DNA of 64,000 nucleotides from Cupriavidus oxalaticus (GTDB lineage: Bacteria > Pseudomonadota > Gammaproteobacteria > Burkholderiales > Burkholderiaceae). Location: NCBI RefSeq assembly GCF_004768545.1, contig NZ_CP038639.1, forward strand, positions 62,001-126,000, written 5' to 3'. Position 1 is the first letter of the stretch. Every line of letters starts with the position of its first letter. Below the pieces are notes generated by a model. That model was given only the letters and a program-made list of their open reading frames with translations. It did no database searches and was not told the DNA's origin. This document shows positions 1 through 64,000 of this stretch, in pieces. Position numbers and translations under genes: made by a program.

Positions 1-1148
1 GCGCCCGCATGCCTGACACCATGGGTGCGCGCGGGATCGGCTCGGGCGACCGGCCAACGCAATACCTGCGTACGCGCGAAACTCCGTGGGCGTCGGCAGT
101 GCTGGGCCATTGCTATGGCTCATCAAGCTGGTATGCGGCACTGGCTGACTTCGCGGTGATGCGAAAAGGCGCCGTCATGGCCGTATCCAGTGTCAAGCTT
201 ACCTCGATGGCCATCGGCGAGGAAGTCGACCCTGAGGCCCTCGGTGGATGGGAAATTCTGACTGGCGTATCGGGCCTCGTCGACATGGCTGTCGATACAG
301 ACGAGGAAGCGCTGGACGCGGTCAAGCGCTTTCTTTCCTACCTCCCAAGTCACCACAACGAGGCTCCGCCCTTGCACCCGGTGCCGGTTGGCTCAGGTAG
401 CGAGGCACACCGCATTCTCGACATCGTGCCTGAATCGCGCACCAAGGTCTATGACGTGCGCAAGATCATTCCCCTGATCGTCGACAAAGGCAGCACATTC
501 GAGCTAAAGGCCCGCTACGGAAAATCGGTTGTGACTGCACTAGCCCGCATTGATGGCCGCAGCGTCGGGATCATCGCCAATAATCCGATCGCCAAAGGTG
601 GTGCTATCGATGTCGATGCCTGCAACAAGGCAACCAGCTTCATGGTGCTTTGCGATTCGTTCAATATCCCACTGGTGTTCATGACCGACCAGCCTGGATT
701 TCTGATCGGCATTGAGGGCGAACGCCGCGGCGCTGTTGGTAGGGTGATGAACTGGATGAACGCCCTTTCGCTGGTCACCGTGCCGAAAATCGCCATCATC
801 ATGCGCAAGACGTATGGCCAAGCCGTGCTCAACATGGGCGGTGCCGGCAATGCGGACGAGTTGATCGCCTGGGTATCCGCGGAGGTCAATTTTATGGATC
901 CACGCTCTGGCGTCACCATCGTGCATGGCGTGAAGCAAGAAGATGACCCCGAGCGATATGCCGCGCTTCTCCAGAACATGGAGCGCGACACTTCCGCCTG
1001 GGACATGGGCGCCGCCTACTCGGCTCACATGGTCATCAATCCGGTCGACACGCGCCAGACACTGTCTCGTTTGCTCGACGTGCACCGACTGCGACTCACC
1101 AACGGCGTGGGACAGCACCTCATGCGAACCTGGCCGACCAGCTACTGA
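1..1148 (+). CDS. Acyl-CoA carboxylase carboxyltransferase subunit (5'-truncated by window edge)
   Basis: The reading frame is already open at base 3, so the gene starts upstream of the window and about 382 residues are visible. Carboxyltransferase subunits of propionyl-, methylcrotonyl- or geranyl-CoA carboxylases are usually about 510-540 residues, so roughly the first quarter is missing. The visible part spans both crotonase-like halves, including a glycine-rich stretch (AKGGAIDVDACNKATSF) and the C-terminal MRKTYGQAVLNMGG segment typical of the family. It would transfer CO2 from carboxybiotin to an acyl-CoA in the cytoplasm. The next gene, 12 bases downstream, encodes the biotin carboxylase partner. 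The acyl-CoA substrate cannot be read from sequence. A biotin carrier domain is not in view and may lie upstream. Confidence 0.9.
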   Translation, partial: ARMPDTMGARGIGSGDRPTQYLRTRETPWASAVLGHCYGSSSWYAALADFAVMRKGAVMAVSSVKLTSMAIGEEVDPEALGGWEILTGVSGLVDMAVDTDEEALDAVKRFLSYLPSHHNEAPPLHPVPVGSGSEAHRILDIVPESRTKVYDVRKIIPLIVDKGSTFELKARYGKSVVTALARIDGRSVGIIANNPIAKGGAIDVDACNKATSFMVLCDSFNIPLVFMTDQPGFLIGIEGERRGAVGRVMNWMNALSLVTVPKIAIIMRKTYGQAVLNMGGAGNADELIAWVSAEVNFMDPRSGVTIVHGVKQEDDPERYAALLQNMERDTSAWDMGAAYSAHMVINPVDTRQTLSRLLDVHRLRLTNGVGQHLMRTWPTSY

Positions 1149-1160
1149 GGAGCGTTATCT

Positions 1161-2510
1161 ATGCGAACCGTACTAATTGCCAACCGGGGAGCCGTCGCTG
1201 CCCGTGTATTGCGCACCCTGAAACGCATGGGGCTGCGCTCGGTCGTAGTCTATTCCGAAGCCGACCGCGATCTGCCATATGTGCGGCAGGCGGACGAAGC
1301 CTACTGCATTGGCCCCGGGCCGGCGGTGCAAAGCTATCTGAGCGAAAGCGCCCTCTTCGACATCATGCGCCGCTCGCGTGCAGATGCCGTGCATCCCGGA
1401 TATGGCTTCTTGTCCGAGAATGCAGGCTTCGCGCGCCGCGTCGAAGCCGCCGGCCTGACCTTCATCGGCCCAAGCCCCCGCTGGATCGACGCCATGGGCC
1501 ATAAGACGCGCGCGCGTTCATTGATGGCCGAGCACGGCATGCCAATGTGCCGGTCCTCCGAAATCATCGGGGAAGATCCCCGAGAAATCGAGGCAGCCGG
1601 CACAGCCGTTGGCTACCCGGTACTGGTCAAGCCCGCCGGCGGCGGAGGCGGCATCGGCATGGTTGCGGCTCAGGATGCCCCATCGCTGATCGAGGCGGTA
1701 ACGCGGGCACGGGCCCTGGCGCAACGCAGCTTCGGCAACGGCGACGTGTATCTCGAACAGTTGTTCGAGCGGCCCCGGCATATCGAATTCCAGATTTTAG
1801 CCGACCGGCATGGCAACGTACGTCATCTCTTTGAGCGCGATTGCTCGGTCCAGCGCCGTCACCAGAAAGTCATCGAGGAGGCCTGTGCGCCAGCCTTGCC
1901 CCTCGGTGAAGCGGATGAGATCGGCAACCGGGTGGCCCGCTTGCTGGGCAAGTTGGGCTACGACGTCATTGGTACGGTGGAGATGCTGCGCGGCAGCGAT
2001 GGCAGCTACAGTTTCCTCGAGATGAACACCCGCTTGCAAGTCGAGCACGCTGTGACTGAGGCGGTTACCGGCCTCGACCTTGTCGAGGCTCAGATCCGCC
2101 TGGCTGCCGGGGAGTACCTGCGTGATGTCCTATCCGATCCGGTACGGGTAGAAGGCCATGCCATCGAACTGCGCATTTATGCCGAAGATCCAGTGCGCTT
2201 CTTCCCTTCGCCAGGCACACTGCAGGTATTTCGTCTGCCGTCGGGGTCGGGCATCCGTATAGAAACCGGCTATGCAGAAGGCAACACGGTGAGCCCCTAC
2301 TATGATCCCATGATCGCAAAGATCATCGTGCATGCTTCGGACCGGCAGGCAGCCATTACATTGGCAAAAGAGGCGCTGTCTGCAACCGACATCGTTGGAG
2401 TCAAGACCAACGTGCCACTACTTCAACGCATGTTGACTTACGCTCCCTGGCTCGCGGGTGAACTGCATACTGGTTTGGTGCAGGACCTGCTCGCATCTCC
2501 GACGGCTTGA
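1161..2510 (+). CDS. Biotin carboxylase subunit of an acyl-CoA carboxylase
   Basis: This 449-residue protein has the standard length and order of biotin carboxylase. It has an N-terminal pre-ATP-grasp fold (LIANRGAVAARVLRTLKRMG), the VHPGYGFLSENAGFA motif near residue 75, the glycine-rich ATP loop KPAGGGGGIGM near residue 156, the EMNTRLQVEH catalytic motif near residue 288 and a C-terminal biotin carboxylase domain. It carboxylates the biotin prosthetic group with ATP and bicarbonate. It stops without a biotinyl (MKM) domain, so a separate carrier protein or a fused subunit must exist elsewhere. It is co-directional with the carboxyltransferase and followed by a hairpin, so it is probably the last gene of its operon. 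Confidence 0.95.
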   Translation: MRTVLIANRGAVAARVLRTLKRMGLRSVVVYSEADRDLPYVRQADEAYCIGPGPAVQSYLSESALFDIMRRSRADAVHPGYGFLSENAGFARRVEAAGLTFIGPSPRWIDAMGHKTRARSLMAEHGMPMCRSSEIIGEDPREIEAAGTAVGYPVLVKPAGGGGGIGMVAAQDAPSLIEAVTRARALAQRSFGNGDVYLEQLFERPRHIEFQILADRHGNVRHLFERDCSVQRRHQKVIEEACAPALPLGEADEIGNRVARLLGKLGYDVIGTVEMLRGSDGSYSFLEMNTRLQVEHAVTEAVTGLDLVEAQIRLAAGEYLRDVLSDPVRVEGHAIELRIYAEDPVRFFPSPGTLQVFRLPSGSGIRIETGYAEGNTVSPYYDPMIAKIIVHASDRQAAITLAKEALSATDIVGVKTNVPLLQRMLTYAPWLAGELHTGLVQDLLASPTA

Positions 2511-2526
2511 TTGGGACGTGAAAAAT

Positions 2527-2564
2527 GGCAAGGAGGCGAGGCACTGAGAATGCCTCGCCTTGCC
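2527..2564 (+). terminator. Hairpin after the carboxylase operon
   Basis: A long hairpin begins 17 bases after the biotin carboxylase stop. GGCGAGGCA (2535-2543) pairs with TGCCTCGCC (2551-2559) around a 7-base loop, and GGCAA/TTGCC extends the stem after a small bulge. There is no run of T after it, so intrinsic termination is plausible but not certain. Confidence 0.55.
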
Positions 2565-2608
2565 GCAACCACAGCCACGATCGCGTCAAACCTTTAACAT
2601 TTAACGAA

Positions 2609-2770
2609 GCGGTGCCGTCGGAGCTAACCGCGACCACGATGGGCGCGCTCTTCTGCCGCCGCGGTGCCCAGGGCATCGAGGGCGGTGGCTGGAAGTAACC
2701 GGCAAAGGCAAAAAGACAAGGCGGGCACCGGCTACCGACGAGTTGATTGCCGAACTGGCGCGCTCGGCTG
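2609..2770 (+). pseudogene. Tyrosine recombinase fragment, copy A
   Basis: About 160 bases are clearly related to the start of the larger recombinase fragment at 16553-17107. They share the stretches encoding FFCRR-AQGIE, the VTGKGK-type block and TDELIAELAR. An in-frame stop (GAAGTAACC, around 2696) and indels break the frame, and nothing recognisable of the catalytic C terminus follows. The rest of the gap 2771-2945 shows no gene I can support. Same orientation as the later copies. Confidence 0.7.
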
Positions 2771-2945
2771 GGTCCACTACGTCGCCTGAGCCCGGCGCCC
2801 TGCCCCGGCAGCGAGGGCACCAGCAAGACGAGGCCTGACGGGCGCTGTCAACAGCGAGGTGTTGCGATGGAGCGAAGCGCGCAGTGCACGCTTGCTTCCT
2901 CTATCCCGCTGTTCCTCCTCTCCTCAGCTGTTCTTCAACAGATTT

Positions 2946-4118
2946 TCATCCATCCCGGAGCAAGCGGCGTGAAATGACCTCCCGCTGGATCTCGCTAGTA
3001 CCGTCGCCGATGCTCGCCATGGCCGAATCGAGCCAATAGCGGTTGACTGGCGTCTCGACCGCAAATCCCATCCCGCCGTGAATCTGCAACGCTTCATGGC
3101 AGACCTGTTGCACCACTTCGCTTGCGAACAGTTTTGCCATACCAGCCTCGAGGTCCGCACGCACGCCCGCGTCGATGCGGCGCGCGACTAAAAAGCCGAG
3201 TTGGCGTGCCGCCGTGATGCGCGTCGCCATATCGGCAAGCTTGTGGCGGATGGCCTGAAAATCGCAAATCGGCTTACCAAACTGTACCCGTTGTTTGCTG
3301 TAGTCGAGGGCCGCTTCGTACGCGGCTTGGGCCACCCCGATCGACGAGAAGGCGGAGTGCATTCGCGCGAATTCATATACGCTCATGAGTTGCTTGAAAC
3401 CGCGGCCTTCGACGCCACCCACCAGGTTTTCCTCCGGAACCTCGTAGCCATCGAAGTACAGCGCATAGCTATGCAGTCCTTGGAATCCTACGGTTTCGAT
3501 GTGGCTGCCCGTCAGCTTAGGCGGCACAAAACAATCACCGCGCGGCTTCTCCAGCAACAACAAGCTAATGCTGTTGTGCCCGGGCTCAGGACTGGTGCGG
3601 CACAGCAGCGATATGACATCCGCGCGGTCTGCATGCGTGCACCATAGTTTCGAACCGGAGACCACATATTGGCCACCTTTGCGCTGCCCCTTCGTCTGGA
3701 TGGCCGCGGCATCGGACCCCGCCTGTGCCTCGGTACCCGCATGCGCAGCTTGGATGGCGCCGGAAATCAAGCCGGGGAGCCACTTGCGACGCTGGGCCTC
3801 GGTACCAGCCTGCAGAATCAGTTGGACTAGCGACCAGTTGTACAGCGGCACCGAGCCGACGCTCATCCAGGCTCGGCTCAGTTCCTCCGTAACCAATGCG
3901 GCACCCATCGCGCCCATACCGAGCCCGCCCAAGTTGGCCGGTGCGGCAACGCCGGAAATGCCCATGTCCATCATTTTGTCCACTAGCGAATCTGGGATTC
4001 GCTCGCCTGCCAGATGAAGCTTATGGGCGATGGGCGCCACCTCACGATCAGCAAACGCCCGTACGGCATCGCGCAACTCGCATAGCTCAGGTCTGATTTC
4101 GTCGGAAGAAGTACTCAT
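2946..4118 (-). CDS. Acyl-CoA dehydrogenase
   Basis: This 390-residue flavoprotein has the normal ACAD length: N-terminal helical domain, a middle beta domain with the FAD/substrate stretch (AGTEAQAGSDAAAIQTKG, SKLWCTHADRAD) and a C-terminal helical domain with LQIHGGMGFAVE. It would oxidise an acyl-CoA to the 2-enoyl-CoA and pass electrons to ETF. The motif usually read YEGT-EIQ is IGDGTSEIQ here, so the residue aligned with the classical catalytic glutamate is Asp372. It is the last gene of the minus-strand operon, 14 bases after the NIPSNAP gene. The substrate is unknown. Confidence 0.93.
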   Translation of the reverse strand: MSTSSDEIRPELCELRDAVRAFADREVAPIAHKLHLAGERIPDSLVDKMMDMGISGVAAPANLGGLGMGAMGAALVTEELSRAWMSVGSVPLYNWSLVQLILQAGTEAQRRKWLPGLISGAIQAAHAGTEAQAGSDAAAIQTKGQRKGGQYVVSGSKLWCTHADRADVISLLCRTSPEPGHNSISLLLLEKPRGDCFVPPKLTGSHIETVGFQGLHSYALYFDGYEVPEENLVGGVEGRGFKQLMSVYEFARMHSAFSSIGVAQAAYEAALDYSKQRVQFGKPICDFQAIRHKLADMATRITAARQLGFLVARRIDAGVRADLEAGMAKLFASEVVQQVCHEALQIHGGMGFAVETPVNRYWLDSAMASIGDGTSEIQREVISRRLLRDG

Positions 4119-4132
4119 GTTTTTCTACAAGT

Positions 4133-4747
4133 TCAGCGCAGTGGCGAAAAGTCGGTGGGATAGGCGAGCACGGAGACGGCATCGAAGAACTGATCCGGTC
4201 CACCTTTCGGAGGCCAGATGCCGTCCGCATAGGACTTCGCCCGGATTTCGGCGCGAGCGTCGGCACTAGCGAAAGGCCAGATGTGGGTGATGCGTGGCTG
4301 GCCATCAAGGGCAAACATGTTGACAACCAGTGGTGAGAGCAGGCTGCGCGCAGGCATGGCGGCTTCCCAGGCGGCCATCGTGGGCTGCAGGCCGCCCGGC
4401 CGAAGCAGGTAGGTGCGAAACTCGTACACCTTGCCAAGCTCCCCTGTCCGTACCGGTGGCAGGAACGGGAACGGCTCGTAGCTATCCATCTGCATGGAGG
4501 TGACAAGCCCGTCCGCGCCGAAGGGGTCTTCATGATGCAGCGTTCGCTGGCGCTCCCGCGCCAACTCCCCCGCATCGTGGAAGCCGCGCAACAACAACAC
4601 GCGGCCGAGGGGACCGATATCTGTGAGCCAGCAACCAAGCAGGATGCCAGACGCTTCGCGATGTTCCACCCAGTCGCGGGCATTGGCTGCGACCTGGTGG
4701 GCGTGCAGCGGATGCGGGGAGAGGGTGGCCAGTTCGTAGAGCATCAT
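4133..4747 (-). CDS. NIPSNAP family protein
   Basis: This 204-residue protein has two NIPSNAP-like ferredoxin-fold repeats. The first begins MLYELATLSPHPL. The second, from about residue 107, has the family pattern YEFRTYLLRPGGL and ends in a typical F-A-S-A-D-A-R-A-E-I-R stretch. NIPSNAP proteins are small alpha/beta-barrel proteins of poorly defined role, often found beside CoA-ester catabolic genes. Its ATG overlaps the stop of the upstream MaoC gene by four bases (ATGA), so translation is probably coupled. No signal peptide is visible, so it is probably cytoplasmic. The biochemical role is unknown. Confidence 0.8.
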   Translation of the reverse strand: MMLYELATLSPHPLHAHQVAANARDWVEHREASGILLGCWLTDIGPLGRVLLLRGFHDAGELARERQRTLHHEDPFGADGLVTSMQMDSYEPFPFLPPVRTGELGKVYEFRTYLLRPGGLQPTMAAWEAAMPARSLLSPLVVNMFALDGQPRITHIWPFASADARAEIRAKSYADGIWPPKGGPDQFFDAVSVLAYPTDFSPLR

Positions 4748-5190
4748 AAGTCCTTGTCGCTAAGTTTCACCAACAGCAGAATTTGCAGATCTGCCAAGAG
4801 CTCGTCCATTCGGTAGGTGGATAAACGCAGCTTGAGAAGGCCACGGCCGGGCTTGCTGGTCACCACGGCCTCTTCGACTACGACGCGAACGTAAATAGTG
4901 TCTCCGGCCAGCACCGGCGCGTGGAAGCGCAGGTGGTCCATGCCCAGCCCAGCCAGCGTGGTGCCTTCAAATAGCTTCAATTGCTGAAACAGGCGATAGG
5001 ACAGCAGTAGAGTTTGCAGCCCGCTCGCGCACAGTTCCCCAAAGACGGAGGCTTTTGCGGCCTCCTTATCCAGGTGGAACGGCTGCGGGTCCCATTCGCG
5101 CGCGAACCGCATGATCTCTTCCTCGCAGACGTTGATGCTGGGCGTTTGCCATTGAGTGCCGACTGCCACGTCGTCGAAATGCAAACTCAT
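4744..5190 (-). CDS. MaoC-like (R)-enoyl-CoA hydratase/dehydratase
   Basis: This single-hotdog protein of 148 residues has the usual length for MaoC-type hydratases. The hydratase signature is seen as WDPQPFHLD near residues 33-41, with Asp and His in the catalytic spacing, followed by FGELCASGL and a beta-sheet ending GDTIYVRVVVEE. Members add water to 2-enoyl-CoA with R stereochemistry or act as related dehydratases. It lies between an Ldh2-type dehydrogenase gene (5-base gap) and the NIPSNAP gene (4-base overlap), inside the eight-gene operon. Confidence 0.87.
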   Translation of the reverse strand: MSLHFDDVAVGTQWQTPSINVCEEEIMRFAREWDPQPFHLDKEAAKASVFGELCASGLQTLLLSYRLFQQLKLFEGTTLAGLGMDHLRFHAPVLAGDTIYVRVVVEEAVVTSKPGRGLLKLRLSTYRMDELLADLQILLLVKLSDKDL

Positions 5191-5195
5191 CGGCG

Positions 5196-6191
5196 CTAAA
5201 CCTTCATGGCGCAGGCCTCGCGCAGCGTGCGTACCACCACGTTCTCGACTTCGATGACGCCGGTCGCAAGCCGGCGCTCGCGCTCTACGGCGGAACGTTC
5301 GAAGGGCACCCGCACCGGCACCGCTGGGTCGAGCGGCCGCGTGGCGCGCAACTCCCGCGCGAACTCGCTGACGCGCCGGCGGAATTCGCCAGGCTCTCCG
5401 AACAGATCCGGGTCAACAACCAGGATGAGGAACCCGCAGTCGAAAGCCGGCCCGCGCGAATTTACCTGGCCGGCCAACATCCCTAGTAGCTGAATCGACA
5501 GCGCGAGGCCTGAACCGCGGTGTCCGCCCCACACGGCCAGCGCGCCGACCAGTGCCGCTGCAGGATCCGTGGTAGGTACGCCATCGGGATCGAAGGCCGT
5601 GCCCTCAGGCAGCGGCCGCCCGAGGCGGCGCGCCAAGACAACCTCAGCCCAGGTGATAGCCGACGTTCCGGTGTCCCAGATCACCGGCGCGTCAAGCGAG
5701 GGAAAACCAAAGGCGATCGGGTTAGTGCAGAAGCGCGGCTCGGTGCCGCCGTGCGGCGCGACCAACTGGTTGCCACTGCCGGCGATCATGCCGACAAAGC
5801 CAGCGGCAGTAACCCGCTCCAGATAGTAGGAAAACATGCCGGTCAGCCAAGTACGGGCGGCGCCGACCACCGCAACTCCCTGACGCCGGGCCTTGCTGAT
5901 CGCGATGTCGGTTGCCTTATTTGCCACCAGGTAGCCGACCTGGTTGCCGCCTTCGATCTGGGCCGAGGCGGCGGTTTCTTGAGCCACACGCATCGGCTCG
6001 CGGCGCAAGTCCGGCTTGCGCAAGTATTCCACAAGCGACACGCACCGCGCCAAGCCGCCGTACCCCAGACCGCGTAGCTCGCAGTCGATTAAGTGGTCGG
6101 CGATGATGGTAGCTTCAGCCGCCGTGTGACCACATGCCACCATGCTCGCGTGGGCGAGTTCGCGGGCTTCCTCGATGCTGAGAATGGTCAT
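5196..6191 (-). CDS. Ldh family oxidoreductase (malate/L-lactate/ureidoglycolate dehydrogenase type)
   Basis: This 331-residue protein matches the Ldh_2 family, a distinct NAD(P)-dependent 2-hydroxyacid dehydrogenase fold. Visible hallmarks are the N-terminal helical cap (ADHLIDCELRGLGYGGLARC), a GSGNQLVAPHGGTEPRFCTNPIAFG block near residue 140 and a conserved WGGHRGSGLALSIQLLGMLAG near residue 215. Such enzymes reduce or oxidise 2-oxo/2-hydroxy acids. In this operon it may act on a hydroxyacyl intermediate or its free acid. Its ATG overlaps the stop of the epimerase gene by four bases. Confidence 0.88.
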   Translation of the reverse strand: MTILSIEEARELAHASMVACGHTAAEATIIADHLIDCELRGLGYGGLARCVSLVEYLRKPDLRREPMRVAQETAASAQIEGGNQVGYLVANKATDIAISKARRQGVAVVGAARTWLTGMFSYYLERVTAAGFVGMIAGSGNQLVAPHGGTEPRFCTNPIAFGFPSLDAPVIWDTGTSAITWAEVVLARRLGRPLPEGTAFDPDGVPTTDPAAALVGALAVWGGHRGSGLALSIQLLGMLAGQVNSRGPAFDCGFLILVVDPDLFGEPGEFRRRVSEFARELRATRPLDPAVPVRVPFERSAVERERRLATGVIEVENVVVRTLREACAMKV

Positions 6192-7174
6192 GGCGTCTCC
6201 GTTGCGGCAGGCTCCGCGATCAACTCCAGGCCGTGCTGCCCCCGGGTTTCATTGATGAGGTTGAGGTAGCCACGTTCCAGACTTCGGTGACTCACACCCA
6301 GCTCCCGGGTCATGCGGCTAGAGTCGATGGCGAAGCTACATTGCAACGGCACGTCGTCGCGGAACGTGACCTCCATCCCGGGCAACAGACCGCGGCCGAT
6401 CGCCGCCAACTCCCCATAGGACACGGCGTGGCCGCCGACGTGATAAACGTCGTGTGGTGGCTTCGGGCTAACCAGCGCGCGGGCGAAAATCTCGGCGATG
6501 TCGTCGACGTGTGCCAGCACCACCCGCTGCGCGCGGGAGTAGGAAAAATCGACTCGCTGCCCCAGAGCACCGTCGGTTCCGATCAGGTTGATGCCGCGGG
6601 CGCCGAACCGCACCCCCGGACCGTAGGCGCCAGACACGCGGATGCTCACAATCTCCATGCCGTGCAGTCGGTTGTACTCGTGAGCAAGGCGCTCACACAA
6701 GTGCTTGCCGATGCCATAGGGCGAGGTGGGACGCGCGGGCGAGTACTCCGTCACGGGCTCCGTCTCAGTCCATGGCTCATCGAGGCCGTGGTACTGCACG
6801 GAGCTCGGGTACAGGACGCGGCGGATTCCGGCACGGCGCGCGGCCTCGAACAAGTGAAAGGTGCCCGTGGTCATGACCATCTGCTGCCGATAGAGCAGCT
6901 CGGCGTCTTCAGGCCGTGCAGCCACGCCGCGCTCCTCGGCGGAGAAGAACACACTGTGCGCGATCCGGCTGATATCGTGCTCCCGGAGCACGTTCTCGAT
7001 ATCCTCGTAGCGGGACACGTCGCCCTCGACGAAGGTGATGCGCTCGGAGATATCGACCAGGCGGCCGGGCGTGCCTTTCAGGTCCAGGCAGACGACCGGT
7101 TCGCCTTGCTCGACCAGACTGCGCACCAACCGTGCGCCAATGAAGCCTTTGCCTCCGGTGACCAGAGTAGCCAT
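6188..7174 (-). CDS. NAD-dependent epimerase/dehydratase (extended SDR)
   Basis: This 328-residue extended SDR has the nucleotide motif TGGKGFIGARL at residues 6-16, an acidic cofactor-binding residue in CLDLKG near residue 31 and an active-site YGIGKHLCE (YxxxK) near residue 152. Extended SDRs include sugar epimerases and 3-beta-hydroxysteroid or hydroxyacyl oxidoreductases. The CoA-catabolic neighbours argue against a cell-wall sugar role here. It sits 9 bases after the classical SDR gene and overlaps the Ldh gene by four bases. The exact reaction is not known. Confidence 0.85.
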   Translation of the reverse strand: MATLVTGGKGFIGARLVRSLVEQGEPVVCLDLKGTPGRLVDISERITFVEGDVSRYEDIENVLREHDISRIAHSVFFSAEERGVAARPEDAELLYRQQMVMTTGTFHLFEAARRAGIRRVLYPSSVQYHGLDEPWTETEPVTEYSPARPTSPYGIGKHLCERLAHEYNRLHGMEIVSIRVSGAYGPGVRFGARGINLIGTDGALGQRVDFSYSRAQRVVLAHVDDIAEIFARALVSPKPPHDVYHVGGHAVSYGELAAIGRGLLPGMEVTFRDDVPLQCSFAIDSSRMTRELGVSHRSLERGYLNLINETRGQHGLELIAEPAATETP

Positions 7175-7183
7175 TCGATTCTC

Positions 7184-7996
7184 CTATTGCATGTGGTAGC
7201 CGCCGCTCACGCCGAGCGTCTGGCCTGTGATGAATGCCGCAAGCGGCGATGACAGGAAGAGCACTGCGGCAGAGACATCCTCCGGCGTTCCAAGGCGCCC
7301 TAGACCTGGCGCCGCCGGGTAAGTCCTGAAGATGCGCGCACGGGTCTCGGCGAGTTCGGGGCCGGAATTGGAGCTAAGCGGGCCGCTGCGGATCCCTTCG
7401 TGCACGACCGCACCGAGCGCGATGCAATTGGCGGTGATGCCAAGCGGGCTGTACTCGCGGGCCAGCGCCATCGTGAAGCCGACAATCGCCGCCTTGGCGC
7501 CGGAGTATGCCGCCAGCCGCGCCTCGCCCCGGCGACCGGCTTCCGACACGATGCTGACGATGCGCCCGCGCCGGCCGTCCATCTGCCGCAGCGCCTCGCG
7601 GCAGCAGTACATGGTGCCATTCACGTTGAGTGCGATCTGCGCGTGCTGTTCATGCACGGTGGTCTCTGCGAAGTTCGGCCGCTTTGCGCCCGGCTCGCGC
7701 AAGGTCGGCGGCACACCCGCGTTGTTGACAAGTATGTCGCACGGACCAAAGCCATCGAGCAGGCGGTGGAACATGTCGCCCACCGACTGCGGCTCGCAGA
7801 TGTCTGCCGTGAGTGGAATCGCCAGATGCCCCGCAGCACGAATCTCGGTAGCCACGGCCTCAGCACGGTCGGGAAAGAGGTCGTTCACCCCCACCTTGCA
7901 CCCCTGCGCCGCCAGTTCGATCGCGATGCGGCGCCCCACACCCTGACCCGCGCCGGTGACCAGTGCCACCTTGTCATCCAATTGGAGGTTCAGCAT
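7184..7996 (-). CDS. Classical SDR oxidoreductase (FabG-like)
   Basis: This 270-residue classical SDR has TGAGQGVGRR at residues 15-24, the LVNNAGVPP motif near residue 88, an active-site serine in SIVSEAGRRG and YSGAKAAIVG (YxxxK) near residue 164. The C terminus LGVSGGYHMQ resembles the FabG-type close. Probable role: NAD(P)-linked oxidation of a hydroxyacyl-CoA in the same pathway as the adjacent thiolase, whose stop lies one base beyond in the operon direction. An unusual insertion (PPTLREPGAKRPNFAET) follows the NNAG motif. Confidence 0.88.
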   Translation of the reverse strand: MLNLQLDDKVALVTGAGQGVGRRIAIELAAQGCKVGVNDLFPDRAEAVATEIRAAGHLAIPLTADICEPQSVGDMFHRLLDGFGPCDILVNNAGVPPTLREPGAKRPNFAETTVHEQHAQIALNVNGTMYCCREALRQMDGRRGRIVSIVSEAGRRGEARLAAYSGAKAAIVGFTMALAREYSPLGITANCIALGAVVHEGIRSGPLSSNSGPELAETRARIFRTYPAAPGLGRLGTPEDVSAAVLFLSSPLAAFITGQTLGVSGGYHMQ

Positions 7997-7997
7997 G

Positions 7998-9161
7998 TTA
8001 GCGCCCCAGGATGTGCATGTTCAGACAGCCGAGGCCTGTGTTGTGGGCCACTGCGATTTTCGGCCGCCTCGGCATTTGCAGTTCGCCAGCTTCACCACGT
8101 AGCTGGCGCACCAATTCATAGATTTCGGCGATGCCCGTTGCCCCGAGGGGGTGGCCGCGAGCGAGCAGCCCGCCATCTGTGTTGAATGCAACCTGTCCGT
8201 CCAGCGCCGCCTTGCCTTCGAGGAAAAAGCGACCACCCTCGCCTTCATCGCAGAAGCCCAGTGCCTCCGCGCAAACGAAACCGCCGCCAGCAAACGGTGC
8301 ATGGCATTGCACGACATCGACATCCTGCGGGCCGACGCCGGCGGCTTCATAAGCCAGCCCGCCGACACGATGGGTGAGTGAGCCGGCGCGAAAGTCGCCA
8401 CCGATGTGCGGGCCAGGTCCGCCGAGCAGGTCTTCGTCGCTGGGACTGCCGACACCGTGACCCAAAATCGTAATGCTCCGGGAAACGCTGCCGTGTTGCT
8501 GAGCCTTGGCGCGCGTGGTGATGACGACTGCGGCGGCGCCGTCAGTGGAAGGGCAGCACATGTACTTTGTGAGCGGTGAGCAGATTACCGGCGCCGCCAG
8601 GATTTCTTCGTGCGTGAAGGCCTTACGGTTCTTCGCGTTTGGGTTCTTCGCACCATAGGCGTAGCACTGCACGGCCTCTGCGGCGAGCATCTGCGGAGTT
8701 TCGCCGTAGGCCAGCATGCGCCGCTGCAACGCCATGGCGATTCGACCCGGCGTCACGTCGAGGCCCATGTGGTGAAGGTGGAACTCGTGATCGAGCGCGG
8801 GATCACCACCAGAAAGCAGGCCGCCTTCCATCTTCTCGTAGCCGAGCACGAGGACAGTGTCATAGCACCCGGACTGCACGGCGAGGTATGCCTCACGAAA
8901 GGCAGCGGAGCCGCTGGCACAAGCCTGCTGCATCTGGCTGATGGGAATCCCGGTCCAACCAAAGTGCTGGACGATCTGCCGCGCTTCTGTGAATCCGGCG
9001 AACTCGGCACCAAGCCACGCAGCCTGCACTTGGGGAAACGTGATGCAGGCATCTGCCAGCGCCTGGCGGATCGCAACTTCAGACAGTTGAATGGTTGACT
9101 TGTCGGGCCAGCGGCCGAACGGGTGGATGCCGATGCCAGTGACGACCACTTCGTGCTTCAT
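7998..9161 (-). CDS. Thiolase family protein (SCP2/lipid-transfer type)
   Basis: The start chosen is ATG at 9161 (MKHEVVVTGIG), which overlaps the stop of the Zn-ribbon gene by four bases; a longer frame upstream is an artefact. The 387-residue protein has the nucleophile in QQACASGSAAF (Cys81) and the C-terminal loop GLLARGHPLGATG. The usual HDCF-type motif reads CHAPFAGGGF. These SCP-x-like thiolases often work with a DUF35 Zn-ribbon partner, which is encoded directly upstream here. It probably performs thiolytic or retro-aldol type cleavage of a CoA ester. Confidence 0.9.
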   Translation of the reverse strand: MKHEVVVTGIGIHPFGRWPDKSTIQLSEVAIRQALADACITFPQVQAAWLGAEFAGFTEARQIVQHFGWTGIPISQMQQACASGSAAFREAYLAVQSGCYDTVLVLGYEKMEGGLLSGGDPALDHEFHLHHMGLDVTPGRIAMALQRRMLAYGETPQMLAAEAVQCYAYGAKNPNAKNRKAFTHEEILAAPVICSPLTKYMCCPSTDGAAAVVITTRAKAQQHGSVSRSITILGHGVGSPSDEDLLGGPGPHIGGDFRAGSLTHRVGGLAYEAAGVGPQDVDVVQCHAPFAGGGFVCAEALGFCDEGEGGRFFLEGKAALDGQVAFNTDGGLLARGHPLGATGIAEIYELVRQLRGEAGELQMPRRPKIAVAHNTGLGCLNMHILGR

Positions 9162-9580
9162 GCCTGCCCTCCTTTGCCTGCAACGGGCCGAAACATGTAG
9201 GCGTGCACCTTGCCCTCCCCCCCAGGCCGAGGGATTTCGCCAACGAACATTTCCACGGTTAAACCAGTGCGCAGCTGCGCAGCCTCGCAATCGCGCAGCA
9301 CAGTAAAGACGTGGACACCTTCCGGCATGGCCACTTCAGCCTGTACATAGGGCGAGTCAATTACCGCCAGCTTCGGCCTGCGATCGATCAGGCTCCAGGC
9401 ATGCAAGGTACCGTGCGCCGACAGCGCCAGGTCTCGCAGTGCGGGCGAGCTGCAGCGGCCGCAATACTGACGTCGCGGAAAGAACAGGCGATCGCAGGCA
9501 TCACAGCGGCTGGCGAGCAACCGCGGTACGCCGTCAACATCGGCGTAAAGGCCCTCTTGTAGGGGCGGGATCTCGGGCAT
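9158..9580 (-). CDS. Zn-ribbon OB-fold (DUF35) protein, thiolase partner
   Basis: This 140-residue protein has a rubredoxin-like zinc ribbon with Cys26, Cys29, Cys40 and Cys43 (CDACDRLFFPRRQYCGRC), followed by an OB-fold. DUF35 proteins form complexes with SCP2-type thiolases or acyl-CoA hydratases and bind acyl-CoA. The four-base overlap with the downstream thiolase gene fits obligatory pairing. It is the first gene of the minus-strand operon running from 9580 to 2946. Confidence 0.9.
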   Translation of the reverse strand: MPEIPPLQEGLYADVDGVPRLLASRCDACDRLFFPRRQYCGRCSSPALRDLALSAHGTLHAWSLIDRRPKLAVIDSPYVQAEVAMPEGVHVFTVLRDCEAAQLRTGLTVEMFVGEIPRPGGEGKVHAYMFRPVAGKGGQA

Positions 9581-9685
9581 GGGTGTCTCCGTATGGGCCG
9601 GGACACTTCTGCGCCCGGTGGAGGAGACTCTAAATGGAGGCGGGTGCCGCGCGGCTTATATCTGCCATGCCCTGCGGGCATGCGG

Positions 9686-10648
9686 CTATTCGCCGAGCGG
9701 GGCGTTTAGCCAGTCGACCACCCGCTCCATTGACTTGCGTATCATCCGCCCCATCAGCTTGGCCGCCAGCGTCGGCTGGCCCGCACGCCGCGTCGCTAGG
9801 TACAGGGTGTAGATGATCTTGCTGTCGGAGATAGGCACGAAGGCCAGTTTCTCGCAGTGCTCATCACGCACGACCGTGCGGCTCATAAACATGCAGCCCA
9901 CGCCGACGCTGACCAAGCTGCGCTGCAGCACGAAGCTGTTGACTTCCATGACCACGTTAGGCTTGAGTCCTGCTGCACGGAATTCCGAATCGACGAGGTG
10001 ACGGATGCTCTGGTTTTGGCTGGCCGCCAGCAGCGGCAGTTGCGCCACCTGCGCGAGTGTCAGCGACTGCGGCATCGGATTGCCGTCAAGCGGGCTGCTC
10101 TCCTTCCAGGCGATCGGATAGACGATGCCCAGGTGGTGGTGGAACAAAGGCTCCAAATCGACCGCGGATGGATTGAAGGGGCCGTTGAGTAGCGCGATGT
10201 CGATCTGCTTATCCATTAGCATGTCAAACAGATCGTTGACATAGCCCTGCTCGATTCGCACGAACACTCCCGGGTAGGCACTGCGGTACTCGGGAATGAG
10301 GTGTTGGATGAGGATTTCGCCTGTTGTTGGCGGCACTCCAATGGCCACAGTCCCGCGCGGACTGCTCGCGGCCTGGCTTGTCGCCTGCGGCAGCTGCTCC
10401 ATCAGTTCAAGCACCTGAGTCGCTCTCTCGCAAAAGGCAGTACCAGCCTCGGTCAGGACGAAGCCACCGCCCTCGCGACGGAACAGTCGTGCATTGAGCG
10501 ACTGTTCCAACGCGTTGATGCGGCGACTGATCGCGGGCTGCGTGATGCCGAGTTTCTGCGCCGCGCGCGTGTAGCTCGCGGTGTCCGACACGGCTAGAAC
10601 CGCCCGCAGGTCGGCCAAGTCCAGTTCGGTCTCCAGTTTCATGCGCAC
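9686..10648 (-). CDS. LysR-type transcriptional regulator
   Basis: This 320-residue protein begins MRMKLETELDLADLRAVL and has a winged helix-turn-helix (ASYTRAAQKLGITQPAISRR) near residues 26-45, then a periplasmic-binding-like effector domain. It is divergent from the Bug receptor gene at 10773 and lies upstream of the 9580-2946 operon on the same strand, so it is the likely controller of both arms. A near-palindrome (10668-10682) sits in the divergent gap. The effector is unknown but is presumably the substrate or a CoA/carboxylate intermediate of this block. Confidence 0.93.
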   Translation of the reverse strand: MRMKLETELDLADLRAVLAVSDTASYTRAAQKLGITQPAISRRINALEQSLNARLFRREGGGFVLTEAGTAFCERATQVLELMEQLPQATSQAASSPRGTVAIGVPPTTGEILIQHLIPEYRSAYPGVFVRIEQGYVNDLFDMLMDKQIDIALLNGPFNPSAVDLEPLFHHHLGIVYPIAWKESSPLDGNPMPQSLTLAQVAQLPLLAASQNQSIRHLVDSEFRAAGLKPNVVMEVNSFVLQRSLVSVGVGCMFMSRTVVRDEHCEKLAFVPISDSKIIYTLYLATRRAGQPTLAAKLMGRMIRKSMERVVDWLNAPLGE

Positions 10649-10667
10649 TCCATCATCTCATGTCATA

Positions 10668-10682
10668 CCAAAGATAACTTGG
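10668..10682. promoter_or_regulatory. Candidate LysR operator
   Basis: The sequence CCAAAGATAACTTGG has dyad symmetry (CCAA...TTGG, 7-base centre). It lies 20 bases from the LysR start, in the 124-base divergent gap. LysR proteins typically bind such T-N11-A style dyads in shared promoters. Inference only. Confidence 0.4.
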
Positions 10683-10772
10683 CCGGACGTTGTCGCCAAA
10701 GGGGACGGCCTCCTAAAGTAGCACCTATCGAGCGCGCCACCGAAGCCGCCATAATCCACAAGGAGACAACGT

Positions 10773-11759
10773 ATGTCCATCACCTCAAAGCGCGGGTTCA
10801 TCTTGAGCGCACTCGCGGCCGCCGTGACCCTCGGTGCGGGAGGCCTCGCCTCGGCACATGAATGGCCAAACCGGCCCATCACGATGCTTGTGCCACAACC
10901 GGCCGGCTCTATCCAGGACCTCGTGGCACGCGCCCTCGGAGAGGAACTTGCGCAGATCCTTAAGCAACCCGTGGTAGTGGACAATCGGCCCTCCGCCAGC
11001 CAGGTCATTGCCAGCAGTTTGCTGGCGCGCGCGACGCCGGACGGCCATACGCTCATGGTTTCGGTGATGCCTAATGTAATCGCGCCCCATCTACTGAAGG
11101 GGCAGAACTTCTCAGGCAACCAGGACTTCGCTGTCGTTTCCCATTCGCTGTCAAGCGCTGGGTTTCTGGCTGTCTCCCCGCAACTCAAAGTGAACAACCT
11201 AAAGGAGTTCATTGCGCTGCTGAAGGCAAACCCCGGCAAATACATGTTCGGTTCTGCCGGGGTCGGCACTCCGATGCACATGTTTCTGGAGCAGTTCAAC
11301 CGCGACGCGAACATCCAAAGCGTCCACGTGCCGTACAAGAGCTTTCCGCCGATCATCCCAGACATCTCGAACAACGTTGTGCAGTACACAATCCTGCCGC
11401 TCGGGCAGTTGCAAATGGTGAAGTCCGGCAAGATGAAGGGGCTGGGCTTCGCAGGCGCGAAGCGTGATCCCGATCATCCCAACATGCCCACGTTGGACGA
11501 ACAGGGGCTCAAGGGATTCGATGCCACCCTGCAGTATTTCGTGATTGGCCCCAAGGGCATGCCGCCGGACGTGGTGACCAAGCTCAACGCGGCGATCAAT
11601 ACTGTGCAGGCCAAGGAGAGTTACCAGGCCAAATATAAGACGCTGGGTGGCACCACGGTCCCGCAAAACGTTTCTCCCGCAGCCGCGACTGCGCGGCTGC
11701 GGCACGAAGACGAGCGCTTCTTACCGCTGGTCAAGGCAGGCAAGATCACGCTGGAATGA
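10773..11759 (+). CDS. Bug/TctC-type periplasmic tricarboxylate receptor
   Basis: This 328-residue protein has an export signal (KRGFILSALAAAVTLGAGG, cleavage near ASAHE) and the Bug pattern: NRPITMLVPQPAGS, VVDNRPSASQVIASSLLARA and KYMFGSAGVGTPMH. Bug receptors bind carboxylic acids in the periplasm for TTT transporters or for sensing. No TctA/TctB membrane genes are nearby, so it is an orphan receptor here. ATG is preceded by AAGGAGA with good spacing. It heads the plus-strand arm and is divergent from the LysR gene. Confidence 0.92.
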   Translation: MSITSKRGFILSALAAAVTLGAGGLASAHEWPNRPITMLVPQPAGSIQDLVARALGEELAQILKQPVVVDNRPSASQVIASSLLARATPDGHTLMVSVMPNVIAPHLLKGQNFSGNQDFAVVSHSLSSAGFLAVSPQLKVNNLKEFIALLKANPGKYMFGSAGVGTPMHMFLEQFNRDANIQSVHVPYKSFPPIIPDISNNVVQYTILPLGQLQMVKSGKMKGLGFAGAKRDPDHPNMPTLDEQGLKGFDATLQYFVIGPKGMPPDVVTKLNAAINTVQAKESYQAKYKTLGGTTVPQNVSPAAATARLRHEDERFLPLVKAGKITLE

Positions 11760-11787
11760 GCATGGGCCAATTTGTCGGACAAAGCCT

Positions 11788-12074
11788 ATGAGCACAATCT
11801 ATCCATCCATTACTGCCCCTGGCCTGCCGTACACACGCGGAACCTTCTTCATCGATTCCTGTGTGGTGCCAGCGCGCGATAGCGCGTACGAGGCCAGTGC
11901 CCGCACCGCCGCCGTCCCCACTTGGCAAGTGGGGTGCCACAGCCGACCATGGCCGCGCCACTGCTAGGCGCACACACGAACCGGGTCCAGCATGAAGTAC
12001 TCGTACTCCACTGGGCGAAAGTTGACCGTCAACATGATGCTGGCATCGTCGCCAGCGCGAAAGGAACCTTATGA
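11788..12074 (+). pseudogene. Decayed CaiB/BaiF CoA-transferase remnant
   Basis: The 311-base gap after the Bug gene is not empty. In the frame ending with TGA at 12072-12074, about 11943-12074 reads as a CaiB-like C terminus: MAAPLLGAHTNRV is close to the family's PxLLGEHTxEV, followed by a DAGIVAS ending. That stop overlaps the ATG of the next gene, as intact operon genes do. Upstream in this frame there is a stop at 11880-11882. A separate 59-codon frame (11788-11967, MSTIYPSITAPGLPY...) has no family I recognise. The likely story is an internal deletion plus frameshift of a CoA-transferase gene. Confidence 0.5.
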
Positions 12075-13636
12075 AGATCGGAGTGATCGGCGCAGGCTTT
12101 ATTGGTCGGGCACTGGCACGGGTAGCGGTGGCCAACGGCCACGAGGTGATGATCGCCAATTCGCGCGGCCCACAGACGCTTCACAGCACCGCCATCGCGT
12201 TGCATTGCCGAGCGGGCGAGGCCGCCGAAGCGGCGCGCTTCGGCGAAGTGGTGGTGCTGGCGATTCCCCTGCACGCAGTCGGCAGCCTTGACCCGGCGCC
12301 CTTCGACGGCAAGATCATCATCGACGCCAACAACTACTACCCTCAGCGCGACGGCAACATCCCCGAACTCGATGGTCACAAGGCCACCACCAGCGGCTTG
12401 CTGACGCAACGGCTGCCGGGCGCCCGGATAGTGAAGGCTTTCAACGCCATCTTGCAGGACGACATCGAGAAGGATGCTCGGCCGGCCGGTGCGCCCGACC
12501 GGCGCGCACTGCCGATCGCCAGCGACGACGTGGCGGCCAAGCGTGTGGTCGCACAGCTGGTGGATCAGTTCGGCTTCGACGCGTTCGACGCAGGCACGCT
12601 GGCAGAAAGCTGGCGCTTCGAGCGCTCCATGCCTTGCTATTGTGTCCCGCTGAGTAGCACGGAACTGTCGGAGGCGCTCGCCTCGGCGCAGCGCGGCGTC
12701 GAGGTGCCACTCGGGTCCTGGCGAGCGAAGCGCGAAACCGAACACAGAGCCGAGCTGGCCGCCAATTCTTCGGTCCGGCCACAGGACAGGCGCCAGCCAG
12801 TCGGCTTCGATGGCCGCGGCAGCTTGGACATCGTCGACACCCAATTCCATATCGGCCCGCTGCACGATGTGCAGAAGAGCCTGGCCGCAATGGACGCGCT
12901 GGGCATCCGCTCGGCCATGGTGGACGAACTGTGGGGATTCAATGCTAACGGCGTGCCGCAACCTTGCGCGCTGCTGCCCGGGGGTGGTTGGCGCTCGCTC
13001 AGCCCGCTCGGCATCGCCGCCTCGCTACAGTATCCGGAACGCTTCGGCTTCATTCAGCGAATTGAGTTGGACGACCCACTGCTCTTGTCCCGTATCCCAC
13101 TCCTGGCTGACATGCCGGGCTGCCGCAGCTTGCGCATTAACTTGCACACGGAAGCAGACCGCCGACGCCTTGAATCGGGCGCCTGGGATCAGGCGCTGGC
13201 GCTGGCGCAACGGCATGGACTGCCGGTGTCCGTAATGACCGAGGATGCCGGCCGGTTGCTGTCGCCGGTGGCGCAACGCTTTGAAGCGCTCGCGCTGGTG
13301 GTCGACCACTGCGGCTGGCCGCGCTCGCCGCAACACTGGCATGAAGTGCTGGAACTGGCGCGCCTGCCCAACGTGCTCCTGAAGTGGAGCCACGCCCATC
13401 GCGCCTTTCGCCGCCATGCCCAACCACATCAGGCACGCCAGCGGGCGTTGGTCGATGCGGTGCAGGCCTTCGGGGCAGACCGCGTGATGTGGGCAGGCGA
13501 CGTGAGCTTCGAGGAATCGAACGCCAGCTGGAGTGAGCTGCTGTCTTTCGTGCGTGATCACCCGGGGCTGTCCGAGGACGACCGCGCTGGGGTGCTTGGA
13601 CGCACGGCGCGCCGTGCTTACCGCTGGGAGATCTGA
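12071..13636 (+). CDS. Fusion: NADP-binding F420-reductase-like domain + amidohydrolase domain
   Basis: This is one uninterrupted 521-residue frame with two unrelated domains. Residues 1-230 resemble the NADPH-dependent F420-reductase/NAD-binding family: Rossmann motif GVIGAGFIGRAL, then IANSRGP with the Ser-Arg typical of NADP binding. From about residue 251 (LDIVDTQFHIG) to the end it resembles an amidohydrolase_2 TIM barrel, with His260, a later VVDHCGWP and MWAGDVSFEE near the C terminus. Stand-alone proteins of about 230 and 270-290 residues are usual, and residues 235-250 would be the linker. It is followed 3 bases later by the acyl-CoA synthetase gene. It may be a natural bifunctional enzyme or a recent stop-codon loss. 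Confidence 0.75.
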   Translation: MKIGVIGAGFIGRALARVAVANGHEVMIANSRGPQTLHSTAIALHCRAGEAAEAARFGEVVVLAIPLHAVGSLDPAPFDGKIIIDANNYYPQRDGNIPELDGHKATTSGLLTQRLPGARIVKAFNAILQDDIEKDARPAGAPDRRALPIASDDVAAKRVVAQLVDQFGFDAFDAGTLAESWRFERSMPCYCVPLSSTELSEALASAQRGVEVPLGSWRAKRETEHRAELAANSSVRPQDRRQPVGFDGRGSLDIVDTQFHIGPLHDVQKSLAAMDALGIRSAMVDELWGFNANGVPQPCALLPGGGWRSLSPLGIAASLQYPERFGFIQRIELDDPLLLSRIPLLADMPGCRSLRINLHTEADRRRLESGAWDQALALAQRHGLPVSVMTEDAGRLLSPVAQRFEALALVVDHCGWPRSPQHWHEVLELARLPNVLLKWSHAHRAFRRHAQPHQARQRALVDAVQAFGADRVMWAGDVSFEESNASWSELLSFVRDHPGLSEDDRAGVLGRTARRAYRWEI

Positions 13637-13639
13637 CAA

Positions 13640-15244
13640 ATGACCGAAATGCTGCCACGCCCCGCCGCCAAGACGCTTGGTGGGCTGCTGGAGGAAAGGG
13701 CGAAGAGCCACCCCGGCCGGCCGGCCCTGACTTACCGCGAGGAGACCTTGGATTTCGCGGAGGTTCGTCGCCGCGCGCTCGATTGCGCGAAGGCGCTGCA
13801 TGCGCAGGGCGTGCGAGCCGGCGACAAGGTCGGCGTACTCATGGGCAACCGGATCGAATGGGTGGTGTCCAATTTCGCCATTCAGTACCTGGGCGCCACG
13901 CTGGTCGCGATGAACACTTGGTATACCCAGCGCGAACTGGCATACGTACTGGAGCATGCCGACATCAAGCTGCTGCTCGCCGCTGATAGCTTGCTCAAGT
14001 ACGACTACGCCAGCATGCTGGACGCGCTGCAGCCGTTCTCCGTCACCTGCCCGAAGTTGCGCACCGTGGTAATGCTGGGGAAGCGGCGTTGCGGCGGCGC
14101 AGTCGACTACGAGCGCTTCCTAGCCAGTGGCGCGGGCGTCGCCGACGAGGAAATTCTTGCGATCGAGCGCCGCATCGACCCTGAGGAGCCTGCCTACCTG
14201 CTCTACACCTCGGGCTCGACTTCGCATCCCAAGGGAGTATTGTTGGTTCATCGGCACTTGGTGGAGAACATGTACGACATCGGCGTGCGGATGCACTTCA
14301 CGCCCGATGACGTGGTGTTCATGCCGCTGTCGCTATTCTGGGGAATGGGCTGCATGAACTTTCTAATTGGCCCCTGGGCCCACGGGGCGCACATCGTATT
14401 ACAGGAACACTTCGATCCCCTTGAAGCACTGAATCTCATCCAGCGCTACCGCTGCACCGTCTTCCCGGGGACGCCGAACATCGTCCATGCCGTGTTCGAA
14501 CATCCAGAGGCGAACCGCTTCGACTTATCCTCGGTCCGCAAGGGAACGCCAATTGGGTCGCCGCCGATGACCCTCAAGCTGTTGCAAACCGTCATGCCGC
14601 TGGGCATCCGTTGCTTCGGGCTGACGGAGACGCATGGCTTCTCCAACATGCATGATGCCTCGGATCCGATCGACAAGCGCTCGCGCACCGAAGGGCGCAT
14701 CATGCCGGGATTCCAGATGTGCATCGTCGATCCCGAGACAGGCGAAGCCCTCGGCCCGGGCAAGTCAGGCGAGATCAGGCTACGAGGTCGCATCATGAAA
14801 GCCTACTACAAAAATCCTGATGCCACCGCTGCCGCCTTCGACGAGGACGGCTGGTTCCGCACCGGCGATATCGGCCAGATTGACGACGAGGGATACCTGC
14901 TGTTCATGGGGCGTTACAAGGAGATGCTCAAGACCGGCGGTATCAATGTCGCGCCTATCGAAATCGAGGAAGTGTTGCTAAAGCACCCGGCGGTACAGGA
15001 GGCCTTCGTCTGCGGCCTGCCCGATCCCGTGCGCGACCAGATCGTCGCCGCCGTAATCGTTCTGAGCAGCGGCATGCGGGTGACAGAGGAAGAGCTAGCG
15101 CGACACTGTCGGGAGCAACTGGCCGCCTACAAGGTACCCCGGCGAATGCGGTTCGCCACCATGGACGAACTGCCCCAGACCGCGTCCCGCAAGGTGCACC
15201 GCCTACGTCTCCAGACCTTATTCCAGCCGGAGCCGACAGAATGA
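13640..15244 (+). CDS. AMP-forming acyl-CoA synthetase
   Basis: This 534-residue member of the ANL superfamily has the P-loop-like YTSGSTSHPKG motif near residue 189, GLTETHGF near residue 330, the hinge region GWFRTGDIG and MGRYKEMLKTGGINV, and the C-terminal lysine in TASRKVHRL. It would activate a carboxylic acid to its CoA thioester using ATP. It is placed between the fusion gene and a CaiB-family gene, so it probably performs the entry step for the acid captured by the upstream Bug receptor. Substrate specificity cannot be deduced. Confidence 0.93.
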   Translation: MTEMLPRPAAKTLGGLLEERAKSHPGRPALTYREETLDFAEVRRRALDCAKALHAQGVRAGDKVGVLMGNRIEWVVSNFAIQYLGATLVAMNTWYTQRELAYVLEHADIKLLLAADSLLKYDYASMLDALQPFSVTCPKLRTVVMLGKRRCGGAVDYERFLASGAGVADEEILAIERRIDPEEPAYLLYTSGSTSHPKGVLLVHRHLVENMYDIGVRMHFTPDDVVFMPLSLFWGMGCMNFLIGPWAHGAHIVLQEHFDPLEALNLIQRYRCTVFPGTPNIVHAVFEHPEANRFDLSSVRKGTPIGSPPMTLKLLQTVMPLGIRCFGLTETHGFSNMHDASDPIDKRSRTEGRIMPGFQMCIVDPETGEALGPGKSGEIRLRGRIMKAYYKNPDATAAAFDEDGWFRTGDIGQIDDEGYLLFMGRYKEMLKTGGINVAPIEIEEVLLKHPAVQEAFVCGLPDPVRDQIVAAVIVLSSGMRVTEEELARHCREQLAAYKVPRRMRFATMDELPQTASRKVHRLRLQTLFQPEPTE

Positions 15245-15351
15245 CCGAGACCTCCAAGTTGCTGGCGCGCCGGGTTGGCCGAACCATGTCGGTCATGAAA
15301 GGCTCCTTTTTGCCTTTCGCTGGGAAGAATGGCGGGGAGTCACGAAGATGA
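15241..15351 (+). CDS. 36-codon translationally coupled small ORF (unknown)
   Basis: An ATG overlaps the stop of the synthetase gene (ATGA). The frame of 36 codons (MTETSKLLARRVGRTMSVMK...) ends in a TGA that overlaps the ATG of the following CaiB-like gene, again as ATGA. Exact overlaps at both ends are what a real operon gene would show. The peptide is basic and has no family I recognise. It may be the stump of an internally deleted gene, a coupling leader or chance. Confidence 0.35.
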   Translation: MTETSKLLARRVGRTMSVMKGSFLPFAGKNGGESRR

Positions 15352-16499
15352 CTGGTCCACTGCAGGGGCTCAGAGTATTGGAATTCGTCGGCTTGGGGCC
15401 CTGCCCGTTTGCCGCCATGCTGCTTGCCGACCTTGGGGCTGACGTGATCCGCATCGAGCGGAAACAGCTTCCCGGCGTGCCCAACCCCTACCCCGTTCTG
15501 GGCACGCGGTACGACGTAATGGCTCGAAGCCGTCGCTCGCTAGCGCTAGATCTCAAGCACCCGGAGGGACGTATGCTGGCGCTCGATTTGGTGGCACAAG
15601 CCGATGTTCTGCTGGAAGGCTTTCGCCCTGGTGTGATGGAAAGGCTCGGCCTTGGCCCAGACGTGAGCCTGGAGCGAAATCCGCGTCTCGTCTACACCCG
15701 CGTCACCGGCTGGGGCCAAGAAGGGCCGCTTGCCAGCGCGGCCGGACACGATTTGAACTACATCGCGCTCAGCGGAGTGCTACCTTCCATGGGCCGGCCC
15801 GGTTCACCACCTCCACCGCCCTTGAACCTAATCGGCGATTTCGGTGCTGGCGGCATGATGGCGGCTTTCGGGACCGTCAGCGGCGTTCTGCACGCCCGCC
15901 GGACCGGGGAAGGTCAGGTGGTCGATGCCGCCATGCTTGATGGCACCAATCTCATGAGCGCCATGATCTACGGCTTCCATGCCATGGGCGGTTGGAGCGG
16001 AGAACGAGGCCGCAACTGGATTGACGGTGGCGCCCCCTACTACGACACGTACGAGTGTGCGGACGGCAAGTGGATCGCGATCGGGCCAATCGAGCCGCAG
16101 TTCCTTGCATTGTTGCTGCGGCTGTGCGGCGTTGAGGATCCGCAATTCGGCCACGTTCAGGACGTGGAACAGTGGCCGCAGTTGAAGGTAAAGATGGCCG
16201 CTGTGTTCCGCGGACGCACGCGCGCCCAGTGGTGCGAGCTGCTGGAAGGGACCGATGCCTGCTTCTCGCCTGTGCTCGATCTAGACGAGGCGCCGGCGCA
16301 CCCCCACAACCGAGCGCGGGAGAACTTCATTGAGATCGCCGGCGTGGTGCAGCCGGCGCCCGCCCCGCGTTTTCAGCGCACGCCTGCTAGCATCAGCCGT
16401 CCACCGGACCTGCCTGGGGAGCATGGTGTCGAGATCCTGAACGACTGGAGCATCGATCGGGAACGCGTCGATTGGCTGCGGGATGCGGGCGTGATATGA
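15348..16499 (+). CDS. CaiB/BaiF family protein, alpha-methylacyl-CoA racemase-like
   Basis: This 383-residue protein has the class III CoA-transferase fold. The AMACR-type residues are visible: His in AGHDLNYIALSG (near residue 132) and Asp in NLIGDFGAGGMM (near residue 163). This favours a racemase of 2-methylacyl-CoA over a CoA-transferase. A good ribosome site (GGGGAG) precedes its ATG. A racemase would make a branched acyl-CoA acceptable to the acyl-CoA dehydrogenase and hydratase of the opposite arm, which suggests the block degrades an alpha-methyl-branched or cyclic acid (inference). Confidence 0.88.
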   Translation: MTGPLQGLRVLEFVGLGPCPFAAMLLADLGADVIRIERKQLPGVPNPYPVLGTRYDVMARSRRSLALDLKHPEGRMLALDLVAQADVLLEGFRPGVMERLGLGPDVSLERNPRLVYTRVTGWGQEGPLASAAGHDLNYIALSGVLPSMGRPGSPPPPPLNLIGDFGAGGMMAAFGTVSGVLHARRTGEGQVVDAAMLDGTNLMSAMIYGFHAMGGWSGERGRNWIDGGAPYYDTYECADGKWIAIGPIEPQFLALLLRLCGVEDPQFGHVQDVEQWPQLKVKMAAVFRGRTRAQWCELLEGTDACFSPVLDLDEAPAHPHNRARENFIEIAGVVQPAPAPRFQRTPASISRPPDLPGEHGVEILNDWSIDRERVDWLRDAGVI

Positions 16500-16552
16500 A
16501 CTGTCATCGCGTCGCGGCGCGCTGGCCGCTATTGTTGACAATGCTCTAGGGC

Positions 16553-17107
16553 GGCTTGCGTGCATCCGAGCTGCCGACCGCCACCGTTGGCGCGTTCTTC
16601 TGCCGGCGCGATGCCCAGGGCATCGAGCGCTGGTGGCTGGAGGTGACCGGCAAGGGCAACAAGACCCGGCTGGTGCCGGCGACCGACGAGCTGATTGCCG
16701 AACTGGCGCGATACCGCCGCGCCCACGCGTTGCCGCCTGCCCCGCAGTTCGGGGAGACGCGTCCGCTGGTGCTGCCGGTGATCGGAAGAGCGGGCAGTGA
16801 GAAACCCGTGTCACGCGGCGCGCTGCACCTGATCCTGAAAGTGGTGTTTGGCATGCGCGGCGCGCCTGCGGAGCTCGGGCCGGAATGGGAGCCGCAAGCC
16901 GCGGTGCTGGCCAGCGCCTCGGCGCACTGGCTGCGCCACACCGCTGGCTCGCACATGACTGACCGGCAGGTCGACCTGCGCTTTGTGCGCGACAACTTCG
17001 GGCACAGCTCACTGTCGACGACGAGCGGCTACCTGCACAGCGAGGAGGACGCCCGCCACGAGGCCACGCAGGCGCGGCACCGGATTGGCTGGGGTACGAA
17101 GAAATAG
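16553..17107 (+). pseudogene. Tyrosine recombinase C-terminal fragment, copy B
   Basis: About 184 codons of the catalytic half of a phage-type integrase are open. The first Arg is in LRASEL, followed by VTGKGNKTRLVPATDEL, HWLRHTAGSH (His-x-x-Arg), FGHSSLSTTSGYLH and the likely Tyr nucleophile. The N-terminal DNA-binding domain is absent: immediately upstream a TAG and non-matching sequence follow the CaiB stop, so this is a 5'-deleted relic. Copies A (2609) and C (17397) are more decayed versions of the same gene. Confidence 0.8.
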
Positions 17108-17251
17108 CCGGCCGGAAGGGTTATTTCGTGATCGTGAATCTATGGAGACCTCCCTTATTGCAAAGCTAATGGGTTGGTTTGCTGTTGATCCAGGTGGTTA
17201 ATTGCGTTTTTGGCGCAGTGTAAATCCGCGCGAAGTTGCGCCGAAACCAGC

Positions 17252-17316
17252 GATCAGCTTCCCGCCAAAACAGGTGATCACGTTCCCCCGAAATTGCTGA
17301 TCACGCGCCCCGAAAT
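17252..17316. repeat. Three tandem GATCA-type repeats, possible IS21-family end
   Basis: Three related units spaced 23-24 bases apart (17252-17270, 17276-17294, 17299-17316) share GATCA(C/G)-N-TTCCC/GCCCC-CGAAAT. Repeated short motifs of this sort form the multiple-repeat ends of IS21-family elements. No istA or istB coding sequence is present, so only an end remains, if the reading is right. Confidence 0.4.
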
Positions 17317-17396
17317 ACGCACTTCGGCCGGTTCAACGTGAACACAGGCATTGCTAGCGATGCTAATTCGTGCGTCGCCCTCAGAGATCGCAACCC

Positions 17397-17705
17397 GGGC
17401 CTGTCACGCGGCACACTGCACCTGATCCTGAAGGAAGTGTTCGGCCGGGTCGGCCGCCAATCTTCGCGCGCGCCGGCCCGAATGAGAGGCGCAGGCAGCG
17501 CTGCCGGTCAGTGCCTCGGCCCCGGGGCTGCGCCATGCTGCCGGCTCGCACATGTCCAACCAGCAGCTCGACCAGCGCTGCGTGCGGGATGATTCCGCGC
17601 ATCAGTTAGTCTCGACGGCGAGGGACTACTCGCACAGCGAAGAGGATGCCCGGCACGAGGCCACGCAGGCACGGCATCGAATCGGCTGGAACAGCAAGAG
17701 GTAGC
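17397..17705 (+). pseudogene. Tyrosine recombinase C-terminal fragment, copy C
   Basis: This stretch repeats the last ~300 bases of copy B in the same order: a block like LSRGTLHLILKEVFG, a decayed HAAGSHM stretch and an ending close to EEDARHEATQARHRIGW. Several frameshifts separate these blocks. The catalytic His-x-x-Arg is damaged. It is a dead duplicate, about 300 bases after copy B. Confidence 0.7.
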
Positions 17706-17772
17706 ACCCGTGGAAATTATCTCAAACGCATGGCGCAGCAAAGGCGCGCCATCGTCAACATCGTGGAGCATT

Positions 17773-17807
17773 GTTCTTCTACTCTCCGGCAAGCATAGAA
17801 GAAGAAC
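17773..17807. repeat. Imperfect 11-bp inverted repeat
   Basis: GTTCTTCTACT (17773-17783) and AGAAGAAGAAC (17797-17807) pair with one mismatch around a 13-base loop. It lies between the recombinase relic and the RIT element, in a stretch (17708-17951) without a credible gene. It could be a terminator or a relic end. Confidence 0.35.
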
Positions 17808-17951
17808 ACTTAGCCGTAAGGCAGCTCGGGCACGCCGCCTGCGTATTCCATCGCGCAGACCATTCCCCCGATCCAGTCTGCGGTGGTCTGCCCCCGGGTA
17901 GCGCATGCGTATGTGTAATTCGATGCGTCATGCGTATGTTGGCATGACGCG

Positions 17952-17976
17952 TCTAATGCGAACAGCGTTTTTATGC
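17952..17976 (+). repeat. Left terminal inverted repeat of the RIT element
   Basis: The 25-base sequence TCTAATGCGAACAGCG + TTTTTATGC is the exact reverse complement of 21360-21384. The symmetry continues imperfectly for a few more bases outward (GC at 17949-17950). Confidence 0.85.
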
Positions 17977-18103
17977 GACGTCGAGCGATGCGGTCCAGCG
18001 GACGTGGCAGTCTGAGAGTGGTCCTCGGCCAAGTCAGGCGAAATTGGACTTCACATAAAAAAGCAGGTCTCCTGTAGTGGCTGTCCCACTTCAGGAGCCA
18101 TTC

Positions 18104-19336
18104 ATGGATACCCTTCCTTCGCTTCACGCTGCACCGGCTTCGTGGCTGCGCGACAGCGTTCTCGCTCCGTACATTGGTGGCTATTGTCAGTACCTTGTCA
18201 GGCGAGGCTACGCCGATCACACCGTAAGAATGTACCTGTATTGTGTCGCACACTTCGCCCGCTGGATACGACGCCGTCGGATTGCCGCGTGCGACCTTAC
18301 AGACGATGTAGTTCGGCGGTTCATCACTGAACACCTCCCGCGCTGTACCTGCCCACCGCCAGTGCGAAGGCACGGGCGCACGGTCCGTGCGGCACTGCGG
18401 CATCTGCTCATCGCACTGGATGAAGCCGGGCTGCTGCGTAAGAGCCAGGTTTTCACCGCGATTGATGATGAACTTCGCCGCTTTGATGATTACATGAACC
18501 GCGCACGCGGACTGGCGCGAAGCACGCGAATGCAACGTCTCAGCATCCTACGATCCTTCCTGCAACAGAGCCACGGTGCTGGCTCTCCTACCCAGGGCGA
18601 ACTGCGCCGGTTCATCGGCAGACAGCTTCGGCGACTGTGTCCGGGCAGCGCACAGGTTGTTGCGGGCACGCTGCGCGCGTATCTCCGCTATCGAGCAACA
18701 TTGAGGGACGCGGTGGCGCACTTGCTGCCGGTCATCGCATCGCCCGCGAACAGACGCTTGGCGGTATTACCGCAGACGCTGTCGCAGCAGGAGGTTTTGC
18801 AGCTGCTTGACGCCTTTCCACAAGGGTTGCCATCCAGGCATCGCGCTTACGCCATGGTCCGGTGCCTCGTCGATCTGGGCCTGCGAGCCGGCGAAGTTGT
18901 CACCATCGATCTGGACGACATCGACTGGGAAGCGGGAACCCTTCGCATCGCCAAGAATAAGTCGCGTCGAGTAGACGTGCTGCCGTTGCCCCAGACCACG
19001 GGCCAGGCCATCGCAACCTATCTACAAGTGGAGCGACCTCCGACGGCGAGCAGGCGAGTCTTTGTTCGCCATGTTGCGCCGGTTGATGCCCCGATCGGTC
19101 CGGAGGTGCTACGCAAGATTGTGCGCGAGGCATATCGGCGCGGCGGACTTCCCTATACGAGGGTGCACATATTGCGCCATACGCTGGCGAGTCGGATGCT
19201 CGCCAGCGGAAGCACCCTCAAGGAAGTCGCCGACGTGCTGCGTCATCGTGAGCTCGACACGTCAATGATCTACACCAAGGTCGACATGGTTCACCTATCG
19301 GCCGTTGCAATGCCCTGGCCGGGAGGTGTGAGATGA
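18104..19336 (+). CDS. ritA: RIT tyrosine recombinase A
   Basis: ATG at 18104 is preceded by AGGAG. The 410-residue protein has a SAM-like core-binding N-terminal half and a catalytic half: Arg in LGLRAGEVV, Lys region NKSRRVDVLPL, HILRHTLASRML (His-x-x-Arg), LRHRELDTSMIYTKVD with His and Tyr nucleophile. A cysteine/histidine-rich stretch (HLPRCTCPPPVRRHGR) lies near residue 80. It is the first of three recombinases whose genes overlap (its TGA shares ATGA with ritB). The products are thought to act together in integrating the element. Confidence 0.88.
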   Translation: MDTLPSLHAAPASWLRDSVLAPYIGGYCQYLVRRGYADHTVRMYLYCVAHFARWIRRRRIAACDLTDDVVRRFITEHLPRCTCPPPVRRHGRTVRAALRHLLIALDEAGLLRKSQVFTAIDDELRRFDDYMNRARGLARSTRMQRLSILRSFLQQSHGAGSPTQGELRRFIGRQLRRLCPGSAQVVAGTLRAYLRYRATLRDAVAHLLPVIASPANRRLAVLPQTLSQQEVLQLLDAFPQGLPSRHRAYAMVRCLVDLGLRAGEVVTIDLDDIDWEAGTLRIAKNKSRRVDVLPLPQTTGQAIATYLQVERPPTASRRVFVRHVAPVDAPIGPEVLRKIVREAYRRGGLPYTRVHILRHTLASRMLASGSTLKEVADVLRHRELDTSMIYTKVDMVHLSAVAMPWPGGVR

Positions 19337-20292
19337 GCACTACCAACAACACTGTACAGCTTGCTGTCGAACGATATCTGAATCAGCGCAGACGACTTGG
19401 CTTCGAACTGAGTTTCACCGGCCAGCAACTGATGCGTTTCGCCCGGTACGCGGATGCCCGTGGGCATCGAGGGCCGCTGACACTCAAACTGCAACTCGAC
19501 TGGGCGCGCGAGCATGTCAAGCGCACCGGACTTGTGACCTGGGCTCGCAGGTTGGAAGTCGTTCGACCTTTCGCGGCATACTACCGTCAGTTCCAGCCGG
19601 ACACCGAGATCCCTGACTTACACACCTTCGGGCCAGGCCATCGGCGCTTAGCGCCGCACATTTACACCAGGCAGGAAGTGTGCGATTTGCTCGAGCAGGC
19701 AGGTCGCCTGCCCCCGTTGGACGGACTACGACCCGCGACCTACCGGACGCTGTTCGGCCTTATCGCCACCGTCGGCCTTCGGCTCTCAGAAGCATTGAAC
19801 CTTCGTGATGGGGACGTCGATTTGCGACGTGCTTGTTTGACCGTGCGTCACACCAAGTTTAACAAGTCGCGTTGCCTGCCGTTGCACAGCAGTGCAGTAC
19901 AAGCGCTCAACGAATACCGGCAACTCCGTGATCGGCGTATCGAAACCCGTGCGGACATGCCGTTCTTCGTGTCGCAATCGGGATGCGCCCTGCCGAAGAG
20001 GACGGTTCAAGACGTCTTCGTCCAACTGCGTCGGCAATTGGCGTGGCAGGCACGCGGGGACTACCCGCATCCGCGCATTCAAGACCTGCGCCACAGTTTC
20101 GCCGTGGCTCGATTGCTACGATGGTATGAGACAGGAGAGACCGTCGATCACGCCGTGCTCTGGTTATGCACCTACCTTGGTCATGCCAGCATCTCGGACA
20201 CTTACTGGTACCTCAGCGGCACGCCAGAACTGATGGCAGTGGTGGGTGCGAAGTTCGAGTGTTTTGCACTGGAGGAGGTGCGCCATGCATAG
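19333..20292 (+). CDS. ritB: RIT tyrosine recombinase B
   Basis: This 319-residue tyrosine recombinase starts four bases before the ritA stop. Catalytic residues are visible: Arg in VGLRLSEALNL, HTKFNKSRCLPLH, RIQDLRHSFAVARLL (His-x-x-Arg) and LGHASISDTYWYL with the Tyr. Its stop lies 8 bases into ritC. The frame is intact and all key residues are present, so the protein itself looks functional. Confidence 0.88.
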   Translation: MSTTNNTVQLAVERYLNQRRRLGFELSFTGQQLMRFARYADARGHRGPLTLKLQLDWAREHVKRTGLVTWARRLEVVRPFAAYYRQFQPDTEIPDLHTFGPGHRRLAPHIYTRQEVCDLLEQAGRLPPLDGLRPATYRTLFGLIATVGLRLSEALNLRDGDVDLRRACLTVRHTKFNKSRCLPLHSSAVQALNEYRQLRDRRIETRADMPFFVSQSGCALPKRTVQDVFVQLRRQLAWQARGDYPHPRIQDLRHSFAVARLLRWYETGETVDHAVLWLCTYLGHASISDTYWYLSGTPELMAVVGAKFECFALEEVRHA

Positions 20293-21288
20293 TTCAACTT
20301 CACCCACCTTCGGCGGCTTGGTGCAGGAGTTTTTCACCGACTACATGGTGCAGCAGCGAGCGCTCAGTCCTTGTACCGTCGCGTCCTATCGCGATGCCTT
20401 CTTGCTCATGTTGCGATTTGCCGAGCAACATTTGGGAAAACCGCCGTCGGTCTTGCGATTGGCTGACATTGACGCGAAGTTCCTGGCCAGCTTTCTGGAG
20501 CACCTCGAACAAGACCGGCACAACACCGTCCGTAGCCGCAATATCCGGCTGGCGGCTATACGGTCTTCCTGCGATTCGCGGCTCGTCGCGACCTCGCGAA
20601 CCTGCGTGTCTTTGAGCAGGCGCTGGCGGTCCCAATGAAACGCTTCGACAGGCCGATGATCGGGTTCCTCTCAAAGGAGCAGATGTTGGCCCTCATGGAC
20701 ATTTCTACGGCAAGCTGGCTCGGTCAACGAGACCGACTGCTCTTGACCTTGCTTTACAACACTGGCGCTCGAGTATCGGAGATCGTTGGTGTTCAGGTCG
20801 GTGACGTCATCCTTGGCCCGACATCTTTCATTCACTTGCATGGAAAGGGACGCAAGCAGCGGTCGCTGCCGCTTTGGAAGAGCGCAGTCCGAGATATTCG
20901 TGACTGGCTTGGCCGCAACCCGCAACTGACCGAGCGATCGCCGCTGCTGCCCACCCGTCAGGGCAATGCAATGAACCGAGCCACGGTCTGTCAACGGCTG
21001 AAGCTGGCGACCAAGGCAGCGTCGGAACGACATCCCGAACTCGCTGACGTCAAGGTATCACCGCACCGTATCAGGCATTCGACCGCCATGGCGATGCTGC
21101 AGTCCGGTGTATGGCCCACTGAGATTGCGTTATGGCTCGGTCACGAGAGCCCGACGACGACGCACATGTATGTCGAGGCGGACCTTAAGATGAAGGAGCG
21201 CGCGCTCGCTCGGTTGAATCCGCCAATTGTGAAACGAGCTCGGTACCAGCCACCCGCGACGCTTCTGCAATTCCTGAAGTCGCTATGA
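20285..21288 (+). pseudogene. ritC: RIT tyrosine recombinase C, frameshifted
   Basis: The N-terminal half is open from ATG 20285 to a stop at 20638, and the C-terminal half is open from 20635 (MKRFDRPMIGFLSKEQ) to 21288. Between about 20567 and 20634 the correct sequence (FLRFAARRDLANLRVFEQALAVP) is read only in the second frame. Adding one T after 20566 (TCT-TTC-CTG) would join the halves into a 334-residue protein. The C-terminal half keeps GARVSEIV, HRIRHSTAMAML and LGHESPTTTHMYVEA. A stop-start ATGA at 20635 could still allow a separate C-terminal fragment. Confidence 0.85.
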
Positions 21289-21310
21289 TTATGTGAATCG
21301 AATGAGCACA

Positions 21311-21336
21311 CGCCGCGCCTCCAATGGAGCGCGGCG
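21311..21336 (+). terminator. Hairpin inside the RIT right end
   Basis: CGCCGCGC (21311-21318) pairs with GCGCGGCG (21329-21336); the loop can extend with TCCA/TGGA. It lies 22 bases after the recombinase C stop and before the right inverted repeat. There is no T tract. Confidence 0.5.
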
Positions 21337-21359
21337 CCTCACTCGTCTTGGCAGGATCG

Positions 21360-21384
21360 GCATAAAAACGCTGTTCGCATTAGA
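21360..21384 (-). repeat. Right terminal inverted repeat of the RIT element
   Basis: Exact reverse complement of the left repeat at 17952-17976 over 25 bases. The following 150 bases to the next gene show no further recombinase sequence. They contain the promoter region of the alcohol dehydrogenase. Confidence 0.85.
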
Positions 21385-21534
21385 TGCGCCCAGCACAGCG
21401 ACGAAGAAGGCCTCAAGTCTGTGCTTGGTCCCTGCCATCTCGATCCGCGATGGCATGCTCTCGACTCGTTGATTTTCTTCCGACGGATCTGTCGGCATCA
21501 TCTGAAGTAATTATCACAGTCATATGGACATCAG

Positions 21535-22719
21535 ATGGAACCCATCCAACCTAAGCGCTACCGATTTACCGGACATGAGCGCGTCTTTCACAATGCTTCG
21601 GCAATCGAGACGCTGCCTGAGGTCTTGGGGCTGTTCGGATACCAGCGCGTCTTCGTCGTTTGCTCCCGCACGATACGCAGGAAGACCACTTGGATCGACC
21701 GGTTACAGGCGCGGCTTGGCAACTTGATCGTCGGGATTACCGATGATGTGGGCGAACATTCTCCGCTGTCCAACGTCCTAAACGCGGCAAGGCAAGCGCG
21801 CGATGCCCATGCCGACGTCATCGTCTCTATCGGTGGCGGCTCGGTAATGGACATGTGCAAGGCCATGCAATTGTGCATTTCGGAGAATACCTACGACCGG
21901 GATTCCCTTCTAAAATTGCAGTTCGTCCTGTCTCAAGATGGCACCGAGATGCTGACGACATCGCAGGCGCCGGCTGCCATCAGGCAGATCGCGATCCCCA
22001 CCACGCTTGCCACATCCGAATGGACGCCGGTCAGCACGCCGATCGACGATGAGACACGACTGAAAGCTCGTTTCGTGGTCCCCGACGGCTCGCCCCAAGC
22101 AATCCTCTATGACCCTGACCTGCTGCAGCAGACGCCTGTGCGATTGCTGTGGTCTACTGGTATTCGGGGTCTGGACCATGCCATCAACACGGCCTGCTCG
22201 TCGTCGCCGCATCCATTTGCAAGCCTGTTGGCAGAGAAAGCTATCGCGCTGTATGTAGATCACCTGCCAAATCTGAGCGACGTCACCTCGACCGACTCGT
22301 TCATTCAGTGCCAGCTAGCCACCTGGTACACCGGCATGGGTCAGATGTCGGTGCCGCACGGCTTCAGCCACTGGATGGTCCATATCATAGGCCCGTACGG
22401 TGGCGTCGCGCATAGCGATGCGGCGTGCGTCCTGATGCTTGCCCAAGCGAAATGGCTCGAGGGGTGGGTCACGCCGCAGCATGCACGCCTGCGAGCCGCC
22501 ATCGGCCAACCTGACAAGCCGTTTCACGCCATACTTCACGGCTTGCTGGAGCGTTTGAGTATGCCGACCACACTCGACGACCTGGGCCTCACGCGCACTC
22601 AGGTCGACGCAATGATCGGCCCAGCACTTAAACATCCGATGGTGACCCGCAATAATGTTCGGCCGATCGAGACGGAAGCAGACTTGCGCGCTGTTCTGGA
22701 GTTGGCATGGCGTGCATAA
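21535..22719 (+). CDS. Iron-containing alcohol dehydrogenase family (maleylacetate reductase-like)
   Basis: This 394-residue protein has the group III ADH pattern: VIVSIGGGSVMDMCKAM near residue 100 (nucleotide binding), TTLATSEWTPV, and metal-ligand stretches GLDHAINTACSSSPHP, SVPHGFSHWMVH and a later Asp/His. The N-terminal layout resembles maleylacetate reductases more than butanol dehydrogenases. It probably performs NAD(P)H-dependent reduction of an oxo acid or aldehyde. A LysR gene follows 33 bases later on the same strand. It lies just outside the RIT element, with the element's right repeat about 150 bases upstream. Confidence 0.9.
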   Translation: MEPIQPKRYRFTGHERVFHNASAIETLPEVLGLFGYQRVFVVCSRTIRRKTTWIDRLQARLGNLIVGITDDVGEHSPLSNVLNAARQARDAHADVIVSIGGGSVMDMCKAMQLCISENTYDRDSLLKLQFVLSQDGTEMLTTSQAPAAIRQIAIPTTLATSEWTPVSTPIDDETRLKARFVVPDGSPQAILYDPDLLQQTPVRLLWSTGIRGLDHAINTACSSSPHPFASLLAEKAIALYVDHLPNLSDVTSTDSFIQCQLATWYTGMGQMSVPHGFSHWMVHIIGPYGGVAHSDAACVLMLAQAKWLEGWVTPQHARLRAAIGQPDKPFHAILHGLLERLSMPTTLDDLGLTRTQVDAMIGPALKHPMVTRNNVRPIETEADLRAVLELAWRA

Positions 22720-22752
22720 TGCCATTTAGTCTCAGCCCGCCCTCCTGATGCC

Positions 22753-23685
22753 ATGAAGATCGATCCCGTTTCGTTGCGGCTGTTCCTTGCGGTTTCCGAA
22801 CTCGGTACCATTGCCGCCGCCGCGGAACGGGAGCACATCACGGCCTCCGCTGTCAGCAAGCGCGTCAGCGATCTGGAAGATGCCCTGAGCACGCAATTGC
22901 TGGAGCGTAGCAACAAGGGTATCGTGCTGACTCCGGCAGGTATCGCCCTGCAAGGGCTGTCGCGCAACATCGTCAACGACCTTGACAATGTCGCGACGAT
23001 GATGCAGGACTACGCCAGCGGGACCCGGGGCCTGGTTCGCATCTATGCTAACGTGTCCTCCATCGCCCAGTTCCTGCCGAATGATCTTCATGGCTTTATC
23101 GAGAAGTATCCTGACGTGCAAGTCCAACTCCATGAGCACATTAGCACCGCGATCTTGCGTGGAGTGTCGGAGAACGAGGCAGACGTCGGCTGCTTTGCCG
23201 ATCTGGGTAAAGCGCCGCATGGCCTGCTGATCCTGCCATATCGCGAGGACGACCTGGTCGTCGTTGTGCCTCGGCACCACCCTCTGGCCTCGCGAAAGAA
23301 GCTGACCACACCAGATTTGCTCGATCACTACATGATCGGACTACAAACGGGCAGCTACATTAATCTGCAGTTGTCGCGCTTGGCCAGCGAGCACGGAAAG
23401 CCGGTGAAGTTCCGCATGCAGGTCAACAGCTACGATGCCGTCTGCCTGATGGTGGAGTCGAAAATGGGTATCGGCATTCTTCCCGAGCGCCTGGCCCGGC
23501 GCTATTCAAGAATACTTGGCGTGCGCATGATCGCGCTCGATGCGCCATGGTCACATCGCAAGCTCAACCTTTGCGTCCGTTCCTACGAAGGATTGCCAGT
23601 GGCTGCGCGCCAGCTGGTCGACCACTTATGCCCATCTGCGCAGGTGCTCGCTGCTGACGCGGGCGCGATACGCGCCCACTCTTGA
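22753..23685 (+). CDS. LysR-type transcriptional regulator
   Basis: This 310-residue protein begins MKIDPVSLRLFLAVSELGTIAAAAEREHITASAVSKRVSDLE, a clear LysR winged helix, and continues into an effector domain with SYDAVCLMVESKMGIGILPE. It is co-directional with the alcohol dehydrogenase and convergent with the Bug gene (7-base gap). It most likely regulates the ADH gene and perhaps the receptor. Confidence 0.92.
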   Translation: MKIDPVSLRLFLAVSELGTIAAAAEREHITASAVSKRVSDLEDALSTQLLERSNKGIVLTPAGIALQGLSRNIVNDLDNVATMMQDYASGTRGLVRIYANVSSIAQFLPNDLHGFIEKYPDVQVQLHEHISTAILRGVSENEADVGCFADLGKAPHGLLILPYREDDLVVVVPRHHPLASRKKLTTPDLLDHYMIGLQTGSYINLQLSRLASEHGKPVKFRMQVNSYDAVCLMVESKMGIGILPERLARRYSRILGVRMIALDAPWSHRKLNLCVRSYEGLPVAARQLVDHLCPSAQVLAADAGAIRAHS

Positions 23686-23692
23686 CTCCTGC

Positions 23693-24661
23693 CTAGTCTA
23701 TAGTTGCCCCCGCGGCGTTGACAACTTCGGACCAGCGGGCGAGGTCGCTGCGGATCAGTGCCTCGAACTTACTCGGCTCGGAGACAAACGGCTCGCATCC
23801 CTGGCGTTCCAAGGTCTCCCGCACTTCCGGATCCTCCAGTACTTTCCTCAACGCCGCCCGCAACCGGGCAATGACGGCAGGGGGCGTGTTTACAGGCGCA
23901 AACAGGCCATACCAGGGTGTTGCGCCAACTCCACGAAGCGTCTCTCCGACGGTTGGAACGTCTGGCATCGATGGTAGGCGCTTTTCGTTGGTCACAGCAA
24001 GGACCTTAAGCTTGCCGGCACGAATGAACGCCTGCGCTGATGGCAAGCTCTGCACCGAAAGCGTCACCTGCCCTCCCACCACATCTGCCGCCGCAGCCGC
24101 GGCTCCCTTATATGGAACATGCACCAGCCGAATTCCAGCGCTATGTTGGATCATCTCTCCAATCAGATGGTTCAGCGTTCCGTTTCCCGCCGAGGCGAAG
24201 GTGACCGTGTCAGGCTTCTTACGCGCTAGAGCTACCAGTTCGCGCACGCTGCCAGGAAGGAAAGACGTATTGGCAACGAGCACATAGCCTGCCGTTGCCA
24301 CGCTGCCAACAGGTACGAAATCCTGCACCGGATCGAACCCCGTGCGCTTGTAGAGCGCGGGATTTATCACATGGGCGCTGCTAACCGTGAATAGCAGCGT
24401 ATACCCGTCAGCTGCGGCCTTTGCCACGTATGCAGTGCCTATGTTGCCACCGGCGCCGGGGCGATTTTCAACCACCACTTGCTTGCCAAGCCTTTCGGCA
24501 AGCTTTGTTGTCAGTATACGGGCGACCACGTCGTTAGCGCCGCCTGGGGCTTGGGGTACTACTACCATTACCGGCTTGGCGGGGTATGTGTTCTGTGCGC
24601 CGGCCGCTGTTGCGAAGCCCAGCGCGAGCATTGCCAGCCAGCGGGTCCTTATAATTTTCAT
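23693..24661 (-). CDS. Bug/TctC-type periplasmic receptor
   Basis: The start chosen is ATG 24661, preceded by GGAGACACC; a longer frame upstream lacks a signal peptide. The 322-residue protein has a signal (TRWLAMLALGFATAAGAQN) and the family blocks VVVPQAPGGANDVVAR, VVENRPGAGGNIGTAYVAKA and FASAGNGTLNHLIGE. It is an orphan receptor with no TctA/TctB in view. It faces the LysR gene convergently. Confidence 0.92.
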   Translation of the reverse strand: MKIIRTRWLAMLALGFATAAGAQNTYPAKPVMVVVPQAPGGANDVVARILTTKLAERLGKQVVVENRPGAGGNIGTAYVAKAAADGYTLLFTVSSAHVINPALYKRTGFDPVQDFVPVGSVATAGYVLVANTSFLPGSVRELVALARKKPDTVTFASAGNGTLNHLIGEMIQHSAGIRLVHVPYKGAAAAAADVVGGQVTLSVQSLPSAQAFIRAGKLKVLAVTNEKRLPSMPDVPTVGETLRGVGATPWYGLFAPVNTPPAVIARLRAALRKVLEDPEVRETLERQGCEPFVSEPSKFEALIRSDLARWSEVVNAAGATID

Positions 24662-24901
24662 GGTGTCTCCTCGAAAATTGCCAGGACATTGAAGCCTGGT
24701 GTTTCCATAGTGCGGGATAGGCCAACCGTTGCAAAGCAACGGTTCAACATTGCATCATCGTGGATCGAGATGGCAGATGCGAGTTGCTGAATTCATATCA
24801 GCTGCTGAGCGTCCAAAGCACTGATGAGCCGTACCGACCATCGCCGAATTCACGGAACTCCTCTTCACGCAGAGCAGGACACCACGCTTCTGCTAGAGGG
24901 T

Positions 24902-25100
24902 ATGGACCAGACTGCGCGCAGCCAGTTGCGACTCCAGCATGCTGTCGAGGGCCTGTCGGTTGCGGCCATCTCCTACTACGTGTAGTCACTCGCGGGCACC
25001 GGGCTAAAGGTTCTGCATGCGGTGCACCTCCCGCTGGACCCGGATCTGATCATGTGCGTGCGTGTTCATTCTTCCCGTGGTGTTCCTGGTGTTGCGCGCC
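24902..25100 (+). pseudogene. DUF3422-like C-terminal remnant
   Basis: From 24902 the frame reads MDQTARSQLRLQHAVEGLS then VAAISYYV before a TAG at 24983. This is the pattern of the C-terminal part of DUF3422 membrane-associated proteins. Beyond the stop the same frame continues GTGLKVLHAVHLPLDPDL, also matching the family, then loses frame. It is a fragment without start or promoter. The stretch 24662-24901 shows nothing else I can support. Confidence 0.5.
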
Positions 25101-25429
25101 ACCCGCGCAGCAAGCATGCCGGGCAAAAAAAATCTATGGTCGCCCCTGTTTTTGCAACCTTGAGCTCTGACGAAGTGGTTGGCAACGTCAGCCGTCTTCC
25201 CAGCTTCGGGCTGAAAGCTTCAAGCCGGTGCGCGCCAGCGGGGCGGGCGAGCGCAACAGGCTCCGTGAATTGCGGCGAAATTTCCATCGGATCGCACCCA
25301 ACGGGAGGCGGGCTGCGGATCGGCGAGGATGCGCTCGTACACAAGCGTAGAGCGAAGCGAACGTCTGCCACCAGGGAACGCTAGACATCTCCCGCTTCTC
25401 GGCAAATCCGGTGGCGCTTTTTGCTGCTC

Positions 25430-25507
25430 ATCCGGCACACCAATTACGCCACATTCAGCCACCGCTGGATGCTGCAGGAGCGCGTCTTCCCCCTCCGACG
25501 AAGCCAT
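25430..25507 (-). pseudogene. Acyl-CoA synthetase C-terminal fragment
   Basis: On the minus strand about 26 codons read EGEDALLQHPAVAECGVIGV then PDEQ. This is nearly the consensus of the C-terminal mobile domain of AMP-forming acyl-CoA synthetases (ExEDALLxHPAVAECAVVGVPD). Neither side continues the homology, so it is a short relic. Between 25100 and 25430 I see nothing recognisable. Confidence 0.55.
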
Positions 25508-25527
25508 ATTTTATGGAATGTTGGGCG

Positions 25528-26454
25528 CTACTTTCTCGGCGCGACTGATTGATAAGCGGCGACATCGGGACGCACCTGCGACAAGGTAGCAACAAACTCT
25601 TGCACAACAGGACCCTCATCGTCAGCTCGTGTCACGGCCACCAAGGTCGCTTTCGTTCGCATATTTGCAATACGAACAAATGCCACGTCACGTCTCTCAA
25701 CCGAAGCAACCGAGGCGCCAACCAGCGTGAACCCTAGTCCGGCAGCGACTAAGCCTAGCGCCGTGTGAATTTCAATGGCTTCATGGCCCGCGCGAGGATT
25801 GCCTTCGGCCTGACGAAGTGCATCCACCATCTGGTTAGCGTACCGACTCTGAGGGTCTTTCGGATACTGGATGAGCGCCAGCGCATCTAGTTCAGAAGCC
25901 CGAACCGCCTTGCGCTTCGCGAACGGCGAATGAATTGGCACCGCTGCAACGAAGGGGTCGTCAAACAGCTTTACGTAGGTAAGGTCGTTGGCCCTATCGA
26001 ACTCGCCAATGTAGCGCGAGATGCCGACGTCGATTCGGCCACTTCGCAGCGAATCGGGCTGATGCTCGGATAGTTGCTCTACCAGGTCCAACTGAATGCC
26101 TGGCAGCTTCTCGCGAAAGCGCCGCACAGCCTCGGGCACGATGGAGAAGATTGCGGACCGCGTGAATCCAATTCCGAGCCAACCCAGATTGCCAGCTGCG
26201 ACCGCCCTTGCCTCCTCATCGAGCCGCCGCATTTGCGACAGCAACTCTTTCGCCCTCGGATAGAGGAATCTCCCCGTGGATGTCAGGGTCATCGGCCGGT
26301 TGGACCGGTCGAACACTGGCGCGCCAAGCAGCGACTCAAGCTGCGAAATCTGCATGCTGATTGCCGTTGGCGCGACGAACAGGCGACTGGACGCGGCCAC
26401 TGCGCTCCCGGCATCCACTACCTCACAGAAGTACCGCAGCTGCTTCAAGTTCAT
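25528..26454 (-). CDS. LysR-type transcriptional regulator
   Basis: This 308-residue protein begins MNLKQLRYFCEVVDAGSAVAASSRLFVAPTAISMQISQLE with a typical winged helix and has a C-terminal effector domain including HTALGLVAAGLGFTLVGASV. It is divergent from the RraA-Bug-RraA set starting at 26541 (86-base gap), so it is the likely regulator of that set. Confidence 0.92.
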   Translation of the reverse strand: MNLKQLRYFCEVVDAGSAVAASSRLFVAPTAISMQISQLESLLGAPVFDRSNRPMTLTSTGRFLYPRAKELLSQMRRLDEEARAVAAGNLGWLGIGFTRSAIFSIVPEAVRRFREKLPGIQLDLVEQLSEHQPDSLRSGRIDVGISRYIGEFDRANDLTYVKLFDDPFVAAVPIHSPFAKRKAVRASELDALALIQYPKDPQSRYANQMVDALRQAEGNPRAGHEAIEIHTALGLVAAGLGFTLVGASVASVERRDVAFVRIANMRTKATLVAVTRADDEGPVVQEFVATLSQVRPDVAAYQSVAPRK

Positions 26455-26540
26455 TTTTTCTTAATGTAAGACCAATTTTCGGCGTTTGATTCAGGCCAGA
26501 CTTTACTCGAAACTCTGCCGAACACACATGGAGTTATGCA

Positions 26541-27215
26541 ATGGACGGTGCCTCGACCCCCGCGAAAAGTCTGCTTGACGCAGCTCGCACCCTCAGCACA
26601 GCCGAAATTTCGGACGCGCTCGACTACTTCAAACTGCCTGGTAGCGCACTCGGCATCGGACATCAGGCAGGCAAGCCGCGCATCTTTGGCCAAGCCTTTA
26701 CGGTCGCATTTGTGCCAGTCGACACCGCGACGCCAGGGACCGTGGGCGACTACCTGGATGACGTCCCCAACGGCGCAGTTGCTGTCCTCGACAACTCTGG
26801 TCGAGTCGACTGCACCGTATGGGGCGGCATTATGAGCAAAATTGCTGAGCACCGCGGCATTGCCGGCACCGTTATCAATGGCGTCTGTCGTGACACTGCG
26901 GAAGCGCAGGAAGCCAACTACCCCCTTTACGCACGAGGGCGATTCATGCGAACCGGAAAAGACCGCGTCCAGGTCAGCGCCGTGGGCAAAGTCATCAGCC
27001 TGGGCGATGTCCGCGTGAAGCCTGGCGACTTCGTCATTGCGGACGCCGACGGTGTGCTGGTCGTGCCGGAAGCCCGTGCCGCGGAGGTGTTTGAGCGCGC
27101 TCTTCTCACCCGGGAGGTGGAAGGAAAAATTCTCGGAGCCGCACTGGCCGGCACCGCGCTTGGTGAGGCACGACGCCAGTTTGGCTATCACACGCTGCAG
27201 CGCACTGGCTACTAA
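26541..27215 (+). CDS. RraA-like / pyruvyl-aldolase-fold protein, paralogue 1
   Basis: This 224-residue protein has the RraA/HMG-CHA aldolase fold. The family motif D-x20-R-D-x2-E/D is only partly kept: Arg117-Asp118 and Glu121 are present (INGVCRDTAEA), but the residue 21 before the Arg is Gly96 (WGGIM) instead of Asp. It is therefore doubtful as a stand-alone metal-dependent pyruvyl aldolase. It is first in a set with a Bug receptor and a second RraA paralogue, downstream of a divergent LysR gene. Database names such as dimethylmenaquinone methyltransferase for this family are misleading. Confidence 0.85.
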   Translation: MDGASTPAKSLLDAARTLSTAEISDALDYFKLPGSALGIGHQAGKPRIFGQAFTVAFVPVDTATPGTVGDYLDDVPNGAVAVLDNSGRVDCTVWGGIMSKIAEHRGIAGTVINGVCRDTAEAQEANYPLYARGRFMRTGKDRVQVSAVGKVISLGDVRVKPGDFVIADADGVLVVPEARAAEVFERALLTREVEGKILGAALAGTALGEARRQFGYHTLQRTGY

Positions 27216-27246
27216 CACCACAACGACAAAGGACAACGGAAACAAC

Positions 27247-28230
27247 ATGAACTGGAAGATGCATCCGCTGGCCGCATTGACGGCCGCTACCGTAGCCTGC
27301 GCGGTGACCTCTGGAACTGTCGCGGCTGCTGAAGCCTATCCCTGCCAGACCCTGCGTCTCGTATCGCCGTACCCGCCTGGTGGTACAACGGACATCCTGG
27401 CTCGCATCGTGTCGCCTGGGCTGTCCAAGCGGCTTGGCGTTACAGTTATTGTCGACAACAAAGGCGGCGCCAGCAGCAACATCGGTACCGAGTTTGTCTC
27501 GCGTGCCAAGCCGGATGGCTGTACGGCATTGCTTGGAAACAATACCGGGATTGTCATAAACCGGAACCTCTATAAGCTGAAACTCGATCCGACTCAAGCG
27601 CTTGTCCCGGTTGGCGAAGTTGCCTCGGTTCCCCTCGTTCTTTATGTCAATGCATCGCTTCCCGTGAAAACCGTCGGGCAACTGGTCGACCTTACCAAGG
27701 CCGCGCCGGGGAAATACAGCTATGCATCCGGTGGGAGCGGCAGTCCGCAGCATCTGGCCGGCGAAATGCTGAAGCTCGATCGGCAGCTTGACATGGTGCA
27801 CGTCCCGTATCGTGGTCAAGGCCCCGCGCTGAGCGACGTCATCGCGGGCCAGGTACCCATTGCGTTCGAAACGACGACTGCAATCGCACCGCAAATCAAG
27901 TCGGGAAAACTACGCCTGCTGGCCACCACCGGTGCAAGGCGTTCGCGCACGCTACCCGACCTCCCGACGATGCAGGAAGCCGGATTTTCGGGCTTCGTCA
28001 TTGAAAACTGGTATGGCCTGTTCGTGCCCGCCGAAACACCCGCTCCGCTCGTCCAGAGGCTGAATACGGAACTCAATGCCGTCCTTGCTGAACCCAACGT
28101 CGCCTCGAAACTGAACGATATGGGCTCCGGCGACGTGCGCGGTACGTCGGCTCAATTCCGTGCGTTCATCACGAAGGAGATGCCGTACTGGGAATCGTTG
28201 GTGAAGCAGTCCGGCGCGAAGGTCGACTAA
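27247..28230 (+). CDS. Bug/TctC-type periplasmic receptor
   Basis: The start chosen is ATG 27247 (MNWKMHPLAALTAATVACAV), which begins a clear signal peptide. The 327-residue protein has VSPYPPGGTTDILARIV, VIVDNKGGASSNIGTEFVSRA and YASGGSGSPQHLAGE. Two cysteines in the mature protein (YPCQT near residue 35 and DGC near residue 95) could form a disulfide. It lies between two RraA-family genes, suggesting that a hydroxy- or oxo-tricarboxylate is sensed or imported and then cleaved by the aldolase-fold proteins. Confidence 0.92.
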   Translation: MNWKMHPLAALTAATVACAVTSGTVAAAEAYPCQTLRLVSPYPPGGTTDILARIVSPGLSKRLGVTVIVDNKGGASSNIGTEFVSRAKPDGCTALLGNNTGIVINRNLYKLKLDPTQALVPVGEVASVPLVLYVNASLPVKTVGQLVDLTKAAPGKYSYASGGSGSPQHLAGEMLKLDRQLDMVHVPYRGQGPALSDVIAGQVPIAFETTTAIAPQIKSGKLRLLATTGARRSRTLPDLPTMQEAGFSGFVIENWYGLFVPAETPAPLVQRLNTELNAVLAEPNVASKLNDMGSGDVRGTSAQFRAFITKEMPYWESLVKQSGAKVD

Positions 28231-28256
28231 GCAACACGAATTCGGAATTTATCGAC

Positions 28257-28904
28257 ATGAACCATCCTGCAACCGCAGACCAGCTCGAGCGACTCAATCG
28301 CTTGGGCACCGCCACCATTCACGAAGCTCAGGGCCAGCGCGGCGCCGTGGATTCGGCAATTGCGCCCTTGGACCCTGCGATGCGGCTGGCCGGCCCCGCA
28401 CTGACTCTCGACATCCGGCCTGGGGACAACCTGATGATTCACTATGCGCTGACGAAAGCGCGGCCGGGGGACGTGCTCGTCGTCGATGCCAAGCAGTTCG
28501 TCAATGCTGGTCCATGGGGCGATGTGCTGACATTTGCCGCACGGAAGGTTGGCATCGCAGGCCTGGTTATCGACGGCGCCGTTCGCGATGCGACAAACAT
28601 CGTGGCGATGGGCTTCCCGGTGTTCTGTCGTGGCCTCTGCATCAGAGGAACCAACAAAGTTCAGCCCGGACGGTTAAACGTACCGGTCGTAGTCGGTGGC
28701 GCTCCAATCAATCCCGGCGACATAATAGTTGGCGACCGTGATGGACTCGTCGTCGTAGCAGCAGAGGAACTCCAATCGGTTATCGACGCAGGCGAAGCGC
28801 GAGAGGAGAAAGAAGCCGGCATGAGGAAGAAACTGGAGCAAGGGACTACGATGGTCGAGCTTCTTGGGCTTCAGGCGACGCTCGATTCATACGGCCTGCG
28901 GTGA
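28257..28904 (+). CDS. RraA-like / 4-carboxy-4-hydroxy-2-oxoadipate aldolase-fold protein, paralogue 2
   Basis: This 215-residue protein has the D-x20-R-D part of the class II pyruvyl aldolase motif intact (Asp89, Arg110, Asp111 in GLVIDGAVRD), but the residue at +3 is Asn114 instead of Glu/Asp. HMG/CHA aldolases of this family cleave 4-hydroxy-4-methyl- or 4-carboxy-2-oxo acids to pyruvate plus an oxo acid and may decarboxylate oxaloacetate. It is 26 bases after the Bug gene and followed by a terminator-like hairpin, so it ends the set. Confidence 0.85.
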   Translation: MNHPATADQLERLNRLGTATIHEAQGQRGAVDSAIAPLDPAMRLAGPALTLDIRPGDNLMIHYALTKARPGDVLVVDAKQFVNAGPWGDVLTFAARKVGIAGLVIDGAVRDATNIVAMGFPVFCRGLCIRGTNKVQPGRLNVPVVVGGAPINPGDIIVGDRDGLVVVAAEELQSVIDAGEAREEKEAGMRKKLEQGTTMVELLGLQATLDSYGLR

Positions 28905-28909
28905 CGAAC

Positions 28910-28944
28910 TTTCCGACTAGAACCTGAGGGCAATGAGTCGGAAA
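28910..28944 (+). terminator. Hairpin after the RraA-Bug-RraA set
   Basis: TTTCCGACT (28910-28918) and AGTCGGAAA (28936-28944) form a perfect 9-bp stem with a 17-base loop, 5 bases after the stop codon. No T run follows. Confidence 0.5.
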
Positions 28945-29056
28945 ACAGTCAGATGGACAAAATGACAGCCTTCCGGCTTGCTTCCATCATGGCGACGCAT
29001 TACCAATGAGCGCGTCCCTTAGCTCTATGACCCCGATCCGTTGTAACACGAGGCGG

Positions 29057-29312
29057 TCAGCGCTCCCAGAACGGCCCAGCTCTATGTACCGGGCTTCCAG
29101 CCGTCGTCTCCGCGTCGAGAAGGCTGTTGAGCCAACTGATGAACACCGCCACCCTCGACGATGGCGAACGGACTCGTCTTGTCAGGCAAAGCTGGCCGGT
29201 GTTCAGTTTGGCTCTCTCCCATACCCGCAGCCGCAGGAACTCGATGGTTGCCCGGCCATACATCTGGCGCTTGAGGAACTTGAGCCGGTTGACGTGACCG
29301 TCGGTCTTTAAC
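29057..29312 (-). pseudogene. ISL3-family transposase C-terminal remnant
   Basis: On the minus strand the frame reads KTDGHVNRLKFLKRQMYGRA followed by IEFLRLRVW, the conserved C-terminal end of ISL3-family DDE transposases. Nothing of the N-terminal domains is present, and sequence after RVW is unrelated filler to a stop at 29057. It marks an old insertion at the edge of the GC-rich island. The gap 28945-29056 holds nothing I recognise. Confidence 0.6.
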
Positions 29313-29325
29313 GGCTTCCCTCAAA

Positions 29326-29560
29326 AGCCGTTGTGCTACCCCGACGGCGAACTGCTGGTCGGACCGGCCGATGTACGGGTGGGCGAGTTCGGTGGTGCGC
29401 CGTTCTACATGACGCGCGCAGTTCGAGTACTGGCAACACCCGCGGCTGGTAATCGACGTGTTGCCGGAGCGCGAGAGGGATGTTCTCGCTGGAGGGGCCG
29501 ACGGGCCCGAGGTTCCTGACGCGGTCGGAGCTGTTCAGTGATGAGGAAGCGACGAGGCTG
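29326..29560 (+). pseudogene. DUF779 protein remnant, frameshifted
   Basis: Across three frames the order of a DUF779 protein can be followed: LCYPDGELLVGPADVRVGEF with FYMTRA, then FEYWQHPRLVIDVLPER, then MFSLEGPTGPRFLTRSELFS with DEE. At least two indels separate these blocks. DUF779 genes usually accompany aldehyde or alcohol dehydrogenases, none of which is adjacent, so the rest of that locus appears lost. Confidence 0.6.
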
Positions 29561-29603
29561 GCCGCGCAGCCGGGCTTGCAGCCCCGCCCCGCCGCGCGCC
29601 ACG

Positions 29604-30422
29604 TCAGGGCTGGAAGAACTCCCGCAAAGCCTTCGCCACCGCGTCTGGATCGTTCTCCGCCGGGAAATGACACGCATGCGGAATCCGCACTAGCTGCGCG
29701 TGCGGCATCTCCCGCGCGAAGCGTTCGGCATGCCCGATCTGCTGGAACGGGTCGTCTTCGCCCCAGACCAGCAACTTGGGGATCGGCGACTCGCGCAACG
29801 CCGGCACCAATGCCTGCGTATGGCGGTTATCCGCAGCAGCGGCCAGCGCAATCCAGTTCCGCGCCACGCGCGCCTGCAGCCATGGCGCCAGGTATTCCTC
29901 CACCCGCTCTGGCGTCGCCGCGCGGTCGAGGCAGCGCGTGATGGCAGTGCGCCGTGCCGCGACCAGTTCCTCATGCGTGGTGGCGGCGGCTACGGCGGGG
30001 TCGCGGTAGCGCGCCACGGCGGGCACGGGCCACGAGTCATACATCACGGCATTGAGCAGCGCGAGGCGGCTGACACCGAGGTTGCCCTGCACCACCATGT
30101 GCTGCGCGATGCCGCCGCCGATGTCGTGCGCCGCCACCCCGACCGGGCCGGAAAGCCCACGCGCGCGCGCAAACCGTTCCACCCAGGCCGCCAGCGCCGG
30201 GACCGATGCGGTCTCAACCGTCAGTTCGCCTTCGGAGTGCCCGAGTCCGGGCAGGTCCACGGCCACGCAATACAGTCCGGCCGCGGCCACATCGTCCAGC
30301 ACCGGCTGCCATACGCGGCTCCAGAAAGTGCCGTGGATCATCAGCACCACGGGATCGGCCGGATTCCCGGCGCTGAGATAGCTTGTGGCGACGCCGTCAA
30401 CGTCGATCGTCAGTCTTTGCAT
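29604..30422 (-). CDS. Alpha/beta hydrolase with Asp nucleophile (haloalkane dehalogenase/epoxide hydrolase-like)
   Basis: This 272-residue alpha/beta hydrolase has an oxyanion-hole stretch MIHGTFWS and a nucleophile elbow AAHDIGGGIAQ. The Asp in place of Ser is the pattern of haloalkane/haloacetate dehalogenases and epoxide hydrolases. Supporting residues are WGEDDPFQ (acid region) and HACHFPAENDP (His). No signal peptide is seen. It lies about 100 bases downstream of the MHS transporter gene on the same strand and may be part of the same unit with the cupin gene. Confidence 0.85.
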   Translation of the reverse strand: MQRLTIDVDGVATSYLSAGNPADPVVLMIHGTFWSRVWQPVLDDVAAAGLYCVAVDLPGLGHSEGELTVETASVPALAAWVERFARARGLSGPVGVAAHDIGGGIAQHMVVQGNLGVSRLALLNAVMYDSWPVPAVARYRDPAVAAATTHEELVAARRTAITRCLDRAATPERVEEYLAPWLQARVARNWIALAAAADNRHTQALVPALRESPIPKLLVWGEDDPFQQIGHAERFAREMPHAQLVRIPHACHFPAENDPDAVAKALREFFQP

Positions 30423-30523
30423 GTCGTTGCCTCGCTTCTTGAGGTTGAAAAGGATTGTGCTCCGGCTTCGCCGGGAACAACAGGCAGCCCGCAGCGGCGG
30501 CAGCCCGTCCGCGCTTGCGGCGG

Positions 30524-31837
30524 TTAGCGCAGCGGCACGCCGCGTGTTTCCGGCATCTTGCAGAACGTCACCAGGGTGACGAAGGCGCCGCAGCCCACAT
30601 AGAGGAAGAACCAGCCCTCATGCCCGCGCGACGACAGCCACGTCAGCAGGTACGGCGTAGTGCCGCCGATCAGCGCGACCACCAGGTTGTAGGCGGCGCC
30701 GATGCCCACGCCGCGGACCTGCGTATCGAACCACTCGGCCATAATGGACGGCGCGATCGACGCATACAGCGCATACGTCAGCATCCCGAAGCACTCGATC
30801 AGCAGCAGCGTCCGGAAGTCCGCATTGAGCATCGACACGACCGGGTACAGGAACAGCAGATTGGCCAGCGCAAAGGCGATGAGCTGCGGCCGCCGCCCCA
30901 GCCTGTCCGACAGCGCTCCGCACAGCGGCAGCGCCAGCATGAACAGCGCGATGGCGATCGCACTTGCCTGGAAGGCGACCTCGGGCGTGACGCCGCCCTT
31001 GCGCATGGCGTACACCGGCATATAGCTGACAAAGAGGTAGAAGCTGAACGCCGGCAACACGGTGCTGCCCATCAGCCGCAGCATCGCGCCGCGGTGGTGC
31101 TGCCAGACCCAGCCCAACGAGCGCCGGCGGATCTCTCCCGCCGCCTTCAGCCGGGTGAATGCCTGCGTCTCGTCGACGCCGTGACGCAGCCAGAAGCCGA
31201 ACAGCGAGCCGCAGCCGCCGAGGAAGAACGGGATGCGCCAGCCGTATTCATGCAAGGCCTCGGGCGTCATGTAGCGCGTCATCAGCCAGGCCATCCCGGA
31301 CGCCAGCAGCAGCCCGGCGGCGATGCTGAAATACAGGAAGCTGCCATAGAAGCCGCGCCTTGCCGCGGGCGCCGATTCGGTCAGGTAGGTCGTGGCCGCG
31401 CCGTATTCACCGCCAACCGACAGCCCCTGCACCATGCGCGCGACCGTCATCAGCACCGGCGCCCAGATGCCGATCTGCGCATACGTCGGCAGGACCGAGA
31501 TCACGAACGACGAGCCAGCCATCATCATGATGCACAGCGTCAGCGCGCTGCGCCGTCCGTAGCGGTCGGAGAACGCGCCGATCAGCCAGCCGCCCAGCGG
31601 GCGCATGAAGAAGCCGATCGCGAACACGGCAAAAGTGGACAGCAAGGCGGCAGTACTGTCCTGCCCGGGAAAAAACTGCTTGCTGAAATAGACGGCGAAT
31701 ACCGTATAGACCGACCAGTCGAACCATTCGACCGTGTTGCCGATGCTGCCGGCAAAGATGGTCCGCACGGCTGTGCGGCGCGCGGGGGCGCGCGGGGCCT
31801 GTGCCAGGTCCTGCGCCTGGCTGGTCTGCATTTCCAT
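30524..31837 (-). CDS. MFS transporter, metabolite:H+ symporter (MHS) type
   Basis: The start chosen is ATG 31837 with an upstream GGAGAC. The 437-residue protein has the MHS N terminus (SIGNTVEWFDWSVYTVF), the loop-2 signature GGWLIGAFSDRYGRRSAL, a second GEYGAA stretch in helix 5 and about 12 hydrophobic helices. MHS members import organic acids such as alpha-ketoglutarate, shikimate or aromatic acids with protons. It lies between an Asp-nucleophile hydrolase and a cupin dioxygenase, so an aromatic or halogenated acid is a reasonable guess for the substrate. Confidence 0.92.
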   Translation of the reverse strand: MEMQTSQAQDLAQAPRAPARRTAVRTIFAGSIGNTVEWFDWSVYTVFAVYFSKQFFPGQDSTAALLSTFAVFAIGFFMRPLGGWLIGAFSDRYGRRSALTLCIMMMAGSSFVISVLPTYAQIGIWAPVLMTVARMVQGLSVGGEYGAATTYLTESAPAARRGFYGSFLYFSIAAGLLLASGMAWLMTRYMTPEALHEYGWRIPFFLGGCGSLFGFWLRHGVDETQAFTRLKAAGEIRRRSLGWVWQHHRGAMLRLMGSTVLPAFSFYLFVSYMPVYAMRKGGVTPEVAFQASAIAIALFMLALPLCGALSDRLGRRPQLIAFALANLLFLYPVVSMLNADFRTLLLIECFGMLTYALYASIAPSIMAEWFDTQVRGVGIGAAYNLVVALIGGTTPYLLTWLSSRGHEGWFFLYVGCGAFVTLVTFCKMPETRGVPLR

Positions 31838-31963
31838 ATTGTCTCCGCGGGTCGTTGCTCGGGGTCGGCAAGATCCTCTGTGTTGTCGCGCGCGGCCGCC
31901 GCCGCGCGGTGCTGTCGTGATGCCGCAGGGAGGCCTTCGCAATGCCAGGCGGCGATGCGCGCC

Positions 31964-32497
31964 TCAGCGGATCAGCTTGTCGAGGTCGCGCTGGTCCAGG
32001 CCGTTCTCTTCGTAGTGCCGGCGTGCGGCGTCGAGCTTGGTGAAGACATCCTCGTGGCCGATGATGCTGCCGTCCTCGAGATAGATGTAGCCCGCCATGG
32101 CGTGGAACCATGTGACCATTTCCGGCACGTCGTCCGGCACCACCAGCGTATGTGTTTCGCCGGGCGGCTCCATGATGAAGGAGCCTTCGGTGTACATCTC
32201 TTCGTGCTCGAGGTAGAACCAGCGCCCCTTGAGGACCACGGCGTGCACCGCGCCGAAGTGCTTGTGGCAGGACAGCACGCCGGACTTACGGACGCGCAGC
32301 AGATTGACGTAATATCCCTGCGTCACGCCCAGGCACAGCGGCAGGAACGAGACGCCGTCGGCCTGCGGAATCCAGCGGACGTCGTCGATGTCGGTCAGGT
32401 TGCCGAAAAAAATGTCCGGGCGCGCATCGGGCGGCAGCGGATTCACCGCGGCCTGCACGCCACGGGGATTGTGGAATTTGCGCGAATACACTTGCAC
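31964..32497 (-). CDS. Cupin dioxygenase, 2,4'-dihydroxyacetophenone dioxygenase-like
   Basis: The start chosen is GTG 32497 (VQVYSRKFHNP), with GGAG ten bases upstream; the longer frame has no ribosome site. The 177-residue cupin has metal-ligand patterns HKHFGAVH with a following Glu (YLEHEE) and the second-motif His in PPGETHTLVV. This family includes 2,4'-dihydroxyacetophenone dioxygenase and acetylacetone-cleaving enzymes, which cleave a C-C bond using non-haem iron and O2. It is divergent from a LysR gene. Confidence 0.8.
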   Translation of the reverse strand: MQVYSRKFHNPRGVQAAVNPLPPDARPDIFFGNLTDIDDVRWIPQADGVSFLPLCLGVTQGYYVNLLRVRKSGVLSCHKHFGAVHAVVLKGRWFYLEHEEMYTEGSFIMEPPGETHTLVVPDDVPEMVTWFHAMAGYIYLEDGSIIGHEDVFTKLDAARRHYEENGLDQRDLDKLIR

Positions 32498-32682
32498 AGC
32501 GAGCTCCTTTGAGTGGGTACCGGACCCTGTCCAGGCAGGGTTGAGGGCATTGTGTTTCGCGATGACGCCGCGAACCAGCACCGCGGCGGAATAGCCACTG
32601 TGACACGCCGGCACAGTTGCGCTGCCGCAATGCATCGACAATGCCGGCTAACGAGAAGGATGCAGGCAGGGGCAACAGGACC

Positions 32683-33588
32683 GTGGACAGATACTCAGAG
32701 CTCGTCGCATTCCTGCAGTCGGCACGCAGCCACAGCTTTTCCGCGGCTGCCCGCAATCTCGACCTCACGCCGTCGGCGGTCAGCAAGCTGGTGGCGCGAC
32801 TCGAGGCGCGGCTGGGCGTGCGCCTGTTCGTGCGCCAGGGACGCACGGTGGCACTGACCGAAGAGGGCCAGCGCTATCTGTCCAGCGCCGAGATGGTGGT
32901 GGAAGCAATGGCCGATGCCCAAGCGCACGGCGAAGCGCTTGGCGAGACGCTGCGCGGCAAAATCCGCGTCCATACCATGCTGACGTTCGCGCGGCACCAG
33001 ATCGTGCCGTGGTTGCCGGAGTTTTTGCAGGCACACCCGGGACTGTCGGTGGAATTCCATATCGCACCGCAGTATGAAGACGCGTTCGACCGGGGCGTCG
33101 ATATCGCCATCCATAGCGGCGCCCTGCCCAGCTCATCGCGCGTGGCGCGCAAGATCGCGTCGAGCCGGTGGATCGTCTGCGCCGCGCCCGCCTATCTGGA
33201 ACGGCATGGCACCCCGCGGACACCGGACGAGCTGCAGCAACACACCTGCGTCGGCTTCAGCTTTGTCAGCGAATGGAATGTGTGGCCGTTCCGCGCCATG
33301 GACGGCACGACCTACGGCGTGCGGCCGGCCAGCGTGGTCGACACCACGCAGGGCGAGATTGCGCGCGACCTAGCGCTCGGCGGCTTCGGCATCGTGCGCC
33401 TGGCCGAGTTCCATATCGGCGAGGACCTGCTTGCCGGGCGCCTGGTGCCCGTGCTGGAGTCCTACCAGGACCCGTCCAAGGAGCCGCTTTACCTGGTCTA
33501 CCCCAACCGCAAGCATCTGAGCCCGCGCGTCAAGGTCTTCTGCGATTTTCTGACGGAACGGCTGGCGGCACAGCCCTGGGCGCGGTAG
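32683..33588 (+). CDS. LysR-type transcriptional regulator
   Basis: The LysR winged helix starts within VDRYSELVAFLQSARSHSFS and continues AAARNLDLTPSAVSKLVARLE. GTG 32683 is chosen because it gives the usual distance from start to helix; ATG 32641 is an alternative that adds 14 residues. About 301 residues, with a normal effector domain. It is divergent from the cupin gene and is probably the regulator of the cupin-transporter-hydrolase set on the minus strand. Confidence 0.9.
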   Translation: MDRYSELVAFLQSARSHSFSAAARNLDLTPSAVSKLVARLEARLGVRLFVRQGRTVALTEEGQRYLSSAEMVVEAMADAQAHGEALGETLRGKIRVHTMLTFARHQIVPWLPEFLQAHPGLSVEFHIAPQYEDAFDRGVDIAIHSGALPSSSRVARKIASSRWIVCAAPAYLERHGTPRTPDELQQHTCVGFSFVSEWNVWPFRAMDGTTYGVRPASVVDTTQGEIARDLALGGFGIVRLAEFHIGEDLLAGRLVPVLESYQDPSKEPLYLVYPNRKHLSPRVKVFCDFLTERLAAQPWAR

Positions 33589-33600
33589 CGCCCGGCAGCA

Positions 33601-34404
33601 TCACTCCCCGCGCGCCCCCGCCACCCGGTGTGGCGACGCCACCGGCGACTGCAGGTCGAGCTTGGCGGCCTGGTAGCCGCGCCGGAAGTCCTGCACATGT
33701 TTCTCCATCCACGTTTCGGCGGCGGCCTCATCGCCGGCGCGGATCGCGGCAACGATGGCCTTGTGCGCGTCCAGCAGCCGCTTGCCCGCCACCGGCACAC
33801 GTGTCATCACGGCGGCGAACGCCGGATAGAACAGCCGGCTGAGCGGTTCGCGCGCCAGCACCAGCGCGCGGTTGCCGCTCATGCCGGCGACGATGCCATG
33901 GAACTCGATGTCCAGTTCCACCAGGCTGTCCCCAGCCTTCAGTGCCAGTTCGGTCCTGCGCAGGTTGTCGTCCAGCCGCTCCAGCGCTTCGGGCGTGGCG
34001 CGCGCCGCAGCCAGCCGCGCCATCGGCGGTTCCAGCACCGACATCGCCTGCCACAGTTCGTCGAAGACGATCTCGTGCAGCACCAGCGCGCGCTCCAGCT
34101 GTTTGCCGACCTCGGCCTCCGAGGGCCGCGTCACGACCATTTTCTTGGCATGCTCGCGGCGCACCAGGTTGGCCTCCTCCAAAACGCGGATGCCTTCACG
34201 CACGGTGGAGCGGTTGACGCCAAACATCTCGCACAGCTTCGCCTCGGTCGGCAGCGGATCGCCTTCGCGCAGGCTGCCGTCGAGAATGCGTTCGATCATG
34301 GCCTCGGCCAGCACCCGGTAGGCCGGGACGGTGCGGATCTTTTCGAATGCGGCTTCCAACGCAGTGTCCTTGTCTGGGCCGGCGTGTGCACCGGCTGGTC
34401 TCAT
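33601..34404 (-). CDS. GntR-family regulator with FCD domain (FadR subfamily)
   Basis: This 267-residue protein has an N-terminal winged helix (LPTEAKLCEMFGVNRSTVRE, residues about 52-71) followed by an all-helical FCD effector domain with the usual metal-binding Asp/His pattern (VELDIEFHGIVAGMSGN). It is divergent from the receptor-phosphotransferase-ACAD operon starting at 34558. Two TTGTC-N-GAC(C/A)A dyads lie at its own start and at the opposing promoter, which suggests autoregulation and control of that operon by an organic acid or acyl ligand. Confidence 0.93.
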   Translation of the reverse strand: MRPAGAHAGPDKDTALEAAFEKIRTVPAYRVLAEAMIERILDGSLREGDPLPTEAKLCEMFGVNRSTVREGIRVLEEANLVRREHAKKMVVTRPSEAEVGKQLERALVLHEIVFDELWQAMSVLEPPMARLAAARATPEALERLDDNLRRTELALKAGDSLVELDIEFHGIVAGMSGNRALVLAREPLSRLFYPAFAAVMTRVPVAGKRLLDAHKAIVAAIRAGDEAAAETWMEKHVQDFRRGYQAAKLDLQSPVASPHRVAGARGE

Positions 34405-34414
34405 TGTCTGACCA
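34404..34414. promoter_or_regulatory. Putative GntR operator 1
   Basis: TTGTCTGACCA overlaps the GntR start codon and resembles the TTGTC-N-GACAA dyad at 34489-34499. An overlapping dyad GTCTGA-CCA-TCAGAC (34406-34420) is also perfect. FadR-type GntR proteins bind short dyads of this kind. Inference. Confidence 0.5.
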
Positions 34415-34458
34415 TCAGACTATTCAATCACTTCCCCGCTGTCAAATCTCGCCAGCGC

Positions 34459-34499
34459 TTGACAACGGAAAAGTGGCTGCTATTCTGATTGTCAGACAA
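34459..34499 (+). promoter_or_regulatory. Sigma-70-like promoter with GntR operator 2
   Basis: TTGACA (34459-34464) is followed after 16 bases by TATTCT (34481-34486). The perfect dyad TTGTC-A-GACAA occupies 34489-34499, right at the expected transcription start. A repressor bound there would block the operon that begins at 34558. Confidence 0.6.
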
Positions 34500-34557
34500 A
34501 CCGACAGAATTTCGGTCCACACCCACCGGCCGCTATAACGGCCAGGAGAGGAGACAA

Positions 34558-35805
34558 ATGCAACGCAAACCACTCACCACGGCGGTGGCGTGGGCGCTGG
34601 CGCTCGCCATGCCGCCCGCGCTGGCGCAAAAGGCTGCCACGCCGCCCGCCCCTTCATCCGCGATTTCCGAGCAAGAGGTGCGCATCGGCGTCCTCACCGA
34701 CCTGTCGGGGATCTACTCCGACCTGTCCGGCTCGGGCTCCGTGCTGGCCGCGAAAATGGCGGTGGAAGACTTCAAGGCCAGCGCCAGGCCATCGTTCGCG
34801 ATCCGCCTGGTTTCGGCCGACCACCAGAACAAGCCCGACATCGCATCGACCAAGGCGCGCGCGTGGTTCGACGAGGACAAGGTCGACATGATCGTCGACC
34901 TGCCCGCGTCCTCGGCGTCGCTGGCCGCGGTCAAGCTGGCCAGGGAAAAGCAGCGGCTCGTGATCGTGTCCAGCGGTGCCTCGACGCGCATCACCAACGA
35001 GGACTGCACCCCCACGGCACTGCACTGGACCTACGACACCTATGCGCTCGCGACCGGCACCGCCCGCGCCGTGCTCAAGCGCGGCGGCGACAGCTGGTAC
35101 TTCATCACCGCCGACTACGCCGGCGGCCGCGCGCTGGAGAAAGACGCATCCGAGGTGGTTATCGCCGGCGGCGGCAAGGTCGTCGGGCGCTCGACGCACC
35201 CGTTCCCCGGCTCGGACTTCTCGTCCTACCTGCTGGCGGCGCAGGCCTCCAGGGCCAAGGTGATCGCGCTGGCCAATGCCGGCAACGACACCACCAACAC
35301 CATCAAGCAGGCGGCGGACTTCGGCATCACGCGCAAGCAGACCATGGCCGCGACGCTGATGTTCATCACCGACGTGCACAGCCTTGGCCTCGACAAGGCG
35401 CAGGGCATGTTCCTGACGGAAGGCTTCTACTGGGACCTGGACGAGCAGACCCGCGCATGGTCCAGGCGCTTCCATGCGGTGCAGAAGCGCATGCCGACAA
35501 TGGCGCAGGCAGGCGTCTACTCCGCGGTGCTGCATTACCTGAAGTCAGTGCAGGCCGCGGGCAGCGACGATTCGATGACCGTGGTGAAGAAGATGCGCGA
35601 GCTGCCCGTCGCCGACATGTTCGCTCGCAATGGCAAGCTGCGCGAAGACGGACGCATGGTGCACGACATGTACCTGCTGCAAGTGAAGGCGCCCGCCGAG
35701 TCGAAGTACCCATGGGACTACTACCACGTGCGGCAGGTCATCCCCGGCGACCAGGCCTTCCTGCCGCTCGCCCGATCGACCTGCGCCGGCGCGCGCAAGG
35801 AGTAA
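34558..35805 (+). CDS. ABC transporter substrate-binding protein, branched-chain amino acid/LivK type
   Basis: This 415-residue protein starts at ATG 34558 after AGGAGAGGAGACAA. It has a signal peptide (TTAVAWALALAMPPALAQ) and a Peripla_BP_6 fold beginning VRIGVLTDLSGIYSDLSGSG, with the typical IVDLPASSASLAAVKLA and SSYLLAAQASRAKVIALANAG blocks. It would bind an acid or amide in the periplasm. No LivHMGF permease or ATPase genes are nearby, so it must borrow a transporter or act as a sensor. It is the first gene of the GntR-controlled operon. Confidence 0.9.
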   Translation: MQRKPLTTAVAWALALAMPPALAQKAATPPAPSSAISEQEVRIGVLTDLSGIYSDLSGSGSVLAAKMAVEDFKASARPSFAIRLVSADHQNKPDIASTKARAWFDEDKVDMIVDLPASSASLAAVKLAREKQRLVIVSSGASTRITNEDCTPTALHWTYDTYALATGTARAVLKRGGDSWYFITADYAGGRALEKDASEVVIAGGGKVVGRSTHPFPGSDFSSYLLAAQASRAKVIALANAGNDTTNTIKQAADFGITRKQTMAATLMFITDVHSLGLDKAQGMFLTEGFYWDLDEQTRAWSRRFHAVQKRMPTMAQAGVYSAVLHYLKSVQAAGSDDSMTVVKKMRELPVADMFARNGKLREDGRMVHDMYLLQVKAPAESKYPWDYYHVRQVIPGDQAFLPLARSTCAGARKE

Positions 35806-35809
35806 GGCC

Positions 35810-36919
35810 GTGGCGACGACCCTCCCGGCCACGCCGCGCCCACCAATGCAAGCGGATACGGAACTGGCCGGCTTCCGTCCGCGCAGCCAGTCCGTGCCGC
35901 TCGACTGGGCCCGGCTGCGCCGGTATCTCGCGGGACTCGGCCACCAGCTTGACCTGTCGGAGATGCCGAGGCAGTTTGCCGGCGGCCTGGCGAACCTGAA
36001 CTACCTGATCCGCCTGGACGGGCAGCCATGCGTGCTGCGGCGCCCCCCTCCCGGCCCGCTGCCGCCCGGCGCCAACGACATGGCGCGCGAGCACCGCGTG
36101 CTCAGCAGCCGGCTGTGGCTGCGCTTCCCGCAGGCGCCGCGCAGCCTGTTGTACTGCGTCGATCCCGATGTGCTGGGCGCGCATTTCCTGGTGATGGAAT
36201 ACCGCCCGGGCCTGACCATCGGCGCCGACCTGCCGCAGTGGCTGGACAGCCGCGTCGCCGGTCCGCGGCTTGCCCGCACGCTGGTCGACCTGCTGGTGCA
36301 GCTGCACGGCACCGACGCCGCCGAGGTCGGCCTGGATCACCTGGGCAAGCCCGAAGGCTTCCTGTCCCGCGCGATCGAAGGCTGGACGCGCCGCGCCGAA
36401 GCCCTCGGCGGCGCGGCGCCCCGCATCGCCGTGCGCGAGCTGTCGCAGTGGCTGCGCGCGCATTGCCCGCCTGACGCCAGGCCGACGCTGCTGCACTGCG
36501 ACTTCAAGCTCGACAACATCGTGCTCGATCCCGAAACCCTGCGCCCGCGCGCCGTGCTGGACTGGGACATGGCCACGCGTGGCCATCCGCTGTTCGACCT
36601 GGCCACGCTGCTCAGCTACTGGACCGAGCCGGGCGACCCCGAGGCCGTGCGCGAACTGCGCCAGATGCCAACCACTGCGCCCGGTTTCCCGTCGCGCGCG
36701 GAAGTCGTCGAAGCCTATCGCCGCAGCACCGGCTGCGACCTGTCGGACCTGCCGTTCCATCGCGTGCTGGCAATGTTCAAGCTCGGCGTGGTGTTCCTGC
36801 AGTTGCATGCGCGCTATCTCGCAGGCGCCACCACCGAGCCCCGCTATGCCCGCTTCGGCCACATCGGCCAATCGATCCTGGATTTCACGCACGACATCGC
36901 GCGCGGACGCGCGAGCTAA
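35810..36919 (+). CDS. APH-family phosphotransferase (ACAD10/LvaA-like hydroxyacyl-CoA kinase candidate)
   Basis: This 369-residue aminoglycoside-phosphotransferase-fold kinase starts at GTG 35810, five bases after the previous stop. It keeps the catalytic loop LLHCDFKLDNIVLD (HxDxxxxN, near residue 226) and the metal Asp in VLDWDMATRGHPLFD. Homologues paired with acyl-CoA dehydrogenases (ACAD10/11 in animals, LvaA in Pseudomonas putida levulinate catabolism) phosphorylate 4-hydroxyacyl-CoA so that it can be converted to an enoyl- or 3-hydroxyacyl-CoA. The gene next door is such a dehydrogenase, which supports this role; antibiotic resistance is unlikely. Confidence 0.87.
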   Translation: MATTLPATPRPPMQADTELAGFRPRSQSVPLDWARLRRYLAGLGHQLDLSEMPRQFAGGLANLNYLIRLDGQPCVLRRPPPGPLPPGANDMAREHRVLSSRLWLRFPQAPRSLLYCVDPDVLGAHFLVMEYRPGLTIGADLPQWLDSRVAGPRLARTLVDLLVQLHGTDAAEVGLDHLGKPEGFLSRAIEGWTRRAEALGGAAPRIAVRELSQWLRAHCPPDARPTLLHCDFKLDNIVLDPETLRPRAVLDWDMATRGHPLFDLATLLSYWTEPGDPEAVRELRQMPTTAPGFPSRAEVVEAYRRSTGCDLSDLPFHRVLAMFKLGVVFLQLHARYLAGATTEPRYARFGHIGQSILDFTHDIARGRAS

Positions 36920-36955
36920 GGCGGACACCCCATCCGCAATATGGAGACAAGCCAG

Positions 36956-38127
<1,172 letters not shown>

Positions 38128-38128
<1 letters not shown>

Positions 38129-38901
38129 TGACCAACCATGCAACGCTGTTCGACCTGCGCGGCAAGGTTGCGGTGGTGACCGGCGGCGGCCGCGGCATCG
38201 GCCGCGCGATCGCGCAAGCGCTGGCGGCACACGGCGCCGCGGTGGCGGTCTGCGGACGCACCGCCGGCACGCTGGCCGACGTGACCGACACCATCACCAT
38301 CCAGGGCGCCCAGGCGCTGGCGGTCACCGCCGACGTGGCCAGCGACGACGAGATCCGACGCCTGCGCGAAACAGTGCTCGACCGCTTCGGGCAGATCGAC
38401 ATCCTCGTCAACAACGCCGGCATCGATCCGCACTATGCTTCAATGGAGCACACCACCGCGGCGGAATGGCACCAGATCCTGGACGTGAACCTGAGCGGCG
38501 TCTATCGCTGCTGCCGGGAGCTGGGCGCCGCCATGCTGCCGCGCCGCCAGGGCGCGATCATCAACATCAGCTCCATCGCCGGGCATATCGGACTGAAGCG
38601 GCAGGTGCCTTATGCGGCCTCCAAGGGAGGCGTGGAGCAACTGACCAGGGCGCTGGCCCACGACTGGGCCGAGCATGGCATCCGCGTCAACGCCATTGCC
38701 TACGGCTTCGTGCAGACCGACCTGACCGCCGGCGTGGTCGCGCATCCGCATATCGGCGCGAAGCTACTGTCGCGGATCCCGATGGGCCGCTTCGGCAACC
38801 TGGACGACGTGCCGGGCGCGGCGGTGTTCCTGGCCTCGCCGGCTGCCGCGTATGTCACCGGCCACAGCCTGCTGGTGGACGGCGGCTGGACCGCCACCTG
38901 A
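38128..38901 (+). CDS. Classical SDR oxidoreductase
   Basis: This 257-residue classical SDR starts at ATG 38128, overlapping the dehydrogenase stop as TGATG. It has TGGGRGIGRAIAQAL, ILVNNAGIDPHY, the active-site serine in INISSIAGHIG and YAASKGGVEQLTRAL (YxxxK), and ends LLVDGGWTAT. Probable role: oxidation of a 3-hydroxyacyl intermediate produced after the kinase/dehydrogenase steps, comparable in position to LvaD of the levulinate pathway. Confidence 0.9.
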
Positions 38902-38921
38902 CAAACCTCTGCGAGACCGCC

Positions 38922-40100
38922 ATGACCTCCGCGCTGGAAGGACTGAAGATTCTGGACCTGACCCGGCTGCTGCCCGGTGCGTTCTGCACGCAGCTGCTTG
39001 CCGACTACGGCGCCGACGTGCTCAAGATCGAGCAACCCGGGCAAGGCGACTACAACCGGCAGTTCGCCCCGATCCACAAGCAGGAATCGGGGTCGTTCCT
39101 GCTGCTCAACCGCAACAAGCGCAGCCTGACGCTAGATTTGAAGGCGCCCGAGGGCAAGGAGGTGTTCCTGCGGCTCGCGCGCGAGGCCGACGTCGTGGTG
39201 GAGGGTTTCCGCCCCGGCGTGATGGAGCGCCTGGGGCTGCATTACGATGTGCTGGCCGCAGCCAATCCGCGCCTGGTGTACTGCGCGATCTCCGGCTACG
39301 GCCAGGACGGTCCGCGCGCACAGGCGGCGGGGCACGATCTCAACTACATGGCGCTGACCGGTGCGCTGCAGCTGTTCGGCACGCCCGAAACCGGGCCGAT
39401 CGTGCCGGGGTTGTCGATCGCCGACGTCGGCGGGGGTTCGCTGATGGCGGCGGTCGGCATCCTGACCGCGCTGTCGGCGCGCGGTGCCAGCGGACGCGGC
39501 CAGTTCGTCGACATTGCCATGACCGACGGTCTGGTGAGCTGGCTGTGCTACCACGCGGCGGACCACCTGTTCGGGGGCGTGGAGCCGCGCGGCGGCGAGC
39601 GGCCTTTCATCGGCCAGGCGCCCTGCTACAACGTCTATCGCTGCGCCGATGGCCGTCACCTCTCGCTCGGCATCATCGAGGCGCACTTCTGGCACCGCTT
39701 CTGCGACCTGATCGCCCGCCCGGACTTCAAGCCGATGCAATGGCCGAGCGGCGAAGAGGCCCTGCTGCAGAAGGCTGTCCTGACCTCGGTCTTCGGTGCC
39801 GAGGCACGCGATACGTGGGTCGAGCGCCTGGCGCAGGCTGACATCCCGGCCAGCCCCGTCAACGCCATGGCCGAGGCCTTCGACGATCCGCAGCTGCGCC
39901 ACCGCGACATGCTGCAGTACCTGGACCATCCGGTCGAAGGTCGCATCCCGCAACTGGGCTTCCCGATCAAGTTCTCGGCGTCGCCTGGCAGCATCAGGCT
40001 GCCGCCGCCGCGGCTGGGCGAGCACAACGAATCCGTGCTTGCCGGACTCGGCTATTCCGCCGATGAAGTCGCTCGTCTGCGCGAACGCGCGGTGATCTAG
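38922..40100 (+). CDS. CaiB/BaiF CoA-transferase family protein (AMACR-like residues)
   Basis: This 392-residue class III CoA-transferase-fold protein starts MTSALEGLKILDLTRLLPG. It carries AAGHDLNYMALTGAL and LSIADVGGGSLMAAVG, so both His and Asp of alpha-methylacyl-CoA racemases are present. It could transfer CoA to a dicarboxylate or racemise a branched acyl-CoA. It lies between the SDR (20-base gap) and CoA ligase genes in the GntR-controlled operon. This gene is not part of the known lva operon. Confidence 0.88.
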   Translation: MTSALEGLKILDLTRLLPGAFCTQLLADYGADVLKIEQPGQGDYNRQFAPIHKQESGSFLLLNRNKRSLTLDLKAPEGKEVFLRLAREADVVVEGFRPGVMERLGLHYDVLAAANPRLVYCAISGYGQDGPRAQAAGHDLNYMALTGALQLFGTPETGPIVPGLSIADVGGGSLMAAVGILTALSARGASGRGQFVDIAMTDGLVSWLCYHAADHLFGGVEPRGGERPFIGQAPCYNVYRCADGRHLSLGIIEAHFWHRFCDLIARPDFKPMQWPSGEEALLQKAVLTSVFGAEARDTWVERLAQADIPASPVNAMAEAFDDPQLRHRDMLQYLDHPVEGRIPQLGFPIKFSASPGSIRLPPPRLGEHNESVLAGLGYSADEVARLRERAVI

Positions 40101-40162
40101 CGCAGATTCTTTACCTGATGCCAATGCAGGCGGCGCCATCGCAGCGCCGCAGGAGACAAGAC

Positions 40163-41794
40163 ATGCCCGACCCGATGACGGCCTACGCCTACACCTACGA
40201 GCGCTTCCGCTGGTGCCTGCCAGCAAGCTTCAATTTCGGCCGTGACGTGGTGGACGCTCACGCACGGCTGCAGCCCGGCAAGCTCGCGTTGCTGTGGTGC
40301 GATCACACCGGCGCCGAGCGCCGCTATACCTTCGGCGACTTGCGCACCCTGACGAACCGCTGCGCCAACCTGCTGGCCGGCGCAGGCGTGCGCCGCGGCG
40401 ACCGCGTGATCATCATGCTGCCGCGCATTCCGCACTGGCAGATCGCGATGATCGCCTGCCTCAAGCTGGGCGCGGTGCCGATCCCCTGCATCGAGATGCT
40501 GACGGCCAAGGACGTCGGCTACCGCATCGGCCATGCCGGCGCGACCGCCGTGATCGCGCATCGCGACAGCATCGGCAAGTTCGACGGCATCCATGGCATT
40601 GGCACCCGCATTGCCGTGGGCGGCGCCCCGGACTGGCTCGACTTCGACGCGGCGCTTGCCGGCTGCAGCGACGAGTTCACCTGCGCCGACCTGGCGCCGG
40701 ACGAGCCGGCCATCCTCTACTACACGTCCGGCTCCACCGGCAATCCCAAGGGCGTACTGCACGCAACCCGCGCGCTCTACAGCTGGCGCGTGTCGGCCAG
40801 CCACTGGCAGGGCCTGCGCGCCGACGACCTGATGTGGTGCACTGCGGATACCGGCTGGAGCAAGGCCGGCACCAGCATCTTGTTCGGGCCATGGTCGGCG
40901 GGTACCGCCGTGCTGTTCTACAACGGCCCGTTCGACCCGGCCGAACGGCTGGCGCTGATCGCGCGCCACGGAGTCACCGTGTTCTGCGGCGCCGCGACGG
41001 AGTTCCGCCACCTCGTCAACGCGCGCTTCGCCGACTACGATCTGAGCCGGCTGCGGCTGGCCGTTTCGGCGGGCGAAGCGGTCAACCCGGAGGTGGTGCG
41101 CCGCTGGTGCGAGGCCACCGGCGTGGAACTGCGCGAAGGCTACGGGCAGACCGAAACGCTGATGACAGTGGTCAATCCACCGGGCGTGCCCACGCGTGCC
41201 GGCTCGATGGGGTTGCCGCTGCCGGGTTCGGTGCTGGCGATCCTGGATGAGCAGGGGCGCCCGCTGCCCGCCGGCTCCAGTGGCCAGCTTGCACTGCGGC
41301 TGCCGCATCCGCAGGTGATGCTCGGCTACTGGAACGACCCCGCCCTGACCGCCACGACCCGCGCACAGCATGAAGGCACCGAATATTTTCTGACCGGCGA
41401 CCTGGCGCATGCCGATACCGACGGCTACCTGTACTACGACGGTCGCAGCGACGACATCATCAGCTCGGCCGGCTATCGCATCGGCCCGATGGAGGTGGAG
41501 AACGCGCTGATCGAGCATCCGGCGGTGCTGGAATGCGCGGTGGTGGGCAGCCCCGACGCGGAGCGCGGCGAGATCGTCAAGGCCTTCGTCACGCTGCGGC
41601 GGGGCTTCACGGCGGACGATGCGTTGGCGCGCGCGCTGCAGGACCATGTCAAGCAGGTCACGGCACCCTACAAATATCCGCGCGCGATCGCCTTCGTCGA
41701 CGCCTTGCCCAAGACTGCCAGCGGCAAGCTGATGCGGCGCCTGCTGCGCGATCGCGAATACGCGGCGCACAGTGCGCCCGGCCAGCGCGCATGA
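40163..41794 (+). CDS. AMP-forming acyl-CoA synthetase (benzoate-CoA ligase-like clan)
   Basis: ATG 40163 is preceded by AGGAGACAAG. The 543-residue ligase has YYTSGSTGNPKGVLH near residue 190, GYGQTET near residue 330, YFLTGDLAHAD and DDIISSAGYRIGPMEVE, and the C-terminal catalytic Lys in TASGKLMRR. The N terminus (FNFGRDVVDAHA) is like that of benzoate-CoA and medium-chain acyl-CoA ligases. It probably activates the acid substrate of the operon, comparable to LvaE. Confidence 0.92.
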   Translation: MPDPMTAYAYTYERFRWCLPASFNFGRDVVDAHARLQPGKLALLWCDHTGAERRYTFGDLRTLTNRCANLLAGAGVRRGDRVIIMLPRIPHWQIAMIACLKLGAVPIPCIEMLTAKDVGYRIGHAGATAVIAHRDSIGKFDGIHGIGTRIAVGGAPDWLDFDAALAGCSDEFTCADLAPDEPAILYYTSGSTGNPKGVLHATRALYSWRVSASHWQGLRADDLMWCTADTGWSKAGTSILFGPWSAGTAVLFYNGPFDPAERLALIARHGVTVFCGAATEFRHLVNARFADYDLSRLRLAVSAGEAVNPEVVRRWCEATGVELREGYGQTETLMTVVNPPGVPTRAGSMGLPLPGSVLAILDEQGRPLPAGSSGQLALRLPHPQVMLGYWNDPALTATTRAQHEGTEYFLTGDLAHADTDGYLYYDGRSDDIISSAGYRIGPMEVENALIEHPAVLECAVVGSPDAERGEIVKAFVTLRRGFTADDALARALQDHVKQVTAPYKYPRAIAFVDALPKTASGKLMRRLLRDREYAAHSAPGQRA

Positions 41795-41821
41795 AAAAAT
41801 CCCCCCGCAATCCCCGGAGTC

Positions 41822-42991
41822 ATGATGCCAGTCGGAACCTACCGCTACCTGCCGCTTGAACGCGTGCATTTCGGCCGCCCCGCCGCGCAAGTGCTGGCCG
41901 AGGAGGCCAGCCAGCGTGGCGCCACGCGCGTGTTCGTGGTCAGCAGCCGCACCCTGAACCGCACCACCAGCGCAGTGAGCGGCGCCACCGCCGGCCTGCG
42001 CGACAAGCTGGTCGGCCTGTTCGATGCCTGCGTCGAACACGTGCCGCGCGACGCCGTGATGGCCTTGGCCGGCGCGATGCGCGAGGCGCGTCCCGACCTG
42101 GTCGTCACCATCGGCGGTGGCACCGCCATCGATACCGTCAAGGTCGCGCTGGCTTGCCTGGCGCAGGACGTGCGCACGGCCGCCGCCATGGATGCCATTC
42201 GCGTGCGGGTCGATGCCGCCGGGCAGCCGCAGGTGCCACAGATCCCTGCGCCGCCGTGCCGGCAGATCGCAGTGCCAACCACGCTGTCGGCGGCGGAGTT
42301 CAGCGACCTGGCCGGCTGCACCGACTCCCTCAGCGGCAGCAAGCATCATGTCACCGCGAATGGCATCGGGCCAGCCAGCGTGATCCTGGATCCGGCAATC
42401 ACGTTGCATACGCCATCGCAGCTCTGGCTGTCCACCGGCATCCGTGCGATCGACCATGCGGTGGAATCGGTCTGCTCGGTCGATGCGCAAGCCATGACGG
42501 ACGCCACCTGCCTGCACGGACTGGCACTACTGGTCGCCGCCTTGCGCCGACACCGCGAAGATCCGGCGGACCATGCGGCACGCCTGGACTGCCAGCTTGG
42601 TGTCTGGCTTTGCGCCAGCGGCGTCAACCGCGTACGCTACGGCGCCAGCCATGGGATCGGGCACGTGCTGGGCGGCGCCCTCGGCGTTCCGCACGGCATC
42701 ACCTCGTGCGTGCTGCTGCCGGCGGTGATGCGCTACAACCTCGGGGTGACGGCGCCGGCGCAACGGGCCGTGGCGCGCGCGCTGGGACATGAGGGAGCCG
42801 ACGCGGCTGGACTGGTGTCCGCGCTGATCCATGACCTGGGCTTGCCGACGCGGCTGCGGGAACTCGACATCGGGCCAGCGCAGTTCGAAACCCTGGCACA
42901 GCTGGCGCTGGAGAACCAATGGGTGCGCGCCAACCCGCGTCGCATCGACCGCGCCCAGCAGGTGGTCGATATTTTGCAGTCGGCCTGGTGA
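41822..42991 (+). CDS. Iron-containing alcohol dehydrogenase family (maleylacetate reductase-like)
   Basis: This 389-residue group III dehydrogenase has VVTIGGGTAIDTVKVALACLA near residue 96, TTLSAAEFSDLAG, GIRAIDHAVESV, and YGASHGIGHVLGGALGVPHG with the metal His residues. The N terminus YRYLPLERVHFG resembles maleylacetate reductase. It is the last gene of the island operon, 27 bases after the ligase. It could oxidise a 4-hydroxyacid or its aldehyde or reduce an oxoacid. A second ATG at 41825 is an equally possible start. Confidence 0.9.
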   Translation: MMPVGTYRYLPLERVHFGRPAAQVLAEEASQRGATRVFVVSSRTLNRTTSAVSGATAGLRDKLVGLFDACVEHVPRDAVMALAGAMREARPDLVVTIGGGTAIDTVKVALACLAQDVRTAAAMDAIRVRVDAAGQPQVPQIPAPPCRQIAVPTTLSAAEFSDLAGCTDSLSGSKHHVTANGIGPASVILDPAITLHTPSQLWLSTGIRAIDHAVESVCSVDAQAMTDATCLHGLALLVAALRRHREDPADHAARLDCQLGVWLCASGVNRVRYGASHGIGHVLGGALGVPHGITSCVLLPAVMRYNLGVTAPAQRAVARALGHEGADAAGLVSALIHDLGLPTRLRELDIGPAQFETLAQLALENQWVRANPRRIDRAQQVVDILQSAW

Positions 42992-43035
42992 GGCGACAAT
43001 ATCGCACGCGTGAAGTTTCGTAATCGCTGGTCTTC

Positions 43036-43059
43036 CGCACCTTGTGTGACGAAGGTGCG
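43036..43059 (+). terminator. Hairpin after the GC-rich operon
   Basis: CGCACCTT (43036-43043) pairs perfectly with AAGGTGCG (43052-43059) around an 8-base loop, 45 bases after the Fe-ADH stop. No T run. The rest of 43060-43345 holds nothing I can name. Confidence 0.4.
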
Positions 43060-43345
43060 CTGCGCGGAGGTGTTGACGAACGTAGGCGATTCCATGCGTG
43101 CGCACCCATCGACCGAGATTGTCGCCATGGGCCGGTGGGTTACCTACTGCGAGACGGTCGAAATCGCGCCGCTAGCAGCCACGCAAGTCATGGCAGCGCC
43201 TGAGCGATCAGCCACGCGCCACGCGGCTGGCGCTGTACGAGCGGGCAATGGGTGCTACACAGGGGCGGCACGATGAAAAGTATCGCTTGTTCAGGCATCC
43301 GTGCGAACGATGCGCTACCGTAGGCCCGGCGCGTGACCTGATACC

Positions 43346-43928
43346 TTATTGGTTGGAGGACGCTGCCAAGATCCAGCGTCTATGTAAAGTTACTTTTGCC
43401 TGTCCCCGCAAATGCATGCGTACGAGGGTGTAGGCGGCCATGCTCAGGACAACATCTGGTCGACTCGCTTCAGTCCACGCACCATCACCTGACGCATGCG
43501 TCTGACTGTCTTGACCCAGCCAAAGCCTTGTTCGATCAGCTTGCTGTCGGCTATCGTTAAGCATGATCTTGACTGCATCGGCTCGACGTGTGCGTCAGCA
43601 GTGCTCACCATGGCGCTCGTCGTCGCGGTCGCTGCCATCATTGCGAACAAAGCTCTTGCGCCTGCCCAAGCTCGGATCAGCGAACCGTCCACGCAAAAGT
43701 GCTCGCCCGACAGCCAGTTCTGGGGCGAAAACCGGATGCTGTAGGGCACCTGCAGCAACATCGCCTTTGGAACTTTCTCCGGCGCGATGCTCGGACGACC
43801 GCCCTTGATGTCAGCCTCATACATCCTCCAGAACGAGGCCGGTTCATCTTCGCTAAGGCCTGATTGACCATGGTGCGGATCGAGCGCAGCGGGAGGTTCT
43901 TTGTAACGAAATCGTCCAGCCGTCGCAT
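43346..43928 (-). pseudogene. IS5-family transposase remnant, internally deleted
   Basis: On the minus strand the pieces of an IS5-type transposase occur in order over several frames: LPLRSIRTMVNQALAKMN, KGGRPSIAPEKVPKAMLLQV, then directly LSGEHFCVDGSLIRAWAG, then FGWVKTVRRMRQVMVRGLKR and LSMAAYTLVRM at the end. The stretch that should separate QVPYSIR from LSGEHF, about 100 residues in intact transposases, is missing, and two frameshifts are evident. It is a dead element bordering the GC-rich island. Confidence 0.75.
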
Positions 43929-44054
43929 GATGAACAGGCGTTCGGTAAAGGTGTATGAGGCGCGCCTGCGATGTGGGAATTTGATTCGTGTCGAATTCTC
44001 AGATCATGCTTCGACATGTCCATACGCTGACTTGTGGTCGAGGTACTTCAGCAG

Positions 44055-44930
44055 CTAGGGCTCTTTTGCGCTGCTCTCGAGCAGCGCCTCAGTCAGCATC
44101 GTGATCAGCGGCTCCGTCATCGGCTGCATCGCAGGGTTGCCACTGATCACTGACACCTCCACCGTTGGCAGAGATGGCCAATGCGTCGATGGGGAAAGGA
44201 TGCGCATGCCTTCCTGTACAAACGACTTGCCGAGCACTGTCACACCCAACCCTCCGAGTACGGCTGCTTGGACTCCGCCAAGACTGCTAGCGGTGCAGGC
44301 GGCCACCCAGTCGCGCTGCACGTCCCTGAGAACGTCCGTCATGATCTCGCGGTAGGCGCATGGCGGCCGCATCATGACAAGCCGGGCTGGGCGGCGAGGG
44401 TCGGGGCGGTGATCGACGGCCGCCAGCCAGACCAGAGGTTCTCGCCAAATCACGCGTCCACGGGCCGTGGCTCCTCCATTCCTCGCCTTGGCGATCACCA
44501 CATCGAGCAAGCCGGACTCGTATTCTGTCAGCAAGCCTTGGGTCGAGCTTGTGCTTAGTTCGATCTGCACATCGGGATATTGCTGACGGAAGCGGGAAAG
44601 CAACGACGGCAGTTGCGTCCGCACAAGGTTCTCGGAAATGCCCAACCGAAAAAGGGCAGGTTTGGGCGCTTCCCGTACCTCTTGCAAAAATGAGTTGTAG
44701 TGACCAAGCAAACGCTTTGCCGCAACGAGAATCCGCTCTCCGTCGCGCGTAAGGACCAGGGAGCGGCTGGAGCGCTCGAAGACGCGTAACCCTAGTGCGT
44801 CTTCGAGTCGCAATAGCTTCTGACTGACCGCAGACTGCGAGCGACCGATGATGCCCGCAGCAGCGGTGAAACTCCCGGCCTCGGCGACCGCCACGAATGC
44901 TCTCAGCAGATCAGGTTCGACATCATGCAT
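44055..44930 (-). CDS. LysR-type transcriptional regulator
   Basis: This 291-residue protein begins MHDVEPDLLRAFVAVAEAGSFTAAAGIIGRSQSAVSQKLLRLE and has a normal effector domain. It is divergent from the SnoaL-like/DUF2798 pair, with an inverted repeat in the gap, and is probably their regulator. The N-terminal helix-turn-helix is complete and the frame intact. Confidence 0.92.
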   Translation of the reverse strand: MHDVEPDLLRAFVAVAEAGSFTAAAGIIGRSQSAVSQKLLRLEDALGLRVFERSSRSLVLTRDGERILVAAKRLLGHYNSFLQEVREAPKPALFRLGISENLVRTQLPSLLSRFRQQYPDVQIELSTSSTQGLLTEYESGLLDVVIAKARNGGATARGRVIWREPLVWLAAVDHRPDPRRPARLVMMRPPCAYREIMTDVLRDVQRDWVAACTASSLGGVQAAVLGGLGVTVLGKSFVQEGMRILSPSTHWPSLPTVEVSVISGNPAMQPMTEPLITMLTEALLESSAKEP

Positions 44931-44947
44931 AGTGCATCAAGCAGTTT

Positions 44948-44977
44948 AACGAATGGATGCAAGAAACATTATTCGTT
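44948..44977. promoter_or_regulatory. Inverted repeat in LysR/SnoaL divergent gap
   Basis: AACGAAT (44948-44954) and ATTCGTT (44971-44977) form a 7-bp dyad with a 16-base centre between the divergent genes. It is a reasonable LysR binding site candidate. Confidence 0.4.
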
Positions 44978-45047
44978 TGTCTTCTTGATTGCAAGTGCCA
45001 ATAATCGGTACACCAACAAATCAACCATTGTTCTGGAGAATGATGTG

Positions 45048-45467
45048 ATGTGCCGCAGAGATTCAATTGCCGTTGTTGAAAACTTCTGGCGTCAGGTATG
45101 GCAAGCGAGGAACCCCGATGCGATCGATGATCTAGTTGCTGAAGACTTCGTCATTACGTCTGGCGGCGTCGAGATCCGCTCGCGACCCCAGTTCAAGCGA
45201 TGGGTGGCGGCCTTTCTTGAGAGCATTGAAGATTTCCGCTTCGAAGTTATCGAGACGTTCCAAAATGAAAGCGGTGATCGAGTGGTGTCGCGCTGGCTCG
45301 TTAGTGGCAGGAACAACGGCTTTATGGGCTCGTCGCCATGCCAGTCACCGATCCGCATGACCGGCACCGCCGTGCTGCATGTAGGCGAGGATGGATTGAT
45401 ACAGCACAACTGGGTCGAGCGTAGCGCGCTGGAAGTCCATCGCAGCCTGTCTGGCGTAACCGTTTGA
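45048..45467 (+). CDS. SnoaL-like / NTF2-fold protein
   Basis: ATG 45048 follows a GGAG; the longer upstream frame covers the regulatory gap and is unlikely to be translated. The 139-residue protein has a cone-like NTF2 fold pattern: VVENFWRQVWQARNPDAIDD then LVAEDFVI, a central FRFEVIETFQNESGDRVVSRW and a C-terminal sheet GTAVLHVGEDGLIQHNWVE. SnoaL-like proteins act as small cyclases, isomerases or hydrolases, and the substrate here is unknown. It is coupled closely to a DUF2798 membrane protein. Confidence 0.8.
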   Translation: MCRRDSIAVVENFWRQVWQARNPDAIDDLVAEDFVITSGGVEIRSRPQFKRWVAAFLESIEDFRFEVIETFQNESGDRVVSRWLVSGRNNGFMGSSPCQSPIRMTGTAVLHVGEDGLIQHNWVERSALEVHRSLSGVTV

Positions 45468-45472
45468 CCGAC

Positions 45473-45697
45473 ATGTCTGGCATCCCACGGCGATACGGCC
45501 ATTTGGTGTTCGGCGCGATCCAATCTGCCATCAGTTGCGCCATTACTGCTGCAATCGCCAATGAGCCCTTTCTGGCGAGCGGTACTTTCATCTCGCACTG
45601 GCTGAACGCCTACGTCGTGTCGTGGGCCCTCATACTGCCAATCGTGCTGCTGGTCGCGCCCTCCATTCGACGTGCCGTCAATGTGCTAACGCGCTAG
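45473..45697 (+). CDS. DUF2798 small membrane protein
   Basis: This 74-residue protein (ATG 45473, 5 bases after the SnoaL stop) begins MSGIPRRYGHLVFGAIQSAI and has two hydrophobic segments (SAISCAITAAIA and VVSWALILPIVLLVAPSI). This is the DUF2798 pattern of two transmembrane helices with a basic N terminus and a C-terminal IRR-V-LTR. Function unknown. Such genes often sit beside transcription regulators. Confidence 0.75.
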   Translation: MSGIPRRYGHLVFGAIQSAISCAITAAIANEPFLASGTFISHWLNAYVVSWALILPIVLLVAPSIRRAVNVLTR

Positions 45698-46551
45698 GCC
45701 TCCGGCTGCCGCAGCTGCGCGAAAACGCTTCGCCGGCGCAGCCCGAAGCGGAGCTGTCGTCGGATGCGCGCTGATGTCGACCTTCAGACTGTACGTCGAG
45801 ATCGGGAGGAATCTCAGAAATTGACGTCGTCCGTCGCTCGCCTGTGGCGTTGTCGTAGCTGAGCAGTCCTGCTTCACCGCCCGCAGCCTCTACGGGGTGT
45901 ACCTCTACCGTATTCCGCCTGCTCCACAAGTTCCACGCGCCACGGGGTACTTTCGCTCGCCGCGAGGGTGCTTCTAGCGGCGCCCTGGTCTCGGTCGTGC
46001 GTGTTACTGCGGGTCTACGAGCAGTGAGTAGTAACGCCGTTCACGCACCCGGAATTTCAAGCTCACCGTTTGGATGCGCTCCGCGCATTCCTGAGAGATC
46101 GTCGCGTTGACGCTGCGACCCTGCCCAAAAACAACGGAGCTCCAAGAAAGGCGAAAGCCAAACATGGTCGAATGAAACGCAGCAAAATATGAACTTTTTC
46201 TTCGGCTAGCAAGATAGCTTTATTTCTGCGGCCGGTAAAGCGCAATTCTTCTTCAAGCTGAAACACAATGTCACATTTCGCGAATTTCCGTTCCACATGA
46301 TGGCATCCGCGACATTTCCAGGAGGCTCTTCATGACTGCCGTGCAATTGCTCGGAGAGCCTTACAACTAAAGGCACACCGCTGTATAGCGCAACGATTGC
46401 GTTTTTCTCAAGCAAGAGCCACAAATTCTCGCTTGTCAAGCCAGGTGCAATACTTAAGACTGGCACTGTACCCGACAAACTCTGACGCTATAGCTGGTCA
46501 TGAGATCGTCGGTGCCACGGATCGATCAGATTAACTAGGGACGGGGCGTGC
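45698..46551. other. 854-base gap without an intact gene
   Basis: No frame here has convincing coding character. Only one stretch (46338-46478, minus) hints at a decayed gene, listed separately. Base composition is lower in GC than the island at 29.6-43 kb. I see no transposase sequence. Confidence 0.6.
46338..46478 (-). pseudogene. Possible type I asparaginase fragment
   Basis: The minus frame reads VPVLSIAPGLTSENLWLLLE and then, after a gap, GVPLVVRLSEQLHG. These resemble two conserved C-terminal blocks of type I asparaginases (VxxLxIxPGLxxE and GVPVVxxSQCLHG) that are normally about 25-30 residues further apart. The match is short, so this is only a suggestion. Confidence 0.25.
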
Positions 46552-48009
46552 ATGGCCCCTCCCCCGCAGTCGTGGCACTTCACTAGCGATATTATGAAAA
46601 TGAACTCTGCTTTCACCCCTGCGCTTGCGGCGATCACGCAAGAAATTTCCTACGGCTCCTTGCCACCAGATGTGAAGACGGTCGCACGACAGGCATTGAT
46701 GGACTGGGTCGGTGTCGCGTTGGCGGGCTCAAATGAAGATTTCGTGCATTCCATGGCACGAGTCCTGTCAGCCCAAGGCGGGGCCGCCAAGTGCACTACA
46801 ATTGGTCACGCTTTGCGCTTGCCAAGCGTAAGCGCAGCTCTAATGAATGGGCTGTGTTCCCACGCCCTTGACTATGACGATGTTCATTTTGCAATTCCTG
46901 GTCACGCATCCGCCCCAGTTCTTGCCGCAGCGCTGGCAGTAGCAGAAGATATTGGTTCTAGCGGCAGAGAGCTTCTTGAGGCATTCGTAGCAGGTGTCGA
47001 AGTGAGCTGTCGGCTGGGAATTGCCATGGCGCCGACGCATTACACCATGGGATTCCATGCAACAGCGACGATTGGCTCCTTCGGTGCCGCTGCCGCTACT
47101 GCTAAGTTATTGAAGTTCAACCTTGAGCAGATCCAGTCAACCTTCGGAGTTGTGGCAACTCGAGCGGCCGGGCTAAAGGCCGTTTTTGGAACTTCCTGTA
47201 AGCCACTACAGGCGGGTAACGCTGCTTCGGCCGGCGTCCTATCTGCTTTACTCGTGCAACAAGGCTTCGATTCCACAAAGGATGTTCTCGATCACCGTCT
47301 TGGCTTTCCAGCTACGCACGGGGGAGGGAATAACTTGCAATACGGACTCGAAGCCCCGAGAAGCGTGAGCGATTTTTCTCTGTCGCCAGAATTTTCGAAG
47401 GAAGCCGATGCGGCATTTCATCTGCAGCTAACGTTGTTCAAGTATCACGCCACGTGCTACGAGACGCATTCCGCGATCGAATGCGCCTTGAAGGCAAGGT
47501 CTAGAATTGGCGGGCGTGTCGACGCCATACATTCCGTGTCTGTGGAGGTGAACGCGCACTGTGACGATATTTGCAATATTCAGGACCCAAATAACGCGTT
47601 CGAGGCCAAGTTCAGCCTTCGAGCAGCAGTGGCCTTTGCGCTCCTGGGAATCGCAACAGGTGACCCAACGCAGATATCGGAAGCGAATCTTAACGCCGAG
47701 GTGGCAAAAAACTTAATGGCCCGTGTGACCGTTATACTTTGCCATGATGTGCCGGTTCCAGTGGCGAGGATGCGCGTGGAGCTGATAGATGGAACCTCCA
47801 TCGTTGAGGAAAATGATTCAAGCGTGCCAATGACCGACCTCGTGGCACAGCAATATAAGCTGGATAGAAAGTTTTTTGCATTAGTTTCTCCTGTCATTGG
47901 AACCGACCGCGCCAAGGAACTGCATCGACAAATCGGAAATATCGATAATTCCAAAAACATCACCGACATGATGACGTCGTTGTCCCTTCAAGACCGCAAG
48001 GAAACATAG
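46552..48009 (+). CDS. MmgE/PrpD family protein
   Basis: This protein of up to 485 residues belongs to the 2-methylcitrate dehydratase/cis-aconitate decarboxylase family. Typical blocks are ALMDWVGVALAGS, LCSHALDYDDVHF, GFHATATIGSFGAAAATAKLL, KAVFGTSCKPLQAGNAASAG and KYHATCYETHSAIE. ATG 46552 has a purine-rich GGACGGGG upstream; ATG 46594 is an alternative with a poorer site. Members dehydrate or decarboxylate tricarboxylates such as 2-methylcitrate. A thioesterase gene follows 110 bases later. A paralogue occurs at 62289. Confidence 0.9.
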   Translation: MAPPPQSWHFTSDIMKMNSAFTPALAAITQEISYGSLPPDVKTVARQALMDWVGVALAGSNEDFVHSMARVLSAQGGAAKCTTIGHALRLPSVSAALMNGLCSHALDYDDVHFAIPGHASAPVLAAALAVAEDIGSSGRELLEAFVAGVEVSCRLGIAMAPTHYTMGFHATATIGSFGAAAATAKLLKFNLEQIQSTFGVVATRAAGLKAVFGTSCKPLQAGNAASAGVLSALLVQQGFDSTKDVLDHRLGFPATHGGGNNLQYGLEAPRSVSDFSLSPEFSKEADAAFHLQLTLFKYHATCYETHSAIECALKARSRIGGRVDAIHSVSVEVNAHCDDICNIQDPNNAFEAKFSLRAAVAFALLGIATGDPTQISEANLNAEVAKNLMARVTVILCHDVPVPVARMRVELIDGTSIVEENDSSVPMTDLVAQQYKLDRKFFALVSPVIGTDRAKELHRQIGNIDNSKNITDMMTSLSLQDRKET

Positions 48010-48119
48010 CAGCCATCTTAGATACCATTCAATATACCTACAACTCCCCATCAAGCAGCGGGGCGCATTTTGCTACACGGCCCGCATATCGCGGCGACCA
48101 ATGCATTAAGAACAGACGA

Positions 48120-48545
48120 ATGCCGGAAGCTATAAATTATTCAGACACTGCGAGCGTTGCAGATAATCCGTCGCTTTGCCACCTTGGAATCCGACTGGAA
48201 GAAATTAGTGAAGGGCGAGCTATTTTCTCTCTGGACGTGAATGAGCGACATCGAAATAGGATAGGAAGCCTCCAAGGTGGCGTGATCGCAACACTGCTTG
48301 ATGCCGCCTGCGGATACGCTGGGCTCTACGAGGCAACTGGGAAGCCCCTTCAAAACGCTGTGACGGTGACCCTGACAATCAATTATTTGCGCAAAGCTTC
48401 GGGAGGCACCCTGCGAGCAGTTGGCACCGTCACGAAAGCCGGCAGGAAAATCTATTTTGCAACGAGTGAACTCGTGAATGAGGCTGGGGAGTTGATCGCC
48501 ACTGCACAAGGTGCCTTCATGCGAGCCGTACAACCAGGACCGTGA
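48120..48545 (+). CDS. PaaI-type hotdog thioesterase
   Basis: This 141-residue hotdog protein has the PaaI-family features HRNRIGSLQGGVIATLLDAA (with the catalytic Asp), AVTVTLTINYLRKASGGTLRA and ATAQGAFMR at the end. It hydrolyses an acyl-CoA thioester in the cytoplasm. It is downstream of and co-directional with the MmgE/PrpD gene and convergent with a LysR gene. Confidence 0.87.
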   Translation: MPEAINYSDTASVADNPSLCHLGIRLEEISEGRAIFSLDVNERHRNRIGSLQGGVIATLLDAACGYAGLYEATGKPLQNAVTVTLTINYLRKASGGTLRAVGTVTKAGRKIYFATSELVNEAGELIATAQGAFMRAVQPGP

Positions 48546-48679
48546 CGGCTTTATTCCACCGTCAGGCTATGCCGTTCCCAACTTTCGCCGACATCAACAT
48601 AGAGGAGATGGCTTTCAGGATAAGTTGCATAGGCCAAACGCTCTTCCTACGTTCATACCTGCACTTCTTAAGTCCTACA

Positions 48680-49585
48680 TTAATTAGTGCCTGAACTTTT
48701 GAGCTCCAATTCGGACAATAACCAAGTGCGAAATGCGAGCATGTTGTCGCTTTCTGGTCGGTGAGATGGGACCAGCAAATAGTAAGTGAATTCGCGCATG
48801 TTCACTACATTAACCAGCGGGGCAGCTAGGCGCCCCGCTACTACATCTTCCTCAACGAGGAATTGCTGTGCAATGGCGACGCCTTGCCCACCAATCGCGG
48901 CCATGTAAGCCATTGCCGAGCTTTGGTAGCTCATGCCACTTCGAGCGTCGATCGATACATTTTTGGCAGCACTGTTAAGCCAAAATTCCCAATCATATGG
49001 TCGAGCGACCGAATGCAGGAGCGTATGTTTCCTTAGATCACTGACGTGATGAATAGGCGTGTGACGAAGAAGATCCGGACTCGCCACAGGAATCAAAATA
49101 TTTTCGACGAGGCGGTGCGCAAGCACGCCTGTCCACTTTCCGTCCCCGAGCCTAATCGCACCGTCGATATCTTCCTTTCGAAAGTCAACCTCGTCTACTG
49201 AGGTCGTCAAGTTGACCTGGATTCCAGGATTGACTAAGTAGAAACTTGATAGCCGAGGAATTAACCAGCGCATCGCAAACGTTGTGTATGCCCGGATATT
49301 GAGGTGCTTTTGTCGACCACTACGACGGATTTTCGATGACGCCCCCCTTATTTCATTGAGAGCCCTCGCAGCTGCCTCATACAAAAGTGTTCCTTCGCGC
49401 GTCAACGTAAGTTGGCGATGCCCACGAACGAGCAACTGGAGATCCAGGTCTTCCTCTAAGGCCTTGATTTGCCGACTAACCGCGCCCGCAGTTACACAGA
49501 GTTCTTCGGCTGCGGCAGTAATGCTCAAGTGGCGAGCAGTTGCTTCAAAAGCCTTGACTGAGTTTAAGGGAGGAAGATGATCCAT
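48680..49585 (-). CDS. LysR-type transcriptional regulator (GcvA-like)
   Basis: This 301-residue protein begins MDHLPPLNSVKAFEATARHLSITAAAEELCVTAGAVSRQIKALE, the style of the GcvA/AmpR branch of LysR regulators. The full effector domain is present. It lies downstream of the 56071-51035 operon on the same strand, now separated from it by the IS3-family element. It may have been the regulator at the end of that operon or may control the MmgE/PrpD set. Confidence 0.92.
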   Translation of the reverse strand: MDHLPPLNSVKAFEATARHLSITAAAEELCVTAGAVSRQIKALEEDLDLQLLVRGHRQLTLTREGTLLYEAAARALNEIRGASSKIRRSGRQKHLNIRAYTTFAMRWLIPRLSSFYLVNPGIQVNLTTSVDEVDFRKEDIDGAIRLGDGKWTGVLAHRLVENILIPVASPDLLRHTPIHHVSDLRKHTLLHSVARPYDWEFWLNSAAKNVSIDARSGMSYQSSAMAYMAAIGGQGVAIAQQFLVEEDVVAGRLAAPLVNVVNMREFTYYLLVPSHRPESDNMLAFRTWLLSELELKSSGTN

Positions 49586-49757
49586 GGCCTAATCTAAGAC
49601 TCCCTTCAAGAAGGAAATCAAGAGGTGTTTTGGCTGTAGGCGGATAGACCGCAAACCGGATGCCAGCGCCCCAGTGATGAGCAAACCGTGAGGTAGCCTG
49701 ATCGAGGCGGACACGCTTGGTCCTTAGATTAAGATCGTGGATCAGGAGTGTGCACAG

Positions 49758-50069
49758 ATGAGCAAGGCAAGACAGACGTACGGGGAAGAGTTTCAGGCAG
49801 AGGCCGTGAGACTGGTGCTGGAACAGGGACTGACGCTGCAGTCGGCCGCGCAGCGTCTGGGGATTCCGAAGGGCACGTTGACGAATTGGGTGTCGAAAGC
49901 CAAGGCGCCTGGAACAGCAGCGGCACCAGGGGGCGTGACAGTGGCAGAGTTGGCGGCGGAGAATGCGAGGCTGCGCAAGGAGCTGGCCGAGGCGAGGCTG
50001 GAGCGCGATATTGTAAAAAAAGCCGCGGCGTACTTCGCCAGGGAATCACTGCCCGGTACGCGTTCGTGA
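49758..50069 (+). CDS. IS3-family transposase OrfA
   Basis: This 103-residue protein has an N-terminal HTH (YGEEFQAEAVRLVLEQGLTL and SAAQRLGIPKGTLTNW) and a C-terminal leucine-zipper-like coiled coil (ELAAENARLRKELAEARLER). ATG 49758 follows AGGAG. The frame passes through an A7 run (50015-50021) where a -1 slip leads into OrfB. Confidence 0.9.
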   Translation: MSKARQTYGEEFQAEAVRLVLEQGLTLQSAAQRLGIPKGTLTNWVSKAKAPGTAAAPGGVTVAELAAENARLRKELAEARLERDIVKKAAAYFARESLPGTRS

Positions 50070-50923
50070 GTCAATGGCGAGAAGTGTATCCGGTGAAGTT
50101 GATGTGCCGGGTATTGGGGGTCTCGCGCAGTGGCTACTACGACTGGACACACAGACCTTACGGGCTCAGTCCGGAACAGGAGCGGCTGCGTCTGGCGATC
50201 CGGGCAGCCCACAAGCGCACGCGTCAGACGTACGGTACGCGGCGCCTGCAGCGCGAGCTGGCTGGCGATGGATTCGTGGTCGGCCGTGATCGGCTGGCCA
50301 GATTGCGCAACGAGATGGGGATTCGGTGTCGGCAAAAGCGTCGATTCGTAGCGACAACTCGCTCGGCTCATAATCTGCCAGTGGCGCCCAACCTACTGGA
50401 GCAGAAATTTGAAGCCGACAGGCCAAATGCCGCGTGGGTGACAGACATCACGTATATCGCGACCGATGAGGGTTGGTTGTACCTGGCAGGAATCAAGGAC
50501 CTGTACACGTGCGAGATCGTGGGCTACGCGATGGGGCCCAGAATGACACAGGAATTGGTGGGCGAGGCGCTGTTCCGGGCGGTGCGCAGCAAGCGGCCAC
50601 GGCCCGGCCTGATTCATCATTCAGACCGGGGCAGCCAATACTGTGCTCACGGCTATCGCAGGTTGCTAGCGCAGTTCGGCATGCTGGCTTCGATGTCACG
50701 CAAGGGAAACTGCTACGACAATGCGCCCATGGAAAGCTTCTGGGGCAGCCTGAAAGCAGAGTTGGTGTACCACCATCGGTATGCCACCCGGCTGGAAGCC
50801 ATGGCCTCTGTCCGTGAGTACATTGAGATTTTTTACAATCGCCAACGGCGCCATTCGAAGTTGGGGTACCGAACGCCAGGCGAAGTCGCTGCAAGCTACC
50901 TCAGTCGACTAGCTGCAGCATGA
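50012..50923 (+). CDS. IS3-family transposase OrfB (made by -1 frameshift)
   Basis: The frame opens at the A7 slip site (A-AAA-AAA at 50015-50021). It carries an HTH_21 region followed by an rve integrase core with the DDE triad: Asp in AAWVTDITYIATDEGWLYLA, Asp in LIHHSDRGSQYC and Glu in MESFWGSLKAE, then the C-terminal RRHSKLGYRTPGE. An internal ATG at 50102 could also start OrfB alone. As is normal for IS3, the OrfAB fusion would be the active transposase. Confidence 0.9.
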   Translation, partial: CKKSRGVLRQGITARYAFVSQWREVYPVKLMCRVLGVSRSGYYDWTHRPYGLSPEQERLRLAIRAAHKRTRQTYGTRRLQRELAGDGFVVGRDRLARLRNEMGIRCRQKRRFVATTRSAHNLPVAPNLLEQKFEADRPNAAWVTDITYIATDEGWLYLAGIKDLYTCEIVGYAMGPRMTQELVGEALFRAVRSKRPRPGLIHHSDRGSQYCAHGYRRLLAQFGMLASMSRKGNCYDNAPMESFWGSLKAELVYHHRYATRLEAMASVREYIEIFYNRQRRHSKLGYRTPGEVAASYLSRLAAA

Positions 50924-51034
50924 ACCAGACGTGTCCGCGCTGGACAGAACACCTCACCGGGTAGTCGGGGAGGACCTGAGGCCGCAGCGGTGTCGCGGTT
51001 TACTCTGAACCTCGCCGACCTTCACATCTAAGAC

Positions 51035-51994
51035 TTACTCGGGCTGCAAGTTGGCACGTTTGGCAAGTTCGCCCGATAAGACGATCTCGTCTCGAATGAA
51101 ACGCTCGAACGTTGCTTGGGACATCGAAAGATCCTCAATACCGTTGGCCACATACTGTCGCTTCACGTCCGTAGAATCAATAGCACGCGCAATTTCTTGA
51201 TGCAGCCGCGCAACAATAGCCGGTGGCGTTTTTGCTGAGACAAAGGCACCCACCCATAGCGGGTACTCTGCACCAGGCAATCCAGCTTCCGCAATAGTTG
51301 GGACGTTCGGCAGGAGAGGACTGCGTCGTTTCGACGTGATAGCTACGGCGCTGACGCGGCCTTCCTTAACCATTCCCATGGCGGTGTTAATAGGCGATAC
51401 AAAATACTGCGATCGCCCCGCTGCCACATCAGTAATCGCCTCCGGCGTGCCTCGGAAGGGGATGTGCTGACCCGATATCTTTGCGACCATGTTGATTTTC
51501 TCAGCGCTCATGTGCGTTGAGCTTCCCGTACCGGCCGATGCGAAATTGAGCCCACCATTAGCCTTTCGCGCGACCGCGATGAGATCCGAAAGACTTCTAT
51601 ATTTCCCCGCCGGCGTCAACACCACGCCGGGGAACCCCCCAAATGCAGCTACGCTGACCAGGTCTCGCTGTGAGTCGTAGGGCAGGTTCTTATAGAGCCA
51701 TGGAGCAATCACATAGGAGCCTGAATGCACCAACACCGTGTACCCGTCTGCAGGAGCTTTGGCTACATATCCAGCAGCGATGGCTCCGCCGGCGCCGGGT
51801 CGGTTCTCAACAATGACGGGCTGCTTGAGCTTGATAGACATCTGATTGGCTACAATACGAGCCATCAGATCCGTCGAACTTCCTGCGGTAAACGCCACCA
51901 CCATTCGAATGGGACGGCTCGGGTAAGCTTCCTGAGCAGAGACGCACGCAGCCGTCATGCAAACGGCAGCCCCAAGTATCCATCGGATTTTCAC
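51035..51994 (-). CDS. Bug/TctC-type periplasmic receptor
   Basis: This 319-residue protein has a signal peptide (MKIRWILGAAVCMTAACVSA) and the blocks MVVAFTAGSSTDLMARIV, VIVENRPGAGGAIAAGYVAKA and NFASAGTGSSTHMSAEK. It is the last gene of the minus-strand operon 56071-51035, about 100 bases after the enoyl-CoA hydratase gene. No membrane components are encoded nearby. It probably binds the acid degraded by the operon. Confidence 0.92.
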   Translation of the reverse strand: MKIRWILGAAVCMTAACVSAQEAYPSRPIRMVVAFTAGSSTDLMARIVANQMSIKLKQPVIVENRPGAGGAIAAGYVAKAPADGYTVLVHSGSYVIAPWLYKNLPYDSQRDLVSVAAFGGFPGVVLTPAGKYRSLSDLIAVARKANGGLNFASAGTGSSTHMSAEKINMVAKISGQHIPFRGTPEAITDVAAGRSQYFVSPINTAMGMVKEGRVSAVAITSKRRSPLLPNVPTIAEAGLPGAEYPLWVGAFVSAKTPPAIVARLHQEIARAIDSTDVKRQYVANGIEDLSMSQATFERFIRDEIVLSGELAKRANLQPE

Positions 51995-52096
51995 GATTTT
52001 TCTCCTCCACAGCGGGCTTGCTTTGGCTTAGCTGCTGTTTTAAACCGATGGGCGAGCACACTGTTGACACCCACCCACTTAACAAAACATTGAAAA

Positions 52097-52900
52097 CTAT
52101 CGCCCGTGAAAAAGGGGGACTCGCTTTTCTGCAAACGCCCTTCTTCCCTCAATACGGTCTTGCGAGTCGCGAAGGACGCCCCACATCAGGTTCGCCTGAG
52201 CGGTGTAGTCGCGAGGACAAAGATGCGAGGTCTCAAGCGCAAGGCGCTTAACGGCCTGTACTGCCAATGGCCCGTTCCCGGCGATTCGTTGAGCTGTTGA
52301 CATGACCGCGCTCATCAGTTTTTCGGGTTCCACCACATCGCTGATTAGGCCGATGCGGAGTGCTAGATCCGCGTCGATCCGATCACCGGTCAACGCGAGT
52401 TTCATCGCATGTGCAGCAGGAATCGCCCGAAGCAGTTGTTGGACACCGCCGGCCGCAGGCACGCTCGCGACCCGGACTTCAGGCAAAGCGAAGGAGGCCG
52501 TGCTAGCACCAATTCGCAAGTCACATTGCATTGCCAGTTCGAGACCCCCGCCGAGGCAATAGCCATTGATTGCAGCGATTATTGGCTTCCAAAGCTCAAG
52601 GCCGTTGAGATCGATAAGGCGGGTATATCCTCCATGAGACACCTCAGCCTCTACGCCGAGGAAACCAGTTCTTCCGAACGACTCCGATGTCGGCAAGGTG
52701 TTTTTTAAATTTGCCCCCGTGCAAAATGATCGGTCACCAGCTCCTGTGAGGACAATGCAACGCACAGCATCGTCATCCTGCAAGGAGCGCAATTGGTTCC
52801 GCAACGCGAGCAAGTCGGGAATCGTCAATGCATTGAGCGATTCCGGAGCATTTAGGGTCACGATTGCAATCGAATTTTCCGTTTGTACGTCGATAGCCAT
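52097..52900 (-). CDS. Enoyl-CoA hydratase/isomerase family protein
   Basis: This 267-residue crotonase-fold protein is preceded by a strong AGGAGG. It has FCTGANLKN (oxyanion glycine/alanine region) and AAINGYCLGGGLELAMQCDLRIG, the second oxyanion loop, then SFALPEVRVASVPAAGG with a conserved Glu at the hydratase position. It could hydrate enoyl-CoA or isomerise it. It fits a beta-oxidation-like sequence with the SDR and thiolase encoded just upstream. Confidence 0.92.
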   Translation of the reverse strand: MAIDVQTENSIAIVTLNAPESLNALTIPDLLALRNQLRSLQDDDAVRCIVLTGAGDRSFCTGANLKNTLPTSESFGRTGFLGVEAEVSHGGYTRLIDLNGLELWKPIIAAINGYCLGGGLELAMQCDLRIGASTASFALPEVRVASVPAAGGVQQLLRAIPAAHAMKLALTGDRIDADLALRIGLISDVVEPEKLMSAVMSTAQRIAGNGPLAVQAVKRLALETSHLCPRDYTAQANLMWGVLRDSQDRIEGRRAFAEKRVPLFHGR

Positions 52901-52915
52901 ACAGACCTCCTAACT

Positions 52916-53656
52916 TCAGACGCTGGGACTGGATAAGGACCGCCCACCGCAGACGTATAATGTCTGTCCGGTGATGTATGACGCTTCCCTGCTTGCAAAC
53001 ATCAATGCGGCTGCGGCCACGTCAGACGGCTGGCCAATCCGGGCCACGGGAACGCTTTTCTTCAACTTTTCCTTGACTTCGTCAGTGAAGCTGTTGAACA
53101 GCGGAGTCTCAATGATTCCTGGTGCAATAGAGTTAGCAGTGATGCCTTTAGATGCCAGTTCGATCGCCAGCGACCGTGTGAAGCTTACCACCCCACCTTT
53201 CGCTGCGGAGTAATTGGCTTGCCCGAATCCACCAAGCCATGCGCGGGAGGATAGGTTAATAATGCGCCCATAGTTCTGGGCGATCATGCCCTCTACCACC
53301 GCTTTCACACAAAGAAACTGCGAACGAAGATTGAGGTTCATGACAAAATCCCAATCCTCCTCGCTCATCTTCGTAATACGTTTGTCGCGACTGATGCCTG
53401 CGTTATTGACTAAGACATCAGCTGTTTTCCAATGACCCGCGACTTCGGCGGTTGCGCTATAGACGGCCTCCGACGAAGTCACGTCCACATTAAGGGGAAG
53501 GAAGCGATCGGATCCCAGCACGTCTGCCGCGTGCTGCAGCGCTTGCTCGTTCAGATCGAATGCCGCTACACGATAGCCATTGTTCAGCAACGCTTCTACA
53601 ATGCCGCGCCCAATACCTTGTGCTCCGCCGGTGACGATTGCTACTTGCTCAGTCAT
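52916..53656 (-). CDS. Classical SDR oxidoreductase (FabG-like)
   Basis: This 246-residue classical SDR has VTGGAQGIGRGIVEALL, LVNNAGISRDKRI, INLSSRAWLGG with the active-site Ser and YSAAKGGVVSFTRSLA (YxxxK). Probable role: 3-hydroxyacyl-CoA dehydrogenase in the operon, between the enoyl-CoA hydratase (15-base gap) and thiolase (26-base gap) genes. Confidence 0.9.
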   Translation of the reverse strand: MTEQVAIVTGGAQGIGRGIVEALLNNGYRVAAFDLNEQALQHAADVLGSDRFLPLNVDVTSSEAVYSATAEVAGHWKTADVLVNNAGISRDKRITKMSEEDWDFVMNLNLRSQFLCVKAVVEGMIAQNYGRIINLSSRAWLGGFGQANYSAAKGGVVSFTRSLAIELASKGITANSIAPGIIETPLFNSFTDEVKEKLKKSVPVARIGQPSDVAAAALMFASREASYITGQTLYVCGGRSLSSPSV

Positions 53657-53682
53657 GCTGTTGCTCGAATATTTGGGGTAAT

Positions 53683-54858
53683 TCAGGTTGTCAGGATCGT
53701 TACGAGCGCAACGGCAGAGTCGCCCGACATTTGTCCACCATTGTTTTCGGCCAAAGCGACCTTTGCCCCGGGACGTTGACGCGAACCGGCCTGGCCACGC
53801 AGCTGTTCTGTCAGTTCGACAATCTGAGCAGACCCAGTGGCACCGACAGGATGGCCGCGGCTTAGCAAGCCGCCGCTGGGATTCACCGAGATCCGACCGC
53901 CAATCGAAGTAGCGCCAGAGCGAATCAATGCACCCGCTTCACCAGGCTGACATAGTCCAAGATTCTCGTAGTGAATCAGCTCAGCCGGAGCTGAAGCGTC
54001 GTGCAGCTCGGCAACGTGGATATCTTCCGGTCCCACACCTGCTTCTTCATACGCCAGCCTTGCCGCGCTCACCGCTACAAGCTCTGCTCCTGGAACGCCA
54101 GTGGCGCTGACCACAGAGCAGGCTTTGATATATACGGGTACTTTAACGCCAAGCTTCCTAGCAAATTCAGCGGAGCAAATAACAATCGCTGAAGCGCCAT
54201 CGCCGATCGATGAGCACATGAATAGCGTCAGGGGATCGCTCACCATGCGGCTGTTGAGAACTTCCTCGATGGTTGTGGTTCGACGAAACTGCGCCTTACT
54301 GTTGAGCGAACCGGCCAACCGGCTCTTCACGCATACACGGGCAAAGTCTTCGATTTCCACACCGGCATTCTTCATCCATTTACGCGTCTTGTTAGCGTAA
54401 ATGTCCATGAAAACGCTTCCAGTACCGGTACCGATAGTGGCATCGAGCGTCTCTTCGAGGTCCACCGCTGCCGCGAACGCGCCAAAACTAACGCGCTTGT
54501 CCTCATGGGTCAGCTTCTCAGCACCAACTACAAGGACGCATTCATATTGGCCTGATACCACCGTAGCGCGTGCAAGATTCAATGCGGAACTACTTGAGGC
54601 ACATGCGTTTTCGATATTGAACATCGGCTTACCAGCAAGCCCGGTGTTGCGAAGTGATGACTGGGCACGGATCATTTCCTGACCGGTCACTACTCCGGCT
54701 GCGGCGTTTGCAAAGAAAACACATTCAATCTGTGACGGCTGTACATTGGCGTCGACTAGTGCGTCACGCACCGCTTCTTCGCACAATGATTTCAGATTGC
54801 GATCCAAAAATTTTCCGAATTGCGTCATCCCGACGCCTGCGATCACTGCTTCGCTCAT
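53683..54858 (-). CDS. Thiolase family protein (SCP2 type)
   Basis: ATG 54858 (MSEAVIAGVGMTQFG) is chosen; a longer upstream frame overlaps the intergenic region and lacks homology. The 391-residue protein has the Cys nucleophile in ENACASSSSALNLA, AELHDASAPAELIHYE (His-Asp-Ala) and GLLSRGHPVGATG. It would cleave a 3-oxoacyl-CoA. Unlike the thiolase at 7998, no DUF35 Zn-ribbon partner gene is adjacent. Confidence 0.9.
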   Translation of the reverse strand: MSEAVIAGVGMTQFGKFLDRNLKSLCEEAVRDALVDANVQPSQIECVFFANAAAGVVTGQEMIRAQSSLRNTGLAGKPMFNIENACASSSSALNLARATVVSGQYECVLVVGAEKLTHEDKRVSFGAFAAAVDLEETLDATIGTGTGSVFMDIYANKTRKWMKNAGVEIEDFARVCVKSRLAGSLNSKAQFRRTTTIEEVLNSRMVSDPLTLFMCSSIGDGASAIVICSAEFARKLGVKVPVYIKACSVVSATGVPGAELVAVSAARLAYEEAGVGPEDIHVAELHDASAPAELIHYENLGLCQPGEAGALIRSGATSIGGRISVNPSGGLLSRGHPVGATGSAQIVELTEQLRGQAGSRQRPGAKVALAENNGGQMSGDSAVALVTILTT

Positions 54859-54904
54859 AATCACCTCGTTATGTGTTAATGTTTTGACCTTGTGCGCGGG
54901 TCTC

Positions 54905-56071
54905 TCACTGAGTCGTAGCGCCTGCATTTGCGAGCTCAACGACCTCGCATGTATGTTGTCCCAACAGCGGTGCGGGCCACGTCGGAGTCGTTCGAAATGA
55001 ATCAGCCAAACCCGGGGCAAGGGAAGCTACGAAGCGAAAGTTGCCGGCCTCGGGGTGGTGGAACGTCGAAGTCATGCTTTCGAATATCTCGGTTTCAACA
55101 ACATCTGCATATGTGTTAACAGGACCGCAAATGATGTCGTTTTCTTCGAGCGCCGCCAAGAGCGCCTCTCTTGTCCAGAGTTGTGTTTTTGATGCGACAA
55201 GCGCATACATCTCAGGACGATTTGCTACGCGTAGATCGGAGGTTGCAAATCTAGCGTCCGTTGCGGCAGCGGGAATTCCGAGGATTTCGCAGAGCTTTGT
55301 CCATCGCTTGGGTTGATACGCGGCTATCATGAGCCACCCGTCCGAAGAAGGAAATGCTTCGTTTGGTGCGGAGTACGGCGCTGCACTACCGCTAGGGCGC
55401 GGTAGATCACCAGAAGCAACGTAGGAAGCCAAGCTCACCTGTTGAAGCTGTACACTAGCTGCAAACATACTGATATCGAGATGTGCACCACGGCCTGTAC
55501 GCTGCCGAGCCATCAAAGCGTCTAGGATCGCTGTGGTCGACAAAAAACCCGTTACCATATCCACGATCGGAGTTTGCACCTTGGACGGGACACCGTCGCC
55601 GTTGCCCAGCGTGCTAACCAGTCCGGAAGTCGCTTGAACGATTCCGTCCACACCCGGCTTGCCACTCAAAGTACCCTGCTGCCCGTAAGCCGAAATGCTG
55701 CAATACACTAGACGACTATTCGTTCTAGCGACGGTCTTATAATCAAGCCCTAGGCGTTCCATGACGCCTGGCCGGAAGCTTTCAACGACTATATCTGCTC
55801 GCTGAACGAGACGGCGAGCCACCTCAAGGTCTTCGGGCTTTTTCAGATCCAAGGATGCACTGCGCTTGTTTCGATTCAGCGACATGAAGATTGCACCGTG
55901 ACCTTCGATGAAGGGCGGCCCAAGGGTACGACCGAGGTCGCCCCCCGGCGGCTCAATCTTAATTACCTCTGCTCCCCGATCCGCTAGCATCATTGTGCAG
56001 GTCGGACCTGCTGCGATCTGCGAAAAGTCAACAACGAGGTGACCGGCCAGATTTCCGCCCTTGTCTTCCAT
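54905..56071 (-). CDS. CaiB/BaiF family CoA-transferase
   Basis: This 388-residue class III CoA-transferase begins MEDKGGNLAGHLVVDFSQIAAGP and has LNRNKRSASLDLKKPE, ADIVVESFRPGVMERLGLDY and VQTPIVDMVTGFLST, where the Asp is the usual catalytic acyl carrier residue. The His-Asp pair of racemases is not present (PGVDGIVQATSG), so a true transferase is more likely. It is the first gene of the operon and probably activates the substrate by CoA transfer from succinyl- or acetyl-CoA. Confidence 0.9.
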   Translation of the reverse strand: MEDKGGNLAGHLVVDFSQIAAGPTCTMMLADRGAEVIKIEPPGGDLGRTLGPPFIEGHGAIFMSLNRNKRSASLDLKKPEDLEVARRLVQRADIVVESFRPGVMERLGLDYKTVARTNSRLVYCSISAYGQQGTLSGKPGVDGIVQATSGLVSTLGNGDGVPSKVQTPIVDMVTGFLSTTAILDALMARQRTGRGAHLDISMFAASVQLQQVSLASYVASGDLPRPSGSAAPYSAPNEAFPSSDGWLMIAAYQPKRWTKLCEILGIPAAATDARFATSDLRVANRPEMYALVASKTQLWTREALLAALEENDIICGPVNTYADVVETEIFESMTSTFHHPEAGNFRFVASLAPGLADSFRTTPTWPAPLLGQHTCEVVELANAGATTQ

Positions 56072-56523
56072 TCTCTCGTCCGCCGTTATTACGTTTTACT
56101 GATTTTTTTCGAAGGCATCTGCTTACTAAGAATATTCAAAAACTAGATGCCGGGACCCTGTACTTTCGTTCGATTGCAGCCCCGTGACAAACGAGATTTT
56201 CGACGAGACCGATTGAGTTTTTCTCAATCATCGACGAAGGAGTTGTGCTGGGCTCTTTGGCAAAAGTTCAAAAGGAATGTTTTTGACACAGTCTCACGCT
56301 ACTAGCGGCTTCTTGCGGTAAGAAGACCGACGAGAGTGGGCTTGGCGCCACGCTGCTTTGGCGAAGCGGATCCTCGCGATACTGATCCGGAGTCGCGCAG
56401 CATAGTCCGTGCTAGAAGTGAAACCTCCATACGGCGGTGCTAGTGCGATGACGCGGGGCCGGTAAGCGCATAGGCAGCGCAATCCTGATCAAGCAGGTAT
56501 AAACTGCATGCCTGGGCCCGGTT

Positions 56524-56850
56524 ATGAACCAACCGGGGAACCCGCCTCTATCCATCGTCGAAGCAACCGCCGCGCTTGGTGTGGCTGTCGCTACGCTACG
56601 GCGCTGGCATCGCTCGGGGCGCCTGATGCCTGTCACCCGCATGCTGGGTGTCCCAGTAACGCTATACGTCTGACTCGGCTCAAGCAAAGTCTGACGCGGA
56701 AATTTCCCAAGCAGGCAAGACGATTTGCTTGCAAGGGTCTCCTCTCATGACCAGAGTACTCAGCTTCAGACGCAAGCCCCCCGCCTGGAGCGACAATGCC
56801 CCGAGGTGGGCTTGTCTAACCTCGAGGCCGAACTGGAAAATCTGGCGCAG
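56524..56850 (+). pseudogene. IS607-type serine recombinase remnant
   Basis: The first part (from ATG 56524) is a MerR-like helix: LSIVEATAALGVAVATLRRW then HRSGRLMPVTRMLG. This is the N-terminal pattern of IS607 TnpA. After a stop (56671-56673) and a shift, LARVSSHDQSTQLQTQAPRL from about 56728 is the start of the serine resolvase domain with the catalytic Ser. The remainder of the catalytic domain is gone. No tnpB-like gene is near. The stretch 56072-56523 holds nothing I recognise. Confidence 0.65.
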
Positions 56851-57036
56851 CAGCTCGCTGCCGCAGCGCAACGCGGCCCCCTTGTCACGAGGGCCAGGCG
56901 TCACATGCGTCCGCACAAGATATTCAGTAGTACGCGCTGGCTGCCTGATGCAGGCCACCAACCAGCCCCGCCTGCGCATGATCGAAGAGGTGGACAATAT
57001 CCTCCCGCGCTTCGGCGAGTTCTATCGCACACTCAA

Positions 57037-57118
57037 GCAGCAACAAGGTCGCGGCTCTCGAAAACGCGGCGACACCACTTTGCGAACCATACTGATGCAC
57101 GGCGCCTCGAGCAGTGAT
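57037..57118 (+). pseudogene. IS110-family transposase C-terminal remnant
   Basis: About 27 codons read GRGSRKRGDTTLRTILMHGA. This is close to the conserved C-terminal Transposase_20 pattern GKxRLGRITKRGDxYLRTLLxHGA of IS110/IS1111 elements. Sequence on both sides does not extend the match. From 57119 to 57407 I see only a 40-codon open stretch ending in TAA at 57362, with no family I know. Confidence 0.55.
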
Positions 57119-57407
57119 AACGCGTGGCATACGATCGCCATGGCTGGGGTAGCTTGGTTCAGCGACGTCCTTTCAACCTTGTGGCGGCAGCTATTGGCAA
57201 ACGGCTTTGTCCAGATGATATGATCCGTCCTATATCACAACCACATCAAGCTGCGCGATCACTCGCGGCATGACGGTAAGCAGGTTGGAGCGAAAGGAGC
57301 TGAGTTTGCCAGCCTGCGCGAACAGGCACGGACAAAAGCGCGCTGCTTTACCTTCGACTAATTGCCAAACGGCTTGCCATCCGGTAGGCGTCCACAAGAA
57401 CCCGATC

Positions 57408-58376
57408 TTAATCTGCTTTCACATTCACCCGCTTCGCGACGTCGCCCCAGCGCGCCATCTCTGATTGGATGAAGTCACCGAATTCGGCGTGCCCCATTGG
57501 TCTCGGCGTGGCACCGAGAAGCGTGATTTCCTGCTTCCATTCAGGGCTTTTCGCCGCACGGTCTATTGCCGCAGTCAGCTTTGCCAACACCGGTGGCGGC
57601 AGGCCCTTGGGAGCGACTAGGCCGATCCAAGGCTCACCACGAAAGTTCGGGTATCCAAGTTCCCCGACGGTTGGCACCTCTGGCAACGTGCTTACCCGCT
57701 TGTCGCTCGCCACCGCGAGTGCATTCAGCTTACCCTGCCGAATTAGAGGCTCAGCGATGGAAACGACTTCAAACATGACATCAACCTGTCCAGCCACCAC
57801 GTCGGTCATAGCGGCCACGCCTCCTTTATACGGGACATGGGTCAAGTCGACACCGGCGCGTTCCTTAAACATTTCCATCACAAGATGATTAGTGACGCCG
57901 TTTCCGCCAGAACCGTAGTTAATCTTGCCGGGATGGCCTTTGGCGTACGTCAGTAGATCCTTCATTGTGGAGAAACGCGAGTTTGTGCTCGTCACGAGTA
58001 CCAGGGGAAAGGTCCCGATCAACGCAATGGGTTTGAAATCTCGCTTCACATCGTACTTCAAATTGGTGTGGACCCAGCGATTCACTGCCATCGGTCCGCT
58101 GGATGTCGCTAGCAGCGTGTAACCATCAGGTTCAGCCCGTGCGACTAGTTCCGCTGCAAGGCCGGCACCCACGCCTGGCCGGTTTTCGACATAAAAGGAT
58201 TGACCCAGTGTGCTCGTCAGTCGCTGTGCCAGCTTGCGGGCAATAATGTCCGTGGTCTGTCCCGGCGGAAAGCCCACTACGATACGAACTGGCTTAGAGG
58301 GATAGTCCGATGCCTTCAGCGGCGCAGAAACAGCCATCAGAACCGAAACGATGGCCAGCGTCTTGAAATTTTTCAT
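57408..58376 (-). CDS. Bug/TctC-type periplasmic receptor
   Basis: ATG 58376 is chosen (AAAAGGAGACAAC upstream). The 322-residue protein has a signal peptide (LAIVSVLMAVSAPLKASD) and the blocks IVVGFPPGQTTDIIARKLA, YVENRPGVGAGLAAELVARA and NYGSGGNGVTNHLVMEM. It is the most downstream gene of the minus arm of the C5-acid-like cluster and probably binds the dicarboxylate that the cluster degrades. No TTT membrane genes are nearby. Confidence 0.92.
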   Translation of the reverse strand: MKNFKTLAIVSVLMAVSAPLKASDYPSKPVRIVVGFPPGQTTDIIARKLAQRLTSTLGQSFYVENRPGVGAGLAAELVARAEPDGYTLLATSSGPMAVNRWVHTNLKYDVKRDFKPIALIGTFPLVLVTSTNSRFSTMKDLLTYAKGHPGKINYGSGGNGVTNHLVMEMFKERAGVDLTHVPYKGGVAAMTDVVAGQVDVMFEVVSIAEPLIRQGKLNALAVASDKRVSTLPEVPTVGELGYPNFRGEPWIGLVAPKGLPPPVLAKLTAAIDRAAKSPEWKQEITLLGATPRPMGHAEFGDFIQSEMARWGDVAKRVNVKAD

Positions 58377-58396
58377 GTTGTCTCCTTTTGTAGTGA

Positions 58397-58801
58397 TTAT
58401 GCTAATGGGTGCGCATGCCCCGTCCACTCGAACTGGCAAAGATTCTGCATACGTCGGTTTGCGGCCCAGAAAAGGCTTCGCAGCGATCTGCCTCCATGCC
58501 CTGCCATAACGCGCTCGCATTGTTCCAAGGGAAGCCTTAGGGGCACTCCAAGTTCCGCCGCAGACGCGTAATAGATGATCCCGGTCCGCAAGTCATCGGA
58601 ATGCAACCGTTCCAGGATCAAGGCCTTCAGTTCGGTGAGGCAGGGCGTTGATGTCTCAGACGCAACCTGTGCCCGAGCCACCTTCTGTAACTCGCTGCTG
58701 ATTTCACGAACCTCGTACAAGAGGTCCATGAACTCTTCTGGCGAGGACAGGTTTCTGGGTGGCACCCCATCACCTCTGTTGCAGCAGCAGCTCTCAAGCA
58801 A
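58397..58801 (-). CDS. Hypothetical protein, 134 residues
   Basis: An open frame fills the gap between the CitE-like and Bug genes on the same strand. It begins at TTG 58801, 9 bases after the lyase stop; an internal ATG at 58729 (MDLLYEVREISSEL) is the alternative start. The protein is mostly helical in character, without signal peptide or membrane segment, and has a cysteine-rich extreme N terminus (ESCCCNRG). I recognise no family. Placement within an apparent operon supports its reality; weak start signals argue against. Confidence 0.45.
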   Translation of the reverse strand: MLESCCCNRGDGVPPRNLSSPEEFMDLLYEVREISSELQKVARAQVASETSTPCLTELKALILERLHSDDLRTGIIYYASAAELGVPLRLPLEQCERVMAGHGGRSLRSLFWAANRRMQNLCQFEWTGHAHPLA

Positions 58802-58810
58802 GCTAGTGTC

Positions 58811-59800
58811 TCAGTCTGCAAAGAAGCGACTGCTAGCCTCTGGAGGAATTATCATGCCGGTGACCTTTGCTTTCTCCAGAACTGCCCAGAAATAGCGGTA
58901 GGTGGCACGATCATGCAGTTCGCCTTTGTACTGGATCGGGCCCCAATTCGCATCCTGTGCAGCAACTAGGATGCTGGCTGCATCCTCCACCTCAGCGAAA
59001 TCAGGCCGCATGGCGTTGACGATGGGCATGATTTGCGCCGGGTAGATGCTCCACATGCGCAGGAACCCAAATTCGTTGTGCGCTCGACTGGCGTCGGCCG
59101 AGATTACTGCAGCATCCTTCAGATTCAGGCACACGTTGTGCGCTGGCACGATACCGTTCGCCAACGCCGCCGCCGTCATGTTTGCCTTAGCGCGTGCCAA
59201 CAAGGCATGCTCGAACTGGCCAGGACTGCGCATGGCAGCCGCAGGAATCGCTCCATGATGGCCGCTGACAAAATCCATCAAGCCGAAGTCCAATACCTCA
59301 ATGTTCGGCAGCTCCGCAATCTGAAATACGTCGCGTAGAGCACCGTGGGTTTCAATCAGCACGTGTACCGGAATAGATCTGTCTAGACCTGTTCTCTGCG
59401 CCGCCTCATTGATGTACTCGATAACTTCAGCCACCTGCTTGTGACTCGTCGCTTTCGGTACGGTTACATACGCTAGTCGACTACCCGCCTCGCCCACTAT
59501 CTTGTCAACGTCCTGTCGCCAGGCCGGATGCGACGGGTCGTGAATGCGCGCCCCCGCGCGGCTGAACCGGTTGCGCTCGGAGGCGATCATACGTGCCACC
59601 ATAGCCGCATGCTCCAATTCCTCCCCTGCAGCTGCGCCGTCCTCGCAGTCGCATGTCACATCAAAGACTGGACCGTATTCAACTTGCAGGTCCAGAGCCT
59701 TGCCAATCAGCTTCTCGCTTCCGGCGAAGTGCTCACAGGTGGCCAGGACGGGAAAGGGCTTTTCACCGGAAAACAGAGCGTCTCTTGGATGGATATTCAT
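58811..59800 (-). CDS. HpcH/HpaI-CitE family lyase (malyl-/citramalyl-/methylmalyl-CoA lyase-like)
   Basis: This 329-residue CitE-like TIM-barrel lyase has the metal-binding Asp/Glu in FDVTCDCEDGAAAGEE near residue 47, an Arg in ARIHDP, IETHGALRDVFQIAELP with the conserved Glu near residue 150 and GLMDFVSGHHG. Family members cleave malyl-CoA, citramalyl-CoA or beta-methylmalyl-CoA to glyoxylate or pyruvate plus an acyl-CoA. Coming right after a mesaconyl-CoA-hydratase-like gene, it is the likely C-C cleavage step of the cluster. Confidence 0.88.
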   Translation of the reverse strand: MNIHPRDALFSGEKPFPVLATCEHFAGSEKLIGKALDLQVEYGPVFDVTCDCEDGAAAGEELEHAAMVARMIASERNRFSRAGARIHDPSHPAWRQDVDKIVGEAGSRLAYVTVPKATSHKQVAEVIEYINEAAQRTGLDRSIPVHVLIETHGALRDVFQIAELPNIEVLDFGLMDFVSGHHGAIPAAAMRSPGQFEHALLARAKANMTAAALANGIVPAHNVCLNLKDAAVISADASRAHNEFGFLRMWSIYPAQIMPIVNAMRPDFAEVEDAASILVAAQDANWGPIQYKGELHDRATYRYFWAVLEKAKVTGMIIPPEASSRFFAD

Positions 59801-59851
59801 TGGGTTGTCTTCTAGAAGATTCTGGCTTGGTTGCGTAAGGAACCCTACGTG

Positions 59852-60913
59852 TTATGCCGAGCGTTTCGGCATGGCGATGGTGTAATCAAGGTCGAGCACA
59901 ACGTTAGAAGGGTGCGCGGGGCGGCTTTCGCACGCTTTTGGAAAGCTGATGGATGAGGCATTCGCATTCTTCACGCCGATCATGCGAAGCCTCAGCCCGC
60001 CGACATAGTCCTGCCCCAAATCGATTTTGTCGATCACCTTGGTGGCGCACGCGATGGTATCGCCAGCATGAGTTGGGTTCACATGACTGCCACCGTTAAT
60101 GGCAAGGATCGACAGACTGTTCTCAAGCCCGTCATAGGCTAGCGCGCGGCATACCGAGATGATGTGTCCACCATAGACCAAGCGCTGCGAACCGGCGCTC
60201 TGCATCGCATAACCGTCGAAATGCGCGCGCGCTGTATTCTGGTACAGGCGCGTGGCGATGCTATGGTCACTGTTATTAATAGTCATGGCGCCCGGGTGGT
60301 CGATGCGTGTCCCCACGGTGTAGTCTTCCCACAGGTCGGTCACCCCGGTCATTGCAGTAATCTCACGCACCCCGGCCGAATAATCGTCGCGCCGTAAGCG
60401 CACGCCCGACACCACTGCGTCCGTGGTTGGAACCACCGGCGCGCCACACGATGCGCCATGGTTGCGCTTGTGCACCATCACCCACCGTACCCAACTAAGA
60501 ACCTCGTGTCCGTGCTGATTGCGGGCGACCGAACGTACGTACACCACCCCACTCTTGCGGTTGGAGTTTTCCTTCAAACCGATGACTTCCGTCTCCACAG
60601 CCAGCGTGTCTCCGGAATACACATGGCACATGAAGCGCACGTCCGCGTAGCCCAGATTTGCCACAGCATTGAGCGAAATGTCATGAACGGTCTTGCCAAA
60701 GGCCGTGTTGAAGACGAGCAGATCCTCCAGGGGCCGTCGCGATAGGCCCAGTTGTCGCGCATTTGTCTCTGCCGTGCACACCACGGTGCGGCTACCAGTC
60801 AGCCCGATATACAAGCTGTGGTCACCTTCCGTAAGCGTACGCGGCGTTGCATGGTTGATCTTCATGCCGACATGAAAGTCTTCGAAGTAATTGCCGTCTA
60901 ACCGGTTCTGCAC
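59852..60913 (-). CDS. Double-hotdog MaoC protein, mesaconyl-CoA hydratase (Mch)-like
   Basis: This 353-residue protein starts at GTG 60913 after GGAGAAA. It contains two MaoC/hotdog halves. The first has ATPRTLTEGDHSLYIGLTGS and the striking block FGKTVHDISLNAVANLGYAD then GLKENSNRKSGVVYVRSV, which I know from beta-methylmalyl-CoA dehydratase/mesaconyl-CoA hydratase of the ethylmalonyl-CoA pathway. The second half has a similar NNSDHSIATRLYQNTARAHF. It would reversibly hydrate mesaconyl-CoA (or a close C5 enoyl-CoA). It heads the minus arm of the cluster. Confidence 0.87.
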   Translation of the reverse strand: MQNRLDGNYFEDFHVGMKINHATPRTLTEGDHSLYIGLTGSRTVVCTAETNARQLGLSRRPLEDLLVFNTAFGKTVHDISLNAVANLGYADVRFMCHVYSGDTLAVETEVIGLKENSNRKSGVVYVRSVARNQHGHEVLSWVRWVMVHKRNHGASCGAPVVPTTDAVVSGVRLRRDDYSAGVREITAMTGVTDLWEDYTVGTRIDHPGAMTINNSDHSIATRLYQNTARAHFDGYAMQSAGSQRLVYGGHIISVCRALAYDGLENSLSILAINGGSHVNPTHAGDTIACATKVIDKIDLGQDYVGGLRLRMIGVKNANASSISFPKACESRPAHPSNVVLDLDYTIAMPKRSA

Positions 60914-60951
60914 GGGTTTCTCCTATCGCCTACACCACAAAACAATCGAAT

Positions 60952-60969
60952 CTAGGTACGTACATACTG
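60952..60969. promoter_or_regulatory. Imperfect copy of the TACGTA-type operator
   Basis: CTAGGTACGTACATACTG matches the palindrome at 61056-61073 at 15 of 18 positions. It lies 39 bases before the GTG start of the MaoC gene. Confidence 0.5.
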
Positions 60970-61053
60970 GTTCGTCTTCGGCGCGAAGTCAAGATTCTTG
61001 ATCTAACCACAGAGATTGCAAGGGCATGTTGCGGGCCGCCGAAAATTTTGCTT

Positions 61054-61073
61054 TACTATGTACGTACATAGTA
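61054..61073. promoter_or_regulatory. Perfect 20-bp palindromic operator in divergent promoter
   Basis: TACTATGTAC-GTACATAGTA is a perfect palindrome, 35 bases upstream of the acyl-CoA dehydrogenase start and 102 bases from an imperfect copy near the opposite promoter. Such symmetric TACGTA-centred sites are usual for TetR-type and some GntR-type repressors. No such regulator gene is in the window on either side of the cluster. Confidence 0.65.
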
Positions 61074-61107
61074 GGATGAAGGTCGATAAACAAACAAGGA
61101 GAGTGAG

Positions 61108-62274
61108 TTGCTACGACTGACTGAGGAGCGGCGCATGATTCAGGAGGCAGCACGCCAGTTCGCAATGGAGCGAGTGCTACCCATCGCAAACAAGTTGGAT
61201 CCCGAAAAAGGACAGATTCCGCGCGAGCTGATCGACGAGATGGCCGAGCTGGGCTACTTCGGCATCCTGATTCCGGAGGAATACGGCGGCTTGGGGCTGG
61301 GCGCCTACGAGTACTGCCTGGTGGCCGAGCAACTGTCGCGCGCGTGGATGAGCGTGGGAAGCCTGATCGCCCGCGGCAATGGGCTGATTGGAGCGCTGAA
61401 GGGGCTTTCGCCGGAAAAGAAAGCGGAATACCTGCCGCGCATGGCCCGCGGGGAGTTTCTGGGCGCCTTCTCGTTGTCTGAGCCGAATGCCGGCTCAGAC
61501 GTGGCCAATATCGCTTGCCGCGCCGTGCGCGACGGTGACGAGTGGGTCATTACCGGAAGCAAGTACTGGTGCACCTTCGCCGACGAAGCTGACTTCATCT
61601 TGGTGATCTGCCGCACCGACCCGGTGGTAGCCTCCAAGGCGCGCCACAAGGGCCTGTCCGCCTTCATGGTGGAAAAGCCGCGCGGCCAGTTGCCCAAGGG
61701 CGTCAAGGGCAGTGTCATCCCCAAGATCGGCTACCACGGCTGGACCACCTGGGAGCTGGCTTTTGACGGCTGCCGCGTTCCCCACTCCACAATGGTTGGC
61801 GAGGAAGGCAAAGCGTTCTACCTGGCTACAGCCGGGCTCGAAACCGCACGTGCCCACACCGCCGCGCGTTCGATCGGCCTGGCGCAGGGCAGCCTGGAGG
61901 ACTCGATCCAGTACGCGAAGGACCGAGCCCAATTCGGCAACCCGATCGGCAACTTCCAGGCCATCCGCTTCAAGCTGGCCGACATGGCAACGCAGATTGA
62001 AGCCTCGCGCGCGCTGCTCTACGCGGTGTGCGAAAAGATCGACGAAGGCGTACGCGCTGACACCGAGGCCTCGATGGTCAAGCTATTTGCCAGCGAGATG
62101 TGCGAGCGCGTCACCAGCGAAGGCCTACAAGTCCACGGCGGGGCAGGCTACACCACGCACTTCGCCGCAGAGCGTTACTGGCGCGACGCCCGGCTGACCA
62201 AGATTTTCGAAGGCACATCCGAGATCCAGATGCGCATCATCTCCGATGCCATGCTGGGTAAGGTCGCAGCCTGA
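61108..62274 (+). CDS. Acyl-CoA dehydrogenase
   Basis: This 388-residue ACAD starts at TTG 61108, preceded by AAGGAGAGTGAG with good spacing; no in-frame ATG lies upstream before the operator. It has GAFSLSEPNAGSDVANIACRA, WVITGSKYWCTFADEADF, LQVHGGAGYTTHFAAERYWR and KIFEGTSEIQMR with the classical catalytic Glu368. It oxidises an acyl-CoA, perhaps a C5 acid such as methylsuccinyl-CoA (inference from neighbours). It is the first gene of the plus arm. Confidence 0.93.
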   Translation: MLRLTEERRMIQEAARQFAMERVLPIANKLDPEKGQIPRELIDEMAELGYFGILIPEEYGGLGLGAYEYCLVAEQLSRAWMSVGSLIARGNGLIGALKGLSPEKKAEYLPRMARGEFLGAFSLSEPNAGSDVANIACRAVRDGDEWVITGSKYWCTFADEADFILVICRTDPVVASKARHKGLSAFMVEKPRGQLPKGVKGSVIPKIGYHGWTTWELAFDGCRVPHSTMVGEEGKAFYLATAGLETARAHTAARSIGLAQGSLEDSIQYAKDRAQFGNPIGNFQAIRFKLADMATQIEASRALLYAVCEKIDEGVRADTEASMVKLFASEMCERVTSEGLQVHGGAGYTTHFAAERYWRDARLTKIFEGTSEIQMRIISDAMLGKVAA

Positions 62275-62288
62275 GCGGTAGCTTAGCC

Positions 62289-63653
62289 ATGACGCAGAAC
62301 CTCTCAATACCGAGCGGCATCACCGCGCGCGCCGCCAGCTTCACGGTCGAACGCACGCTGCGCTTCCCCCCCGAGGCGCTCGCCCTCGCACGACTGTCCA
62401 TCTATGACTGCCTGTCCGTCGCAAGCGCCGGCGCGCAGGAGCCGGTCAGCCGTGCTGTGCGCGAACTGGTGCGCACCGAGGCCGGCGCGCCGCAGGCCAG
62501 CGCCTTTGGCCTTGCGCAGCGCGTACCCGCACGCGCCGCGGCGCTGCTGAACGGAGCCGTTGCGCACGCGCTGGACTACGACGACACGCACTTCGATTTT
62601 GTTGGCCACCCCAGCGTGACGGTGCTTCCCGCGGCGCTAGCCGTTGCCGAGCAACAGCAGGCTTGCGGTAAGGCGTTGTTGGAATCGTTTCTTATTGGTG
62701 TGGAAATCACCTGCCGAGTGGGCGCCTGGCTTGGACGATCGCACTACAATGCCGGCTTCCATCAGACCGCCACATCAGGGGCTTTCGGCGCAACTGCGGT
62801 TGCAGCGCGTCTACTCAACCTCGATGGGGAGCGTGCGAGTCATGCGTTCGGCGTGGCAGCAACGCGCGCGTCCGGCCTGAAATGTCAGTTCGGCACCATG
62901 GCTAAGCCCTTCCATGCGGGCATGGCAGCGTCCACGGGCGTGGAAGCTGCCAACCTCGCCGCGTTGGGTTTTGTCTCACGTACGGATGCTCTCACATGCG
63001 TGGGCGGATTCGCCGACACGCATTCTGGCCGACAGGATGCCACGGAAGACGCATTCGCTGGCTTGCCAGACACATTTCACTTTGCCCGGATTCAGCACAA
63101 GTTTCACGCATGCTGCCATGGCACCCACCCTGCGCTCGAAGCACTGACAGCCGTGCGTCACAAACACCTTCTGCAACCTGACGACATCGCGCGAATCATG
63201 CTTACCGTTGCCCCGCAGTGGCTATCGGTCTGCTGCATTGCGCAACCGGCAACCGGATTGGAAGCCAAGTTCAGCCTTGCACTGACGGCCGCCATGACGC
63301 TAGCAGGGCTCAACACAGCTGCACTGGCTTCATTCTCAGACGCGAATTGCAGGAATCCCACGTTGGTGAATCTGGCCCGGCGAGTAGAAATCATTGCCGA
63401 TCCCTCCATGGCCGATACTGCCTGCCATGGCGCAGTTGTGACGAAGTCGGGGGCAACCTTGACTGCTGCTGTCGACGTCAACAGGCCATTACCATACGCC
63501 ATCAGGGCCGCCAAGCTCCGAAGCAAAGCAAAGGCGCTGCTGGGTGCGCAGCGGGCGGAGGCCTTGTGGGAGCTCATTGACACACTGGAAGCTCAGGAGG
63601 CTCCTGTACTGTATCCGCGCTTGCATGCCTGGATGGCTGGCGGCGCCGCATAA
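62289..63653 (+). CDS. MmgE/PrpD family protein
   Basis: This 454-residue family member has AVAHALDYDDTHFDFVGHPS, NAGFHQTATSGAFGATAVAAR, LKCQFGTMAKPFHAGMAAS and KFHACCHGTHPALEAL. It is related to the protein at 46552 and to the cis-aconitate decarboxylase/2-methylcitrate dehydratase superfamily. In the itaconate-degradation (rip) locus of Pseudomonas aeruginosa a PrpD-family gene also sits with acyl-CoA dehydrogenase, MaoC, CaiB and CitE genes. Exact reaction unknown. It is 14 bases after the dehydrogenase gene. Confidence 0.9.
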   Translation: MTQNLSIPSGITARAASFTVERTLRFPPEALALARLSIYDCLSVASAGAQEPVSRAVRELVRTEAGAPQASAFGLAQRVPARAAALLNGAVAHALDYDDTHFDFVGHPSVTVLPAALAVAEQQQACGKALLESFLIGVEITCRVGAWLGRSHYNAGFHQTATSGAFGATAVAARLLNLDGERASHAFGVAATRASGLKCQFGTMAKPFHAGMAASTGVEAANLAALGFVSRTDALTCVGGFADTHSGRQDATEDAFAGLPDTFHFARIQHKFHACCHGTHPALEALTAVRHKHLLQPDDIARIMLTVAPQWLSVCCIAQPATGLEAKFSLALTAAMTLAGLNTAALASFSDANCRNPTLVNLARRVEIIADPSMADTACHGAVVTKSGATLTAAVDVNRPLPYAIRAAKLRSKAKALLGAQRAEALWELIDTLEAQEAPVLYPRLHAWMAGGAA

Positions 63654-63678
63654 TCAAATCAACTCAGGAATCCTACGA

Positions 63679-64000
63679 ATGCAGCGCGATGGCCAACAAC
63701 ACTTAAAGACCGGCGCTCTTAGCGGCCTGCTGGTGATCGATTTCACCCAAATGCTTGCCGGGCCCTTCTGCACTCAGATATTAGCTGACCACGGCGCGGA
63801 CGTGATCAAGGTCGAAGCACTGACCGGTGATGGCACGCGCATCACCGGTCCGTTTTGTGCAGACGACAACCTTCGCGCCTTCGGCGGCTACTTCCAGAGC
63901 GTCAACCGCAATAAACGCTCCCTCGCGGTGGATCTCAAAACCGAAGGTGGCCGCGAAATTCTGCGTAGACTAATCGATGAATCTGACGTCGTAGTCGAAA
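63679..64000 (+). CDS. CaiB/BaiF family CoA-transferase (3'-truncated by window edge)
   Basis: The first 107 codons of a class III CoA-transferase are visible: LSGLLVIDFTQMLAGPFCTQ, ADHGADVIKVEALTGDGTR and VNRNKRSLAVDLKTEGGREI. ATG 63679 has AGGAA upstream and lies 25 bases after the MmgE/PrpD stop. The catalytic Asp region is outside the window. It probably moves CoA onto the C5 dicarboxylate substrate of the cluster, as itaconate or mesaconate CoA-transferases do. Confidence 0.88.
   Translation, partial: MQRDGQQHLKTGALSGLLVIDFTQMLAGPFCTQILADHGADVIKVEALTGDGTRITGPFCADDNLRAFGGYFQSVNRNKRSLAVDLKTEGGREILRRLIDESDVVVE

Follow-up and report, generated by a model that had tools for sequence, protein, structure and literature searches.

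A kinase and acyl-CoA dehydrogenase operon under a GntR-type regulator in Cupriavidus oxalaticus, a candidate phosphorylation and elimination route for short 4-hydroxy or 4-oxo acids

Our results suggest that an operon of the soil bacterium Cupriavidus oxalaticus probably encodes an inducible route by which a short 4-hydroxy or 4-oxo acid, perhaps one with an alpha-methyl branch, would be fed into beta-oxidation by phosphorylation and elimination. The operon lies within a 64,000-nucleotide stretch of DNA that was analysed as a whole (the window). Its dehydrogenase belongs to a sister subfamily of the mammalian ACAD10/ACAD11 type, and its promoter region carries an operator that recurs in related loci.

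Layout of the operon

The eight genes, their order and their strands were all confirmed, and the original prediction of an altered gene set under a GntR regulator described them correctly. The genes are tightly packed, with the GntR/FCD gene divergent from the rest, and no permease or ATPase gene is found among the eight. The features are as follows, in coordinates of the window.

29604..33588, conserved neighbours: hydrolase (29604-30422, minus), MFS protein (30524-31942, minus), ChrR-type cupin (31964-32641, minus), LysR (32617-33588, plus)
33601..34404, minus: GntR/FCD regulator (Pfam GntR and FCD), orthologs of which accompany the operon
34404..34414, no strand: operator copy 1, TTGTCTGACCA, one mismatch to TTGTCNGACAA, an arm of a 19-nt inverted repeat with copy 2
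34459..34486, plus: promoter-like TTGACA-N16-TATTCT before operator copy 2, recognised by eye and kept in L029, L032 and L037
34489..34499, no strand: operator copy 2, exact TTGTCAGACAA
34558..35805, plus: periplasmic binding protein of the branched-chain-amino-acid type (PF13458, 347 bits; PDB 3i09, 408 bits)
35810..36919, plus: APH-fold kinase, proposed 4-hydroxyacyl-CoA kinase (residue alignment, kinase tree, solved relatives)
36941..38128, plus: HCMR-type (class III) acyl-CoA dehydrogenase (ACAD), proposed to eliminate phosphate from 4-phosphoacyl-CoA
37688..37723, plus: codons of R250-x7-H258-C-M-R261, phosphate-binding cluster (alignment to 2wbi/8v3u; role from PMC12440821)
38063..38065, plus: codon of D375, Asp at the catalytic position (Glu in 1ukw, an ordinary ACAD)
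38128..38901, plus: short-chain dehydrogenase (SDR)
38922..40100, plus: CaiB/BaiF protein with racemase-type His/Asp/Glu (PF02515; GHDLNY, ADVGGGS, IIEAHF)
40118..41794, plus: AMP-forming acyl-CoA ligase (top NCBIfam model MbcS, 487 bits, below its cut-off of 850)
41822..42991, plus: Fe-type alcohol dehydrogenase (Fe-ADH; lactaldehyde reductase and 4-hydroxybutyrate dehydrogenase models, all below cut-off)

Two gene starts call for comment. The receptor ORF as called begins with the TTG at 34489, inside operator copy 2; the likely start is ATG 34558, which stands behind AGGAGAGGAG and is followed by what appears by eye to be a signal-peptide-like stretch. The ACAD may begin at ATG 36941, 36956 being the following ATG. 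By these coordinates receptor and kinase are separated by 4 bases and kinase and ACAD by 21, the ACAD and SDR genes overlap by one base, and the distances further downstream are 20 (SDR to CaiB), 17 (CaiB to ligase) and 27 bases (ligase to Fe-ADH), the last being the maximum in the operon. Because the gaps are so small, the operon has no room for a gene like LvaB, which is the kinase's partner in the lva operon. A genome-wide search for DUF6285, which we take to be the family of LvaB, likewise gave no match (E up to 0.01). Of the 185 genomes in the class sample 4 do carry it, next to kinases that form a divergent branch of their own.

Kinase and dehydrogenase

Two lines of evidence point to chemistry of the 4-phosphoacyl-CoA type. 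First, the kinase carries an intact HxDxxxxN motif, as had been claimed, in the form HCDFKLDN (H229, D231, N236). Its D231, N236 and R187 align with D220, N225 and R176 of mouse ACAD11 and are invariant in a 27-row kinase alignment, and R93-E94 resembles the R86 described beside the helix-C Glu, a mouse Arg that our own count puts at 84. Among solved structures it is closest to 9o56 and to the kinase domain of ACAD11, and the seven solved sequences that it matches with E values of 0.001 or less include no choline or homoserine kinase. The kinase tree drew on 56 of 117 hits. When four further APH kinases from the same genome are compared, the window's kinase groups with ACAD10-type kinases and apart from these four, although the root is weakly supported (77/50). 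At the same root support, homoserine-kinase, AmgK-like, SrkA-like and PRK06148-like groupings were rejected, since the same-genome examples fall outside the kinase clade. The placement with choline or homoserine kinases, named beforehand as grounds for abandoning the lva-like reading, did not occur as far as homoserine kinase is concerned. The kinase of L015 is absent from both kinase trees, and row L050 forms a long, doubtful branch.

Secondly, R250 and H258-C-M-R261 of the ACAD align with R626 and H634-R637 of mouse ACAD11, and D375 aligns with D753, where 1ukw has Glu. According to PMC12440821, Ala or Leu at R626, H634 or R637 of the mouse enzyme was most disruptive to phosphate elimination. 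The IYDGPSEVHR stretch had been taken for an ACAD10/11 motif; this proved wrong, as ACAD11 reads LADGPDEVH there, and what the enzymes have in common is the Asp together with R-x7-HCMR. The mammalian proteins likewise combine a kinase with an ACAD, whereas in the window the two are separate proteins and the ACAD is a distant sister.

Overall similarity is evenly divided, with 201 bits to ACAD11 and 202 to the plain ACAD 1ukw, while the genome's own class I ACAD scores 489 bits to ACAD11. All HCMR ACADs in the tree form one clade (100/98), within which class I is split from classes II and III (100/100). The tree held 23 of 71 class III rows, hand-picked for spread, and 18 motif-less rows taken randomly from among those of sufficient length; one row on the class I branch (L017) is without the HCMR motif. 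The ACAD is thus a sister subfamily within the HCMR clade, not an ACAD10/11 ortholog, and its residues and clade support an enzyme of the 4-phosphoacyl-CoA-eliminating type, and the lva-like chemistry first proposed for kinase and ACAD is likewise supported. In three other Cupriavidus loci (L023, L025, L027) a class II HCMR ACAD also adjoins an APH kinase and an SDR, and these ACADs nest among the class III rows, but their kinases are 54-57% identical to the source genome's L112 and do not fall into the clade of the window's kinase.

Conservation among related loci and the operator

The R-x7-HCMR...DG pattern was found in 63 of 83 related kinase loci, directly beside the kinase in 61 and with a longer gap in two, although these counts are not independent events because the Cupriavidus loci are near-copies. 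ORFs of the related loci came from a purpose-written caller and are approximate. Neighbouring kinases and HCMR ACADs span alpha-, beta- and gammaproteobacteria. Of the 20 loci without a complete HCMR ACAD just four (L043, L071, L078, L092) end inside the kinase or within about 1 kb past it, so that at the other 16 the gene is truly missing from the stretch analysed. The order kinase, dehydrogenase, SDR, CaiB, ligase is shared with Azospirillum and Oceanibaculum at 52-67% identity, and gene order is kept also in Hydrogenophaga. Companions outside the window's own operon include a nitroreductase (7 of 83) and a thiolase (9 of 83, at least 62% identity). Propionate (2-methylcitrate) genes stand near the Bradyrhizobium operon L047 and were rejected as a general companion, being found at 1 of 83 loci. 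Relatives of the hydrolase and cupin that neighbour the window's operon also occur near L047.

The operator TTGTCNGACAA is newly described here. This palindrome occurs at promoters in 17 exact copies in 1,323,524 bases, whereas five shuffles in two-base blocks gave 0, 0, 0, 1 and 0 copies. By the approximate ORF calls all 17 are intergenic, at most 324 bases from the start of a kinase, receptor or GntR gene. Of the 83 loci examined 14 have a GntR ortholog, and each of these 14 has the palindrome within one mismatch.

The proposed route and its alternatives

From these observations we infer the following steps. The ligase would form the CoA ester of the acid, and the SDR, the Fe-ADH or both would see to it that the 4-position carries an alcohol. 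Next, the kinase would place a phosphate on the 4-hydroxyl of the acyl-CoA, and the class III ACAD, with bound FAD, would expel it to give a 2-enoyl-CoA with no net oxidation, leaving the general beta-oxidation enzymes of the genome to complete the breakdown. Roles for SDR and ligase like those of LvaD and LvaE, as originally suggested, are supported at the level of a likely function; for the SDR we propose 4-oxo/4-hydroxyacyl-CoA interconversion or a later 3-hydroxyacyl step. Through the TTGTCNGACAA sites the GntR protein would keep the operon repressed, and the arrival of the acid or of its CoA ester would lift this repression.

The CaiB protein probably serves to correct a centre that bears an alpha-methyl group or another alpha-substituent. 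Its His, Asp and Glu align with the racemase residues of MCR, presumably H126, D156 and E241, and are kept in all nine related CaiB proteins, but its overall score (211 bits to CoA-transferase, 206 to racemases) does not separate the two activities. The earlier argument from an AMACR-like CaiB to a branched substrate gains some support from these residues, though not from the overall similarity; for a dicarboxylic substrate, also suggested, no support was found. A propionyl-CoA product would fit the 2-methylcitrate genes near L047; it speaks against the proposal that related CaiB was found in just nine loci, and that L047 is not one of them. It is conceivable, if quite improbable, that class III is a pathway in its own right, under GntR control, for 4-hydroxy acids with an alpha-methyl branch, for example those from alpha-methyl-gamma-lactones or from the methylbutenolide ring that strigolactones release. 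The racemase would set the alpha-methyl centre, kinase and ACAD would turn 4-hydroxy-2-methylbutanoyl-CoA into tiglyl-CoA, and the isoleucine route would yield propionyl-CoA and acetyl-CoA. If true, this would link soil and root bacteria to the breakdown of plant butenolide signals.

An operon for levulinate or 4-hydroxyvalerate, the second in the genome, with CaiB and Fe-ADH as accessories, is an unlikely reading yet one to be taken seriously. The lva operon of Pseudomonas putida, as other papers describe it, also unites APH kinase, ACAD, SDR and acyl-CoA ligase (LvaA, C, D and E) around a proposed 4-phosphoacyl-CoA, and LvaE is reported to prefer C4-C6 acids (PMC6692424). The same paper describes a levulinate cluster in Pseudomonas citronellolis LA18T with kinase, ACAD and SDR and without LvaB. 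The absence of LvaB from the operon, rightly predicted, is consequently not diagnostic of another substrate. The propionyl-CoA disposal genes of L047 would suit 4-hydroxyvalerate too, and close to operon L036 of Azospirillum lies a His_Phos_1 gene (same cluster in L100), a parallel to the histidine phosphatase given for the P. citronellolis cluster. However, the genome already has a class I, ACAD11-like ACAD and, about 10 kb from it, a kinase akin to those that adjoin class I ACADs, and it is not obvious what a racemase-type CaiB would do for 4-hydroxyvalerate. In contrast to the lva operon, the eight genes do not include LvaB or LvaF/G and add CaiB, Fe-ADH and a periplasmic receptor; the regulator is GntR/FCD, whereas LvaR is sigma54-dependent (PMC6692424). 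Moreover, the window's ACAD is sister to the class of ACAD11, to which LvaC too would belong by the identity reported for it. The P. citronellolis ACAD, 78% identical to LvaC, would by that identity be class I, and the available text of PMC6692424 names neither CaiB nor Fe-ADH for its cluster.

Less probable still is a kinase-ACAD pair for a ring or polycyclic substrate (a terpenoid or steroid fragment), whose hydroxyl would come to stand gamma to the CoA ester once the side chain has been shortened. In Pseudoduganella L051 such a pair is surrounded by genes for Rieske oxygenases, a Fer2 protein and a ligase (same clusters in L091), and in Acetobacteraceae loci, L056 for example, it occurs together with biotin-carboxylase, carboxyltransferase and ACAD genes. 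Against this, the ligase of the window-type operon is closest to a short branched-acid model, and the eight genes include no oxygenase. Least probable is an ordinary beta-oxidation operon with an unrelated small-molecule kinase and a functionally meaningless HCMR motif: the equal similarity to a plain ACAD would allow it, but it is opposed by the adjacency of kinase and HCMR ACAD at 61 loci, by Asp for Glu together with R-x7-HCMR, and by the clade shared with class I.

Among the matches listed in the open-licence literature, judged by title and start of abstract, none describes the class III operon, and the terms kinase, phosphotransferase and 4-hydroxy were not found in the available text of the RB-TnSeq paper PMC12543098. 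It was not until 2024-2025 that mammalian ACAD10/11 were assigned this kind of chemistry, in which a 4-hydroxyacyl-CoA is phosphorylated and the phosphate then eliminated (PMC11342911, PMC12440821). The proposed route would represent a second bacterial branch, divergent yet sharing the active-site signature, with a regulator, a racemase-like protein and a receptor of its own, and since this branch has its own gene set, the substrate range may exceed straight-chain 4-hydroxy acids. The conserved operator offers a direct handle insofar as the substrate would follow once the inducer is found.

Operon layout and distribution

The operon predicted originally is real. The window comes from a Cupriavidus genome totalling 8.0 Mb, on a contig of 403 kb, and the relevant features are:

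33601-34404, divergent from the operon's seven genes: GntR/FCD regulator
34558-42991, all on one strand, in order: binding protein, APH kinase, acyl-CoA dehydrogenase (ACAD), SDR, CaiB, AMP-ligase, Fe-alcohol dehydrogenase
43444-43824, after the operon: short transposase-like ORF (by eye)

Since gaps within the operon are 27 bases at most, an LvaB-size gene is truly absent, as had been claimed. The transposase-like ORF 3' of the operon, together with a drop in G+C (0.686 in the operon versus 0.545-0.565 at 44001-60000), shows that the operon borders on a different segment of DNA.

Outside the window, the order kinase-ACAD-SDR-CaiB-ligase is found at four further Cupriavidus loci and in Hydrogenophaga, Oceanibaculum and two species of Azospirillum; a Rhizorhabdus MAG keeps it as far as CaiB. 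Chance linkage is unlikely, given that the order is kept in Azospirillum and Oceanibaculum at protein identities of 52-67%. Bradyrhizobium and others carry kinase-ACAD-ligase without CaiB, and many Acetobacteraceae kinase-ACAD-SDR alone. Its distribution across Cupriavidus is uneven: of 35 other genomes of the genus, 4 carry a kinase with 63% identity or more; in strain P-10 the kinase sits on megaplasmid pMTS1.

Some neighborhoods differ. Four loci (L049, L059, L060, L105) have related kinases without an HCMR ACAD, adjoining a MmgE/PrpD protein, a CaiB relative (30-32%) and an ordinary dehydrogenase (28-30%). In Pseudoduganella (L051, L091) the kinase-ACAD pair and a ligase share a cluster with Rieske oxygenases and a Fer2 protein; the cluster may act on a terpenoid or another ring compound. 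At L153 (G235:C1:1124000-1140000) a DUF6285 gene, which may encode an LvaB-like kinase partner, lies beside a divergent APH kinase and an HCMR ACAD of intermediate type (GRIFHCMR, IYDGPDEVH). A histidine phosphatase gene occurs near an Azospirillum operon (L036:11999-12700). The levulinate cluster of P. citronellolis, which lacks LvaB, has one too (PMC6692424), and the two may have a common role.

Dehydrogenase and kinase

Cryo-EM and mutagenesis of mouse ACAD11 show R626, H634 and R637 of the HCMR motif holding the 4-phosphate beside catalytic D753 (PMC12440821). These align with R250, H258, R261 and D375 of the window's ACAD; the position of D375 is Glu in 1ukw, a plain dehydrogenase. Of 83 related loci, 63 have R-x7-HCMR with a DG motif after it at the spacing expected, 61 of them directly beside the kinase. 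Of the remaining 20, four end at or just past the kinase and 16 show no HCMR ACAD in the fetched stretch. By motif the HCMR enzymes fall into three classes:

Class I: GRIHHCMR / LADGPDE
Class II: ARLSHCMR / IYDGPTE
Class III (the window's ACAD): ARLTHCMR / IYDGPSE

ACAD11 is class I by sequence (489 bits to the class I protein of the window's own genome), and so is LvaC by its reported identity of 56-62% to ACAD11 and ACAD10 (PMC11342911). A maximum-likelihood tree of 49 rows places the three classes in one clade (100/98), with II and III grouped (100/100) against class I and class II nested among class III rows. The motifs and tree therefore show that IYDGPSE, originally read as an ACAD10/11 signature, marks class III. 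Orthology of the window's ACAD to ACAD10/11 is ruled out by the separation of class III from class I. One row on the class I branch, from another Cupriavidus (L017, G026), is without R-x7-HCMR; this ACAD keeps an Asp (LADGPTEVH) and adjoins an APH kinase.

The genome itself also has, at L141 (C1:2217000-2235000) and L143 (C2:1036000-1053000), a class II HCMR ACAD whose 18-kb stretch shows no match to the kinases and a class I (ACAD11-like) ACAD ~10 kb from the APH kinase L112.

Among solved structures the kinase is closest to 9o56 (237 bits), labelled just "aminoglycoside phosphotransferase", followed by the ACAD11 kinase domain (142 bits). In the window's kinase, D231, N236 and R187 correspond to ACAD11 residues to which catalysis and CoA contact are ascribed (PMC12440821); they are invariant across the 27 rows of the kinase alignment. 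The kinase tree also took in four further APH kinases from this genome: a homoserine kinase (over the model cut-off) and AmgK-like, SrkA-like and PRK06148-like proteins. The window's kinase grouped with those of class I, class II and DUF6285 loci, its own type forming a clade (90/99); all four fell outside, among them the homoserine kinase, a grouping with which would have spoken against the prediction, but the root is weak (77/50).

Operator and regulator

The GntR-receptor gap contains a 19-base inverted repeat built on TTGTCNGACAA. Across the 83 loci (1,323,524 bases) there are 17 exact copies, against 0, 0, 0, 1 and 0 in five shuffles; all 17 lie between genes, going by our approximate ORF calls, and no further than 324 bases from the start of a kinase, receptor or GntR gene. 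Allowing up to one mismatch gives 55 copies versus 13-23 in shuffles; many of the copies with a mismatch lie inside genes and resemble background. Wherever the GntR ortholog is present (14 loci), these genes have a nearby site that is exact (11 loci) or one mismatch away, and among the 69 without an ortholog only L092 has an exact copy. In the window the exact copy lies directly 3' of a promoter-like TTGACA-N16-TATTCT, the layout that would be expected of repression, presumably with the GntR protein as binder.

A further exact TTGTCGGACAA, either another member of the regulon or a chance occurrence, lies at 11772-11782, where it separates a receptor-type ORF (10773-11759, by eye) from another cluster with these genes:

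also in this cluster: 521-aa protein
13640-15244: CoA ligase
15348-16499: CaiB-like protein

Proposed substrate and chemistry

Four clues, all weak and none decisive, suggest a short acid that may be alpha-methylated. The His, Asp and Glu of racemases are conserved in all 9 CaiB relatives, in line with the predicted AMACR likeness, but CaiB's overall score does not distinguish racemase from transferase. The ligase's nearest model, well under its cut-off, is MbcS, a branched short-acid ligase. Models type the Fe-alcohol dehydrogenase, below cut-offs, as lactaldehyde / 4-hydroxybutyrate. Near the kinase operon of Bradyrhizobium tropiciagri (L047:1458-8433) lie prpD (just under cut-off), prpC and prpB, for 2-methylcitrate dehydratase, 2-methylcitrate synthase and methylisocitrate lyase, with relatives of the window's hydrolase (60%) and cupin (51%), as if propionyl-CoA were a product and the pathway began by opening an ester or lactone; propionate genes occur near the operon only there among the 83 loci, and that locus lacks CaiB.

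The original prediction named what is probably the right chemistry, phosphorylation and elimination, for a partly wrong reason, its motif being that of class III. Judged from sequence, the operon quite probably carries out chemistry of the levulinate / ACAD10-11 kind, on a predicted short-acid substrate; our confidence was eased slightly because contig ends do not explain 16 of the 20 loci without an HCMR enzyme. Compared with those systems, the operon has its own sister ACAD subfamily, kinase clade, regulator and operator, and adds a racemase-like protein and an alcohol dehydrogenase.
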